NCBI GenBank assembly: GCA_037447655.1
Contig: JBBHKE010001953.1
Coordinates: 62,001 to 126,000 of the forward strand
Direction of reading: 5' to 3'
DNA length: 64,000 nt
Source of the DNA: Zygnema cylindricum
Lineage: Eukaryota; Streptophyta; Zygnematophyceae; Zygnematales; Zygnemataceae
How positions within the stretch are numbered: position 1 is the first letter of the stretch; every line of letters starts with the position of its first letter. A program made the translations under genes and the position numbers. The notes beneath the pieces are model-generated. The model was not told the DNA's origin. It was given only the letters and a program-made list of their open reading frames with translations, and ran no database searches. This document shows positions 1-64,000 of the stretch, piece after piece.

Positions 1-594
1 CATTGTCGCGCGGCTTGTTTAAGCCCATAGAGTGATTTTATCAATTTGCAAACCTTGCTTTCTTCCCCACTTTCTACGAATCCTTTCGGTTGCCTCATGT
101 AAATTTCTTCTTCCAACTCTCCGTGCAAAAAAGCTGTATTAATATCCATCTTGTGTATTTCCATATCCTCTGCTGCGGCTAAACTTAAAAGGATTCTAAC
201 AGAAGGAAATCTGACTACAGGTGCAAAGGTTTCTTCGTAGTCTATCCCCTTTTTTTGAGTATACCACTTTGCAACTAACCTCTTTGTACCTTTCAATGGT
301 ATTATCCGGGTTTAATTTAAGTTTAAAAACCCACTTACATCCGATCGGTTTTCGGTCTGGTGGACAATCTACCAACTCCCATGTATTGGCTTCCATGATG
401 GAGGCCATTTCTTCATTTATAGCAGAGATCCACCGGCTACTTTCTGGGGTGTTTATTGCCTCTAAGTATGTCTGAGGTTCATCTGGGTGAGACATCTTTG
501 TGAGTTGGTTATTTACTTGTCTTTTTTGAAGTCGTTTACTACTTCTTCTCCCCCCTTCAAAATCAGACGCCGATATGGAAGGCATCCTTGGGTT
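1..594 (-). pseudogene. Copia RT, N-terminal third (C1)
   Basis: RNA-dependent DNA polymerase domain of a Copia polyprotein. From right to left, the translation shows the acidic linker with SDFEGGRRSSKRL, the RT entry block WELVDCPPDRKPIGCKWVFK, and the fingers block ending [14 protein letters not shown] frameshift follows near position 290, and the next block ([20 protein letters not shown], then SLYGLKQA) is in another frame. The catalytic YVDD motif would lie beyond the window edge. It is clearly part of the same element as the adjacent integrase ORF and is not functional as read. Confidence 0.85.
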
Positions 595-1764
595 TCAGTT
601 AGGAAGATTTGCAGCTTCCCTATCTTCCGATTCCGGTGTCTCATCAAGTTCCTCATCAGTTTCCACTTCGTATTGTGGCGTTGCCTCGGATGTTGTCCTT
701 TCCTTCTTCTCCTTTGGTAGATCTGCAGATTTTTCTTTTTCTCCATCTTCCTTTTCTTCAAAGTCAAAGTCAAAAAACGGATCCGTTTCAAATCTGATTT
801 TGACTTCCTTATTATATTTGAATGGATCAATGGACTTCTCTTCATTCATCACCACTATGTGTTTTACCAAAATAATATCTCTCTTTTTGAAGTCATACAC
901 CCGGTATCCTTTTGTGCTCTCATCATATCCTACAATATATCTTGGTTTCCATTCCTCTAACTTCCATTTAGTCTTATCGGAATCCAAATTGTAGACTTGA
1001 CTTCCGAACACTCTAAAACTAGACAAATCAGACTTTCTTCCTGTCCACCTCTCATACGGAGTTTCCTCCTTATTTGCTGAAGTAAGGACTATATTTTTGA
1101 TGAAATTAGCATAGTTCATAGACTCAGCCCAAAATTGCAACCCTATCCTCTTATCAGTTAACATACTTCTGGACATATCTCCTAACATTCTATTCACTCT
1201 TTTTGCTACTCCAATATGTTCCGGATTATAGGGAACAATTTTCTCATGATGAATTCTTTCTTCTTTAAGATATTCTTCAAATTCCCTTGAGGTATATTCT
1301 TTCCCATTATCACTTCTTATCTCTTTTATTGAGGTTTCATGTAGTTTTTCACTCCATACTTTAAACTTTTTGAAACATCTTAATACCTCTGACTTATGTC
1401 TGAGAAAGTATACCTTCGTGTATCTAGACCAATCATCTGTGATGGTTAACATCCATCTCTTCCCCCCATGTGAAGCATACCTAGCTGGTCCCCAAACATC
1501 AGTGTGAATTAGATCCAATACTTTCTCTCTCATACATGTGGTTGCCTTTGGAAATGGAAGTCTATGAATCTTCCCTTGGGCACATCCACTACAATCATCA
1601 AAGGTCTCATCATCCTCAAAAGTAATACCCTCCACAATTCTTTTTTTCTTCATTTTCTTTAATCTATCTAGATGCACATGCCCCAACCTTTTATGCCAAA
1701 GCATCATCTCACTTGCACACGAGTAGAGAACACTCTTTTTATTACAAAGAACAATTTTGAACAT
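595..1764 (-). pseudogene. Copia GAG-pre-integrase and integrase (C1)
   Basis: An open stretch of 389 codons holds the zinc-binding pre-integrase domain (LWHKRLGHVHLDRL, then CSGCAQGK) and the rve integrase core. The first two catalytic aspartates are visible (LIHTDVWGP and RSDNGKEY). The glutamate of the DD35E triad, normally in GVAER, reads GVAKR here, so the catalytic Glu is Lys. After the core come the usual C-terminal blocks (RWTGRK, WKPRYIVGYDESTKGYRVYD) and an acidic Glu-rich linker towards RT. Integrase inserts element cDNA into host DNA. The missing Glu predicts an inactive enzyme despite the long open frame. Confidence 0.88.
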
Positions 1765-1784
1765 TCCTTGACTGCCCTTTTCAG

Positions 1785-2130
1785 CTATGAAATAAACCTC
1801 ATTATCAAGCTTGCTGTGAAGATTCCTTTCCTAGTTCCTGTTTCAAACTCCTTTTCATCTAGGACAGCAGTTAAGACTAGGTTCTTGCTAAGCTGTGGAA
1901 TGTAAAGAACGTCTGAGAGTGATAGAATTGAGGCCTTTCCATCAACTAGAACCTTCAAGTCAAAAGTTTCAACAAGACTTGTGGTTTCTACTCTACCATC
2001 TCCGTACTCTATCTCAACTGTTGGGATCTTTCTCAGTTTAGTGAACCACCGCTTATCTTTGCACATATGCATTGAAGCCCCTGATTCTATGATCCACCCA
2101 TCCTCGGGTGGATCCTTCTTACCTCCGAAA
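1785..2130 (-). pseudogene. Copia aspartic protease remnant (C1)
   Basis: Retropepsin-like domain that would mature the Gag-Pol polyprotein. The block GWIIESGASMHMCKDK is followed by the typical RKIPTVEIEYGDGRV, LSDVLYIPQLSKNL and FETGTRKGIF segments. The active-site aspartate of the family motif DSGAS is replaced by Glu (ESGAS), which should abolish catalysis. The frame breaks just before the pre-integrase domain. Confidence 0.82.
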
Positions 2131-2189
2131 GCACACTTTTGTCTCAGTGGAATGTCGACATGCTTTTCAGTGTTTTTGGATTAAGAAAA

Positions 2190-3317
2190 AGCTCCTCAAG
2201 CTCCTATTCTGGTTCAGTTTTTCCTTCCACTTCCTCATTATGAACTTGAGTCAAGAAAGCCTTTTTCTTTCCTCCATCCCTTAAGGTTCCTTGACCATCT
2301 TTCAGTCGAAGATCTACAAGTTTGACACAATCTGCCATATAGTGTCCGATTTGTTGCAGAAGTGACATAATCCCCCTGGAGATGTTCCTCTCCCCTGTCT
2401 ATCAAATCTCCCACCTCCTTGTCCTCTTCCACCAAAGTTTCGATAGGGATCTTTCCCTCTCTCCTCATCACGCTTCCGCCAATCAGCTCTTGCAAACAAT
2501 GCTTGAACACTTGGACTCCCTCACCTAAGCTCAATGGTGCTTTCTTTCACTAAAATCAATCCCACTGTGTCATCCCAATTCCAATTGCTATCTCCCATGT
2601 CCTGCAATAGGTTAGTGATATTCTCATACTCTTCAGGTAGTTTCATCATTAATGTGTTCACTCTTTGTCTCTTGGACCATGAGTTACCTGCACTCTCTAA
2701 CTCTCCAAATAATGCTCCTTAATCATTGCAATAATTATTCATACTTCCTCCTTTATAAGTATAAGCTGCAATCTTATTTTCGGCCAACAGTTGTTATTAC
2801 AATGATCCACTCTTATATTTGTTAACTAGTGATATCCAAATCTGAGTTGAAGATTGACATGCATAAGGGGAATGGCAATGCCCTTTGCTACACTTTTAAG
2901 AATTAAGAGCTTAGCAACCTTGTCTTTGTAGTTCCACTTTTCATACTCCGATCTTTCGATCTGAACCCTTGTCGCCGTTTTTGGTGGTGCTGCTGCCGGT
3001 ATCGCCTTCGGCAATGGTGTCACTTGAGTTGCAACTCCTCCCTTTTCTCCTTCCATGACAATATCCTCTCTTTCCTCATCTTCATCCTCGGTGATGGTGA
3101 CAGCTGTTCAACCAACTGTAGAGGCGGAGGTGCCAGAAAAACGTGTCCCTCCAAACCCAGGTGGAGGTGGGCATCGAATTTGTCCAGACACTATGCCCCA
3201 TAGATGCTTCTCCAATAGTTCTCCCTCCATCATCATTTCCCAATAAAGAAAGTCTGATCCATCAAATATGGGCACCCCAGAGGGTGGGCCCATAACTTGA
3301 AATTCTCTGGTCTCCAT
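2190..3317 (-). pseudogene. Copia gag remnant (C1)
   Basis: Gag begins at 3317 with METREFQVMGPPSGVP, then the UBN2-type start (FDGSDFLYWE, LLEKHLWGIVSGQ). Several frame changes follow (near 3108, 2826 and 2534). The RNA-binding zinc knuckle survives in part as LCHFCNKSD near 2350 but the frame shifts before its His-X4-Cys half. The start codon and first six codons lie inside the LTR (3298-4165), and codons 7 to 12 are encoded by the primer-binding site at 3283-3297. Gag would form the virus-like particle. Confidence 0.8.
3283..3297 (-). promoter_or_regulatory. Half-tRNA primer-binding site (C1)
   Basis: On the minus strand the bases right after the LTR read AGTTATGGGCCCACC. This matches 14 of 15 positions of the complement of the plant initiator tRNA-Met anticodon arm. 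It lies inside the gag reading frame. Confidence 0.72.
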
Positions 3318-4165
3318 TGACCCACAGAATGAGCAGCCTATGTAAATCCTCTAGGATAATATTTGCCTTTTCTAATTTCCCGCTGAATAAGCGCCGCCCA
3401 GGCACACAAATATTTTGACCACTCTCACCCCTATGAGGACAAGACTCCCCTGAGTCAAACGCAAAAAGAATTACTGAATTTGCTCCCCTGAGCAGTAAGT
3501 TATGGTTGGTCAAAGATGACCTTTATAGTTACAAGCTCTCTTAGAGAGAGAGGTACCTAAATATTACTAATTCTCGGTCTGCTTTTTCACGCCTACCTAC
3601 TACTAAACCCTAGTCCAATAGGAACACTATATAGTACAAGAAGGTACAACGGGCGATGTACTTATTGTACGACCATTGTACGACAAGGTCTACATGGTAA
3701 CACCTGTCAAATCGGAAGCCATGGTTCCTCCTCCCATCTTCTCGGGTATCAAATAATGTGGCGCCACGTGGCACCGCGTGACGCTATCTCTGTATGCCGC
3801 CAACAAACTCACTTCGCGTGGCGGCTATAATGCCGGCCGTCCAATCAAAACATATTTTACACGGTTCAGATTCGCGTACATGCAGAAATTGCTCCTTTTG
3901 GTTAGTCTGCTGTTAATTAGCTGTTGCGTTAATGTTTATATATTTATGAAACCCGTCTCGTGTATCGTTTCGTAATGCCTTAATGGTTAAGGCGTTAGGC
4001 TATAGAGGATCTAGAGGTCAAATGTTAAAATATGACTTAGGCATTATTTTAGTAAAATACCCTTTACTTCAAAAACTGCCACTTTCTAAATATGGCGGCA
4101 GCCATGGCGTGCTTTTGATCCTCACTCTCTTTCTTTAAAGCAAAACCAAAATAGGGAAGTGAACA
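3298..4165 (-). repeat. 5' LTR of C1
   Basis: On the minus strand it starts near TGTTCACTTCC and ends AGAGAATTTCA, directly before the primer site. It is aligned by eye to the C9 LTRs. Shared blocks are the CCATGGCTGCC segment near the start, the tRNA-like module (3974-4029, plus strand), the CCACGTGG block, GTAC-rich U3 and the GGTCATCTTTGACC block. At 868 bp it is shorter than the C9 LTR, partly because it lacks a U5 insertion present there. The start coordinate is approximate. Confidence 0.75.
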
Positions 4166-4197
4166 ATTAATTACCTTTTTTCAAAAGAGGTGACCAG

Positions 4198-5451
4198 ATG
4201 GACATCAAGACAGCCTTTTTGCAAGTAGAATTGGAAGAGGAGATATTCATGCGACATCCCGAAGGATTTGTGGAGGAAGGAGAGGAGAGTAAAGCATGCC
4301 GGTTGATTAAATACCTTAACGGTTTGAAACAGGCGCCTCGACAGTGGAATAAGAAACTTGATGAGTTTCTTACCGGTCTAGGATATATCTGGATCAGCTC
4401 AGATCACTCAATCTATGTTTTTGAGGATGAAAAAGGTATTATATTTATTGCAATTTATGTTGATGATTTACTTGTTTTAAGTAAATCAATGAAAAAAATT
4501 AGTAAACTGAAAACCGATCTTAAAAGGAGATTTGAAATGAAGGATATGGGAGAAGCAAAATATATTTTGGGAATTCAAGTAGAAAGAGACCGAGAAAGAA
4601 AGATTATAAGATTGACTCAAAAAGGAGCAATAGGGAACATGCTGGAAAAATTTAAGATGGATAAAGCTAATAGTTGTACAACTCCAATGGAGTTAAAGAA
4701 GGGAAGTGAGGGGAGTGACGAAAAAGGAGTCATAGTCTTAGAAGAGAAATTATCTCGTGAAGAACAGAATTTCATGCAGACTATTCCTTACAGGCAAGTG
4801 GTTGGAAGCCTAATCTATTTTATGAATTGTACCTGGTCGGACTTAGCTGCAGCTGTAGGAGTGCTGAGTAGAAGTCTAAATGCACCCACTAAGAAGGATT
4901 GGGAGGCAGCTAAGAGAGTCCTTAGATATTTGATAGGAACTAGGGATCTATGGTTGCATTTGGGTGGGGAGAATACTGACATCATTACTTGGAGTGATGC
5001 CAGTTATGGTGATGCTCCGATGAGGAGATGTACTTCTGGATAAGTATTATATGTGGGTGATGGGGTTTGCTGTTGGAGTAGCAAACAGCAAAAGGTTATT
5101 GCTCAATCCATCATGGAGGCTGAGTATATGGCCTCTTGCTCTGATGTAAAAGAATTGATGTGGGTCATGTGTTTGCTTGGTGAGCTTGGTCACCTTAAGA
5201 GTAGTGTGGATTTTTTTTTTTGTGATAATCACACTGCAATCGCTATTTCTGCCAATCTTAAAAACCATTTTAAAGCTAAACATATGGACATTAGACTCAC
5301 CTTTGTTAGAGAGAAAGTAGAAAACAATATAATCAGTTTAGAGTACCGACCAGATAGCGAGATGGTAGCAGATATGATCACCAAACCTGTGCCTCCCCCT
5401 AAGCTAATTTTCTGCAGGGAGAAGTGTGGTCTAAAATTAAAGATTGACTAG
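4198..5451 (+). pseudogene. Copia RT and RNase H (C2)
   Basis: The C-terminal two thirds of RT plus full RNase H in one frame, interrupted by a single TAA at 5041-5043 where relatives have Tyr. RT shows MDIKTAFLQVELEEE, NGLKQAPRQWNKKLDEFL and the catalytic IYVDDLLVLSKS, then the connection block DMGEAKYILGIQVERDR. RNase H shows WSDASYGDAP, IMEAEYMAS and FFFCDNHTAIAIS with the acidic residues in place, and ends CREKCGLKLKID. The tract TTTTTTTTT near 5211 encodes the unusual FFF. One nonsense change separates this region from an open frame, so decay is modest. Confidence 0.88.
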
Positions 5452-5464
5452 AAAATAAGGGGAG
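5450..5464 (+). promoter_or_regulatory. Polypurine tract of C2
   Basis: AGAAAATAAGGGGAG lies directly before the LTR start and overlaps the end of the RNase H frame (stop TAG at 5449-5451). It would prime plus-strand cDNA synthesis. The same tract, with small changes, precedes the 3' LTRs of the other copies: 7078-7092, 15805-15819 and 61033-61047 on plus, and 9827-9841, 30270-30284, 37756-37770 and 45709-45723 on minus. Confidence 0.8.
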
Positions 5465-6534
5465 TGTAGAAATTAATGGTTCCTTTTTTAAGTATTTTCT
5501 AGGTCTAAATATAAATATAGAAAGAAGCCGAGGCAATCTATCTCTAACTTCTCTCTCCAACTCCCACACTTGTCGCAGTGATTGGGAAGTTGGAGTGGAA
5601 GCTAGAGCCATGGCTTCCTACTAGGCTATCCAGAGGTTTACGGGAAATAGATTAGTTTATTTACCAATAAGTTTATTTACTAAAAGGGTTGATGTCAGAA
5701 CCAAGATTTGATCCTGGTACCTGCGGATTATTGGATAGCCGGTAGCCGGTAGTCCTATCCGTTAAGTCTACGTGTAACGATATACGATATAGGGTTGATA
5801 TTTATTTAACTATTATTACATAGGATAATTCATTTAACTAAAACTGTTAACGGGATACATAGATCCAGTTATGTAAAAGTACCGATTACGGTATGTATAA
5901 GAAACTAGTACCGCGCATTTATTTCTTTAAACGAAACAAATACCGCTCATGTATTTATGACGGCTACGATTGAAATCTGCATTCAATCGGACGGCCGAGA
6001 AGAAAGCCGAGATCGCGGAAGAGAATCTCGGTGGTTTGTGGTCGTCGCCACATTGGATGACATGTGGCAAAATAACGTTGGATCGCGGCATCCGCGGGAA
6101 TTACGGGACCGAACCCGGATATGACATGTGTCGACTTTAAGGCCATGTCGTACAGTTTCCGTATAGAAAATACACAGACAACTGTACTTTTGTGTACGGA
6201 AATGTAATATGATTCGCTCCGTACATCAGTAGATAGAGTTTGTGAGAGAGATAGGACTTAGAAAAAATTGGTAGATAGGACCCTCTCTCCTAGAGAGCTT
6301 CTGTACAAAAGGTCAACTTTGACCCTCCATTACTTACTGCTCAGGGGAGCAAATTCAAATATTCTTTTTGCTATCGACTCAAGGGAGTCTTGCCTTTACA
6401 AAGGTGAAGGTTGTCAGAGTTTTTGTCTGCTAGGGTGGCAGTTGTTCTTGCTGAAACACAAAGGGGTCAGGGTTATCCTAGAGGCTTCTTGGAAGCTGTC
6501 CACTCTGAGGACTTATGGAGGTCTCAGAGTTTCA
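5465..6534 (+). repeat. 3' LTR of C2 (TGTAGAAA subtype)
   Basis: A 1070-bp LTR running from TGTAGAAATTAATGG, right after the polypurine tract, to CTCAGAGTTTCA. The last 20 bases read ATGGAGGTCTCAGAGTTTCA, the same stretch that starts gag in C4 and C7. A tRNA-like antisense module lies at about 5697-5772. GTAC motifs cluster around 6146-6225. The same subtype forms the C4 LTRs and the 5' LTR of C7. Confidence 0.88.
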
Positions 6535-7079
6535 CCAGGAGATTCATCAGATATTTGGTGGGAACTAGGGATTTATGGTTGCATTTGGAAGGGTAGCACA
6601 CTGACATCACCACTTCGAGTGGTGCCAGTTATGGGGATGCACCTATGACAAGGTGCACTTCAGGGAATATGTTGTATGTGGGGGAAGGTGATTGATGTTG
6701 GAGTAGCAAGCAACAAAAGGTGGTTGCTCAGTCCACTATAGAGGCTGAGTACATGCCCTCTTGTTTAGCTGTGTAAGAGTTGATGTGGGTTAAATCTTTA
6801 TTGCAACAAATGGGGTATATGAAGGAGGGAGTGCATGAAGTGTTTTGTGATAATCAGATAGCCATTGCAATTGCAGCCAATCCAAAACATCATTTAAAGG
6901 CTAAACACATAAACATAAGACAAAGTTTTGTGAGGGAAAAGGTTGAAAACAAAATTGTGAATCTTGTGTATAGGGATGGGGAAATGGTGGCTTATATGAT
7001 GACCAAACGTGTGCCCTCTCCCAAGTTAAAATATTGTAGGGAAAAGTGTGGATTAGAGGAGAAATTGAAATTAGACTAG
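6535..7079 (+). pseudogene. Copia RNase H remnant (C3)
   Basis: It starts in the segment RRFIRYLVGTRDLWLHL and continues through a damaged RNase H. The WSDASYG block reads SSGASYG, so the first catalytic Asp is lost. Stop codons replace a residue after HLEG, the Trp of CCWSSKQ and a residue before ELMWVKS. The second half is better preserved (VFCDNQIAIAIAANPKHH, FVREKVENKIVNLVYR, CREKCGLEEKLKLD). Its ending EEKLKLD matches C6 rather than C2, so it belongs to the TGTTGAAA-like subgroup. Confidence 0.82.
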
Positions 7080-7092
7080 AAAATAAAAGGAG

Positions 7093-8064
7093 TGTTAAAA
7101 TCACTAGATTTAGAAGGTATTTCCTAGGGTTTTAATAAAAAAAAGAAAGCATAGGCAACCTGCCTCCACCTCCTCTCTCTTACCCCCATACTTGTTGTAG
7201 TCACTGAAAAAATGTGAGGAAGTTGAGCTGCCTAGGTTATCTGAAACAGACAGGAAGGTAGTAGATTTCCCAAAAAGGTTTCACGGACCCAGGATTTGAT
7301 CCTGGTACCTGGCGTCTGTGAAAGTAGGCGTTAGCGTTATCCTATATTCCAGGAACTAAGCTAACATATATAGGGTGTGATAACTATTTAAACAATGACA
7401 AGGAACATTAATCCGATTAAGGCAGTTACAAATAAAAGACATAGCGACTAGTTGGAATATAGTACGCACGAAACAAATGTACCTGACATTTGTTTTTCAA
7501 CGACTAGTACTAAGAGCTTGTTTAGATCCGACGGCACACATCATCGTCGAGATTGCGAAATGTCCGCTTTGGCGGTTTTTAGGCGTGACATGACAGGGTG
7601 CCACGTGGCAAGATAGGATTGGGAAGCGGGAATCCCGGGAGCATGAGGACAAGTCCGGAGGAGACAAACATCTACTCCATGGCTTTGTCGTACACACGCT
7701 ATACAGAAAAGACATCGGCCATAGTACCTTTGTGTACTGAACAGTTTTCTGATTGGTTCGTACAGTAGTAGATAGGGGTTGTGAGAGGGCTTTAGGACTT
7801 AGAGGATTGAGGAGGTAGCCGCCTCTCTACCAATAAGCTTGTGTATAAATTGGCATCTTTGTCACTTCATAACTTATCGCCTGGTTGGGCGTTTTCAGTA
7901 ATTCTTTTTGCTACACACTTACAGGAGTCCACAGTGCATAAGAGTTTAGTCAATTTGTTTGTTTGCTTGCTTGGTTATCAGTGGTTCTAGTTGAAAGGGG
8001 GTTAGTCAAAAACTACCTAGAGGCTTCCAAAATTCTGTAGCCTAATGGGGGACACAGAATTGCA
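7093..8064 (+). repeat. 3' LTR of C3
   Basis: A 972-bp LTR that follows the tract AGAAAATAAAAGGAG. It starts TGTTAAAATCACTAG and ends GACACAGAATTGCA. The final 20 bases, ATGGGGGACACAGAATTGCA, keep the gag-start pattern seen in the other LTRs. The tRNA-like antisense module is at about 7283-7370 and includes a palindromic T-arm (CCAGGATTTGATCCTGG on plus). Confidence 0.82.
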
Positions 8065-9625
8065 TCTCACCCTTCGGTGCCAGTGGTATTGATAAACAAA
8101 TTTGTTTAAAGTATATTGTAAAACGTGTTTGATTACATTTGGGGCCAATTTCCCTCGTATCAAAAATTAAATATGTTGCATTATTTGTCGGTAAAAGTGG
8201 TATCATTATCTCCTGATACGTTTTTGGTAGGGAAAATGGATGAGTAATTGGATAACCATTTTTTTAAAAGCATATGTGCATTGAATTTGCCAGTACCTAT
8301 CATCCACTAATGGAATTTTACTTCTTTGCACGAGGCCATAATCGTAGGTAAGCCTCCCAACTCTTTTTTGATTAGTTTACCGTGATTCATTATTGATACG
8401 TCCACCTTATCATGTTTTTTGTTATTTTACTCTTATTGGAGATACAAAATTAGTCGGTTTGGATATTATTATTGTAGCATTTTCCTACTAGTAGTTATTT
8501 TGTTTCGTTGATTGTAACCTTTTTGTTCGTTGTCACATCGTCTTTAAAAAAATGAAGATATAAAATAGTTTAACTACGACTTTGATACCTCATGTCCTTG
8601 GTGTTAAAATCATTGTTTATCAACATCTCCATGCTCATTGTCAACCCACTCGTAAATAACTATCTAAGAAGCAAAAGATGCCACACGTAGAAACATAAAA
8701 ACAACGTCATTAGCGGATCATTGAAGCAACTAAAATTGGCCTCACCCATCTTCTTCACACATAGAGAGGTCAATGCGTCTTTGGCTATATTAACTTAACA
8801 TAAGGTCGCCACAGTAGTCTCTCTTAATTTAACTTTTTTCGGTAACCCAAATGATTTGTGATATGTCTCTAACGCCAACAAAATCTCTGAACACTTTTTA
8901 ACTATTGTCACGTTTTGAAAGTGGTTCTAATCAAGACCTCGGATTAAAGTTTTTTCACTTTGATCAGTCAAAGCCCCAACCACAAAATAACACATATTTA
9001 TTCATGTGTGAACACATATTTATTGTCGTCACGGTTGCAATAACAAGTCGTATTTATATAGATCCAAAGGCGGTATGTGCTTAGATGTCATAGAAAAACC
9101 CGCGACTTGAATTTAAAAGACCCCGCATATCTATGGAGGTTGTTGATTCGTTGTTTTTTTGTGTTCCCAAACCCTTGAGTTTTCGAGTTTCTTGCTAATT
9201 TCAATCCCAGTTCCATAGTCTTGTACAAACCCAAAATTTTAAACTTCTCTTTTAGGCTCTCTTTTAGTGTTATATATAAAAGGCAATGTTTTTTTTTGTT
9301 TGCGTTAGTTTTGAACCCAATATAGAGCTTTTAACATTAATTGTTTCTTTACATTGATCATGTTATAAAATTTAAAAGCGATTCACGGTGTATTCCGTTT
9401 TTTTTACATTTTCGTATATTTTCCGTACTTTTATCCGTACACGAAAAAAATGCAAATTTTGCGAACTTTTCAAAAACTGAAAAATATTAAAGCATTTTCG
9501 TAGAAAAATCAAAATCCGTACGTTTGGTTCCTCTATGCTTTATCCTATCAAGTGGGTAAAGTGTTATACCCAAAACCTGGCAAAGGTTTTCCTTTTGGCT
9601 TATAATCTTTCAAATGTGGGATCCC
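8065..9625. other. Gene-free stretch, origin unknown
   Basis: AT-rich sequence with frequent stops in all frames and no ORF of note. I recognise no retrotransposon domain, LTR or RNA gene. Several A/T runs and CGTA-containing words occur near 9360-9540. It may be old host intergenic DNA or an unrecognised decayed element. Confidence 0.5.
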
Positions 9626-9826
9626 ATCCCTTTGAAAAATAAGTATCTAATATAAATTTACCGTAAACCTCAGGATAGCCTAGGTAGCCATGGCTCTAGC
9701 TTCCTCTCCAATTTCTCAGTGACTGCGACAAGTTTGAGAGTTGGAGAGAGAAGTTAGAGATAGACTGCCTCGGCTTCTTTATTTCTTTTCAGACCTAGAA
9801 AATACTTAAAACCATTAGTTTCTACA
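9626..9826 (-). repeat. Truncated 3' LTR of C4
   Basis: About 200 bp matching the start of the C4 5' LTR (TGTAGAAACTAATGGTTTTAAG on minus), including the CCATGGCTACC segment. It stops at about 9626, and the remaining ~850 bp are missing. It follows the polypurine tract complement CTCCCCTTATTTTCT at 9827-9841. Confidence 0.82.
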
Positions 9827-9839
9827 CTCCCCTTATTTT

Positions 9840-11654
9840 CTAGTCAATCATTAATTTCAGACCACACTTCTCCCTACAAAAAATTAGCTTAGGGGAAGGC
9901 ACAGGTTTGGTCATCATATCTGCTACCATCTCACTATCTGGTCTGTACTCTAAACTGATTATTTTGTTTTCTACTTTTTCTCTAACAAAGCTGAGTCTGA
10001 TGTCCATGTGTTTGGCTTTAACTTGGTGTTTAGGATTGGCAGAAATAGCGATTGCTGCCTGATTATCACAAAATATTTTCTGCACACCACTCTTAAGGTG
10101 ACCAAGCTCACCAAGCAAAGACTTGACCCACATCAATTCTTTTACAGCAGAACAAGAGGCCATATACTCAGCCTCCATGGTGGACTGAGCAATAACCTTT
10201 TGCTGTTTGCTACTCCAACAACAAGCTCCATTACCCACATATAATACATATCCAGAAGTGCATCTCCTCATCGGAGCATCACCATAACTGGCATCACTCC
10301 AAGTAGTGATGTCAGTATTCTCCCCACCCAAATGCAACCATAGATCCCTAGTTCCTACCAAATATTTAAGGACTCTCTTAGCTGCCTCCCAATCCTTCTT
10401 AGTGGGAGCATTTAGACTTCTACTCAGCACTCCTACAGCTGCAGCTACATCCGGCCGGGTACAATTCATAAAATAGATTAGGCTTCCCACTACTTGCTTG
10501 TAAGGAATAGTCTGCGTGAACTTATGTTCATCAGGAGATAATTCCTCGTCTAAGACTATGACTCCTTCTTCCTCACTCCCCTCACTTCCCTTCTTCAACT
10601 CCATTGGAGTTGTACAACTATTAGCTTTATCCATTTGAAATTTTTCAAGCATGTTCCCTATTGCTTCCTTTTGAGTCAGTCTTATAATTTTCCTTTTTCG
10701 GTCTCTCTCTACTTGAATTCCCAAAATATATCTTGCTTCTCCCATATCCTTCATTTTAAATCTCCCCTTAAGATCGGTTTTCAGTTTGTTAATTTTTTCC
10801 ATTGATTTACTTAAAACAAGCAAATCATCAACATAAATTGCAATAAATATAAAACCTTCCTCATCTTCGAAAACATAGATTGAGTGATCTGAGCTGATCC
10901 AAATATATCCCAGACCGGTAAGAAACTCATCAAGCTTCTTATTACATTATCGAGGTGCCTGTTTCAAACCATAAAGAGATTTAATCAGTCGGCATACCTT
11001 ACTCTCCTCTCCTTCCTCCACAAAACCTTCGGGTTGTCGCATGAAGATCTCCTCTTCCAATTCTCCATGCAAAAAAGTTGTCTTGATGTCCATCTGATGT
11101 ACTTCCATGTCTTCCGCCGCTGCTAAACTGAAAAGTATGCGGACGGAGGGAAATCTGACCACCGGGGCAAAGGTTTCCTCGTAGTCAATTCCTTCCTTTT
11201 GTGTAAATCCCTTTGCCACTAATCTGGCCTTGTAGCGCTCGATTGTGTTATCTGGGTTCAGTTTTAATTTGAAAACCCACTTACAACGGATTGGTTTTCG
11301 GTTAGGTGGACAGTCCACCAGCTCCCAAGTATCGGCTGCCATGATTGAAGCCATCTCCTCATTGATGGCTGTCTTCCACCGGTTTCTTTCTGGACAAGTC
11401 ATCGCCTCTCCATAAGTTTGAGGTTCATCTTGATGAGATAGTTTAGTTACCTTGTTATTAACCTTTTTTTCTTGTAGTCTTTTGCTACTTCTCCTCCCCC
11501 CCTCAAAATCTGAGGCCGGAATAGATGGTTCTCGTGGATTCTTTCGAACAAACTCGGCTTCTCCCCTATCCCTTGATTCCGAATCAATTTCCACCACGTC
11601 TTCCGCTTCGAGTAGAGTTGTCACTGGAGTTTCCACAGTCGAGTCCTTTTCGGT
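9840..11654 (-). pseudogene. Copia RT and RNase H (C4)
   Basis: RT begins after the SDFEGGRRSSKRL linker (about 11530). It shows [60 protein letters not shown] and [11 protein letters not shown] stop at 10947-10949 replaces the Gln of PRQWNKK. The same frame then continues through IYVDDLLVLSKS to a complete RNase H (WSDASYGDAP, TMEAEYMAS, FCDNQAAIAIS) ending at the TAG at 9840. All RT and RNase H catalytic acids are visible. The frame differs from the protease-integrase ORF by one shift near 11640. Confidence 0.88.
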
Positions 11655-13273
11655 CTGATTTGTTTCGCAAGAATGTCATCTTCTCTAAAACCTGGATAGT
11701 TAGGAAGCTCAAAGTCATCGGAATTTTCTGACTCAAATCTGATTTTTATTGACTTCGTATATTTGAAGGGATCCACAGACTTTCCTTCATCCATAACTAC
11801 TAGATGCTTTACTAAGATTATATCTTCCCTTTTTAGATCATAAACTCTATATCCTTTAACATCTTCATCATATCCTAATAAGTATCCCGGTTTTCCTTTA
11901 GGATCTAGCTTCCAATTGGACCGATCAGTATCTAGACTGAACACTTGACTTCCGAAAACCTTTAAGTGAGATATGTCTGGTTTCTGGCCTGTCCATCTCT
12001 CATAAGGTGTTTGATATTTTATAGCTGAAGTAAGAACTCTATTCTTGAGGTAATTAGCACAGTTCATTGCTTCTGCCCAAAACCTTTTTCCTATCTTTTT
12101 ATCTGACAACATACTTCTAGCACTATCACTTAGTGTTCTATTTAACCTTTCAGCTACCCCATTCTGTTCCGGATTTTCTGGAACTGTCTTTTGGTGTTGA
12201 ACCCCATCTTCCCTCAGAAAATCCTCAAACTGGTTAGAAGTATACTCTCCACCATTGTCACTCCTTACTCTCTTGATTGGAGTTTCATGGAGTTTTTCCC
12301 TCCATGCTTTATATTGTCTAAAACAATTCTCAGCTTCGGACTTGTTTTTCAAAAAATATACCCGGGAATACCGAGACCAATCATCAGTGATAGTCATCAT
12401 AAATCTCTTCCCCCCCGGTGAGGGCACTTTAGCCGGTCTCCAAATATCTGTGTGTACTAGATCTAGAACTTTTTCTCCCTTATAGGTGGCTGATTTAGGA
12501 AAGGGTAATCTGTGTGCTTTACCTTGAGCACATCCACTACAATCACTTATATCATCACTTCCACTGAACTGAATCCCTTCCACCACTCCCATCTTTTTCA
12601 TCTCTCTTAACTTATCTAGATTCACATGCCCAAGCCTCTTATGCCACATCATAATATCATGAACACCAGCATAATAAAGTTTCTTCTTTTCATTACTTAA
12701 GATCAGCCTAAACATCCCATGGCTACCTTTCTCAGCAATGAAATAGACATCCTCCTCAAAACTAGCAGTAAAGACTCTTTCCCTAGTGCTAGTGAAAAAA
12801 CCCTTATCATCTAATATTGATGTAGAGATAAGATTTTTGTTCAGCTCCGGAATAAACAATACATCGGAGAATGTTAATATGGATGTCTTTCCTTCTACTA
12901 ACACTTTCAGATCTATCGATCCTACAAGAGTAGTGGTGACTATCCTCCCATCCCCGTACTCTATCTCTACGGTGGGAATCTTTCTTATCTTATCCTTACA
13001 CATGTCCATGGAGGCACCTGAATCTACAATCCATCCTGCTTCACCTTTCAATCCACCGTAAGCACATTTCTGCCTTCGTGGAATTTCGACCTCATTTTTC
13101 GCCTCCAACTCCTCATCCAAAAGGAGCTCATTGTCCTCGTCCTCGGATTCAGCCTCAAGTACCTGTGTGACAAGGGCCTTTTTCTTTCCTCTCGGGGTAC
13201 CACCGGTGTGCCCCTCCTTTAACCGAAGCTCAGTTAGCTTAGTGCACTCTGCCATATAGTGCCCCGGTTTCAT
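11621..13273 (-). CDS. Copia protease and integrase ORF (C4)
   Basis: A 550-codon open frame that is the best preserved Pol segment of this family here. It starts within the zinc knuckle (HYMAEC), passes an acidic linker, then shows the protease motif VDSGASMDMCKD. Next come the pre-integrase domain (MWHKRLGHVNLDKL, CSGCAQGK) and the integrase core with all catalytic residues: Asp in LVHTDIW, Asp in RSDNGGEY and Glu in GVAERLNR. The C-terminal blocks QTPYERWTGQKP and GYLLGYDEDVKGYRVYD follow. The true polyprotein start is the gag ATG at 14182, and breaks in gag mean this ORF is not translated as an intact polyprotein. Confidence 0.82.
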   Translation of the reverse strand: MKPGHYMAECTKLTELRLKEGHTGGTPRGKKKALVTQVLEAESEDEDNELLLDEELEAKNEVEIPRRQKCAYGGLKGEAGWIVDSGASMDMCKDKIRKIPTVEIEYGDGRIVTTTLVGSIDLKVLVEGKTSILTFSDVLFIPELNKNLISTSILDDKGFFTSTRERVFTASFEEDVYFIAEKGSHGMFRLILSNEKKKLYYAGVHDIMMWHKRLGHVNLDKLREMKKMGVVEGIQFSGSDDISDCSGCAQGKAHRLPFPKSATYKGEKVLDLVHTDIWRPAKVPSPGGKRFMMTITDDWSRYSRVYFLKNKSEAENCFRQYKAWREKLHETPIKRVRSDNGGEYTSNQFEDFLREDGVQHQKTVPENPEQNGVAERLNRTLSDSARSMLSDKKIGKRFWAEAMNCANYLKNRVLTSAIKYQTPYERWTGQKPDISHLKVFGSQVFSLDTDRSNWKLDPKGKPGYLLGYDEDVKGYRVYDLKREDIILVKHLVVMDEGKSVDPFKYTKSIKIRFESENSDDFELPNYPGFREDDILAKQIRPKRTRLWKLQ

Positions 13274-14182
13274 ACAAAAGTGACATAGTCCTTTGGGAGC
13301 CCTTGGTTCGAATCATCGGCCTGTTTTTTTCTGCTCCCTACCCCCATAGTTTCCGACCGGTTTTCGGGAATCCCTGTTCCTCCAATCAGTCGCTGTTGCC
13401 AAGGCTTGGCCACTCTTTCCTCCCCTTCCGATCTCAATTGTATTCTCTTGAACGAGAATCATCCCTACCACTGAGTTCCATATCCACCTTGAGTCAGGCA
13501 AGTCCTGCACACGGTAAACTATGTTCACGAACTCATCAGGTAACTTCATCAGTAAACAGTTAACCTTTTCTTTTTCACTAAAATCTTTTCCCGCACTCTA
13601 TAGCTCCATGAATAGTGTAGCAAGCTCATTGCAAAAATCCAACATATTTCCCCCTTTGTATACATACTCCTTAACTTTCTGATCAGCCAACTGTTGTTGC
13701 TGAATCGTACCACTTCGGTACATCTCTATGAGAGCCATCCAAAGTTCGGATGCTCTTTCTACCTGCAAATGAGGACATGCAAGTCCTTGAGTGAGATGGC
13801 GTAGGATGAAGTGCTTTGCCGCCATATTGTTGAAGTCCCAGGTTTCAGTGTCATTCTCCTCATTCCTCGGAATAGGTGACATGAATGTCGAACCAGTTGC
13901 TATTGGTGTGGTCGTCTCCTTCTCCTTTCCTTTGTCCACCACCTCTCCTTCTTTTTTTTCCTCCGTTGTAGGTGGGTCCTCTTTCCTGGTGAATCTCGTT
14001 CCTCCAAACCCTGGAGGAAATCAAAGACTTGATGGACGCCCCAACCGTCCACTCACTATCCCCCAAAACCTTTTTTCGCATAAACCTCCTATCATCATAC
14101 TTTCCCAGTATATGAAGCTAGTTCCATTAAGTATTGGTACCCTAGAGGGTGGGCCCATAACCTGAAACTCTGAGACCTCCAT
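13274..14182 (-). pseudogene. Copia gag (C4), broken
   Basis: Gag starts at 14182 (MEVSEFQVMGPPSRVP). It shows the capsid-like blocks WDFNNMAAKHFILRHL, YVYKGGNMLDFCNELATL and KLPDEFVNIVYRVQ, and the nucleocapsid zinc knuckle CHFCMKPGHYMAEC at the junction with Pol. Stop codons follow FMEL (about 13600) and occur near 14020, and there is a further frame change near 13310. It is collinear with the open gag of C9, which confirms the family assignment. Confidence 0.85.
14148..14162 (-). promoter_or_regulatory. Half-tRNA primer-binding site (C4)
   Basis: The minus strand reads GGTTATGGGCCCACC immediately after the LTR end TTTCA. It is a 15 of 15 match to the complement of plant initiator tRNA-Met bases GGUGGGCCCAUAACC (anticodon stem-loop, from my knowledge of that tRNA). 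It also encodes part of Gag (residues VMGPP). Confidence 0.78.
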
Positions 14183-15210
14183 AAGTCCTCAGAGTGGACA
14201 GCTTCCAAGAAGCCTCTAGGATAATCCTAACCCTTTTGTGTTTCAGCAAAAATAACTGCCACCCTGACACACAAAAACCCTGACCACTTACACCCTTGTG
14301 AAGGCAAGACTCCCTTGAGTCGATAGCAAAAAGAATCTCTGAATTTTCTCCCCTGAGCAGTTAGTTATGGAGGATCAAAGTTGACCTTTTGTACAGAAGC
14401 TCTCTGGGAGAGAGGGTCCTATCTTCTAATTTTTCTAAGTCCTATCTCTCTCACAGACTCTATCTACTGATGTACGGAACCAATCAGAATTGAGTTCCGT
14501 TCGCAAAAGTACAGCTGCCGGTGTACTTTAGGTACGGACATTGTACGACATGGCCTAAATGTCGACACATGTCATATCCGGATTCGATGCCATAATCTCC
14601 GGAGATTCCACGATCCAACGAAATTTCGCCACGCTTCATCCGATGTGGCGATTGCCACAAACTGCCGAAATCTTCCTCCGCGATCTCGGCGCTAATTGCG
14701 GCCGTCCGATTAAATTCGGATTTAATCGTAGCCGTAATAAATACATGCGCGGTATTTGTTTCACTTACGAAACAAATGCGCGGTATTGATTTCTAGTCCG
14801 TACCGTAATCCGTACTTTATATATTACCGGATCTATGTATCCCATAATCTATTACAGTTAAATGATTTATCGTACGTATACATATTTAAATAATTATCAA
14901 ACTATATACTACGTAACATTAATCTTAGACTTAACGGCTAAGGCTACCGGCTATTTCCTGTCTGCCGGCCGGTAGGTACAATGATCAATTCCTGTAGCCG
15001 GCACATACCTTTTAAATAAATAAACCCTATCTAATATAAATTTCCCGTAAACCTCAGAATAGCCTAGGTAGCCATGGCTCTAGCTTCCTCTCCAATTTCT
15101 CAGTGACTGCGACAAGTTTGAGAGTTGGAGAGAGAAGTTAGAGATAGACTGCCTCGGCTTCTTTATTTCTTTTCACACCTAGAAAATACTTAAAACCATT
15201 AGTTTCTACA
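14163..15210 (-). repeat. 5' LTR of C4 (TGTAGAAA subtype)
   Basis: A 1048-bp LTR. On minus it starts TGTAGAAACTAATGG at 15210 and ends GTCTCAGAGTTTCA at 14163. The tRNA-like module lies at about 14929-15007 on the plus strand. GTAC motifs occur around 14510-14550. The sequence to its right (15211) is Copia RT of the opposite-strand copy C5, so C4 probably inserted into C5. Confidence 0.87.
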
Positions 15211-15806
15211 TGGGAGTATTAAGTAGGAGTCTGAATGATCCTAGGAAGAAAGATTGGGAAGCGGCCAAAAGGGTCATGCGGTATTTGGTAGGAACAAGAG
15301 ATTTGTGGTTGCATCTGGGTGGGGATAACACTGACATCACTACTTGGAGTGATGCCTGTTATGGGGATGCCCCGATGAGGAGGTGTACTTCTGGATATGT
15401 GTTGTATATTGGGAATGGGGCTTGTTGTTAGAGCAGTAAACAACGAAAGGTGATTGCTCAGTCCACTATGGAGGCTGAGTATATGGCCTCTTGTTCTGCT
15501 GTGAAAGAATTATTGTGGTTGAAATCTTTGCTTCAAGAATTGGGATACATGAAGAATGGAGTACAAAAGATATTTTGTGATAATCAAGCTGCGATTGTAA
15601 TTGCAGCAAACCCTAAGCATCATTTTAAAGCAAAACACATGGATATTCGTTTGAGCTTTGTTAGGGAGAAAGTTGAGAATAAAATCATTAGTTTGGAATA
15701 TAGACCAGATGGTGAGATGGTAGCAGATATGATGACTAAACCGGTTCCTTCTCCTAAATTAATATTTTGTAGGGAGAAGTGTGGACTGAAGCAAAAGATA
15801 GACTAG
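15211..15806 (+). pseudogene. Copia RT end and RNase H (C5)
   Basis: One frame from GVLSRSLNDPRKKDWEAAKR through RNase H to the final KQKID. A TAG at 15429-15431 replaces the Trp of CCWSSKQ. Catalytic blocks are intact (WSDACYGDAP, TMEAEYMAS, IFCDNQAAIVIA). A single nonsense change separates it from an open frame over almost 200 codons. Confidence 0.86.
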
Positions 15807-15819
15807 AAAATAAGGGGAG

Positions 15820-16768
15820 TGTTGAAAAAGGAGGTATTTTAAAGTCTCTCTTGTGACCTTACTACAGCCCTCAAACTTATCGTAGTCACTGAGGACCTCC
15901 AAGCAGCCATGGCTGCCTCTAGCAACTAAAGAGACAAGCATATAACTAGTATTGTTTTTGCAAAACATAGGCTGCCAGCTTTGGGAATTGATCCAAGGAC
16001 CTCTAGTACCTTTGTATGGACTAGACGTGCGCCTTATCCAATAGGTATTGGAGGAGTGATACACGTATATGACGCGATATTTATTTAATGATATACAACG
16101 ACGGATATTCCCTTTTAAACAAATTATGTGACATACCGGTTCGAACGAAATTGGACCGCACGAAATATCCGAATCGGCATGTAATTTCGACGGACAAAAT
16201 CAAATGTCCGGATCTGATCGAACGGCTCACAGTGGAGCCGGAATGCTGAAATAGAAGTTTGGCGTTTTGCGGACCAGATGTCGGCGAATGACACCTGGCA
16301 ACATATGGTTGGATAGCGGATATTACGGGAGGAGCAACTACGGCTCCCGAACTGACATGCGTCAGCGGACCGGCCATGCCGTACTATAGCCGTACAAGAA
16401 GTACAGCGGTACCTGTACCTTCTTGTACTTTATAGTCATATGATTGGTCTAGTACCTTAGTAATTCGTTTAGAGAGGTAGCTTAGGACTTAGAATATTTT
16501 TTGGTTTTTCAGCCTCTCTCCCAGAGTGCACCTGTATTTATGGACCAACTTTGGTCAGCCATAACTTAATGCTCAGGTGAGCAAATTCAGCGATTCTTTT
16601 TTTACTCTGGACTCAAGGAGCCCAGGCTACACAGGGGTGTAGTCGGTCAAAGTTTTTAGCGGGCTAGGGTGGCATTTATTCATTGCCAAAGTCAAAATTG
16701 CAAATTTTATCTTAGAGGCTTCATATAAGCTGGACATTCTGTGGACTCTTGGAGGTCACACAGTTTGA
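15820..16768 (+). repeat. 3' LTR of C5
   Basis: A 949-bp LTR from TGTTGAAAAAGGAGG, after AGAAAATAAGGGGAG, to about 16768 where GGAGGTCACACAGTTTGA corresponds to the usual GGAGGTCTCAGAGTTTCA. The end is therefore mutated (GA instead of CA). The antisense tRNA-like module is at about 15980-16046 and keeps the D-arm-like CCTATTGGATAAGGC on minus. Confidence 0.8.
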
Positions 16769-16884
16769 AGCAGCCCATCTGATCTTAGGATACTTCCACC
16801 TGCACTTCTTCGAGGAGCAGGGCGACCTCTCGAGACCAGGCAGGGGAAGAAACCAGGAAACGCAGGTTACCATAGCCCAAGAGA

Positions 16885-19554
16885 GTGCACCACTTTGACC
16901 TCCGTGACAGTAAAGGCAGGTTCACACCGGTTGTTAAGGAAGAATTGTTACCTTCTACCGAGCCAACTGCACCAGAAAAACCTCCTCTAGTTGCCCATAT
17001 CGCGCGACCTTTGGGAGGATTATGGAGGACCATGGAAAGAGAGAAGTTTCGGGCATGGGGATTGCAGATTTGACTAAGGTGGTTAGCACGACTTAGGAGT
17101 TGGTGGTAATAGTCAAGGCACAGGGTCAGGCCCCGAGGGGGGGTGGACTAGTTACGGTGGATAAGGAGGCTTTAAAAAAGGAAAGGCGGGCTTTTTGGGA
17201 ACAAGAGTTGAACCTTTTACAAGAAGCAAGACATAGGTATCGTGGACATCCTAGTGGGCAGATGTTCACTTCTCCTAGGACAAGACCATATCCCGGAGCA
17301 CCAGTTCAGGAACCCACATCTATCTCGGAAACGCCACTACGGATACCTCTTTCGGAGATTTACCAAGATACCCCTCTTCAGCAAGAACGGGGTGGAACCA
17401 CAGGACCCAATGGGAAGGGTTTGGGTGCAGATTTACTTCTTCACATTGCCGTTTCTCCTCGAGGAGTGTTAACTATTGTTTTGGTAGAAGACGCCTTCGT
17501 AGTAAAAGCCTTGGTGGAATAACAACCGGACGAAAGAGTTCACATTTCCTTGAGGGCATCCACTCCTCCCGCTTCTCTTGCCACACAATCTCCACAATCC
17601 CCTGCTCTTACCTTTTTTCTGTCCCCATCCTTTTCTCTAGCTGCAGCAGTCCACGGGTCACCGAATCCACTTGTCTTACCTTACAAATATATCGCTTACT
17701 CACCTCCTCACAGGCGATCCCCATCCTCTTGTACTGGAACTCCTCCTCCCATGGGTTCATAGAGGCGGCCCAGGAAACAGACACTCTTCAGGAAACAAAC
17801 ACCTTCTCCTCCAAGCTTCCAGTCGTCACAGTCTCCGCCGCCATCTGTTCGTAGGGGACCTCGACCTTGTCTTCACATCCCCTCGGTAGAGACCGTTGTC
17901 AAGGAAGAATAAGCCTCTCTTGAATATAGAGGAGCAGATGACCAACCATCTTCTTCAAGAGCAAGACCTTTTTCAGTGGGGGGGGATGCCACTGGTGCTA
18001 CTACTGTCTGTCCTATAAGAGGACGGGCCCTGCAAGATCTCAAGGTAACAGATCCTCGGACAATATCACTAGCTCAGTTTGTCAGACCCACCTGACACGC
18101 CTCCTCACGGTCATCTGCCTTACCGAGGAGGAAAGAATAGGGGATATCTGGATCTTCATAGGGGACAACTCGGGAATTGCTTATTCTGATTTTGAACTTT
18201 TGTGGAAATCCTTCATGCAGTCTAAATAAACAAATACAGGGGACGGGCCATCCCCACGGATTTTAAGACCAATCTTTTCCTTATGATGGTAAAATATATA
18301 GCCGGAGGAGCTTAAGCAGACTATAAGGAGCGTCAACCCTATTTGAAGGCTCCCAACATCAAAATCTCCCATCCAGTTCTTGACGCTGAAGCCTTAGATG
18401 CAGCCGCCAACCCGGCTTTTGCCGCAGCCATTGCTGTTACCGCCACTTTCACTATGGACATGAAATAGCAAGCCCAAGGGAGGGCTTATGTCAACCATCT
18501 GCAGGCTATACAAGCCGCCAAGGCAACCAACCAGATGGTTGCCAATCGAACTCCCTGCATCACTCTTTTGGACGCCTGGAGACACCTTTATACAAAAAAG
18601 AATGAAACTACAATGAAGGAGTTCACGGACTTTCGATGTTTGAAAGATGAAACTCTTCAAACGCTGTTCAACCGCCTCTCGAGCCTCTATGAAAAGACTA
18701 AGCTGTCTACCATTGACACACCAGCCATGGCCACGAAATATTATGTCGCTGTTCGGAATACATTCGGACCAACAGGACTGGCTGCTCTCGACAATTGGAG
18801 TGCCAATCAGGCAATCTACGACAAGAATCCCACGTCGGAAGAAGTTTCATTGGTTGGTATGAAGTTATATGATCATTTTGTAAACAGCGAGGCCCAAGAA
18901 AAGGTTGTTACCGCCAAGGCACGAGCCAACGTCGCAGGTTTCACAAGGGAATCCTCTCTTAATCAAGAAAAACAAACACAACTCCAAGCTTTGTAGAAGC
19001 TTAAGGGGAAACACGAAGGTGAGACCAGACCCAAACTTACAATAGGTGCGGATGAAAACGTTTACCTGTACAACTGCCTTAACAACAACCAAACCGGTCA
19101 CGGGTGGAAATGATTCCCCAGGAAGCTCAACCAAAAACTCGCTATCAGGCAAAAAGAGTTTGAGAAAGAACATGCAGAAAGAACCCGAAAGAAGCAAGTA
19201 CGCAGGCAAGGAGGCTTAGGAGGGGATCCCACGCCGGTCACCAAAGACACTTATAAACATACTCCTTGCTCTGAGAGAACGAAGATGTCTCTATCCCAAT
19301 TGAGACAAATCAGACTTGCTAAATTTGATGATGCTCATATCTCTAATGAGCTAAGGGGCAAGTATACAACTGGGGGGTCCAAATGTGAGGCTTGTGGGTT
19401 CATGGGCCAGAAAGAAGGGCAATGTTTTTGGAAGAATGGGGTCCCAAAAGAAATGCTGCAATTTGCTTTGTTCACAGGCGAAGGGGAAATAACCAATAAT
19501 CCTCTGCCAATGCAACTTTTGTATCCCGAGGACGTAAATCTCTCGATGAACTAG
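16885..19554 (+). pseudogene. Gypsy gag region (Gy1)
   Basis: Open stretches at 16885-17073, 17100-17522 and 18535-18996 form a decayed Gag. The N-terminal part is basic and Pro/Ser rich (about 17100-17900). The capsid-like part holds TLLDAWRHLYTKKNETTMKE, TLQTLFNRLSSLYEKTKL and EVSLVGMKLYDHFVNSEA. A zinc knuckle relic follows at about 19390, CEACGFMGQKEGQC, with CCHC spacing but Gln in place of His. Stops occur at several points, including after ALVE (17522) and QLQAL (18996). A matching gag C-terminus in Gy2 (36319-36767) supports the family assignment. Gag would build the particle and bind RNA. Confidence 0.7.
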
Positions 19555-20519
19555 AACCCAACAGATTGACGCCAGAACATATCATTGAGCAACAAAGCAC
19601 TCAATTGGCTACCTTGGCAGCAAAACTGGCTCCTCTCTGCTTCAGATTGAATGCCCACACACATCAACCTCAGACGCCAACTTAAAAACTGCAAAAACAA
19701 AAACAAGAATTGCTATAAAGGCTGGCGGAGCTAGAGCAGCAGACCACATTGAATGGAGATGATGATGACCTTATGGGTTGGGATATAGAGCCTCTAAAGG
19801 CTCATCACGCTGGGACATTTCTATCCGAAGCGTAGAACATTGGATTCAAGGATAGTGGCATACAACTGCGCTCTACAACGTCCTCTCAGAGAAAGGATAA
19901 ACAACCAATGGAACAAAAGGACCACAGCCGCAAAGCCACTGGTTCTTTATCTTTCACACCAAGAGCAGTCCTTCTGAACAGTAACATTAAGTTTGGCATA
20001 AAACTGACTCATCCGCCTCCTCCAGCTTCAAAGACACTTCCTCTCGGCTTTGAAGGGTACAAGAAACCATAGCCAGAAAAGGATCCTTCTACAATCAAAA
20101 CAGTTTAGGAATGGTTCGATCGATACTTAGCTGAAAGACCACCGACAGACCTGCCGATTACACCTCCAACAACAAACTCTGACATAGAAGGTGAGGAGGC
20201 AATAGGGGTGATAGAGGAGAAATTGGAAGAGGAGGAATCACCCATTTCATCACCCAAAGCTAACACTCCTTCCTCCAAAACAATAGTTATGTTGGTACGA
20301 CACTTGGTGCCCTATGCACTAACGCACGTCAAGAAGCTAGCTTCCTCCCACAATTTGTCCTAAGAAACCCTCATTCAAGCACTGGGGGAAGAGATTCACA
20401 CCAAGAGGGAAAGGGTCGCTTTGGCATAACCACCCAAGACAGTCTTTATGTTGGGGAAACCAAAAACTTTTATGGCGGATAGTGATTATAAGGCCTTGTC
20501 GGTGGCCTTTATTCTTAAC
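19555..20519 (+). pseudogene. Gag-Pol linker of Gy1, no domain recognised
   Basis: Low-complexity, acidic and proline-containing translation with many stops. Short blocks such as DDDLMGWDIEPLKAHHA are matched by Gy2 (36319-36648), so this is element coding sequence and not spacer. I cannot assign a function to it. Confidence 0.55.
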
Positions 20520-21035
20520 AGGACCAAAAAATTTAAACTTAATGGATACTGCGGGTATCAAGATGCAGTGGTGAATACCAAAGCCCTCCCTAACTTTATA
20601 ACCACCTGAGCATTGCAACAAACGCCAGCAATACTCCGGCCAAAAATCAACCTAACTGACATATGCGTGAGCACGGTCAGCAATGGTAGCCAAGCAATAT
20701 ATGGCATCATAAAAGCAATGGAAATCGAATTTGCAGATGACGCAGGACAACATGTACAAATTCAACTTCCCTTCTTTGTGGTGGAAGGTAAGCAATTTGA
20801 AATTTTGTTGGGTATGACAACGTGGACAATATTTAACATGGAATTAAGCGTTTCGAAGGAACAATTTATAGTTTTGGACCTGGAGAATCCTGTGGGCACC
20901 AAAGTGGTGGTCCCCTTAGATTTATGGAACCGGGGGAGAACAATTGTTCCAATGTCTAGATGCTATCCTATATACGCTACATCCACCCCTTCGAAGTTGT
21001 GCAAAGACTCCACCGATATCGCTGGTTCCATCTAG
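20520..21035 (+). pseudogene. Gypsy aspartic protease remnant (Gy1)
   Basis: The block KKFKLNGYCGYQDAVVNTKA leads into a retropepsin-like fold: EIEFADDAGQHVQIQLPFFV, then VVEGKQFEILLGMTTWT, which resembles the flap and ILLG region of plant gypsy proteases. A canonical D-S/T-G triad is not clearly visible; DAVV(N/D) may be its relic. The Gy2 copy (35212-35757) is collinear and more open. The frame differs from the methyltransferase-RT frame, so at least one frameshift lies between 21035 and 21214. Confidence 0.62.
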
Positions 21036-21213
21036 CAATTCCCTATTTCCAAGCGGTGGGAAAGGGAGTATCAAAACATATTGGTACAGATGACCACATT
21101 TCAGCGTGATGTGGATAGGAGCTTTGCCACTATATTACCTAGAAAAACCAAACGTTATCTAGTCAAAACTTCGAAAGGTTCGTAACAAAGGGAATGATTT
21201 CAATCGACAAGTG

Positions 21214-22362
21214 GTGTCACTGGAGATCTTACTTTTAGGACTCATAATTCTATCAGTATTTCCTTGCATTAGTTCTAACTTCGAAGCCGTTCTAATATCT
21301 AGATAGCAAGTAGAAGTGTACTCTGCAGACGAGATTGACCCGGACGCACGTGGAGTCAGTGTGTATCGATTACAACAGCTGCACCAACTTTACCCACAAC
21401 CACTCTCGGTGTCTGCCATGTCTAACTCTCACCGCGCTCTTCCCTAGAATGTGGGCAACATCAAGAAGTCACATTTGGAGAAGCTTGGAACGGTAGATCT
21501 GGTGGTCGCTCTATGGCCGTGCCAGGGGTGTTCCTTAGTAGAACAAGGCAAGGGACACCAGGATGTCCGTAGCAGAACATTTTTTCAGATGACGGGACTA
21601 ATAATAGAGTAACAAAGACACCACGACACGCCAGTAGGGCAGGTCTGGGAAAATGTTCACCCCACAGATGATAAAAAAAAACAGGTGGTCAACAGCTTGA
21701 ACGAAGTGACCAAGGTTCTAAGGACTCCTATAGTTCTAGATGCAGCTCAGATCGGATAAAGAGCCCACAGAGTTCGAGCTTATTAGACCAACTTGGTTCC
21801 TCCTCCCATCCTCCAACAAAAGTTGAAAACACAAGTTTGGGATCCCAAAATCATTGTTCAACAAATTCTCGGCCCACGGCGAATGGCCACCCCTGTGACC
21901 AAACCCGACCGAGCAACATTCTTATGTTGCAATCAACCTGGAAATCCACGGAGGGCTCTACCAATCCTAGTATCATTTCCTAACAGCCATGCTTACCGGG
22001 AAGGCCCACCAAGGATGTTATTTGACAGTAAAGCCGCTACGTGGAGAGCACCAAGTATTGAGGAACGGGAACAAGCAAAAGGATTTCGACAGGCAACCTC
22101 AACAGCCCCAATGGTTTTAGCTTCACAAAGGTGCAATTTAATCGGGCAAAGTATAGATTTGAATGCAATTTCATGGGTGGTGCAACATTCTCTGGCATTC
22201 TACAACTTCAAGTCCCAAAACTCACAAGCAACATACCTTCAAGCTCCACAGTTGTTGGCCATGCAAGCTACTCTACAACTTCAGGGGGGGAGAAAGGCAA
22301 GAAGGGAAAAATTCACCAAATTATACCAAGAGAGTCCTAAGTGGGGGGGAGCGGAGGCTTAG
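21214..22362 (+). pseudogene. C5 cytosine DNA methyltransferase domain in gypsy pol (Gy1)
   Basis: A DNA cytosine-5 methyltransferase-like domain of about 340 residues in a single frame, broken by stops but with no frameshift that I can see. Motifs appear in the family order: a damaged motif I (VSLEILLLGL), acidic motif II (ADEIDPDARG), catalytic motif IV VDLVVALWPCQGCS with the Cys codon at 21520-21522, motif VI WENVHP (21646-21663), motif VIII RAHRVRAY (21760-21783), a target-recognition-like region (RRALPILVSFPNSHAYREG), and motif X LIGQSIDLNAISW (22138-22176). The family transfers methyl from S-adenosylmethionine to cytosine C5. It sits between protease and RT in the same frame as RT, so it is an element-borne domain and not a neighbouring host gene. 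Gy2 and Gy3 carry parts of the same domain at the same place. Confidence 0.82.
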
Positions 22363-22589
22363 AACAGGAAGTTGTCAGTAACAACATTTTTGCAGCCGAG
22401 CAAGGGACAAATCCACAAGTATAGCTTAAATTCAACATCTCCCTCTAGGGTCGACCACCAGAAGCATGGGCTGTAGTGGAATCCGGGAAGATACAGTAGG
22501 TTTTAGGGGAACAGCTAGACCCACAACAGAAGGCCAAGCTCTCGAAGGTGTAGAGGAGAATGAACAGATGTTCTCTGGTCTCACACTTA
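22363..22589 (+). pseudogene. Linker between methyltransferase and RT (Gy1)
   Basis: Several stops. Words match the better preserved Gy2 linker (28426-27974), such as the LGEHLDPQKKARLFKVLEEN segment. No separate domain is recognised. Confidence 0.55.
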
Positions 22590-24640
22590 TGTAGGAATCT
22601 ATAAGGGGACCCCTTTTCGCATTGACTTGACTGACGAGACAGCGACTGTTTGGCAAAAATAGTACCCTCTCAGCTTGAAGGAGAAGGAGTTCATCACTGC
22701 AAAGGTGTAGACTTTGGTGGACGCGGGGTCAGTGCAGGAAAGTATAGGGCTACATGGGTTTGCCTCTCCAACATTGCTCACGGCAAAGAAAGTATCCGGG
22801 AAAACGATAGATTTTCATATGTGTGGGGACTATCGGATGCTCAACGCGGCAACTGTCTCTCACCGTTATCACATGCCCACCCCAGAAGACATCTTAGACT
22901 CTTTGGCTGGGGCCACCATTTACTCCATGTTGGATATGAAGAATGGGTTCCACTAGATTGCAATGGAGCTAAAGCACTGCGAGAGAACAGCTTTTTGGGC
23001 AGGATCCAGGTTGTATGATGAAACTTTGTGTGCTCCATTGCCCAAAGAAATCGCAGATTTAAAAGAAGCTAATCAAGGTATTGCCGAATCCAAGTTGATA
23101 TAACTCAAATGACTGACCCTTTGACAATCAAAAACTCATAATAGCTTTACCCATGTGAAATATGACTTTATGTAAGCTCTGTTCCACCACAGAATGCAAA
23201 GTTAGAATATGAGTTTTGGACACATTTACCCACTTTGAATTTCCTTTAGAAATGCGGCCACCCTGATAGGCAAAAACTTTGACCGACTACACCCTTGTGT
23301 AGCTTGGACTCCCTTGAGTCTGCAGCAAAAAAAATCATTGAAAATGGTCAAGTAAATTGAAAAAAATGAATGGTCAAAGATGACCTTTTGTACTGGAGCT
23401 CTCTCGGAGAGAGGCTACTACCTACTAAATTTTCTAAGTCTTATTCCCTCTCTAAAACTCTATCTATTAACGTACAACACCAATCAAATTACGATGTCGT
23501 ACATAAAAGTAGAGGTACCGATGTACTTTCTGTACGGCCATCGTACAACATGGCCAAAATGTCGCCACGAAACAAATCGGGATTTGTTCCCGTAATCTCC
23601 GCGGTTGCCGCAATCCAATGTTGTCACGCCACATGTCACTTGAGGTGGAAATGACTCTAAAACGCCAAAAGTACTTATTCCGCAATCGTAGCGCCTATTG
23701 CGGCCGTTACACCAAAACCGACTTCAATTCTAATTGTTGAAAATGGGTGCGCGGTATTTGTTTCGCGATCAAAACAAATGCACGGTATCCTTTTCGTAAT
23801 GTACATAAGACCATACTATATTCAAACTGTTTCTATGTACTAGGAATCAATTCATCTATTTAAATGAATTGATCTACTTGATAACATTTATATGTTTATC
23901 AAACCTAACAGTACTTAGCAGTCGTCCTAGACTAATTGGATAAAGCAACTAGTTAACGGCTATCTTGACAAACAGCATGTTTCAGGTTCAAATCTTAGGT
24001 CCGTCAACTATCTTTTTGGTAAATCTACCCAGTCTATTCCATGTCTTCTATAGAGGACCTAGGCAGCCATGGCTCTATATCCCCTGTCCAGCCTTCAATG
24101 ACTACAACAAGTGTGGGGGCTGGGAGAGGGGAGTTAGAGGCAGACTGCCTCTGCTCTTTTCTTATTCTAATACAGACGTACAAAAATACTCAAATATCAA
24201 CATATGAGTGGCTATTCATGCCATTTGGCCTCAAAAATGCACCTGCCAAATTCCAACAGGCTATCGACGAGGCCCTCCCGGTTTTGATTGCGCACAGTGT
24301 TACATCGACGATGTGATCATTTTCTCTAAGACATTCAAACACTTGGAGCATATACAGATCGTTCTCGGGGCTCACCAAGTGGCGCGCTTGAAGTGCCATC
24401 TGGGGAAGGGTATCTTTGGGGTGCAGAAAATCATTTATCTGGGTCATGAGGTCACTACTGGGTCATGAGGTCACTCGTGAGACACTAGGTCCTCGCGTGG
24501 TTAACGTGGCATCCCTTGACGCCCTTCCACCCCCACAAGAACATTTTGGCCTTTCGCACTTTCCTACATCTAGCCAACTATTACTGGAGGTTTATTCCCA
24601 AATTTAATAGCCACGCCCAGCCCTTGAATCAGTTATTGCA
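22590..24640 (+). pseudogene. Gypsy RT, split by a solo LTR (Gy1)
   Basis: The N-terminal half (22590-23018) shows GIYKGTPFRIDLTDE, LKEKEFITAKV, LHGFASPTLLTAKK, FHMCGDYRMLNAATV and MPTPEDILDSLAGATIYSML, then DMKNGFH followed by a stop. After the inserted LTR the frame resumes (24203) with YEWLFMPFGLKNAPAKFQQA, the catalytic block CYIDDVIIFSKTF, and IYLGHEVT. An 18-bp direct duplication (GGGTCATGAGGTCACT-type) follows near 24438-24475. The YxDD aspartates are retained. Gypsy RT copies the element RNA into DNA in the particle. Confidence 0.85.
23019..24202 (-). repeat. Solo Copia LTR with 5-bp target duplication
   Basis: A complete 1184-bp LTR of the main Copia family, minus orientation, with no internal sequence. 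It is flanked on both sides by TATGA (23014-23018 and 24203-24207). Removing the LTR and one TATGA rejoins the gypsy RT reading (GSRLYEWLFMPFG). On minus it starts TGTTGATATTTGAG and ends ATGGAGCACACAAAGTTTCA, which fixes the exact LTR ends for the family and shows that the gag ATG lies inside the LTR. The tRNA-like module is at about 23923-24005 on plus. It formed by recombination between the two LTRs of a former full element. Confidence 0.93.
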
Positions 24641-25110
24641 AAAGGTCTAGCATTGGCAGTGGGCAAAAGAACAACAGCGGGCTTTCCAGTTCCTGAAAGA
24701 TTCCCTCAAGCAACATCTTGTGCTCCGCATGCCCGATCACCAGCGACCTTTCCTCTTTTATACTTATTGAAACAGATTTGGATTAGGAGCAGTGTTGGCT
24801 CAATTGGACAATGCAGGGGCGCAGTACCTAGTGGCATACGCAAGCTGGAGAAATAAAAGAGCTGAGGGGAATTAGAGCAGTTATCACGGGGAATTACTCG
24901 CCGCAGTATGGGCAATCCTGCATTTCAGGCCTTTCTATGGAGTACACTTCACCCTTATTACAGATCACCAGCCCCTCAAATAGATAATGTAGCCCATTAA
25001 ATTAACTGGCAAGCTGGCCAGATGGGTTCTCATCTTGCATGAATAGAATTTCAGCATCATCCACCGAGCAGGGGAGATTCATGGGAATGCAAACAGACTA
25101 AGTAGAAATC
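24610..25110 (+). pseudogene. Gypsy RNase H (Gy1)
   Basis: The translation shows HWQWAKEQQRAFQFLKDSL, GLGAVLAQLDNAGAQYLVAY, the block YHGELLAAVWAILHFRPFYG and TLITDHQPLK. This is the RNase H of gypsy pol that degrades the RNA strand of the hybrid. The first catalytic Asp (usually in DAS) is not visible; Glu of the GELLA block and Asp of ITDHQ are. Frame changes occur near 24760 and stops near 24880 and 24985. Confidence 0.78.
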
Positions 25111-25204
25111 TAGACCCTTCCATCACAAACTCTAGGGGGGCTAGGCAAGATGAAGACCCAGAGCTTAGTTTGGGACTTATCCGGGCTTCCTCAGCCTTCA
25201 TTTG

Positions 25205-26530
25205 ACTGCCTCGTGCTAAAGTAGAACTGTCAACTTTTGCTGCAGATGTCGTGGGGCAGGCTCTCATTCGAGCCGGCTGCAGGGATATTTGGAATGATAC
25301 CGATTCTCTTCAATCCATCTAGAAAGGCACCCCTCTTCCCCACCTGGCCGGAATTCACTTGTCCCGTGTTCAGACCGGAATGGCGACGTATGAATGGGAT
25401 AGAGGCATTCTTTTCTGTAAATGGGCTGATGGAGCAAGGATTGTGGTTCTTCTTCAGGCAAATCGGGAAACCCTCATTGCTCGTCTTCATCAGCAATGCA
25501 GGCACTTCGAACTGAAACGTACCACCTCACTGGTCACAGGGTCGTACTGGTGGCATGGGTTGCGGGCCTAGGTCAACCGCGTGGTAAAGACGTGCCCTTC
25601 CTATGACCGAGTGAAAGCTGACTTTGACAGAAAGGGTGGAACGGAACTTCACTCACTCCTAATCCGGGGGATGTTTTACAGATGGTCACTAGATCTATTG
25701 GGACCACTTCCAACCAGCCGGAGTGGGAATCGTTTTGTTCTACTAATGATTGAACACTTCTCCAAATGGATAGAATTGGTGGTTTCGCCCCGTAAGGAGT
25801 CCAAAGCAATCGCGGACGCATTGTTGTAGAAAGTACTGTCCCCTAAAAAAAAAAGGGAGAGAGAGAGAGAGAGAGAATAAAAAAGAAAGAAAATTTCGGA
25901 TTAAGGGTGCGAGTTTGCTGAAGAATTTTCTAACCTTCTGGTGAAGTGCCTGATTGACCACCGGTTGACTAGCCAAGACCACCCCCAAGCCGATGGCTAA
26001 GCCGAGAGGTGCGTACAGACAGTGAAGCAGTCACTACAGAAATATGCACTGGAAGAGGATTAGGGGGAATGGGACAAAAGGGTGCCTTAGATTGCCATGG
26101 GATAGAGGTTCAGCAAGCAGGCATCCCTCCACTCCTATAGCACTTACTTTATTCTCTTCGGAAGACATCCCATCCTACCTGGAGCTGCATCAGCTCAGGC
26201 GGTTGTGCTTCCAGAGATGGACAAGCGGGGGACTGTAGAGAAACTGATTGCCAACAATGCTAAGGTATTTCACCAAGAAATACCTCTGGCTATGGGTAAT
26301 TAACAGGCTGCTCAGCACGAGGATAAGCTTTAGTATTCCCAACGCTAAAGCGACAATTATTTTCATCGGCAATGATGATTCGTGCCTGGGGATTTTATGT
26401 ATCGCATGCAATACAATAATGATACTTTGGACATCTCGGCCGAACGGGTGATTCTGAAAGTAGTGGTCTCCAACAAGAGGGTTACCCCTCGACATCGGCA
26501 GCAAAAGTTGATTTTTCTCCTTCAACACGA
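25205..26530 (+). pseudogene. Gypsy integrase and C-terminus (Gy1)
   Basis: Zinc-binding domain remnants (CRHFELKRTT near 25500) precede the rve core at 25581-25829, which holds CPSYDRVKADFDRKG, MFYRWSLDLLGPLPT with the first catalytic Asp, and FSKWIELVVSPRKESKAIAD. The segment that should hold the second Asp (TDNG) is replaced by a homopurine run with (GA)n at about 25844-25900. Downstream, LIDHRLTSQDHPQADG, a stop and AERC retain the region of the catalytic Glu. The C-terminal part (DTLDISAERVILKVV) ends at about 26525. Nothing like a clear chromodomain is visible. Confidence 0.78.
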
Positions 26531-27122
26531 GGAAGCCAAATGAAGGCAGAGGATGCCCGGATAAGTCCTAGGCTAAGCTCTGGGTCTTCATGTGTCTAGC
26601 CTAGATAGAGTGTGTGGTGGAAGGGTCTGGATTCTTGCTCAGTTTGTTGGCATTCCCATGAATCTCCCTTGCTCGGTGGATAATGTTAAAATCGTATTCT
26701 TGCAAGATGAGAACCCATCTTGCCAGCTTGCCAGTTTACTTACTGTTCTCTATTATCCATGTGAGGGGCTGGTGATCTGTAATATAGGTGAAGTGTACTC
26801 CATAGAGGTAAGGCGTGAAATGCTGCATTGCCCATACTGCAGCGAGTAATTCCATGTGATAATTGTTGTTATTCCCTTCGGCTCTGTTATTGCTCCGGCT
26901 AGCATATGCCACTACCTACTCCGCCCTTGCATCGTCCTATTGAGCGAACACTGCTCCTAATCCGAATTTGCTCCAATGTGTATAAAGGAGGAAAGGTCGT
27001 TGGTGATTAGGAATCCAAAGCACAAGATGTTGCTTGATGGAAAATTTCAAGAACTAGAAAGCAATAGGATGTTTTTTTATCCACTGCCACTTATGGTCCT
27101 TTCGCAATAATTGATTTAATGG
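26531..27122 (-). pseudogene. Gypsy RNase H remnant (Gy2)
   Basis: Reverse-strand homologue of Gy1 24620-25200. Recognisable nucleotide blocks include the GAACCCATCTTGCCAGCTTGCC and CATTCCCATGAATCTCCC segments. Translation is heavily interrupted. No integrase follows, because the copy ends at the Gy1 junction. Confidence 0.68.
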
Positions 27123-27973
27123 CTAGTCGTGGCTACTAGATTCGGGAAAAATCCTCGAATAATAGTTCGCCATCCCCAAGAAAGTGCGAAGAGCCGAAAT
27201 GTCCTGCGGGGGTGGAAGGGCGTTAAGGGCTGCCACCTTAACCATGTGGGGACCCATTGTTCTCGAAGTCATCTCATGACCCTGATAAAAGATTTTATGC
27301 ACCCAAAAAATAACTTTCTCCGGGTGACACTTGAACCCTGCTGCTTGGAGAGCCTGCAGAATAATCTGTATATGCTCCAAGTGTTCCTCGAATGTCTGGA
27401 AGAAAATAATCACATCGTCGATGTTACACCTTATGCAATCAATCCCCCAGAGGGCCTCGTCCATGGCCCGTTGGAATTTGGCAGGTGTATTTTTGAGGCT
27501 AAATGGCATGTACATCCATTCATACACCTAGATCTGGACCAAAATGCGGTCCTCTCTCGGTGCTTCGGCTCGATAGCAATCTGGTGGAACCCATTCTTCA
27601 TATCCAACGTAGAGTGAATGTTCGCCCAAGCAAGAGAGTCAAAGATCTCTTCCGGGGTGGGCATGGGATATCGGTCAAAGACACTTGCCGCGTTAAATAT
27701 CCGATATTCCCCACACATCCGAAAATCTACAGTTTTCCCGGATGAGTCTTTCTTTAGCGGGAGCACTTTTGGAGAGGCAAACCCATGTAGCCTTGAACTT
27801 TCCTGCACCAGCCTCGCGTTCACCAAAGTGTGCACCTTTGCGGTGATGAACTCCTTCTCCTTAAAGATGAGAGGGTACTGTTTCTGCAAAACGGTTGTCG
27901 TCTCGTCGGTCTGGTCTATGCGGAAAGGGGTCTTTTTATAGATCCCTACATCTCTGTCACACAAAAAGATCAC
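27123..27973 (-). pseudogene. Gypsy RT (Gy2)
   Basis: Two overlapping frames cover RT. The first (27973-27431) has GIYKKTPFRIDQTDE, SSGKTVDFRMCGEYRIFNAA, MPTPEEIFDSLAWANIHST and LDMKNGFHQIAIEPKHRERT. A frameshift near 27510-27525 leads to the second (27527-27123) with YEWMYMPFSLKNTPAKFQRA, the catalytic CNIDDVIIFFQTF (YIDD reads NIDD), and FLGMANYYSRIFP. It aligns collinearly with Gy1 RT and lacks the solo LTR, which confirms the undisturbed sequence at that site. Confidence 0.85.
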
Positions 27974-29261
27974 CTACCTGTTCTCCTCTAACACCTTGAA
28001 GAGTCGGGCCTTCTTCTGTGGGTCTAGGTGTTCCCCTAAAGTTTTTCCGAGTTCCACTGCCGCTAATGAATCCGGTGGCCGACACCCAAGGGAGATGTCT
28101 AATTCCAATTCTACATGTGGATATGTCCTTGGCTCCACTACTAAAACGCTATTGCTGACAACTTCCCCTAAGGTGCCCTGTTCCGAGCCCCCGCTACCCC
28201 CCACTGAGGAAACTCCTCGGATCAATGTTCTTTCTGAATGTAATTGGGTGATTTTTTCCCTTCTTGCCCCTCTCCCCCCCGCAAGCTGTAGAGAAGCTTG
28301 CATGGCAAATAACTGTGGAGCTTGAAGGTATGTTGTTTCTGACTTTGGAGACCGGAGGCTGGAGAATGCTAGAGAATGTTGCAGCACCCATGAAATTCCA
28401 TTTAAATCCATACTTTGCCCTATCAAATAACATCTTTTTGAGGCTGAGATTCTTGGTGTTTTTGTTGTTGCTGGTCAAAATCCCATTGCTTATTCGTGTT
28501 CTTCAATACTTGGTGTTGTCCACGTAGCGGTCTTACTGTCAAAGATCATTCCTGGTGCGCCTTTGTTGTAAGCATGGCTGTTGGGGAAAGATATCAGGGT
28601 CGATAGGGCCCTCTGTCGATTTCCTGGTTTATTGCAACCGAGAAAGATGCTCGGTCGGCTATGGTCACATGGGTGGCCATTCGCCTCGGTCCGCGGATCT
28701 GTTGAACTATGATATCGGGGTCCGGAACTTGTGTTTTTAATAGCTGTTGGAGGATGGGCATAAGCACCAAGTTGGTCCAATAAGCCCGAACTCAGTGGGC
28801 TATTGATCCAACCTAGGCTGCATCAAACACTATTGGAGTCCCCAGAACCTTGGTCACTTGGTTCTTGCTGCTGACTACATGTTTCCTTTCATCATATGTG
28901 GGGTGAACATTTTTCAAGACGTACCTCACTAGTGTGTCGTGGCGTTCCTCTAACCCTGTTATCAGTCGATTCATTTGAAAAAATGTTCTGCTACGGACAT
29001 CCTGGTGTCCTCTGCCCTCTCCCGCTAACAAATACCCTTAGCAAGGCCATCGAGCGATCACCAAGTCTACCTTTCCAAGCTTCTCCAAATGTGAATGCGT
29101 GATGTTGTCTACATTTTGGGGAAGCGTACAGTGAGAGTTAGACATGGTAGACGTTGAGAGTTAATGTGGGTAAAGTTGATGCTGCTATTGTAGTCTATGC
29201 TTGCTGACTGCACAGGCGTCCAGGTTAATCTTGAATGCCGAGTACGTTCCTACTTGGTATC
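27974..29261 (-). pseudogene. Methyltransferase domain and linker (Gy2)
   Basis: Second copy of the methyltransferase segment. It begins within motif II-like sequence (YSAFKINLDACAVSKHRLQ) because the C6 LTR cuts off motif I. Motif IV reads VDLVIARWPC followed by a stop in place of Gln. Motif VI reads LKNVHP (Glu to Lys). The downstream blocks GNRQRALSTLISFPNSHAYN and motif X MIGQSMDLNGISWVLQ are well preserved. At least one frame change separates the motif VI and recognition-region frames. The linker up to RT is open (28426-27974) and includes LGKTLGEHLDPQKKARLF. Confidence 0.78.
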
Positions 29262-30269
29262 TCCAATTCTGTGTCCTCCATTGGACTAGAGAATACATGA
29301 TGCCTCTAGATAGTATTTAACAAACCCACTTAAAGCCACAACCACTGTTGCCCAAGAAGACAAACTGACAATTTGACTGCACCCATGTGCAGCCTGGACT
29401 CCCTTGAGTTCGTAACAAAAAGAATCACTTAAAACGGCCAACCAGCCGATAAGTTATGAGCCGGCAAAAATGCCAATTTATACAAAGCTCTCTTAGAGAG
29501 AGGTGACTATCTACCAATATTTCCTAAGTCCTAAACCTCTCTCACAACCCCTATCTACTGAAGTACGAGTAAATCATATTACTGTAAAGTACATAAAGGT
29601 ACTACGGCTGATGTCTTTTTTGTACGGCCGGTGTACGACAAGGCTACTTAGTGGACGCGTGTCACTTTTTCACTCGTTTGTATATTCTCCAGAATTCTCG
29701 CGACCGAATGTCATCCTTCCACGCGGCGCCACGTCATGCCACGTCCATAAAATCCAAAGTGACCATTCCGCGATCTCGGCGATGATGTGCGCCGTCGGAT
29801 TAAATCTGACATTCAATGTCGACCGTTTAAAACAAATGTCCGTTTCATTTGTTTCGTGCAAAATGACGTTCGCACTAAACCTTAACAAGTTATATGTCCG
29901 TTCGTCCATATTTTAGTTAAATGGTTTCTGTATTATACAATAGTTTAAATAATAATGAAACCCTATATCTCCTAACAGACTTCTACGACAGACTGGTTAG
30001 AGCTAACGGCTACGCTGCGCTCTGCTGGTCGGGGGTTCGAGTCTTGCCGGACTCAACTTTTTGTTGAGAGTGACTTAAGTCACTCTTTAGTCCTTCCTAT
30101 GGAGCTGAGGCAGCCATGGCTCTATCGCTCTCTCTCTCTCATTCAGTGACTACAACAAGTATGGGGGCAAGAGAAAAAAGATGGAGGCAGGCTGCTTACA
30201 TTTTCTTTATATGTTTCCGCTAATTAGTTTTAGACCTAGAAAATACAACAAATACTACTTATTTCAACA
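29262..30269 (-). repeat. 3' LTR of C6 (TGTTGAAAT subtype)
   Basis: About 1008 bp. On minus it starts TGTTGAAATAAGTAG, next to the tract AGAAAATAAGGGGAG (minus), and ends near ATGGAGGACACAGAATTGG. It carries the clearest tRNA-like module of all the LTRs (29980-30054 on plus), with GGTTAGAGC and the B-box-like GGTTCGAGTC. Confidence 0.82.
29980..30054 (+). other. tRNA-like module antisense to the C6 LTR
   Basis: On plus, GACTGGTTAGAGC resembles a tRNA D-arm/A box, and GGTCGGGGGTTCGAGTCTTG contains a near-consensus B box (GGTTCGANTCC). The spacing is close to that of a tRNA. No paired acceptor stem is obvious, so it is tRNA-like and not a functional tRNA gene. Equivalent modules occupy the same place in eleven other LTRs in this window. 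Confidence 0.6.
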
Positions 30270-30282
30270 CTCCCCTTATTTT

Positions 30283-30691
30283 CTAATCTAATTTTAACTT
30301 TTCTTTTAATCCACATTTTTCCCTACAGTATTTTAACTTTGGAGAGGGCACAGGTTTGGTCACCATGTCAGCCACCATTTCCTCATCAGATCTATATACA
30401 AGATTCACTATTTTATCCTCAACTTTTTCTCTTACAAAACTTAATCTTATGTCCATATGTTTAGCCTTAAAATGATGTTTTAGATTGGCAGCAATTGCTA
30501 TGGCCGCTTGATTATCACAAAACACTTCATGCACTCCCTTTTTCATATACCCCAGTTTTTGCAGCAAGGACTTGACCCACATCAATTCTTTCATAGCAAA
30601 ACAAGAGGCCATGTACTCAGCCTCCATAGTGGACTGAGCAACCACCTTTTGTTGCTTACTTCTCCAACAGCAAGCACCTTCCCCAACATAC
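30283..30691 (-). pseudogene. Copia RNase H (C6)
   Basis: An open stretch of 120 codons: VAQSTMEAEYMAS, ELMWVKSLLQKLGYMK, VFCDNQAAIAIAANLKHHFK, EKVEDKIVNLVYRSDEEM and the final KEKLKLD. Upstream sequence up to 30691 (YVGEGACCW region, with the Trp codon altered) belongs to the same domain. The first catalytic Asp lies in the part removed by the K1 insertion. Confidence 0.86.
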
Positions 30692-31438
30692 TGTTGTTTT
30701 GGAAAGCTTTAGTCCTCTTTGTGCCTCGAGTGTGAGGGAGAGAGAGTTTCACGACTTAGCATATGTTTGGTTGTAAGTTCGTTTCATTACATACCAGAAT
30801 TGATGTTCCACTAGGTCGGTAGGGAGTACACCTTTGTATACACTCCCGAGACACAAGTCACTACAAGAAAGAGGACACTCTAGAATATCCGATTGTTTGT
30901 GCATAGATACACTTGAGGACAAAATGGCACATGGAGATTTGTCTACGCTGCCGAATGTGATATGTACGCGGCTGAGGGAGACCACCGACAAATGCTGGTC
31001 CGTGTGAGCCACATACACGACAAATGACATGGCATATAGAATCCTACTTCTTTGTAAATATCTAGTTAAGTAGATTTTTTTTTGTCTTTCTGTGGTAAGT
31101 TGATTAGTAAAGGAATCTTTTTCTATGACGTACCTTGTTCGGTTCGAGCCGCAGGTATTTATTGTACGGCTGGTATGCCTCCGTACGTTCAGCAGCATAG
31201 GCTTCGGTGTATATTAGTAGAACTTAGATAACTTTGAAGGTATGAACATTTTGTAGTCAAAAAACTGTACAGCCTATTTTCGGCATTTTCATCTGTGTAT
31301 ATCTCACAGATTTGTTGGCAGAATTACTTGTAATTTTGTGTGTATGTTTATCCTAATATTATCTACACTGTGGTAGATTTTCAGAGCTATTGTATCTCTG
31401 GTTTGGGTTTAATAAACTGTTGAAGTTGCTTTTTTTCA
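30692..31438 (+). repeat. 5' LTR of K1
   Basis: About 750 bp from TGTTGTTTTGG to a CA near 31438; the 3' limit is uncertain. The region 31157-31460 matches the LTR at 51242-52345 in blocks (GCCTCCGTAC, TTCAGCAG, TTGGCAGAATTA, TTTTATCAAAGTT). TTTTATCAAAG just downstream resembles a degenerate TGGTATCAGAG primer site for the 3' end of initiator tRNA-Met, unlike the half-tRNA site of the main family. Confidence 0.7.
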
Positions 31439-31480
31439 GACCGGTTTTTATCAAAGTTTCTTGCTTGGTTTGGTTCCGAG

Positions 31481-33982
31481 ATGACTACACCGGCATCCTC
31501 ATCGTCTTCGGTTCCGGCTGTTGTCTCAAAAAAACAGGTTACAAGCCCGCCTTCACAAATTCCGATTTTTGATGGGAGAGAATATCTGTATTGGAAAGAT
31601 CTTGTATGGTCTTATTTTGTACAAGTGAAACTTTTTGATGTTGTTAATGGATGTATGGTAGAAACTGATGTAAACTATGATCAAAAGAATGAGCATGCTC
31701 TTCATTTGATAAAATTAATGATATCTAAGGAGCTGCATATGACATACATTCAGGCTTCTAAAGCATCAAAGATTTGGGATGCTTTGAAAAAGACATATTC
31801 TAGGGCTAATCCACAACATGAGATTATAACTGCTGGGCAGATCTGGGAATATAAGTATACAGGCGGAAGCATGGCAGAATATTGCAATAAATTTAGACTT
31901 ATAGTTGCTGAAAATGCATGTTCAGGTGGTTCATTTCCTGAGTATCACCAAGCAATGATTTTAGTGAGGGGGCTTCCTAGTGAGTATAAAGGTGCCTATG
32001 ATGAACTAAAAAAATTGGATAAGACACAGTGGAATCTAGCTACAACAATAGAGTATGTGCTAGAAGAAGAAGCGAATCAGCTGGCATTTAATTCTGGAAA
32101 GCCAGCTGTAGCTTACAATGCTCAGTTTCAGAGAGATAATAGATTTCAAGGAAATCAGTCCTTTCAGCAATATGAACGGTGTGTCTATTGCTATAATAAT
32201 GGTCATTTGTACAAGTTTTGTCCTTTGTATATAAAAGCGTGTGAAACAAGTTCTTATCGCAAAGGATGGAAGGTGAGAGGAGCTCCATTTACACCGAAAC
32301 CACCGAGCAAAACCGCAGCTTTTTCAGCGGAGGAAGAGGAGCCGGTGAAGGAGATGGAGAAGGAGAAATCAGAGGTTGTTAGTTTTCCTAAAACTGAAGA
32401 CACCGAGTTCTTTGGTATGGCAAAGATGATGGAGGGAGAGAAAGATCTCGGGTGGATTATGGACTCCGGAAGTTCTTCCCATATGTGTTGGAACAAATCC
32501 TATTTCAAGGATATGACACCTATCCCTACTCGTCAAATCTTTTATGCTTGTGGTGCCACGGTGGAAGCTAATGCTAAGGGTAGCATAGATCTGAATTGCG
32601 AGATAGATGGCAAAGCTGTAAAAAGAACTTTGCATGATGTGTTATATGTGCCTAAATTTAAGAAAAATTTGTTTTCTACCTCAGTTGCAGAAAGTAAAGG
32701 TTTTGATGTTCTTCAGAGCAAAGGCAAAAAGATAGTAAGCAAAGATGGGAGAGTAGCCTTAGTGGGAACTAGAGGCCCAAACATGTTGTATCGGATGGAC
32801 CTGGTTAATAAAGTTGATTTTGTGTACTCCAGTGTCCTTTCTAAAAATGTTTTGTGGCATAAAAGGCTTGGGAATGTTCATAATGAGAGGCTTGAAAAGA
32901 TGGTGAAGACTAATATGATAGAAGGTGTCAAGCTTGGTGAAAAGGAATCCCATGTTTGTGATGGTTGTGCTCTAGGAAAGCTCCATAAGCTTCCCCTACC
33001 ACAGACTTCAGATTATCGAGCAAAGGACCTTCTCGGCCTTATCCACTCGGATGTATGGGGACCGGCCAAAGTTCCTTCCCTTGGTGGAAGGAAAAACCTT
33101 GTTGCATTCACTGATGACCACTCACGTTTCAGCCGAGTGTACTTTATGAAGGAGAAGAGCGAGGTCTTCACACATTTCAAGCATTTCCGGATCTGGGTGG
33201 AGAAACTTCACGGAAAATCGATCCTTGCTTTGCGATCTGACAACGGTGGAGAGTATGTATCAAATGCCTTTGCTGAATACTTGAAAGAAAATGGAATTTC
33301 TCATGAGTTTACTGTTCCTTACACTCCGGAACAGAATGGTGTGGCTGAAAGACTCAATAGGACCTTGACTGAATGTGTTATGTCAATGATGATAGATAAA
33401 GGTGTAGATCCGAAATTTTGGGGGGAAGCTTTTCAGTGTGCTTCTTACATTAGAAATAGAATAGAAACTAGATCTTTGAAAGATAAAACACCTTATGAAA
33501 TGTGGACAGGAAGAAAGCCGAATGTTAGTCACTTTAGAGTATTTGGAAGTAAGTGTTTTATGTCGGATAACCTTCCAAATTGGAAATTAAGTCCAAAATC
33601 TGTACCTGAGATATTTTTGGGCTATGATGATGAGTCCGTAAGATATAGAGTGTATAATCCTCAGAAAAATACAATTCAGATTGCTAGGAATATTCAAATC
33701 AAAGAAGAAAGTAAATCTGTAGATGTTTTTAGCATGAATGAGGCGGAAAAGGCAGAAAAATTGCAGGAATATGTCATCCTTGAGCACATTCCTTTCAAGC
33801 AAACAATGGTTTCTTCATCTACATCTGAACTACCACATGTTTTGAGCTGCTTGATCCACCTACTATTGCAACTACTACCGGACCACCTCCTCCTCCTCCT
33901 CCTCCTCCTCCAAGACTGCGTCGGGGACCAACAATTCTCGCTTCAGATTTTTCGAGGGGAAGAAGACAGAGCAGCCGGCTGA
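31481..33982 (+). CDS. Copia gag-protease-integrase ORF (K1)
   Basis: An open frame of 833 codons. Gag starts [12 protein letters not shown] and shows [17 protein letters not shown]. The zinc knuckle [14 protein letters not shown] is at about residues 233-246. The protease motif [12 protein letters not shown] is near 327, and the pre-integrase zinc domain near 458-496 ([16 protein letters not shown]). The integrase core has its Asp near 523 (LIHSDVW), Asp near 586 (RSDNGGEY) and Glu near 622 (GVAERLNR), so the triad is complete. A frameshift near 33840 sends the last codons out of frame. The correct frame continues through a proline tract made of (CCT)n at 33885-33912 and the [14 protein letters not shown] linker into RT. 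This is the longest intact coding segment of the window. Confidence 0.9.
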
Positions 33983-35177
33983 TAGGTGACCGAGTGGATC
34001 ATGCTTATTCTGGAATGACAGGGGAGCCTCTTACCATTCAAGAAGCTTTCTCCGTTTCGGAAAAAGATCTGTGGATTGCTGCGGCGAATGACGAGATAAA
34101 GTCAATTATGGAGGCTCAAACTTGGGAGCTTGTGGAACTTCCACCGGATCGAAAAGCGATTGGTTGTAAGTGGGTATTGAAGTTAAAACTGAATCCCGAT
34201 AATACCATTGAGAGATATAAGGCCAGGCTTGTTGCTAAGGGGGGTAGCCAGAAAGAGGGTATTGATTATGAAGAGACGTTCTCACCTGTAGTTCTTTTTC
34301 CTACTGTTAGGATTCTCCTTTCTTTAGCAGCAATAGAGGATATGGAATTGCATCAAATGGATGTGAACACAACTTTCTTGCATGGGGGATTTGGAGGAAG
34401 TTATATATATGAAGCAACCAGAGGGATATGTAGAAAAAAAGAAAGAAAATCTGGTCTGTAAATTGTTGAAGTCCCTTTATGGTCTGAAGCAGGCTCCACG
34501 AAAGTGGAACCTAAAACTGGATGAATTTTTGACAAATCTTGGCTTTACTAGAATCAGTTCATATCATTCAGTTTATGTAATGGAAGGGGAAGATGGAGTG
34601 ATATATATTGTTGTTTATGTTGATGATTTGTTGTTGCTAAGCAAATCCATTAATGAAATTAACAAAATAAAAACACCTCTAGATTCCCGGTTCGAAATGA
34701 AAGATTTAGGGGAGGCTAAGTATATTTTGGGAATTCAGGTAGAAAGGGATAGAAAACAAAGACTAATTTATTTGACACAGAAAGAAGCCATTGGAAACAT
34801 GCTTGAAAGGTTCGGCATGTCAGAGGCAAAGGGAAGTGCTACTCCCATGGAGTTCAGACAGAAAATAGAAGGGAAAGAATCACATGGTGGGGTTGTGATT
34901 GATGACTCTTTGGGGTCTAGGGAGGAAGATTTTATGTCCTCCATTTCTTACAGGCAGATCGTTGGAAACCTCATCTACTTCATGAACTGTACCCGTCCGG
35001 ATATTGCAGCAGCTGTTGGAGCTTTAAGCCGAAGTTTGCAATATCCAAATAAGTCAGACTGGGAGGCAGCAAAGAGAGTTCTTCGATATCTTGCAGGAAC
35101 TCGAAACCTCCGACTCTCTCTCGGTGGAGAGGAAGTAAAAATTCAGACATAGAGCGATGCGAGCTATGGAGATATGT
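33840..35177 (+). pseudogene. Copia RT and start of RNase H (K1)
   Basis: After the frameshift, RT runs from [20 protein letters not shown] through [10 protein letters not shown]. An extra G in a GGGGG run at about 34383-34387 shifts the frame, which then continues [35 protein letters not shown] with both catalytic Asp, and RFEMKDLGEAKYILGIQVER. A TAG (35150-35152) replaces the Trp of TWSDASYG, and the element ends a few codons later. Lesions: two frameshifts, one nonsense change, one truncation. Both frameshifts are near simple or homopolymer sequence. Confidence 0.88.
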
Positions 35178-35211
35178 TCTGATACTCCCTTTCCCACCGC
35201 TTGGAAATGGG

Positions 35212-35757
35212 GAATTGCTAGATGGAATTCGCGATATTGGCAGAATCTTTGAACAACTCTGAAGGGGTGGATGCAAAGTACACCGGATAGCATCCACTCA
35301 CACGAATAGTCGTTTTCCCCCGGTTCCATAAATCTAAGGGGACCACCACTTTGGTTCCCTCGAGATCTTCCGGGTCTGAAATTGTAACTTGTTCCTTCCA
35401 TATACTCAACTCCATGTTCAACCTTGTCCATGTGGCCATACCCAACAGAATTTCAAATTGCTTACCTTCCACCACAAGGAAGGAGAGCTGAATTTGAACG
35501 TGTTGGCATGCGTCATCCATGAATTCGATTTCGATTGCTTTAATGATGCTATATATTGGTTGGCTCCAACTATTGACTCTACTCATGCATATTTCACTAG
35601 GGCTGATTTTTAGCCTAATTTCCTCGGGCATTTTTTGTAATGCTGAGGTGGTTATGAGATTAGGAAGGGCTTCGTTATCCACCACTGCATCTTGATACCC
35701 GCCATATCCATTAAGTTTAAAATTACGTGTCTTGTTTAGAATAAGAGCCATCGACAA
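35212..35757 (-). pseudogene. Gypsy aspartic protease region (Gy2)
   Basis: A 179-codon open stretch, collinear with the Gy1 protease but with fewer breaks. Blocks include FKLNGYGGYQDAVVDNEALP, ISPSEICMSRVNSWSQPIYS, HVQIQLSFLVVEGKQFEILL and GTKVVVPLDLWNRGK. Here QDAVVDNEA could be a relic of the active-site loop. I see no canonical DTG or DSG, so protease identity rests on position and the ILLG-type segment. Confidence 0.65.
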
Positions 35758-36318
35758 GGTCTTTTAATCTCTTTATGCCATAAAAGTTTTTGGTTCTTCC
35801 GACATCAAAACTGTCTTGGGTGATTTTGCCAACGCGACCCTTTCCCTCATGGTGTGAATCTCTTCCCCTAATGCATGAATGGGGATCTCTTCGGGAAAAT
35901 TGTGGGAGGAAGCTAGCGTTTTGACGAGGGTCAAGGCGTCGAGCATCAGGTGTCGTACTAACATAACTGCTGGTTTGGAAAAAGGTGGGTGAGTTTTCGG
36001 CGATGAAATGAGTGAGTCCCCGTCTTCCGATTTCTCATGCTCCCCCCCCCTTGCTTCTTCATCCTCTACGTCTCAGTTCCCTGTTGGAGGTGTAATTGGT
36101 GGATCTGCGATTGGTCTTTCAACCAAGTATCTGTCGAACCATTCCTAATCTGATTTAGTGGTTGAACCATCCTTTTCATGCTGTGGTTTCTTCTAACCCT
36201 CGAAACCAAGAGGAAGTGTCTTAGGAACCGGAGGAGGCGAATGGGTTCGTTTTAGGATCAGCCCAATGTCAGTATTTAGCAAGACAGCTCGCTCTGTGAA
36301 GGATAAAGGACCAGTGGT

Positions 36319-36767
36319 TTAGCGGGTGTGGTTTCTTGGTTTTATCAACTGTTTGTCCTTTCTCTGTGCAGCAGTGGTAGAGCGTGGTTGCCTGCGATTA
36401 TCCCCTACTCCGACATTCGAGGATTCAGACAGAAATGTCCGAGCATGATGAGCCTTTGGAGGATCTATATCCCAACCCATGGGTTCGTCATCATCTGCAC
36501 CTGCCAAGGTTTGATGTACCAGCTCCGCTAGCTTTTGTAAAAGTTCTTGTTTCTGTTTATGCAGTTTCTGAGCGTGCGTTAGGGGTGGAGGTGTGCGGGC
36601 CTTTGATCCTAAGCAGAGAGCGGCGAAATATGATGCCATAGGAGCCAATTAAGTGCTTTACTGTGAATGATGTGTTGCGGTGTCATGTTATTTGGTCCCG
36701 TTTCATCTGGAGATCGACGTCCCCAATGATACAAAAGTTGCAGTGGCAAAGGATTAACGACGTTTTC
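36319..36767 (-). pseudogene. Gypsy gag C-terminal region (Gy2)
   Basis: An open stretch of 109 codons with KLHKQKQELLQKLAELVHQT, the acidic DDDEPMGWDIDPPKAHHART and a basic tail. It matches Gy1 19560-19930. Sequence between 36649 and 36767 still matches Gy1 (the CTGCAACTTTTGTATC segment on minus). The region 35758-36318 between this and the protease is coding-like linker with stops. Confidence 0.62.
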
Positions 36768-37755
36768 TACAACTTTGAGACCTCTATTGGTACTCAGAGC
36801 AGGCAGTTTGCCAAAAGCCTCTAGGATGACCTCAACTCCTTGGTCTTTGCACTAGTATAGTTGACACTCAGACACTATACAGACAACCAAATTGCACCCC
36901 TTGGAAGAGCTACATCCCTTAAGTCTGCCACAAAAAGAATCCTTGAATTTGCTCCTCTGAGCAGTTAATTATCAATGGTCAAAGATGACCTTTTATATAG
37001 GAGCTCTGTGAGAGAGAGGCGGCTACGTCTAATTTTCTAAGTCCTAAACCCCTCTCTAAACTCTCTTCTACTGATGTACGGAGCCAATTAATAGTGTATA
37101 GAGTAAAGAAAGGTACTTGGTCCGAAGTACTTTCTGTACGACCATTCTACAACATGGCCAAAAAGACGACGCCTGCCATATCTGGGTTCGCCATAGTATG
37201 TCCCGGAAATTTCGTCATCAATGTCATGCTGCCACGTGTCACCCGTTGTGGCTACGACCGTAAACCGCCAAATCGGCCATTCCGCGATGCCGGCTTCTTT
37301 CTCCGCCGTTAGATTGATATCGATCTTAATTTATAACCGTTTAATATATAATGAGTACTTTTCGTTGTAACTTTATTTAACTATGTTTGTGTGATTGTGG
37401 TCCGTTTGTCAATAAACCAAACTTCTCTATTTTGTCATGTTTAAGTAATTATCGTACCCTATATACTTCAGCACTGGTCTTAGACTAGAGGGTAAGACTA
37501 ATGGCTATTTTGACGGACGGTTGGTACCAAGATCAAATCCTGTGTCCGTGAATCCTTTTGGTGAGATTACTAAGGATCTTCCTTTTGACTCTATAAAGAG
37601 CATGGGCAGCCATGGCTCTAGCTTCTTCTCCAGCCTTCAGTGACTATGACAAGTATGGAGGCTTAGAGAGAAAAGCTACAAGCAAGCTGCCTCTGCTTTT
37701 TCCTGCTTCTAATTAAATCAAATAAATAATCTAGAAAATACATTTTATTTCAACA
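36768..37755 (-). repeat. 3' LTR of C7 (TGTTGAAAT subtype)
   Basis: About 988 bp; closest to the C8 3' LTR (44708-45708). They share CTCAGAGCAGGCAG-like, TGACACTCAGACAC-like and GTCACCCGTTGTGG blocks. The end is mutated (AAAGTTGTA where C8 has AAAGTTGCA). The tRNA-like module is at about 37471-37549 on plus. Confidence 0.8.
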
Positions 37756-37768
37756 CTCCTCTTATTTT

Positions 37769-39543
37769 CTAGTCACTTTTAATTTTAAGTCCACATCTCT
37801 TTCTGCAAAAAATTAATTTTGGAGAAGGTACAAGCTTAGTCATCATGTCTGGCACCATCTCACTGTCTGGTTTGTATTCTAGACTTATTATTTTGTTCTC
37901 CACCTTTTCCCTAACAAAGCTAAGTCTGATGTCCATGTGTTTTGCTTTAAAATAATGTTTGGGATTAGCAACAATTGCAATTGCTGCTTGATAATCACAA
38001 AATATTTTCTGAATTCCACTCTTAAGATGCTCTAATTCACCAAGGAAGGATTTGACCCACATCAATTCCTTCACAGCAGAGCAAGATGCCATATACTCTG
38101 TCTCCATGGTAGACTGAGGAATGACCTTTTATTGTTTACTGTTCCAGCAACAAGCACCATTCCCCACATATAACACATATCTAGATGTACATCTTCTCAT
38201 CGGAGCATCCCCATAGCTGGCATCACTCCAAGTGGTGATGTCAGTGTTTTCCCCACCTAGATGCAGCCATAGATCTCTAGATCCTATGAGATATCTGAGG
38301 ACCCTTTTAGCTGCTTCCCTATCAATTTTGGTAGGAGCATTCAAACCCCTAGTTAGCACTTCTACAGCTGCTGCCAAATCTGGTGTGGTAAAATTCATAA
38401 AATAAATCAGACTGCCCACTACTTGTCTATATGGAATAGTCTGCATAAACTTCTTTTCTTCTGGACCTAGTTCATCATCTATAATAAGGATGTCTCCTTC
38501 CTCACTCCCCTCACTTCCCTTCTTTAGGTCCATGGGAGTCGTGCAACTGTTGGCTTTGTTCATCTGAAATTTTTCCACCATGTTTCCAATTGCCTCTTTC
38601 TGAGTTAGTCTAATTATCCTCTTTTTCCTATCTCTCTCTACTTGTATTCCCAGAATGTATCTAGCCTCCCCCATATCCTTCATTTCGAATCTTCCCTTTA
38701 GATCTGTTTTTAGTTTGTTAATTTTCTTTAGTGACTTACTTAGAACAACAAGGTCATCAACGTAAATTGCAATAAAGACGACACCTTCCTCATCTTCAAA
38801 AACATAAATTGATGGTCTGAACTAATGCGGATGTATCCTAGACCGGTAAGGAACTCATCAAGTTTCTTGTTCCATTGTTTGGGCACTTGTTTCAAACCAT
38901 AGAGAGATTTGATCAGTCAGCATACCTTACTTTCCTCTCCTCGTTCCACGAATCCTTCCGGCTATCGCATGAAGATCTCCTCCTCTAGTTCTCCATGTAG
39001 AAAAGCTGTCTTTATGTCCATCTGGTGTACTTCCATGTCTTCTACTGCTGCCAGACTAAGAAGTATCTGGACCGAGAGAAATCTGATGATCGGAGCGAAG
39101 GTTTCTTCATAGTCTATTCCCTCTTCCTGAGTAAAACCTTTCGCCACTAACCGGGCCTTATACCGCTCAATAGTATTGTTAGGATTCCGTTTTAGTTTGA
39201 AAACCCACTTACATCGAATTGGTTTTCTATCGGTTGGACAGTCCACCAACTCCCATGTGTCAGTCGCCATGATTGAAGCCATCTCTTCATTGATGGTCGT
39301 CTTCCACCACTTTCTTTCCGGGCAATTCATTGCTTCTTCATATATTTGAGGTTCGTCTAGGTGAGACAGTTTAGTTACCTTGTTGTTAACTTGTTTCTCT
39401 TGAAGCCTTTTGTTGCTTCTTCTTCCTCCCTCAAAATCTGCGGCCGAAATAGATGGTTCTTGTGGATTTTTTCGAATTACCACGACTTCTCCTCTGTCCC
39501 TCGGAAACATATTCGTTTCCACCACGTCTTTCGCTTCTGTCAT
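37769..39543 (-). pseudogene. Copia RT and RNase H (C7)
   Basis: RT begins at 39543 with the linker and SAADFEGGRRSNKRLQ, then WELVDCPTDRKPIRCKWVFK and [15 protein letters not shown]. Breaks near 38960 and 38815 precede IYVDDLVVLS (about 38750) and the open connection segment (38683-38129). RNase H follows with WSDASYGDAP, a stop after CCWNSKQ, METEYMAS (Thr in place of Ala), and IFCDYQAAIAIV (Asn to Tyr). It ends at the TAG at 37769. This downstream half goes with the TGTTGAAAT LTR subtype. Confidence 0.85.
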
Positions 39544-39579
39544 TGGTATTTCTAGGTTGAAGTCTTTCTTTGTCTGTGT

Positions 39580-40600
39580 TTAATTTGCAAGGATATCATA
39601 TGAACCTGCAAAAGTGTCATCTTCTTGAATATCTGGATAGTTACGAAGATGAACGTCATCAGAATTGTCTGCCTCAAATCTGATTCTGACTAACTTTGAG
39701 GATTTAAAGGGATCTACCGACTTCCCTTCATCCATAGCTACCAGATGCTTTACTAAAATTATATCTTCTCTTTTTAGATCATACACTCTTTAACGTTTTA
39801 CATCCTCATCATATCCTAGCAAGTATTCGGGTTTCCCTTTAGGATCTAGTTTCCAGTTTGATTTATCTGTATCTAAACCGAAGACTTTACTACCGAAAAC
39901 CTTTAAGTGAGATAGATGTGGTTTTCGGCCGGTCCATTTATCATATGGAGTTTGGCCATTCACAGCCGAAGTAAGTACTCTCTTTCTCAAATAATTAGCA
40001 CAATTCATAGCTTCGTCCCAAAATCTTTTTCCTAACTCTTTATCTGACAACATACTCCGAGCACTATCATTTAGTGTCCTATTCAATCTCTTGGCAACAC
40101 CATTCTGTTCCGGGTTTTCTAGAACTATCTTTTGATGTTGAACACCATCCTCCCTTAAGAACTCCTCAAACTGATTGGAGTTTTATTCCCCTCCATTGTC
40201 ACTTCTTACTCTCTTTATTGGGGTCTCGTGAAGTTTCTCGGCCCATGCCTTATAATGTTTAAAATACTCTGGAGTTTCTGATTTGTTTTTCAGAAAGTAT
40301 ACCCGAGAGTACCGAAACCAATCATCGGTAATGGTTAGCATATATCTTTTTCCTCCGGGTGATGGCACTCTCGCCGGTCCCCAAATGTACGTGTGTACCA
40401 TATCAAGAACTTTTTCTCCTATATAAGTTGCTTCTTTTGGGAATGGTAATCTGTGTGCTTTACTTGGGCACACCCACTGCAATCACTTACATTATCATTT
40501 TCCCCAAAGCGTATCCCTTCAACGACTCCCAACTTTTTCATTTCTTTTAACTTTTCTAGATTCACATGTCCAAGTCTCTTATGCCACAATATAATATCAT
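39580..40600 (-). pseudogene. Copia integrase (C7)
   Basis: The pieces 40482-40183, 40086-39790 and 39786-39580 cover the integrase core and C-terminus. VHTYIWGP has Tyr where the first catalytic Asp should be, RSDNGGE keeps the second, and PEQNGVAKRL has Lys in place of the catalytic Glu. The zinc-binding segment (CSGCAQVK) is at about 40470 and is followed by a 1-base frame change. Two of three catalytic residues are lost, so it is inactive. Confidence 0.84.
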
Positions 40601-41168
40601 TGACACCAGCATAGTAAAGTTTGAGTTTTTCATTACTTAAAGCAAGCCTGAAAATTCTTTGGGCTACCTTTCTAAGCAGTGAAATACACATTTTCCTCAA
40701 AAAAAGCTGTAAACACTCCTTTTCTACTGCTAGTTTCAAATCCTTTATCATCTAATACAGATATAGAGATAAGGTTTTTTTTTAACACCGGAATAAATAA
40801 TACATCGGAGAACGTAACTATTGAGGTTTTTCCCTCCACTATGACTTTCAGATCTACCGATCCTACAAAAGTGGTGGTCACTACTCTCCCATCCCCATAT
40901 TCAATCTTTATTGTAGGGATCTTTCTCAGCTTAGTAAACAGATGCTTATCGTTGCACATGTGCATGGATGCACCTGAATCCACAATCCAACCTCTTTCAC
41001 CTTTAAGTTTGGCCGAAAGCACATTTCTCCTTTCGTGGAATTTCGACTTCTGTGTTTGCCTCCAACTCCTCATCCAAAAAAAGTTAATCGCCCTCCTCAT
41101 CGGATTCCTCCTCGAGTACCTGCATGACAAGTTCCTTTTTCTTCCCTCGTGGCTGACCCCCGATCTGC
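40600..41168 (-). pseudogene. Copia protease region (C7)
   Basis: Protease motif WIVDSGASMHMCNDKHL is intact near 40975, followed by KIPTIKIEYGDGRV, FSDVLFIPVLKKNL and FETSSRKGVF. A stop and frame change occur near 41085 in the second copy of the duplicated acidic linker. The DSGAS active site itself is preserved. Confidence 0.82.
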
Positions 41169-41290
41169 CCCTCCAACTCCTCATCTAAAAAGAGCTCATC
41201 GTCCTCGTCCTCGGATTCGGCCTCATGTACCTGTGTCAAAAGGGCCTTTTTCTTTCCTCTCGGGGTACCACCGGTCTGCCCCTCCTTTAA
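41063..41290 (-). repeat. Duplicated acidic linker at the C7 crossover
   Basis: Two similar segments lie in tandem. One reads TPRGKKKALLTQVHEAESED with DDELFLDEELE, as in C4. The other reads QPRGKKKELVMQVLEEESDE, then a stop and LFLDEELEANTE, as in the other subtype. C4 has a single copy. The join lies at about 41165-41180, where both share CCTCC before AACTCCTCATC. This fits an unequal exchange between two elements. Confidence 0.72.
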
Positions 41291-42248
41291 CCGAAGCTCG
41301 ATTAGCTTAGTGCACTCTACCATATAGTGCCCAGGTTTCTTACAAAAATGACATACACCTTTGGGAGCCCTTGGTTTCGAACTCGTCGGTCTGATTTTTC
41401 TGCTCCCTCTCCCCATAATTTCCGACCGATTTCTGAGAATCCTTGTTCCTCCAATCGGTCGCAGTTGCCAAGGCTTGGCCACTCTTTCCTCCCCTTCAGA
41501 TCTCAACCGTATTCTCCCGAACGAGAATCATCCCTACCACTGAGTTCCATATCCACCTTGAGTCCAGCAAGTCCTGCACACGGTTGACTATGTTCTCGAA
41601 CTCATCGGGTAACTTCATCAGTAAATAGTTAACCTTTTCTTTTTCACTAAAATCTTTTCCCGCACTCTCTAGCTCCATGAAAAGTGTAGCAAGCTCATTG
41701 CAAAAATCTAACATCTTCCCCCCATTGTATACATACACCTTAACTTTCTGATCACCCAACGTTTGTTGCTGATTCGTACCACTTCAGTACATCTCTATGA
41801 GAGCCATCCAAAGATCGGATGCCCTTTCTACTTGCAAATGGGGACATGCAAGTCCTTAAGTGAGATGGCGTAGGATGAAGTGCTTTGCCGCCATATTGTT
41901 GAAGTCCCACGTTTCAGTATCATTCTCCTCGTTTCTCGGAATACGTAACATGAATGCCGAACCAGTTGTTATTGATGTGGTCGCCTCCTCCTTTCCTTTG
42001 TCCACCACCTCTCCTTCTTTTGTTTCCTTCGTTGAAGGTGGATCCTTTTTTCTGGTGAATATGCTTCCTCCAAACCCTGGAGGAATTATAAGACTTGATG
42101 GACGCCCCAACCGTCCACTCACTATCCCCTAAAACCATTTTTCGCATAGAGCTCCTATCATCATACTTTCCCAGTATATGAAGCCAATTCCATTAAAGAT
42201 TGGTACCCTAGAGGGTGGGCCCATAACTTGAAACTCTGAGACCTCCAT
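41169..42248 (-). pseudogene. Copia gag (C7)
   Basis: Gag starts at about 42248 (MEVSEFQVMGPP) and is very close to the C4 gag. Blocks are WDFNNMAAKHFILRHL, YVYNGGKMLDFCNELATLFM, KLPDEFENIVNRVQDLLDSR and the zinc knuckle CHFCKKPGHYMVEC. Frame changes occur near 42065, 41855, 41770 and 41500. In C7 the frame FMELESAGKDF is open where C4 has a stop. Confidence 0.84.
42214..42228 (-). promoter_or_regulatory. Half-tRNA primer-binding site (C7)
   Basis: The minus strand reads AGTTATGGGCCCACC directly after the LTR end TTTCA, a 14 of 15 match to the complement of the plant initiator tRNA-Met anticodon arm. The single difference is the first base, as in C1. Confidence 0.72.
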
Positions 42249-43284
42249 AAGTCCTCAGAGTAAACAGCTTCCAAGAAGCCTCTAGGATAACTTGACCCCT
42301 TTGTGTTCTAGCAAAAATAACTGCCATCCTGGCAGACAAAAACTTTGACCAACTTCACCCATGTTAAGACAAGACTCCCCTGAGTCGATAGCAAAAAGAA
42401 TCTATGAATTTGCTCCTCTGAGCAGTAAGTTATGGAGGATCAAAGTTGACCTTTTGTACAGAAGCTCTTTGGGAGAGAGGGTCCTATCTTCTAATTTTTC
42501 AAAGTCCTATCTCTCTCACAGACTCTATCTACTGATATACGGAGCCAATCAGATTTCGGTTTTGTACACAAAAGTACAGCTGTCGGTGTACTTTCTGTAC
42601 GGCCATTGTACAACATGGCCTAAATGTCGACACGTGGTATGTCCGGATTTGCTCCTTTAATCTTCGGAGATGCCGCGATCCAATGTCATTCCGCCACGTG
42701 TCATTTGATGTGGCGATGACCACAAACCGCCGAAATCCTCTTCCGCGATCTCGGCGTTAATTCCAGCCGTCCGATTTTAATTCACATTTAATCGAGGCCG
42801 TAATAAATACATGCGGGATATTCGTTTCACTAAAGGAATAAATGCGCGGTATTGGTTTCGTATTCGTACCTGAATCCGTACTTTTACATTTACTGGATGT
42901 ATGTCACCCGTAAATAGTTAGAGTTAAATGAACTATCCAACGTTTAAATGTTTAAATAAATATCAAACCCTATAGTACGTAACACTACTTCTAGAATTAA
43001 CGGCTAAGGCTAAAGGCTACCGGTTGTCTGCCGGCCGGTAGGTACCAGGATCAAATCTTGTGGCCTGCACATATCTTTTAGTAAATTAAACCCCTAACTA
43101 AAATATATATTCCCGTAAACCTCTGGATAGCCTAGGTAGCCATGGCTCTAGCTCCCTCTCAAATTTCTCAGTGACTGCGACAAGTTTGAGAGTTGGAGAG
43201 AGAAGTTAGAGGTAGACTGCCTCGGCTTCTTTCTTATTTCTATGCAGACCTAGAAAATACTTTAAAAGACCATTAATTTCTACA
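42229..43284 (-). repeat. 5' LTR of C7 (TGTAGAAA subtype)
   Basis: 1056 bp, closely similar to the C4 and C2 LTRs and clearly different from the 3' LTR of the same element. It ends GTCTCAGAGTTTCA. The tRNA-like module is at about 42988-43068 on plus. Confidence 0.84.
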
Positions 43285-43540
43285 GTATAGGATACTTTTT
43301 CCTATTCCACTCGCTCCCTCATTATTACCTATGCATATTGTCGCGGAAGAGAGGTACAGGAAAGGGCACAATCACACATCCGGAACCGCATCAGTATATG
43401 GGGTGGATTGCAAGTTTTCTATGCACACCTTTCTCGGACATCTCCCCTAAACCTCCTGGTTTTCAAGACTTAATACATTGTACTTCTGGCGATTGGCCCT
43501 TCTCCAATATTTCCTAGGTAGGCTCGACACATCTGATAGT
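43285..43540. other. Short unassigned segment beside C7
   Basis: About 255 bp between the C7 LTR and the recognisable gypsy RT of Gy3. It does not match the sequence expected next in gypsy RT. No ORF, repeat or RNA signal is seen. It may be filler from the rearrangement. Confidence 0.4.
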
Positions 43541-44707
43541 CCCCACACATCCGAAAATCTACAGTTTTCCGAAGGAGTCTTTCTTTGGCGAGATTACTGC
43601 TTAAGAGGCAAACCCATGTAGCCCTATACTCTCCTGCACGAGCCCTGCGTCCACCAAAGTCTGTAGCTTTGCAATGATGAACTCCTTTCTCCTTGAAGCT
43701 GAAAGGGTATTGTTGCAGTATTGTTGGTCAGGATTATCCGAAAAGGGGTCCCTTTATAGATCCCTACATCTATGTCAGACCAAGAGAACACCTGTTAGTT
43801 CTCCTCTAACAACTAGGAGAGCGAGACCTTCTATTTTGGGTCTAGTTGTTCCCTTATATTCCAATCCATCTTCTCGGGTTCCACTGCCGCCAATGCTTGC
43901 GGTGGACGACCCTAGAGGGAGATGTTGAATTCTAGATCTACCTGTGGATGTGTCCGTTGCTCACCAGCTAAAACGCTGCTGCTGACAACTTTCCGTAAGC
44001 TGATCTTTTCTAAGCCTCCGCTTTCCCCCACTTAGGAAACTCTTAGGTTCATTCTGTTATCTGAATGAAATTGGGTGAATTTTTCCCTTCTTGCCTCTCT
44101 CCCCCCCTCAAGGTGTAGAGTAGTTTACATGGCCAACAACTGTGGAGCTTGAAGGTATTTTGCTTGTGACTTTGGAGACTGGAGGTTGGAGAATGCCAAA
44201 GAATGTTGCAGCGCCCATGAAATTGCGTTCAAATCCATACTTTGCCCGATTAAACTACACCTTTTGGAGGTTCAGACCCGTGGTGCTGTTGTGGTTGCTA
44301 ATCAAAATCCCATTTCTCGTTCCCGTTCCTCAATACTTGGTGTTGTCCACGTAGCGGCCGTACTGTCGAAGATCATTCCTAGTGCGCCTTTGTGGTAACC
44401 ATGGCTGCTATGGAAAGATACCAGGGTTGGTAAGGCCCGATGTTGATTTTCCGGGTTGATTACAACGAAAGAAGGGTGCTCGGTCGGCTATGATCATAGT
44501 GGTAGCCATTCGCCTTGGTCTGAGAATCTGTTAAACTGTGATGTTGGGATGGAGAACCTGTGTTTTTAATAGCTGTTGGAGGATGGGAAGAGGAACCAAG
44601 TTGGTCTAATAAGCCCGAAACTCTGTGGGCTCTTGATCCGATCATAGCTACATCAAACACTGTGGCAGTCCCCAAAACCTTGGTCACTTAGTTCTAGCTG
44701 TTGACCA
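43541..44707 (-). pseudogene. Gypsy fragment Gy3: methyltransferase C-terminus and RT start
   Basis: Third copy of the methyltransferase gypsy, minus strand. It reads from VTKVLGTATVFDVA and motif VIII GSRAHRV (about 44630) through the recognition-like region to motif X LIGQSMDLNAIS (44225-44255). The linker and first part of RT follow, up to FRMCGDY near 43545. Motifs I, IV and VI are missing because the C8 LTR cuts in at 44707, which is preceded by GACCA. It shows that the domain is a fixed part of this gypsy family. Confidence 0.75.
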
Positions 44708-45708
44708 TGCAACTTTCAGACCTCCATTAGTACTCAGAGTAGGCAGCTTACTAGAAGCCTGTAGGATATCCTCAATCCCTTAGTCTTTGTATGAGTATTA
44801 CTGACACCTTGACAAAATACAAACTAACCAGAGTGCAGCCCTTGGAAAAGCAGACTCCCTAGAGTCTACTACAAAAATAAACCTTGAATTTGCTCCCCTG
44901 AGAAGTTGATTATCAATGGTCAAAGATGACCTTTTATACAGGAGCTCTCTGGGAGAAAATGGCGGCTACCTTTAACTTTCCTATGTCCTAAACCCCTCTC
45001 TAATCCCTCTACTACTTAAGTACCGAGCCAATCAATTCACTGTACAGTACAGAAAGGTTCTTGGCTCACAGTACTTTCTATACGGCCATTGTACGACATG
45101 GCCAAGAAGCTGACGCCTACCATATCTGGGTTCCCCATGGTATGTCCCAGAGATGCCGCTATCCAATGTCATGTTGCCACGTGTCACCCGTTGTGGTTGT
45201 GACCGCAAACTGCCAAATCGCCTATTCCGTGATCCCGGCTTCTTCCTTCGCCGTCCGATTGATACTGGCCTTAATTTACAGCCGTTTAAAATACAAGCAA
45301 TACTTTTCGATGTGATTCTATCTAACTGTCAATGTGATTGTGGTCCGTTCATCAGTTAAATGAACTTCTCTATTTCCACGTCTTCAAGTAGTTATCGTAC
45401 CCTATGTACTTCAACACAGATGTTAGGCTACATGGTAACGACACTAGACTACTTGAACGGACGGTACGTACCAGGATCAAATCCTGGGTCCGTCAACCAT
45501 TTTGGTAAGTTACCCAAAGGGCTGCCTTTTGACTCTAGGGGAAGCATAAGCAGCCATGGCTTTAGCTTCCTCTCCAGCCTTTAGTGACTACGGCAAGTAT
45601 AAGGGCTAGAGAGAGAAATTAGAAGCAAGTTGCCTCTGATTTTTCCTGCTTCTATTTAGATCATTTAAGTAACCTAGAAAATACCTAAGAAAACCTTTAA
45701 TTTCAACA
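44708..45708 (-). repeat. 3' LTR of C8 (TGTTGAAAT subtype)
   Basis: 1001 bp. On minus it starts TGTTGAAATTAAAGG and ends ATGGAGGTCTGAAAGTTGCA. The tRNA-like module is at about 45421-45496 on plus and includes CCAGGATCAAATCCTGG. The gypsy pentamer GACCA lies just outside (44703-44707). Confidence 0.83.
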
Positions 45709-45769
45709 CTCCCTTTATTTTCTGGTCACTTTTAAATTTAAGTCCACACTTCTCTTTGCAAAAAATAAT

Positions 45770-46760
45770 TTATGAGAGGGTATAGGCTTTGTCATCATAT
45801 CTGCCACAGTCTAGTCTATATTCTAGACTTATTATTTTATTCTCCACCTTTTCGTTGACAAAGCTAGGTATAATATCCATGTGCTTTACTTTAAAGTGAT
45901 GATTCGGATTAGCAGTTATTACAATTGTTGCTTGATTATCATAGAATATTTTTTGAATTCCACTCTTAAGATGCCCCAATTCACTAAGCAAAGATTTAAC
46001 CCACATTAATTCCTTCAGAGCAGAACAAGATACCATATACTCTGCCTCCATGGTAGACTGATCAATGACCTTTTGTTGTTTACTGCTCTAGCAACAAACA
46101 CCATTCCCCACATACAACACATATCCAGATGTACATCTTCGCATCGGAGCATCCCCATAGCTGGCATCACTCCTACTGGTGATGTCAGTATTTTCCCTAC
46201 CCAAATGCAGCCATAGATCCCTAATTCCTATGAGATATCTAAGGACCCTCTTAGCTGCTTCCCAATCCCTTTTGGTAGGAGCATTCAAACCCCTAGTTAG
46301 CACTTCTACAGCTGCTGCCAAATCCGGTCTGGTACAATATATAAAATAAATCAGACTGCCCACTACCTGTCTATATGGGATAGTCTTGATAAACTTCTTC
46401 TCTTCTGGACCTGGTTCATCATCTAGAATTAGGATATCTCGTTCCTCACTCCCCTCACTTCCCTTCTTTAGATCCATAGGAGTCGTACAACTGTTGGCTT
46501 TGTCCATCAGAAATTTTTCCAACCTGTTTCCAATTCCCTATTTCTAAGTTAGTCTTATTATTCTCTTTTCTATATCTCTCTTTATTTTTATTCCTATAAT
46601 ATATCTTGCCTCCCCCATGTATTTTATTTCAAATCTTCCGTTTTGATCTATTTTTAGTTTGATGATTTTCTCCATTGACTTACTCAGAAGCAGCAAATCA
46701 TCAACGTAAATTGCAATAAAGATTACACCTTTCTTATCTTCAAAAACATAAATTGTATGA
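45770..46760 (-). pseudogene. Copia RT palm and RNase H (C8)
   Basis: It reads IAIYVDDLLLLSKS near 46700, a damaged connection segment (46560-46660), then an open segment from MEKFLMDKANSC to SRSDASYGDAPMRRC (46522-46088) with a stop after GNGVCC. RNase H continues with TMEAEYMVS and IFYDNQATIVIT, where the Cys of FCDNQ is Tyr and the Asp is kept. The last part is rearranged (RLDCGRYDDKAY), so the C-terminus is lost. Confidence 0.83.
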
Positions 46761-46869
46761 TCTTAACTGATCCGGATGTATCCCAGACCGATAAGGAACT
46801 CATCAAGTTTCTTGTTCCACTGTCTGGGCGCCAGTTTCAAACTTTAGAGAGATTTGATCAACCGGCATA

Positions 46870-47510
46870 CCTTACTTTCCTCTCCTTGTTCCACGAATCC
46901 TTACGGCTGTCGCATGAAGATCTCCTCCTCTAGTTCTCCATGTAATAAGGTTGTCTTGATGTCCATCTGGTGTGCTTCCATGTCTTCTACAGCTGCCAGA
47001 CTGAGAAGTATCCTGACCGAGGGAAATTTGACGACCAGGAGCCAAGGTTTCTTCGTAGTCTATTCCATCTTTCTGAGTAAAACCTTTTGCCACTTACCGG
47101 GCCTTATACCTCTCAATAGTATTGTCCGAATTCAGTTTTAATTTGAAAACCCACTTACATCCAATTGGTTTTCGATCGGGTGGAGAGTCCACCAACTCCC
47201 ATATATCAGCCGCCATGATTGAAGCCGTCTCTTCATTGATGGTCGACTTCCACCGGTTTCTTTCCAGACAGTTCATTGCCTCTCCATATGTTTGAGGTTC
47301 ATTCGGGTGAGATTGTTTAGTTACCTTGTTGTTAACTTGTTTCTCTTGTAGCCTTTTGCTACTTCTTCTTCCTCCCTCAAAATGTGCGGCCGCAATAGAT
47401 GATTCCCATGGATTCTTTCGAATCACCATAGCTTCTCCCCTGTCCCTCGGATCCATATCCATTTCCACCACGTCTTCAGTTACAAGTATAGGTGTCACCG
47501 TTTTTTCCAA
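46870..47510 (-). pseudogene. Copia RT fingers (C8)
   Basis: 47510-47094 is open and holds HFEGGRRSSKRLQ, WELVDSPPDRKPIGCKWVFK and [15 protein letters not shown]. After a stop (about 47094) the frame continues VAKGFTQKDGIDYEETLAP, then shifts near 47035. The segment [16 protein letters not shown] (about 46960) is in yet another frame. Confidence 0.82.
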
Positions 47511-47519
47511 GTCTTTCTC

Positions 47520-48450
47520 GGTCTATTTTGAGCCTGCAAGGATATCGTACGACCCTGCAAGAGTATCATCTTCTTAGAGACCCAGATAGTCAGGAAAGTG
47601 AAAGTCATCAGAATTGTTTAACTCAAATCTGATTCTGACTGACTTTGAGGGTTTGAAAGGATCTACCTACTTCCCTTCATCCATAGCTACCAGGTGATTT
47701 ACTAGAATTATATTTTCTCTTCTTAGATCATACACTCTATATCCTTTTACATCCTCATCATATCCTAGCAGATATTTGGGTTTCCCTTTAGGATCTAGTT
47801 TCCAATTAGATCTGTCTGTATCTAAACTGAAGACTTTACTACCAATAACCTTTAAATGAGATACATTTGGTTTTAGGCTGGTCCGTCTCTCATATGGAGT
47901 TTAGTCTATCACCGCCGATGTAAGTACTCTGTTTCTCAAATAATTAGCACAATTCATAGCTTCGGCCCAAAATATTATTCCTATCCTTTTATCTGATAAC
48001 ATACTTCACGCACTATCATTCAGTGTCCTATTCAATCTCTCGGCAACACCATTCTGTTCGGGGTTTTCCGAAACTGTCTTTTAATGTTGCACACCATCCT
48101 CTCTTAAGAACTTTTAAAACTGATTGGAGGTATATTCCCCTCCATTGTCACTTCTTACTCTCTTTATTGAGGTCTTGTGAAGTTTCTCGTCCTAGGCCTT
48201 ATATTGTCTTAAATACTCCAGAGTTTCTGATTTGTTTTTCAGAAAGTATACCCGAGAGTACCGAAACCAATCATCGGTAATGGTAAGCATAAATATTTTT
48301 CCTCCAGGTGATGGCACTCTTGCCGGTCCCAAATGTCCGTGTGTACCAAGTCAAGAACTTTTTCTCCTTTATAAGTTGCTTCCTTTAGAAATGGTAAGCT
48401 GTGTGCTTTACCTTGAGCACACCCACTGCAATCACTTAAATTCTCATTTT
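47520..48450 (-). pseudogene. Copia integrase (C8)
   Basis: Integrase blocks are present with scattered stops: VLDLVHTDIW with the first Asp (about 48345), then a 1-base loss before the TDDWSRY region, RSDNGGEY (about 48145) and GVAERLNR with the catalytic Glu (about 48045). WKLDPKGKPKYLLGYDED and GYRVYDLRRENIILVNHLV follow. The catalytic triad is retained although the frame is broken several times. Confidence 0.82.
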
Positions 48451-49049
48451 CCCCAAAACGTATCTCTTCAACTACTCCCATCTTTTTCATTCCTTTTAGC
48501 TTTTCTAGATCCACATGCCCAAGTCTCTTATGCCACAACATAATATCATTGACACTAGCATAGTAAATTTTGAGTTTTTCATTACTTAAAGCAAGCATGA
48601 ACATTCTTTGGCTACCTTTCTCAGCAGTGAAATACACATCTTCCTCAAAACTAGCTGTAAAAACTCCCTTTCTGCTGCTAGTTTCAAAACCTTTATCATC
48701 TAATACAGATGTAGAGATAAGGTTTTTGTTTAACATCGGAATAAACAATACATCGGAGAACGTAACTATTGAGGTTTTTCCCTCCACTATGACTTTCAGA
48801 TCTACCGATCCTACATAAGTAGTGGTATTTACCCTCCCATCCCCATATTCAATCTCTACTGTAGGGATCTTTCTCAACTTAGTGAACAGATGCTTATCGT
48901 TGGACATGTGCATAGAGGCACTTGAATCCACAATCCAACCTCTTTCACCTTTCAGTCCACCGAAAGCACATTTATGCTTTCGTGGAATTTTGACTTCTCT
49001 CTTTGCCTCCAACTCCTCATCCAAAAGAAGTTCGTTATCCTCCTCATTC
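48451..49049 (-). pseudogene. Copia protease and pre-integrase domain (C8)
   Basis: Open for about 260 codons from the linker LLLDEELEAKREV (49024) onward. The protease motif reads WIVDSSASMHMSNDKHL, so the active-site DSG is DSS (Gly to Ser). KIPTVEIEYGDGRV and FSDVLFIPMLNKNLIS follow, then the pre-integrase zinc domain (LWHKRLGHVDLEKL, CSGCAQGK). The Gly loss in the active-site loop probably inactivates it. Confidence 0.82.
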
Positions 49050-50316
49050 GAGGCAGAGGGACTGGTTTCGCGGAACTGGCCGGAATTTCGTCGTTCTTTA
49101 TCTGATTTTGATAAGTGAAATTAGGGTCCTTGATGTGGCACCGATGAACATAATGTCCCTTTTGCTGGCAAAGAGTGCAAGTGGTCGCCTTGTTAGGACA
49201 AATGCGGGCATCGTGCCTGGTTTTTCCACATCGGAAACACATTCGGTTTCCGGGACTAACAGGTGGAGTTCCCATGGCTGGCGTCTTCTGGGGCCTTTAG
49301 GAGGCCATGGATTTTTAGGTGGAGGAGGAGATAGATTAACGGTTTGACTGTGAGGAGGTTTGGATCGCTCATGGGCGTCCCACCAAGATGTCTACATCTC
49401 ATACTCTACCGCGTATTGAGCCGCTTGCTCAAAGGTGAATTTCAGTCCATACATCTGGCTGAGGTGGTTATGGATAAACCTCTTTGGTGGACCTAGAAAC
49501 CGTCCCACAAATTTCTAGACAGCCTCTGCATCGGACATGAGGTCGGTTATGCCTCTCGCAGAGTTTCCAACCTCCGCATCGGACATGGGGTCCGGTAATG
49601 CCTCTCGCAGAGTTTCCATCCAAGCTCGCAGGGCAGGAGCAGTTTACCCTGGCCTACGCTCAAAGTTCATGAACTCTTTGATCTGATCCGGATTTTGCAT
49701 CCAGTACTCCTCTTGGAGGATGTCAAACATGACTAAGAGAGGGTCACGTAAAGAAATGGTTCCCCCGGCTCTAGCTAGGAGCGCCGCTCGAGCAGCCACT
49801 ACATACTGACGAGGAACCTCGGAGATAGCTGGATACAACTCGTCCCCATTAGCATCTAATACCGCCAGTCTTGAAGCTTGATATGGAATATCCACTTGGC
49901 CGAGGACTTCTGGTAGCCCCGCAAAGGGAGCCACGTACTCTGTTATCGCAAGCACATCCTCGTAGTTGCAAGTGTAGAGAGTGAGGGTCGTACCACGGAG
50001 GTATCGACCAAGAAGGGAAAAGGCGACACGGAGGTCAAAACCTATCCTGATATCTAAATGCTAAATCCCTCATTACCATGTCGTATACCATCCGGAAATG
50101 CGATAAGGACATGATGTACTTTAATCTGGAAAAGCAAAATTGCATCTTACCCATGGATCCCTCTGAAGAGGAAGCCATGTCGCAAAGAGGAGGATGCGCC
50201 GGTTGTGCCAAAGCTAGGCTGGCAAGGAACCTACGAGTGTGACGAGTTGGAAAGGTTTCCTCCGAAAAGTCTTCTTCGGTCCCCTCTAGGTATGACCTAG
50301 ATGAAACAGACAACAA
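49050..50316 (-). pseudogene. Gypsy gag with two zinc knuckles (Gy4)
   Basis: A different gypsy Gag on minus. The N-terminal segment (50316-50035) contains MASSSEGSMGKMQFCFSRLK. The open capsid segment (49955-49644) contains YVVAARAALLARAGGTISLR and PDQIKEFMNFERRPG, then APALRAWMETLREALPDPMS. A Pro-rich stretch leads to two CCHC knuckles at about 49230-49140: CFRCGKTRHDARIC and CTLCQQKGHYVHRC. A duplicated segment around SDAEV (49535-49600) and stops near 49520 and 49410 break it. It ends at about 49050 against C8. The link to Gy1-Gy3 is unclear because their gag has a single decayed knuckle. Confidence 0.72.
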
Positions 50317-51241
50317 TTATGGCGTAGATATCAGACCGACAGCAGTGACGGCGATCTACGATCTGCAATCGGATCGGATCTGGTTAACGTTTTGGGAAAA
50401 TCCGAAAGATCTAACTGAAGGGACGATAACATGTACCACCTCGGGTGGACTCGGATAAATAAGGAAGGTTATCCCAATCCGTGGGTATGAACCTATGGGA
50501 GAAACCTTGACTACAACAATGAAACGTTTCGCGCGACCTAACTGAGATGCAACACGTGTCAGACCAATCCACTCGTCCAGTCAACACACTCAGTCACTAT
50601 CAAGACCCGATGGTCATATAAAGCAAGAAGTAGATTTACCAAAACCTCTACCCTGCAAACAGTTGGCAAGGCCAAAGGGCCAGATCTATAAAAACAAAAA
50701 AATTGCTATCCAGGCACCCATGGGTGCAGATCTACAACAACACAACCTGGAAAGGTCTACACAGTGCCACCCACCACAAGATCTAGCAAGAAATCCCACT
50801 CCAGATAGTAATACAAAAATCTAAGGCCACTTCGGGCCATATAGCATGCAATGAAAGCAAGAAAATGCAAATGCTCAATAAGAAAGGTTCACGATGGAAC
50901 CACTCCACACCGATCCCCTTCACAAGTGTCCACACTAAATCGGAATGCTCTTGCACCCGCAAGGCATCGACTACTTACAAACACCTTAAGTACTCTGGTG
51001 AGCACTAACGGTGAACCGAACTTGTTCAAAGCAAGTCAGGTTTTGCAGAGCTCCCTAAGATAAAATTCGCTCCACGAAATTCGATCCGAGCAACGTCTCC
51101 AAAATAACCCTCCGCGAGACCCTCCGTACATTGAAGATGTACGCCGTGGAATGTTAGGGGACCAATGGAAGGGAAAAAAAGAAAGCGGTTGGTGGAAGAA
51201 AAATAACCAATAAAAAACACAAATGCGATAGATAGGAAAAG
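50317..51241. other. Gene-free stretch next to Gy4
   Basis: No ORF of interest and no domain. Position suggests leader or LTR of Gy4, but I cannot define LTR ends or a primer site. The last 70 bases are purine rich (GGGAAAAAAAGAAAGCGG) and lead into the LTR at 51242. Confidence 0.4.
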
Positions 51242-52345
51242 TGTGTTAGAATAAAGTCAGAGGCTGCTCAAGCTCTATTGTTTTTGAAATGTTAGTTTCG
51301 TGCGTACGCCACATTTTGTGCGCACGCGACGTTTCGTGTGAAGATTATTACCGGAAGTAATGTGGTTGTACAAATGGAGGTTCCAATGGATTTGTGGATT
51401 GGGGGAGTAAATGTATGAGTAAAATTAAAGGGACGTGATGGAGTAATTTAGTGGCGCGGAATGCGTTAAGAAATGGACGGCGGATTGCGACGCGATCCGA
51501 CGTGAAATATACAAAATGTACGTCGCCAGTACGTAGCATCTAATTTGGACAAATGTACTTCATATGCGACAGGCGACGTTTATGACAAATGACGTGTACC
51601 TTATTTGTGACAATCCGCATTTAATGCAAAGGACGCATCTGCGGTACGGAAATGATTTTGGTTGTACTATTATAATATTGGCAAGTGGACGTGAATTCGC
51701 TTCTCGATGTCGTGGGATATTTGACGACTCGTGTGGATTTCGTTTGGATTTTGTGACCACGTGGCGCGACATCGAGGGTGCCGGGTAAGAGCTACGGACG
51801 GCGGAAAAGGGCCGCCGCTATTTTTCAATTAGTGGGAAAGCGAAATCACGTCAATCACACGATATATATTTTTGGACGGCCCGGATTATTTGACGAGATT
51901 CGTGGAGTCTTGTTGAGTTACACGCAATGACTCAGCATACAATTTTGTTGTCGGTGTAAATATTTGGTTCAACATTGTTTTGTCCCTTTTGTGAATTAAT
52001 TATTAGTGTACGTTTACTTAATTTGACATACTTAGAAGTATTCGGGTATATCTACATTAATTGAGGTAGTTTGTAGATAGCGTACGGCTTTTATGCCTCC
52101 GTACATTCAGCAGTAAGCTCTTGTATATATTTGTAGGACTTAGTCATTTCAGGACATAGGAACTTTTTGGACCAAAACTGTTTATGGTGATTTTTGGTAA
52201 TTTTATCCGAGGATTACTCTCAGATCTGTTGGCAGAATTATCTGAACTTCTGCATGTGTGTTCCTCGTTTTATTGTTAATATTGTCACAGATTTGCAGGT
52301 CTATCGTGTGCCTGGTCTGTGTTTTACTTCATTGTGAAGTTAGTA
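51242..52345 (+). repeat. LTR related to the K1 family
   Basis: About 1.1 kb starting TGTGTTAGAATAAAG after GATAGATAGGAAAAG. The last ~300 bp match the K1 LTR in order: GCGTACGG, ATGCCTCCGTAC, TTCAGCAG, AGGACTTAG, GTTGGCAGAATTA, TTTTATCAAAGTT. The U3 part differs from K1. It contains GC-rich CGTACG-type words and CCACGTGGCGCG. The 3' limit is approximate, and no coding domain of this element is seen to the right. Confidence 0.6.
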
Positions 52346-52639
52346 TGTTTTATCAAAGTTCTGGCAGACTGTTTTTCTGCAACTTTGACTAGATGATGTG
52401 ATCACTCTGTTTATTATATTTGTTTGAAACTTTGTGAGATTATTCTATATCCTAAATAATATCTGTTAATGAAGTTTCAGCTTGTTTTGTTGTTTCTGTA
52501 AAATTCTGTGTTGAATCAAAGTAGGCTGTTTTTGGTTAGTCTGTGGTGCTTCCGAGGGTAAATCCATGGCTGAAAATGGCTATGGACAACAAGCTCCAAA
52601 TATACAGCCAAACTTGTGACCACAATAATCCAAAGCCAG

Positions 52640-52885
52640 CAGCAAAACCTAATTCCACTTGAAAAACCCTAATTCCAAACCCAAACCCTAATTCTAGACG
52701 GCCAAAACTCCAAATCAGCGGCCAAGGAATAGAAGGATACCGACCTAAGGACTAAAATCAAAAGGAATAAACCCTAAATCTGTTGCAACCCTAATTCTGC
52801 AGCCAAAACCCTAATTCTGTAGCCAAACCCTAATTCTGCAGATTATCCCTAATTCTACAGATTAACCCTAAATTTGATGCAAAAT
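52640..52885 (+). repeat. Degenerate tandem repeat of CCCTAATTCTG units
   Basis: A unit of about 20 bp (ACCCTAATTCTGCAGCCAAA) recurs four to five times at 52783-52885, with looser copies from 52648. It lies in a possible gag leader after ATGGCTGAAAATGGC (52566). Confidence 0.6.
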
Positions 52886-52980
52886 AAAGGTTTAACACTA
52901 ACGCCAAGAAATATAGTGGCCGTAGAATAAGAGACAAAGATAGAAAGAACGAAATAGCGGAAAACAAAAACAAAAACAAA

Positions 52981-53045
52981 ATGTTTTTTTTTTTTTTTTT
53001 TTTATAAAATAAAATTTATATTTTTTATAGATTTTTTTTTTTTTA
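52981..53045. repeat. Poly(T) and A/T microsatellite
   Basis: A T run of about 20, AT-rich spacer, then a second T run. No coding content. A similar run on the opposite strand could be a decayed poly(A). Confidence 0.7.
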
Positions 53046-53865
53046 TCTTTTGGACATGAATGCTAAGCCAAGAGGTAGCCACTTGGCTCTCTGTTCTTTA
53101 TCACATTCTCTACAAGAGTTATCCCGTTATGACAGCAAAGCAAGAAATATTCCAACCAGAACAAGGGAAAATCTAATTCCGATAAAAAATGCACTCCTTC
53201 CAAGCCAACCGAAATACAAAAAAGACACAAACACACAACCAAACCATCAAGTTGCCTGAGGAAGGCACAGCAAGGTCCAGATGTGCTCCCCCACGATCTC
53301 CAATTCCACACTTTCACCCAAAAGACCAAGTTTGGAGGGAAACCTTCCGGACGTGGCCTTAGGCCGTGTGGATTAAAAACGTGGGCAGAAATACAAGAGA
53401 AAATATTCGTAACCTATCTAGCCTCTATACTTAGCTAGCAATAACAAATAAAAAGCATGAGCAATCGGTGAGAGAGAGAGCAAAAGGAAGCTCTGTCGCC
53501 AAGAGAAAATTCTTGTCCAAACGCTAAATTCTCTAAGTCTGAGATTAGCCTAAGTAGAGACTTAGCTACTCCTAGAGCGAAACTAGCCTAAGTCTAGCCT
53601 ACTTTACATGAATGAAACTACTTAAGATGTTGGCCAATAGGCGGCCAACATCGTCCGCCGTACGTCTAACAAAATCCACCGTTCGAGGGTGAAAACCCTC
53701 CCTAACTACATGTATGTGCGAACCTACATGGGTTCGCGATTTAAATGAATAAAGGGTATCGAAGCGTCGGTAGTACTCCCGGAAATCAAGCTTCATCACA
53801 AAACAATACTTTGCGTCTATACTCCAAAATCGTGTACCTACGCACAAAACGAAACATATTGCACG
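53046..53865. other. Gene-free stretch
   Basis: Only short ORFs without recognisable motifs. A (GA)n-like patch lies near 53470. I see no retrotransposon domain. Confidence 0.4.
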
Positions 53866-54046
53866 AAATTAGTACACGCTCAAACGAAACGGGCACGCGA
53901 ATAGTGTACACGTCCCAAATAGATAGATCGACGATGTCGCGAGCAAACTATGCGTGCGTGCATGCAAAATACCGTGTGCGAGTGCCAAAAATCGTGCAAG
54001 CATGCCCCATGTCGTGCGTGCTAGCAACCGATACAATGCGGCATGA
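53866..54046 (+). repeat. Direct repeat, copy 1 (CGTGCGTGC-rich)
   Basis: A 181-bp segment from AAATTAGTACACG to GCGGCATGA, rich in alternating CGTGCGTGCATGC words. It is repeated in the same orientation at 54712-54908. Internal sub-repeats of about 20 bp (TCGTGCAAGC-type) are visible. Confidence 0.82.
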
Positions 54047-54255
54047 CAGTTGTCGTGCATAAGTGAGAAGCAAGGGAAACTGTGCACACTAACCAGCCAA
54101 GTCATGCTCAAAACCATATATACCAACGCAAAATAAATGAGAAGGAAAAAATGTATATACATCATGCAAAAGAATAAAAGTGAAAATAACAAAAAGGAAA
54201 AGGGAAGAATACTCCCCTAGCGTGAAGTGAACCCTATAATTCCCCCCCCAGCTCC

Positions 54256-54462
54256 TTAGCCTGCGGAAGTGCTGGTCAAAACAGCTGGCAGCTCACGACA
54301 GCCATGGCTAAACCAATGGCCAGGTGGCACAGCAGTCAAAGGAGGAACTAAGAACTTCATGTGGAACCCTTGATTACAATGGTCCCACAAGAGCATGGAA
54401 GTCTCGCCGTCCGTTCGCCTGCAAATGGTACATTCCGTCGCCTCTATGATTGGCATCCTCAT
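54256..54462 (-). pseudogene. Decayed PHD finger
   Basis: A 68-codon open stretch with the spacing of a C4HC3 PHD zinc finger: ECTICRRTDGETSMLLWDHC, then NQGFHMKFLVPPLTAVPPG and HWFSHGC. Ligands present are the first Cys pair (C-T-I-C), the second Cys of pair two, the His, and the last Cys. Three of eight are replaced (Cys to Trp, Phe and Ser). PHD fingers read histone tail modifications and the family is common in chromatin proteins. It lies between two direct repeats, so it may be a relic of an element-borne domain and not a host gene. Confidence 0.6.
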
Positions 54463-54711
54463 CGGACGCGCCGTACCGTCGACGCATATTTCAACGTTTC
54501 GTACATTTCAAATCGGATCGCTTCGCGATCCGCCGTCCATTTTTTACTGCGTAGTCACGCCACTCAATAACTCCTTGACTTCACTTTAGTTTTATCCGGC
54601 TCCCCCAATCCGTGAATCCATTCAAACCTCAACGTCAATAATATACGCACGAAAATTCTCAAGCGTACAAAAAGTCGCGTACGCACAAAACTAAGTTTTC
54701 AAAAACAACAT

Positions 54712-54908
54712 AAATTAGTACACGTTCAAACGAAACGGGCACGCGAATCGCGTGCACAACCCAAATAGATAAATCGATGATATCGCAAGCAAACTAAGCG
54801 TGCGTGCAAGAAATCGTGTGTGCATGCAAAATACAGTGCGCGCGTGCCAGAAATCGTGCAAGCGTGCCCCATATCGTGCGTGCTAGCAACCGATACGATG
54901 CGGCATGA
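54712..54908 (+). repeat. Direct repeat, copy 2 (CGTGCGTGC-rich)
   Basis: A 197-bp segment matching copy 1 (53866-54046) with substitutions and one extra sub-repeat. It starts AAATTAGTACACG and ends GCGGCATGA. Looser similarity extends upstream (TACGCACAAAAC). The two copies are 846 bp apart, start to start. Confidence 0.82.
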
Positions 54909-54914
54909 AAAGCT

Positions 54915-56160
54915 TCAAATGTTTGTGTAGTTTGTATCACTCAAGGTGTTGATCTTCACTTCTGATCCTCCCAGGCTTAAATAAAAATTTGTAGTCCCAG
55001 GTAGGCATCCAAAGACTCTTTTAGCAATCTCCCTATCTACCTTTTTTAGATTCTACAAACTCTTGCTAAATACTTTTACTGCTAGAGCGATATTTGGATG
55101 GGTACAGTTTATAAAGTAGATTAAACTACCTACTACCTGTGTATTCGGAATATCACTCAAATATTCATTTTCTGTACTATCTTTAATCGTCACTTCTAAA
55201 GTAATTTCTTGTCCATTTAATTTCAGGTTTTTTTCTATGGGTGTTGCACAACTTCTCGCATCTGCCATCTCAAATCGTTCTAGCATGATTCTTATAGTTT
55301 GCTTTTGTGTTAGTCTGATTATTATATTTTGTCTTTATTTTGTCTGTCTCAATTTACCTGTATTCCCAAAATATATTTTGCCTCCCCCAAATCTTTCATA
55401 CCGAAGGTGGTATTCAAGGCTACTCCTTCATACCGAAGGTGGTATTCAATGCTACTTTTACTCTGTTTATTTTAGTCACTGATTTGCTCATTATGAGCAG
55501 GTCATCTACATATAGTGCAATATAATTACTCTATCGTCTCTTTCCATAATGTAGACAAGGTGGTCTAAACTAATTCTCACAAAGCCTATGTTAGTGAGAT
55601 TTTCATCCAATTTAATTTTCCATTGCCGTTGAGCCTGTTTTAGTCCATACATTTATTTGAGTAATTTACAGACAAGATTTTTTTCCCCTTTTTCTTCATA
55701 CATTTTTGGTTGTTTCATATAAATTACCTCCTCTAATTCTCTGTGAACAAAATTGTTTTAACGTCTATTTGACTTAGATCCAAATTTTCTATAGCTGCTA
55801 AAGTAAGCAAAATTCTTAACGTAAGAAATTTGACTACAAGACAAAAGGTCTCTTCAAAGTCTATTCCCTCTTTCTGATTATCTAGTTTTTTATCTTTCAG
55901 TGTTATCTTAGTTTAGTTTCACCTTAAACACCCACTTACTTCCAATAGCTTTCCGATCTGGTGGAAGGTCCACCAGGTCCCAAGTTTGAGCTGCCATGAT
56001 GGACTTCTTTTCCTCATTCACGGCATTTATCCACTACTTTTTTTTTGGAATTGAAAAAGATTCTTGGAAAGGTGAGGGTTCACGTGATATTGTTGAGTGT
56101 GCATACATTGTTGTCGGATCCCTTAGTTCTGAACTCATCCTCTTTTCTCTTATGCTAGTC
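54915..56160 (-). pseudogene. Old Copia RT remnant (K3)
   Basis: Minus-strand Copia RT with many stops and indels. The N-terminal blocks near 55940-56030 read [20 protein letters not shown] and WVFKVKLN. Then come [31 protein letters not shown] and LDHLVYIMERDD. The catalytic YVDD region near 55510 is frameshifted. An open part (55286-55053) has MLERFEMADARSCATPI and VVGSLIYFINCTHPNIALAV, and ends with NFYLSLGGSEVKINT. Its wording resembles K1 more than the main family. A 32-bp tandem duplication lies inside it at about 55398-55452. Confidence 0.8.
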
Positions 56161-57971
56161 CTTCCCCCCCCGGAAAATTTGACATTGTAATCGAAGGATC
56201 CCTCCTTGAGGTTCTTGATGTTTTTGTAAAGAAAGAAGAGTTATATGTCCCTAATATTGTGGATCTATCTTGTCGAAGTAGCGCAACGGAAGTGTAGTGA
56301 GCCCATAACTTGTTGTTTAAGGACATTACCCGATGTTGATGAGTCACCTGTTTAGTTAAGCAAAAGACGACCCAAATGTACTTCACAAATGGTAAACTTT
56401 GACAAACTGATTCTTCACACTAATGAGTCACTTTGACCCAAAGCAGAGCTCGCTTAGAGCTTACATTTAGCTCAGCAAATATGACTAAGGTTCACACACG
56501 ATTTCTGATCACGCACAAATTTACACTTAGGCCTCCTCTCTATCAGGCGTCGACAATAATCGTACGGATACGCTTACATGCAGTGATTTTTTGTTCACTT
56601 CTCCATCAGGTCGTGTCTGCAAGGAATCTATCGTGTAAATGTTTTTTTTGGATTCAATGCACATAAGTTCTTATTTTGACGGCGATCATAGTCAAAGATT
56701 CCCAAAGTACAATATTTGATCTTGTATATGTATAGCCAGCCGCAAAATTAAATTACATGAATGAACAATTTTCATGCTCGTGTTTTGCATTTTTTGTCGT
56801 TGTTTTGTCGTTCGTGTTTCATCGTGGCGAAGCAAATTCTGGATGTCAAGGGATGGTGGAGGACGTCACGGCACATTCTTCAACAAAGATTTTTTAGTGG
56901 TTTTTGTTGGGTTTGATTCCCGCCTGTCGGAAGGCGCGTTGCCTATGTCCGAAGGCGCGTGGCCTATGTCCGAAGGCACCTGGCACCTGAAGAGACTAGC
57001 TAAACAATAGATAGAATGACCGCTTGCTTCAAAAACACATAATTGGACAGTCGACGTTGTCGCCCAAAAGTTTGGATTATCTTGACGAATCTCCAGTTAT
57101 CATGTTTTATTAAATGAAATTAAAAACAGTACGGCCCTGTACGAAAATGCGTTCGCACTGTACGTAAATGTATTTTTTCTAGTAATAAACCTCACTTTTC
57201 GCCTGATGGAGGCTCACCCTTACACCCTTACACAAAGGACCCTTACACCCTTACACAAAGGCAATTATAAAGTCACATTTTTTCCCTTAGTGAACTCATA
57301 CAAGTTAACTTTCTCAATTGTCTAAGTCCTATTTTATACTAACAGGCCTACATATCAACAACACCGCCAATCGCTATTAACTTCAATAACGTTAATTCGG
57401 TGCCCCCTAAATTTTTATTTTTTCTCAAATAGAATTTTCAGCATTATTTAAAAAAACCCCAATTTCTAATTAGAGTGAATGATTTGCCCTTAAATTGTGA
57501 AAATCCCCATTAGCGTTATTAAGGCTAATTTCTCATTTACGCTATTTATTCCTTAACGCTAATAGTGATTCACGGTGTACCTAACCAACCAAGGCACTGT
57601 ATAGTACATTGCTGTGCTATCCTATATCTTTACCTGGTACAATCAATTTTAAGATCTGTACTTAGCTAAGAACAACCATGGTTTGTCTCCGTAAATTCTA
57701 ATCTGCCTTGTACACAATAAAAACAGATGTAGATACGACTAAGTATATGTTGGATTTGTGCGATCTCGCGTGATACCTTTCGATACATTTAGGTACAAAT
57801 GAACCTACACGATTTATTTATGTGAGGTCACGGACTCACACGTGCAGGGTCTGACGAACGATTCCACGAAAAAAAAAAACAGAAAACAGGACAAAAGGTA
57901 AACATTCGTTTGTGGCTAAATAGAGACACGTGGCATTATATTATAAGACCACCCAGGTAGACATTTCACAG
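56161..57971. other. Gene-free stretch with short tandem repeats
   Basis: No convincing ORF. A 20-21 bp unit (GCCTATGTCCGAAGGCGCGTG) occurs about three times at 56925-56992. CCCTTACACCCTTACACAAAGGA occurs twice at 57214-57262. The rest is AT-rich sequence of unknown origin that ends at the C9 5' LTR. Confidence 0.5.
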
Positions 57972-59040
57972 TGTTAAATTTGTGTATTTTCTAGGTCTGA
58001 ATTTATTCTGTGTGTTTGTCATATGGTCTTGTCTAAGTCATCCATACTTGTCGTAGTCACTGGAAGACAGAGATAGCCATGGCTGCCCCCATAGTCAAAA
58101 AGAAGAAACAGGCAAAAACAGGCAGGAAAACTGATAGTTGGCCATTATGCTGCTCTAAACCGGATTTGAACCTGGGTCTATTGTTTGCTATGGAGACGTA
58201 AGCCTTATCCAATAAGGCGTTACCGAAACGATACACGTGACGGGTTTCAAAGATATATAAACATTAACGCAACAGCTACTTAACAGCAGACTAACCAAAA
58301 GGAGCAATTCATGCATGTACGCGAATCTGAACCATGTAAAATATGTTTTGATCGCACGGCCGGCATTATAGCCGCCACGCGAAGTGAGCTTTTGGTGGCA
58401 TACGGAGATAGCGTCACGCGGTGCCACGTGGCGCCACATTATTTGATACCGGAGAAGATGGGAGGAAGAACCATGGCTTCCGATTTGACAGGTGTCACCT
58501 TGTAGACCTTGTCGTACAATGGACGTACAATAAGTACATCGCCCATTGTACCTTCTTGTACTTTATAGTGTTTCTATTGGACTAGGGTTTAGTAGTAGGT
58601 AGTCGTGAGTAGGCAGACCAAGACTTAGTGATATTTAGGTACCTCTCTCTAAGAGAGCTTGTAACTATAAAGGTCATCTTTGACCAGCCATAACTTAATG
58701 CTCGGGTGAGCAAATTCAGTGATTCTTTTTGCAGCGGACTTAAGGGAGTCCAATCTACACAAGGGTGTAGTCGGTCAGAGTCTTTGCGTGCCAGGGTGGC
58801 ACTTATTCAGTGGGAAAGTCAAATTGGGGAATATTGTCCAAAACACATATTGAAGCTTTGCATTCTGTGGTGGAACTGAGCACACAGAAGGTCTTCTCTT
58901 CACATGGGTGAAGGTGTATTGGGGTTCTAATTGTCAAGGGATCATTCATTTGGGTTTATATCAACTTGGAGTCGGCACTATCTAGATTAGCTTCTTTTGG
59001 ATCTGCGAATTCTGTGGGCAATGGAGCCCATAGAATTTCA
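57972..59040 (+). repeat. 5' LTR of C9
   Basis: It starts TGTTAAATTTGTG and ends CCCATAGAATTTCA. It contains the gag ATG at 59021-59023, twenty bases before its end. The antisense tRNA-like module is at 58150-58230. A 147-bp U5 segment bounded by the direct repeat ATTCTGTGG (58862-58870 and 59009-59017) is absent from other subtypes. Confidence 0.92.
58150..58230 (-). other. tRNA-like module antisense to the C9 5' LTR
   Basis: The minus strand reads GGTAACGCCTTATTGGATAAGGC, like a tRNA D-arm with A box. About 50 bases after the start of that box lies CCAGGTTCAAATCCGG, which is B-box like (GGTTCAAATCC). It resembles plant tRNA-Arg-type D-arms. The acceptor stem does not pair. The 3' LTR copy is at 61227-61306. 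Confidence 0.6.
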
Positions 59041-60043
59041 GGTTATGGGCCCACCATCTAGGGTGCCTATGTTCGATGGAACAGACTTCACTTATTGGGA
59101 GTTTATTATGGAGGGATTGCTTTTCGAGAAGCACTTATGGGGAATTGTTTCGGGACAAGTGAGATGTCCGCCACCTGGCTTTGGAGGAGGTTACTATGGA
59201 GAATCATCTGAGGCTGCTCAGAATATCAACCGGAGTTCAGATGAATCAAAAGGTGAAGGGAAAAACCTTTCCGTGGATAAGGATATAGTGGAGAAGGATA
59301 AAGGGACACTTATGGTGAGGGGAGCTATGCTCTCCGCCACATCTTCACTTAGAGGGGTTATAAGTAAAACTGAAGTAAATGATAGTAAAATTTGGGAGTA
59401 TAAAAACACTATAGCTAAACATTTTATACTTAGATATGTGTCTAAGTCCATAGCTATCACTCTTTTAAGTCTTACCAAGTCTTCGGAAATAAGGGAAACA
59501 CTAAGGCAGATTTATAAGAGTGAGACTATTCAGAGGCAGCAGTTAGTAAAACAAGAAATAGAGGCCTATGTTTATAAAGGCGGTAACATGATAGAGTTTT
59601 GCAATGATATTGCTGCGTTATATGTTGAGCTTGCTAGTGCGGGGTATGTAGAATCTGAGGAGAGAAAGATCAATACACTACTCATGAAACTCCCAGATGA
59701 GTACGAAAACATCATTAATCGTATGCAGGCAATGGATGGCTCCTCATGGACTTGGAGCTTTACCATGGGGATAATTCTTGTGAGGGAAAGCACTTTGGAG
59801 CTTCTTAGGGGAAGTGAGAGGGTAACTGCCTTTACAGCTGGTGGTGATTGGCGGAAGCGTGATGAGAGGAACGGCGGTGACGAGCGGAAGCGTGATGAGA
59901 GAAAGAAAGACAAAGGTAAACCTTATCGGAACTTTGGTGGAAAGAGAGGGAGAGCAAAAGAAAGGGGAGCTTTGAAAAAGGGTGTTTGCTTCTTTTGTAG
60001 AGAACCGGGTCACTATATAGAGGAGTGTCCTTGCTTTGAATAA
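59021..60043 (+). CDS. Copia Gag protein (C9), intact
   Basis: An intact 340-codon gag, the only undamaged one here. It starts MEPIEFQVMGPPSRVPMFDG; the first 20 bases lie in the LTR, and VMGPP is encoded by the primer site. The capsid-like domain has FTYWEFIMEGLLFEKHLWGI, WEYKNTIAKHFILRYVSKSI, YVYKGGNMIEFCNDIAALYV and LLMKLPDEYENIINRMQ. The C-terminal part is basic (repeated RKRDER) and contains the CCHC knuckle CFFCREPGHYIEEC near residue 330. It ends with TAA at 60041-60043, just after the knuckle, where autonomous copies continue into protease. Gag should assemble particles and package element RNA. An intact gag in an element that lacks pol suggests Gag is supplied in cis. Confidence 0.9.
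   Translation: MEPIEFQVMGPPSRVPMFDGTDFTYWEFIMEGLLFEKHLWGIVSGQVRCPPPGFGGGYYGESSEAAQNINRSSDESKGEGKNLSVDKDIVEKDKGTLMVRGAMLSATSSLRGVISKTEVNDSKIWEYKNTIAKHFILRYVSKSIAITLLSLTKSSEIRETLRQIYKSETIQRQQLVKQEIEAYVYKGGNMIEFCNDIAALYVELASAGYVESEERKINTLLMKLPDEYENIINRMQAMDGSSWTWSFTMGIILVRESTLELLRGSERVTAFTAGGDWRKRDERNGGDERKRDERKKDKGKPYRNFGGKRGRAKERGALKKGVCFFCREPGHYIEECPCFE
59041..59055 (+). promoter_or_regulatory. Half-tRNA primer-binding site (C9)
   Basis: GGTTATGGGCCCACC directly follows the LTR end TTTCA, and the next base (A) extends the match to 16. It is complementary to GGUGGGCCCAUAACC of the plant initiator tRNA-Met anticodon arm. It is read in frame as Gag codons. Confidence 0.8.
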
Positions 60044-61039
60044 CTTAGAAGTTGGAATGTGAAAGAGGAGGAAGAAGGGGAAGAGGAGAAAGAGGATGAA
60101 GAAATATTGGAGCTTCTTCACATCGGTAGAATGGAGAAGAGAGAGAAGTACACAGAAATTACACGAAAGCAACGATGTGCTTTTGGAGGTATAAGGGAAG
60201 TAAAGGGAAGGGAGGTACTTGAGGGAGTTAGAAATGATGAAGATGTCAAGGAGTGTAAAAAGTATAACTTAGAGATGAGAAAGTCAGATCTAGAATCTAT
60301 AATTGAAAAAGGGAAAAGTAAAAATAATGAGGATAGTTTTATAGATATTTTGGAAACAGAAAACTGGTCGCAAAGGGAGACTTCAACGGATTCCGAGGAA
60401 AGGGGAGAAGTAAATCTAGAGGGGGTTTTAAAAGATAGGGGAGAAGAGGAATATTTAATGAAAGGTTTAGGGGAGGAGAAATATTTATTGGGAATAAAAA
60501 TAGAAAGTGATAGCGGAAAGAATTACTTGGGAGAGAGTGAGGAAAGTTCAAAAAATGGGATGAGTATCAAGGATAAAAATATGAGTACGGAAGACGTAGA
60601 TCTTATGAGGAACTTAGCGGGGATACTTGTTTTTTCGAAAAATTTGGGGGGTAATGGACTTGACATCACTAATGGGAGTGATGCCATCTATGAAGGTGCG
60701 CCTGTAAAAGGGTTAGCATCGGGGTGTGTGTTGCAGATTGAGGATGTGGCTGGCTGTTTAAATTGCAAGAGGGAAATCGGATTTTGTGTGGATGGAAAAG
60801 TGATGAGGTGGATAAAATCTTTGCTCGGATTTATAAAAAGTGAGATGCTAAATAAAATGTGTGATCAGCAAGATGGAATGTTAATTTCAGCTCATCTAAT
60901 AGACCTTTTAAAATATGAGGGTATATTCTTAAAGTTTAATTATAGGAAAAGAACGAAAAAAAAAAAAAAAAAAAAAAAAGGGTTTTTGTTTTTGTTGTTT
61001 TTATTTAGTGGGAGTTGGCGCAATAGAAGACTAAAAAAT
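60044..61039 (+). CDS. Compressed pol frame (C9), function unclear
   Basis: Same frame as gag, separated from it by the single TAA, and open for about 330 codons before it runs into the 3' LTR (stop at 61132). Recognisable relics appear in Pol order: RKQRCAFGGIREVKGREV (protease entry, no DSG), MKGLGEEKYLLGIKIESDSG (RT connection), then DITNGSDAIYEGAPVKGLAS and NKMCDQQDGMLISAHLIDLL (RNase H). The integrase core and RT YVDD are absent, and the RNase H Glu block is lost. The rest is Lys/Glu rich, with a run of 24 A at 60956-60979. The first ATG is near 60131. Without readthrough or re-initiation it would not be translated. No enzymatic function is expected. Confidence 0.6.
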
Positions 61040-61047
61040 AAGGGGAG

Positions 61048-62116
61048 TGTTAAATTTGTGTATTTTCTAGGTCTGAATTTATTCTGTGTGTTTGTCATAT
61101 GGTCTTGTCTATGTCATCCATACTTGTCGTAGTCACTGGAAGACAGAGATAGCCATGGCTGCCCCCATAGTCAAAAAGAAGAAACAGGCAAAAACAGGCA
61201 GGAAAACTGATAGTTGGCCATTATGCTGCTCTAAACCGGATTTGAACCTGGGTCTATGGTTTGTTATGAAGACGTAAGCCTTATCCAATAAGGCGTTACC
61301 GAAACGATACACGTGACGGGTTTCAAAGATATATAAACATTAACGCAATAGCTACTTAACAGCAGACTAACCAAAAGGAGCAATTCATGCATGTACGCGA
61401 ATCTGAACCATGTAAAATATGTTTTGATCGCACGGCCGGCATTATAGCCGCCACGCGAAGTGAGCTTTTGGCGGCATACGGAGATAGCGTAACGCGGTGC
61501 CACGTGGCGCCACATTATTTGATACCGGAGAAGATGGGAGGAGGAACCATGGCTTCCGATTTGACAGGTGTCACCTTGTAGACCTTGTCGTACAATGGAC
61601 GTACAATAAGTACATCGCCCATTGTACCTTCTTGTACTTTATAGTGTTCCTATTGGACTAGGGTTTAGTAGTAGGTAGTCGTGAGTAGGCAGACCAAGAC
61701 TTAGTGATATTTAGGTACCTCTCTCTAAGAGAGCTTGTAACTATAAAGGTCATCTTTGACCAGCCATAACTTAATGCTCGGGTGAGCAAATTCAGTGATT
61801 CTTTTTGCAGCGGACTCAGGGGAGTCCAATCTACACAAGGGTGTAGTCGGTCAGAGTCTTTGCGTGCCAGGGTGGCACTTATTCAGTGGGAAAGTCAAAT
61901 TGGGGAATATTGTCCAAAACACATATTGAAGCTTTGCATTCTGTGGTGGAACTGAGCACACAGAAGGTCTTCTCTTCACATGGGTGAATGTGTATTGGGG
62001 TTCTAATTGTCAAGGGATCATTCATTTGGGTTTATATCAACTTGGAGTCGGCACTATCTAGATTAGCTTCTTTTGGATCTGCGAATTCTGTGGGCAATGG
62101 AGCCCATAGAATTTCA
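61048..62116 (+). repeat. 3' LTR of C9
   Basis: Same length as the 5' LTR and nearly identical. Five GTAC motifs lie within 48 bp (61590-61637), directly before TTTATAG. CCACGTGGCGCCAC is at about 61500-61513. The tRNA-like module is at 61227-61306 on minus. The terminal ATGGAGCCCATAGAATTTCA is followed by unrelated sequence, so this copy of the gag start is orphaned. Confidence 0.92.
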
Positions 62117-62205
62117 TCATAGTGAAGCACTCAAAGAAATAAAATACATCCATTTCACATCATAGTGAAGCACTCAAAGATACAAAATGCATCCACGCAT
62201 TAGAG
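62117..62205 (+). repeat. Tandem duplication of about 43 bp
   Basis: TCATAGTGAAGCACTCAAAGA followed by A/T-rich sequence and CATCCA occurs twice, at 62117-62159 and 62160-62202, immediately beside the C9 3' LTR. Confidence 0.8.
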
Positions 62206-64000
62206 ATATGCATATCACACAAACATTACCTTCATAAATTCAAGGAATTCAAACATGACATTTATTATGATTCTTTCTGTACATAAAGATAGATGGCATT
62301 AGAATTAGGAGGGTAATTCAACTTTATTAGTGTAAAAAGTTCAAAAAACAATTATACTTTGTTGTTCTATTTTATTAATCAAATCCAAGCTGTCTAAACC
62401 TGCCTCTCTCTAATCTACCTATCTAGGCCTTCTCCTTTCTCTAATCTAACCACTGTGATTCTCTAAGGTCCACCCTAGCGGTGTAGGTCCACCCTAGCGG
62501 TGTATGTTTGGGACGCGACTAATTTAGCCTGTGGCCATGAGCTATGGTGATTGTCCCAAACTAATAGGTTATTGGGCCCACCAATGTGTGGCCCTAAAGA
62601 GTTCAACCGTTCAGATCTACAGATGAGGAGATGTAGGGCCAAAGAGACCTGCGAAAAGAGGAGTCCAACAATTTTGTCACTTGACGATACGAAGTCCACT
62701 CCCACGAGTATTGCATTAGCAGCAAACCAAACAGAGGATCAAAAAGTGTTTGTGAGGGATCTAGGCACAAAGACATGACAATATATATCCTGCCAGACAA
62801 AGCCTACAAGGGACCACGTCACACAGGCGACACGGTCACAGGAGACAGTGAGGAGGGAGCATGCAAGGATGACCGAGAATGAGAGGAACATACGAGATGT
62901 TACAAGATGGAGCATCTCAAGTTCAAACCCACAAACGTCAACCAGATTTCAAGAGTTGTATTTCTTTAAAATTAAACATGCCATGAACTCACCTATCATC
63001 TCCTATGGGGTTAGGATGCCTATCACACCATTAACCACCCACAACCTTCACTCATTCCCAACAACTCAGTCTGCAGCCACACTTATCATGTTGGTTCAGA
63101 AGGATATGGAACCATGGAGGAGCGAGGTGGCCAAGCAGTCAGAGGTCAAGACCGACAGCATCGAGTCACACCGAGACCAAGACTCTAGCAACTTTATGTC
63201 TGCAAAAGCAAGCAGAAAAGGAAAAACAAGAGAAACATACAGTGTCAAAAATCATACTAACATTTGCAGACATTGTGAAACTCCTACGAAGGAGAAAAGA
63301 TGCCTCCATCAATTCAATGAGGAGCATCACATCGTAGCCTGCAAGAAGCATGCCAAGAGCATACCACAGATCCAAAATCAGCAACAAACAAGGGCACAAG
63401 CATCGCAGGACTCAACGGAAGCAAAATGGGGCTCGTCACCGACATAGGCGCAGAGGCTTACTAACAGAGATGTGCAGATTGCAGTCGAGAAGTTGCAAAC
63501 GGAGAAGGCTCCAATCGGGTTGGGTGGATGCAGATGAGGAAACTACAATCAAGCATAGACAAAGGACTCAGCATCACCAACAATAGGTTGATCTTAACAA
63601 AATAGAGCACAAAAACAGATCGGAAACACTTATGTTCACGAGAAATCATAAAACACAATCATTTGTTAAGCGGAATGATGAACAGTGTAGCACTGGGAGG
63701 GACACCACGGAGAGGAGACTAGACTTACAAGAGAAGGCCAGTCATCAAGTGACAAGCAACACGCACCAGCTCCATCCGAAAGAGAAGCGCTACTCCCCTC
63801 CACCATTTCCATTTCCACGAGCAGATTCCCGAGGGGGATTAAGGCCCTCAAACAACTCAAACTATGCATACCTGCCACATCGACAAAAAAAGCAAGCCAA
63901 GCCAAAACAAACCCCGCAAGTAAATTAGATAGGGGATAAATCACATATAAAAACATGGCAAGCAGGAGCAAGTCAAACATGCATAAAATTACAAAGTCTA
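62206..64000. other. Unassigned right flank
   Basis: No retrotransposon domain recognised. A 19-bp duplication GTCCACCCTAGCGGTGTAG is at about 62468-62505. Several moderate ORFs overlap on both strands without family motifs. It may be host intergenic sequence or an unknown element. Confidence 0.45.
62848..63447 (+). CDS. Hypothetical ORF, 199 codons
   Basis: I do not recognise this protein. It is open for about 200 codons, basic, and rich in Ser, Thr, Gln and Lys. Near the C-terminus it has a Cys/His cluster, ICRHCETPTKEKRCLHQF then HHIVACKKH, which could be a zinc-binding motif, but the spacing fits no standard knuckle. The neighbouring frame 63350-63586 is also open and basic. It could be a fragment of an unknown element or a chance ORF. 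Confidence 0.25.
   Translation: MRREHARMTENERNIRDVTRWSISSSNPQTSTRFQELYFFKIKHAMNSPIISYGVRMPITPLTTHNLHSFPTTQSAATLIMLVQKDMEPWRSEVAKQSEVKTDSIESHRDQDSSNFMSAKASRKGKTRETYSVKNHTNICRHCETPTKEKRCLHQFNEEHHIVACKKHAKSIPQIQNQQQTRAQASQDSTEAKWGSSPT

What the first reader, a model, noticed from the sequence alone, without database searches (positions are those of the whole stretch)
21214..22362. Gypsy retrotransposon with a built-in C5 cytosine methyltransferase domain
Seen: between the protease and RT of Gy1, in the RT frame, motifs of DNA cytosine-5 methyltransferases occur in order: EIDPDA-type motif II, WPCQG (catalytic Cys), WENV, RAHRVRAY, and GQSIDLN as motif X. Two further copies (27974-29261 and 44220-44707, minus) carry the same domain at the same place, so it is a fixed part of the family. 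Known: retrotransposons that captured such enzymes have been reported in dinoflagellates and charophyte algae, and those enzymes can methylate CG. Inference: the element may have methylated its own cDNA to change host silencing. All copies here are broken by stops.
Basis: partly seen in the sequence, partly recalled or inferred. Interest (0 to 1): 0.9.

Follow-up and report, generated by a model that had tools for sequence, protein, structure and literature searches.

The report
Plant retrotransposons carrying DNA methyltransferase genes
Decayed jumping genes in this green-plant-lineage genome carry a built-in enzyme of the kind that chemically marks and silences DNA, and less damaged relatives in the same genome show that the enzyme is a maintained part of the element, often paired with a histone-reading domain.

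Summary
Window 21217-22164 (+) encodes a decayed DNMT3-type C5 cytosine methyltransferase between protease and reverse transcriptase of a Ty3/gypsy element (PF00145, E 1.3e-5). Copy 2 carries most of it, copy 3 only its C-terminal half. The kind is known: KnitGypsy-Dnmt3 of Klebsormidium nitens (PMC5890265). Self-methylation of cDNA is plausible but unproved, and no excess CpG depletion was seen.

Added here: (1) the host genome has at least 123 PF00145 matches; 104 of 106 examined resemble this family, some in long open frames; one element has identical 931-bp LTRs. (2) The DNMT shows purifying selection. (3) Relatives occur in Marchantia, Closterium, Klebsormidium and metagenomes, in two domain orders that DNMT and RT trees both separate. 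(4) Many integrases end in a PHD finger, divergent in the window's own subfamily. (5) In the window's subfamilies an in-frame stop parts Gag-PR from DNMT-Pol at 60 of 64 sites, UAG-CAA-UU at 54; codons after it are constrained, suggesting programmed readthrough.

Novelty: new variant of a known kind.

The parts
17367..19446 (+). copy 1, Gag region (three frame pieces)
   Evidence: tblastn with the L013 Gag frame, 41-74% identity
20610..21032 (+). copy 1, protease end of the Gag-PR frame
   Evidence: open frame 20610-21035; aligned to PR tails of other copies; no Pfam hit
21033..21035 (+). in-frame UAG, followed by CAAUUCCC, at the PR/DNMT junction
   Evidence: same place in other copies
21217..22164 (+). 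copy 1, DNMT3-type C5 methyltransferase domain, motifs I to X, 5 internal stops
   Evidence: PF00145 E 1.3e-5; PDB DNMT3A E 1.2e-5; coordinates
22576..23019 (+). copy 1, first part of reverse transcriptase
   Evidence: tblastn with L013 Pol, 83%; RVT_1
23020..24202 (+). inserted DNA that splits the RT (resembles the LTR-like repeats at 57970-59040 and 61046-62116)
24203..26483 (+). copy 1, rest of RT, RNase H, integrase up to Pol residue 1426; PHD tail missing
26485..29259 (-). copy 2, Pol residues 90-1025: DNMT (from motif II on), RT, RNase H; abuts copy 1 head-on at 26483/26485
   Evidence: RT/RNase H Pfam; DNMT piece only E 0.067 in Pfam
43523..44708 (-). copy 3, Pol residues 217-622: C-terminal half of DNMT, linker, start of RT
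   Evidence: no Pfam hit
35172..36756 (-). fourth fragment: Gag-PR with the same UAG junction at 35220-35218
   Evidence: self-BLAST; junction

Best explanation
The window holds remains of a Ty3/gypsy retrotransposon family whose polyprotein includes a DNMT3-type cytosine-5 DNA methyltransferase as a maintained domain. Shown by sequence: order Gag-PR, in-frame stop (mostly UAG), DNMT-RT-RNase H-integrase, with a PHD-like tail in less decayed copies; purifying selection on the DNMT; many copies, some very young. Inferred: a minority of ribosomes read through the stop, so the DNMT is made only as part of the scarce Pol product and travels with RT and integrase. Inferred further: it methylates the newly made cDNA or the fresh insert and its surroundings at cytosines, so that the copy enters the genome already in a silent state; in PHD-bearing members the finger may steer integration to chromatin whose H3K4 is unmethylated. 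The benefit would be lower damage to the host or protection of the copy; which one is open.
For: PF00145 and DNMT3A/B matches. AlphaFold model of the L013 domain (pLDDT 72, pTM 0.77): all 50 listed PDB rows are DNMT3A/3B entries, some in complex with DNMT3L. Catalytic Cys 51 of 52, Glu of ENV 52 of 52, both Arg of RxR 52 of 52. DNMT dN/dS median 0.228 in 16 pairs. LTRs identical over 931 bp in one element, 6 mismatches in 1475 columns in another. Stop at the PR/DNMT junction at 60 of 64 sites (18 of 18, 42 of 46); 30 codons after it have median dN/dS 0.248 over 631 pairs; at 7 of 18 sites no in-frame AUG lies between stop and motif I.
Against: No methylation or readthrough was measured. CpG is not specially depleted. 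DNMT dN/dS is higher than RT (median 0.117, 9 pairs), RNase H (0.053, 4) and integrase (0.058, 3), and only 6 of 16 DNMT pairs are under 0.2; only stop-free frames were used, pairs are not independent. Four of 64 junctions are sense codons. Subfamily C has no such stop. The PHD of the window's subfamily A is under the Pfam cut-off (17.5-21.5 bits, cut-off 24). The catalytic loop of the model has pLDDT under 50.
Confidence: 0.6

Rival explanations
1. The DNMT acts on host chromatin or the host genome in trans (or protects against competing elements), not on the element's own cDNA.
For: PHD fingers in many members point to chromatin contact; no CpG depletion of the element itself. PMC5890265 discusses possible effects on the host epigenome.
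Against: The enzyme lies in Pol next to RT and integrase in both architectures, which favours a role close to cDNA and integration. Nothing here measures trans effects.
Confidence: 0.25
2. The DNMT domain is a catalytically unimportant passenger or a structural or RNA-binding part of Pol.
For: Higher dN/dS than RT, RNase H and integrase; many decayed copies.
Against: Catalytic residues kept in 51-52 of 52 rows across deeply split lineages; dN/dS well under 1 in 16 of 16 pairs.
Confidence: 0.1
3. The two architectures (DNMT before RT; DNMT between RNase H and integrase) come from separate captures rather than one capture and a move.
For: Different place of the domain; DNMT tree and RT tree both separate them; PMC5890265 argues for repeated capture.
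Against: With two gypsy RTs lacking a nearby DNMT as outgroup, all 28 DNMT-bearing RTs form one group (100/100) and type II nests with type I; PHD occurs in both. But only two outgroup rows were at hand, and the rows were recruited by their DNMT.
Confidence: 0.3
4. The conserved UAG is an ordinary terminator and Pol is made by another route (internal initiation, spliced RNA).
For: No readthrough measured; no strong downstream structure (a 5-bp stem whose bases are also fixed by coding).
Against: Both sides in one frame; codons right after the stop constrained; no AUG before motif I at 7 of 18 sites; context UAG-CAA-UU close to the readthrough motif UAG-CAR-YYA of plant viruses (recalled).
Confidence: 0.15

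Closest known systems
KnitGypsy-Dnmt3 (Klebsormidium nitens; de Mendoza et al. 2018, PMC5890265)
   Same: Gypsy Pol with a non-rearranged DNMT3 domain; the K. nitens protein KFL_009030040 (P0045) is a hit (42% over 65% of the query) and falls among type I rows in the DNMT tree.
   Different: Here two direct LTRs in the two elements checked, where the paper's figure legend states a DIRS-like repeat arrangement; PHD tail and PR/DNMT stop are not mentioned in the passages read ('PHD' 0 occurrences in the main text); far more copies found here.
SymbioDIRS-Dnmt3 and SymbioLINE-Dnmt (dinoflagellates; PMC5890265)
   Same: Retrotransposon with a C5 methyltransferase; DIRS type is also Dnmt3-like.
   Different: Other retrotransposon classes (tyrosine recombinase DIRS; LINE); the paper treats them as independent captures.
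Chromoviruses (gypsy with integrase-end chromodomain)
   Same: Chromatin-reading domain at the integrase C-terminus.
   Different: PHD-like finger instead; no chromodomain found in own Pols scanned; one metagenome relative (P0043) has both by its precomputed Pfam list.
Ginger1 transposases with C-terminal PHD (PMC2836005, passages)
   Same: Gypsy-like integrase with a PHD further on.
   Different: Cut-and-paste DNA transposons with Ulp1 or OTU domains, no RT, no DNMT.

Membership tests
Ty3/gypsy LTR retrotransposon | Pol order RT - RNase H - integrase with gypsy-type domains | tested here: met
   RVT_1, RT_RNaseH, Integrase_H2C2, rve in order in L012, L013, L009; window copy 1
Ty3/gypsy LTR retrotransposon | two direct LTRs | tested here: met
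   931/931 and 1475 columns with 6 mismatches in two subfamily C elements; target-site duplications not recognised. LTRs of subfamily A not found inside its 10-kb loci
DNMT3 | PF00145 domain above cut-off | tested here: met
DNMT3 | closest to DNMT3 among solved C5 methyltransferases | tested here: met
   sequence: DNMT3A E 3e-14, HhaI 6.6e-5; fold: 50 of 50 listed rows
DNMT3 | linear motif order, not rearranged as in DRM | tested here: met
   motifs I-II-IV-VI-VIII-X in order; a host DRM exon with the rearranged order is seen in L086
DNMT3 | place inside the DNMT3 clade in a tree with host DNMT1/2/3/5 families | not tested
   no host DNMT panel was at hand for a tree
KnitGypsy-Dnmt3 | DNMT in the Pol frame of a gypsy element | tested here: met
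KnitGypsy-Dnmt3 | Ka/Ks under 0.2 on the DNMT | tested here: inconclusive
   6 of 16 pairs under 0.2, median 0.228, one pair 0.85
KnitGypsy-Dnmt3 | DIRS-like arrangement of repeats | tested here: not met
   plain direct LTRs in 2 elements, both of subfamily C; subfamily A not resolved
Active cytosine-5 DNA methyltransferase | enzyme activity on DNA | not testable with these tools
   catalytic residues kept
Programmed stop-codon readthrough | conserved in-frame stop with constrained coding on both sides | tested here: met
   60 of 64 sites; dN/dS medians 0.248 after (631 pairs) and 0.139 before (18 pairs)
Programmed stop-codon readthrough | measured readthrough product | not testable with these tools
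   none
H3K4me0-reading PHD finger | no cage tryptophan before the aromatic-His | tested here: met
   Gly in 23 of 23 pattern matches among 56 sequences scanned; nearest solved: PHF12, Lid, BAZ2B, WSTF, PHF21A; that this class reads unmodified H3K4 is recalled

The most novel reading that the evidence does not exclude
One old clade of gypsy elements, spread over streptophyte algae and liverworts, carries a complete write-and-read silencing kit: a DNMT3 writer and an integrase-borne PHD finger that reads unmethylated H3K4, with the writer dosed by UAG readthrough in some lineages. Each new copy would be placed in, and marked as, silent chromatin by the element itself, the two halves of what the ADD and catalytic domains do together in animal DNMT3.
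Probability: 0.35. Interest if true: 0.82.

Novelty: new variant of a known kind. Interest (0 to 1): 0.62.

Why it matters
DNA methylation is the host's main weapon against retrotransposons, yet these elements carry the enzyme themselves and keep it intact. A genome with many copies, some with identical LTRs, and a close set of DNMT-bearing subfamilies makes the question of what the enzyme does for the element testable. If the PHD and readthrough readings hold, the element controls both where it lands and how it is marked, and the capture would be a lasting trait of an element clade rather than a curiosity of one alga.

Tried and rejected
Chance motif match: rejected. Bacterial-type methylase: disfavoured, HhaI scores far below DNMT3A. 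Host DRM origin: disfavoured, motif order is linear. CpG depletion as a trace of self-methylation: looked for, not found. Codon-position signal between window copies: weak (DNMT mismatches 59, 51, 75 of 290 at positions 1, 2, 3). Naming the host: only 'streptophyte', from a CMT-like exon (L007) and a DRM-like frame (L086), both recognised by eye from recalled motifs; no rbcL in the assembly. A copia frame search for the host's kin gave nothing decisive. RNA structure behind the UAG: a 5-bp stem that coding alone could explain. Deeper tree agreement is incomplete: the Klebsormidium pair joins subfamilies A/B in the DNMT tree (98/88) but not in the RT tree, and the Closterium pair joins the Marchantia group in one and A/B in the other, with modest support. 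Type I is not a clade in the outgroup-rooted RT tree (AU p 0.35). Rows dropped: P0049 and P0050 as short and P0051 as weak in the DNMT tree. An early protein alignment used wrong frames for some pieces and was replaced.

Full report
Observation. Read with X at stops it matches PF00145 above the curated cut-off and, in the PDB, DNMT3A and DNMT3B before any bacterial enzyme. Searched by itself against the large protein collection it found nothing at E <= 0.01 among 2742 candidates. Copy 1 spans Gag to integrase (17367-26483), split by an insertion in RT (23020-24202). Copy 2 abuts it head-on. Copy 3 has only the second half of the DNMT. A fourth fragment holds Gag-PR.

Genome. The window lies in a 352.8-Mb assembly. 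PF00145 has 123 scored matches there, out of 782 candidates, so the number is a lower bound. I fetched sequence for 106 of them. By similarity of the DNMT, 104 belong to this family: 18 distinct loci of L009-L028 and 86 of the 88 (85 at 45% identity or more, plus L099 at 44%). The other two look like host genes, a CMT exon (L007) and a DRM (L086), which place the host among streptophytes. 17 were not seen. Three subfamilies stand out against the window's domain: A (about 56-74% identical), B (42-45%) and C (about 31-35%).

Anatomy. L012 and L013 (A) have open Pol frames of 1525 and 1520 residues: DNMT, RT, RNase H, integrase, and a divergent PHD-like tail under the Pfam cut-off. L009 (C) is one frame of 2395 residues with zinc knuckle (sub-threshold), DNMT, RT, RNase H, integrase and a PHD above cut-off. 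All 20 ten-kb loci show RT-IN homology of the family, L027 only remnants. The loci were picked for high score or long frames and are not a random sample. Two C elements have direct LTRs: 931 of 931 identical, and 6 mismatches in 1475 columns.

Enzyme. Over 52 rows the catalytic Cys is kept in 51, the Glu of ENV in 52, both Arg of the RxR motif in 52 (the window row is among them). The L013 domain matches DNMT3A at E 3e-14 over residues 69-284. Its model (pLDDT 72.1, pTM 0.77, catalytic loop weak) finds DNMT3A/3B entries in 50 of 50 listed PDB rows, at 18-23% identity and TM 0.49-0.57 by query length. dN/dS among stop-free copies has median 0.228 for DNMT (16 pairs, 0.106-0.850), against 0.117 for RT (9 pairs), 0.053 for RNase H (4) and 0.058 for integrase (3). 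So the DNMT is constrained, less tightly than the rest of Pol.

Relatives. With L013 residues 60-440 the protein collection gave 39 hits among 7989 scored candidates (a capped list). Named ones are Marchantia polymorpha (P0015, P0023, P0027), Klebsormidium nitens (P0045), Closterium (P0034, P0049) and a EukProt protein (P0025); most are unnamed metagenome or transcript contigs. Domain mapping shows type I (DNMT-RT-RH-IN, with or without PHD) and type II (RT-RH-DNMT-IN-PHD). The DNMT tree (52 rows) parts 24 type I from 21 type II rows at 100/97; seven rows that end behind the DNMT fall on the type I side. The RT-RNase H tree (28 rows) makes the same split at 99/98. With two gypsy RTs that have no DNMT beside them in the fetched stretch as outgroup, the 28 rows hold together (100/100) and type II is a clade (100/98), while type I is not, though its unity is not rejected (AU p 0.35). 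Deeper placement of the Klebsormidium and Closterium pairs differs between the trees. A single capture followed by a move of the domain is the simplest reading; two outgroup rows cannot settle it.

PHD finger. A C4HC3 pattern found 23 fingers in the second half of 56 sequences, and all 23 have Gly where methyl-lysine readers have Trp. The L009 finger is closest to PHF12, Lid, BAZ2B, WSTF and PHF21A fingers. That several of these bind unmodified H3K4 is recalled knowledge. The Closterium protein P0034 and P0033 show no PHD, the K. nitens protein is partial, and in the window the tail is missing.

Stop codon. At the PR/DNMT junction 18 sites examined first (two in the window, at 21033-21035 and 35220-35218) all have a stop, 17 UAG and 1 UAA. 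Of 46 further sites 42 have one (40 UAG, 2 UAA) and 4 have sense codons. Together 60 of 64; 54 of 64 read UAG-CAA-UU. Some loci are near-identical (for example L001/L002, L055/L056) and may not be independent. The frame is the same on both sides. In 52 of 62 genome copies the 30 codons after it are open, and their median dN/dS is 0.248 over 631 non-independent pairs, 99.5% under 1. At 7 of 18 sites no in-frame AUG precedes motif I. Subfamily C has no stop shared by its members in that stretch, with private stops in L004 and L015. I read this as programmed readthrough that sets the dose of DNMT-Pol against Gag-PR, not yet measured.

Mechanism. Shown: a conserved DNMT3-type domain in Pol. Inferred: it is made in small amounts with RT and integrase and methylates the element's own cDNA or fresh insert. 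Against a strong mutational trace of this, CpG observed/expected is 0.53-0.68 in five gypsy pieces of the window, 0.46-0.67 in six copia pieces, 0.59-0.63 in subfamily A frames and 0.83-0.92 in C frames.

Literature. PMC5890265 (text parts 1-3 of 7 and passages) describes KnitGypsy-Dnmt3, with Ka/Ks under 0.2, and CG activity for SymbioDIRS-Dnmt3 only. PMC12344493 (passages) mentions DNMT3 in retrotransposons of streptophytes and dinoflagellates without this detail. PMC6453930, PMC2836005 and PMC6338049 were seen as passages. Searches listed no paper whose title or abstract start describes PHD-tailed DNMT gypsies, the type II order or the UAG junction; only open-licence papers are held, so this is not proof of absence.

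Noticed in passing
P0051: A metagenome protein of 1121 aa with zinc knuckles, a DNMT-like stretch (E 6e-6 to the query; no PF00145 hit) and what looks by eye like a copia-type protease and pre-integrase: possibly a Ty1/copia element with its own methyltransferase.
   Followed up: partly
P0020, P0025, P0043 and others: Second architecture with the DNMT between RNase H and integrase; P0043 lists a chromodomain besides the PHD.
   Followed up: partly
window 57970-62116: Direct repeats of 1071 bp, 98.9% identical, around about 2 kb with a Gag-like zinc-knuckle frame: looks like a young, short, non-autonomous LTR element.
   Followed up: no
window 23020-24202: Insertion in the RT of copy 1, partly 77% identical to the repeats at 58620-59040 and 61696-62121: may be a solo LTR.
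   Followed up: no
window 36770-41100 and 44710-49047: Two copia-like elements 85% identical, each ending next to a gypsy fragment (36756 and 44707), suggesting nested insertion.
   Followed up: no
window 26483-26485: Copies 1 and 2 meet head-on, 3' parts facing, with no gap.
   Followed up: no
L007 and L086: Host CMT-like exon and host DRM-like frame in the same genome.
   Followed up: partly
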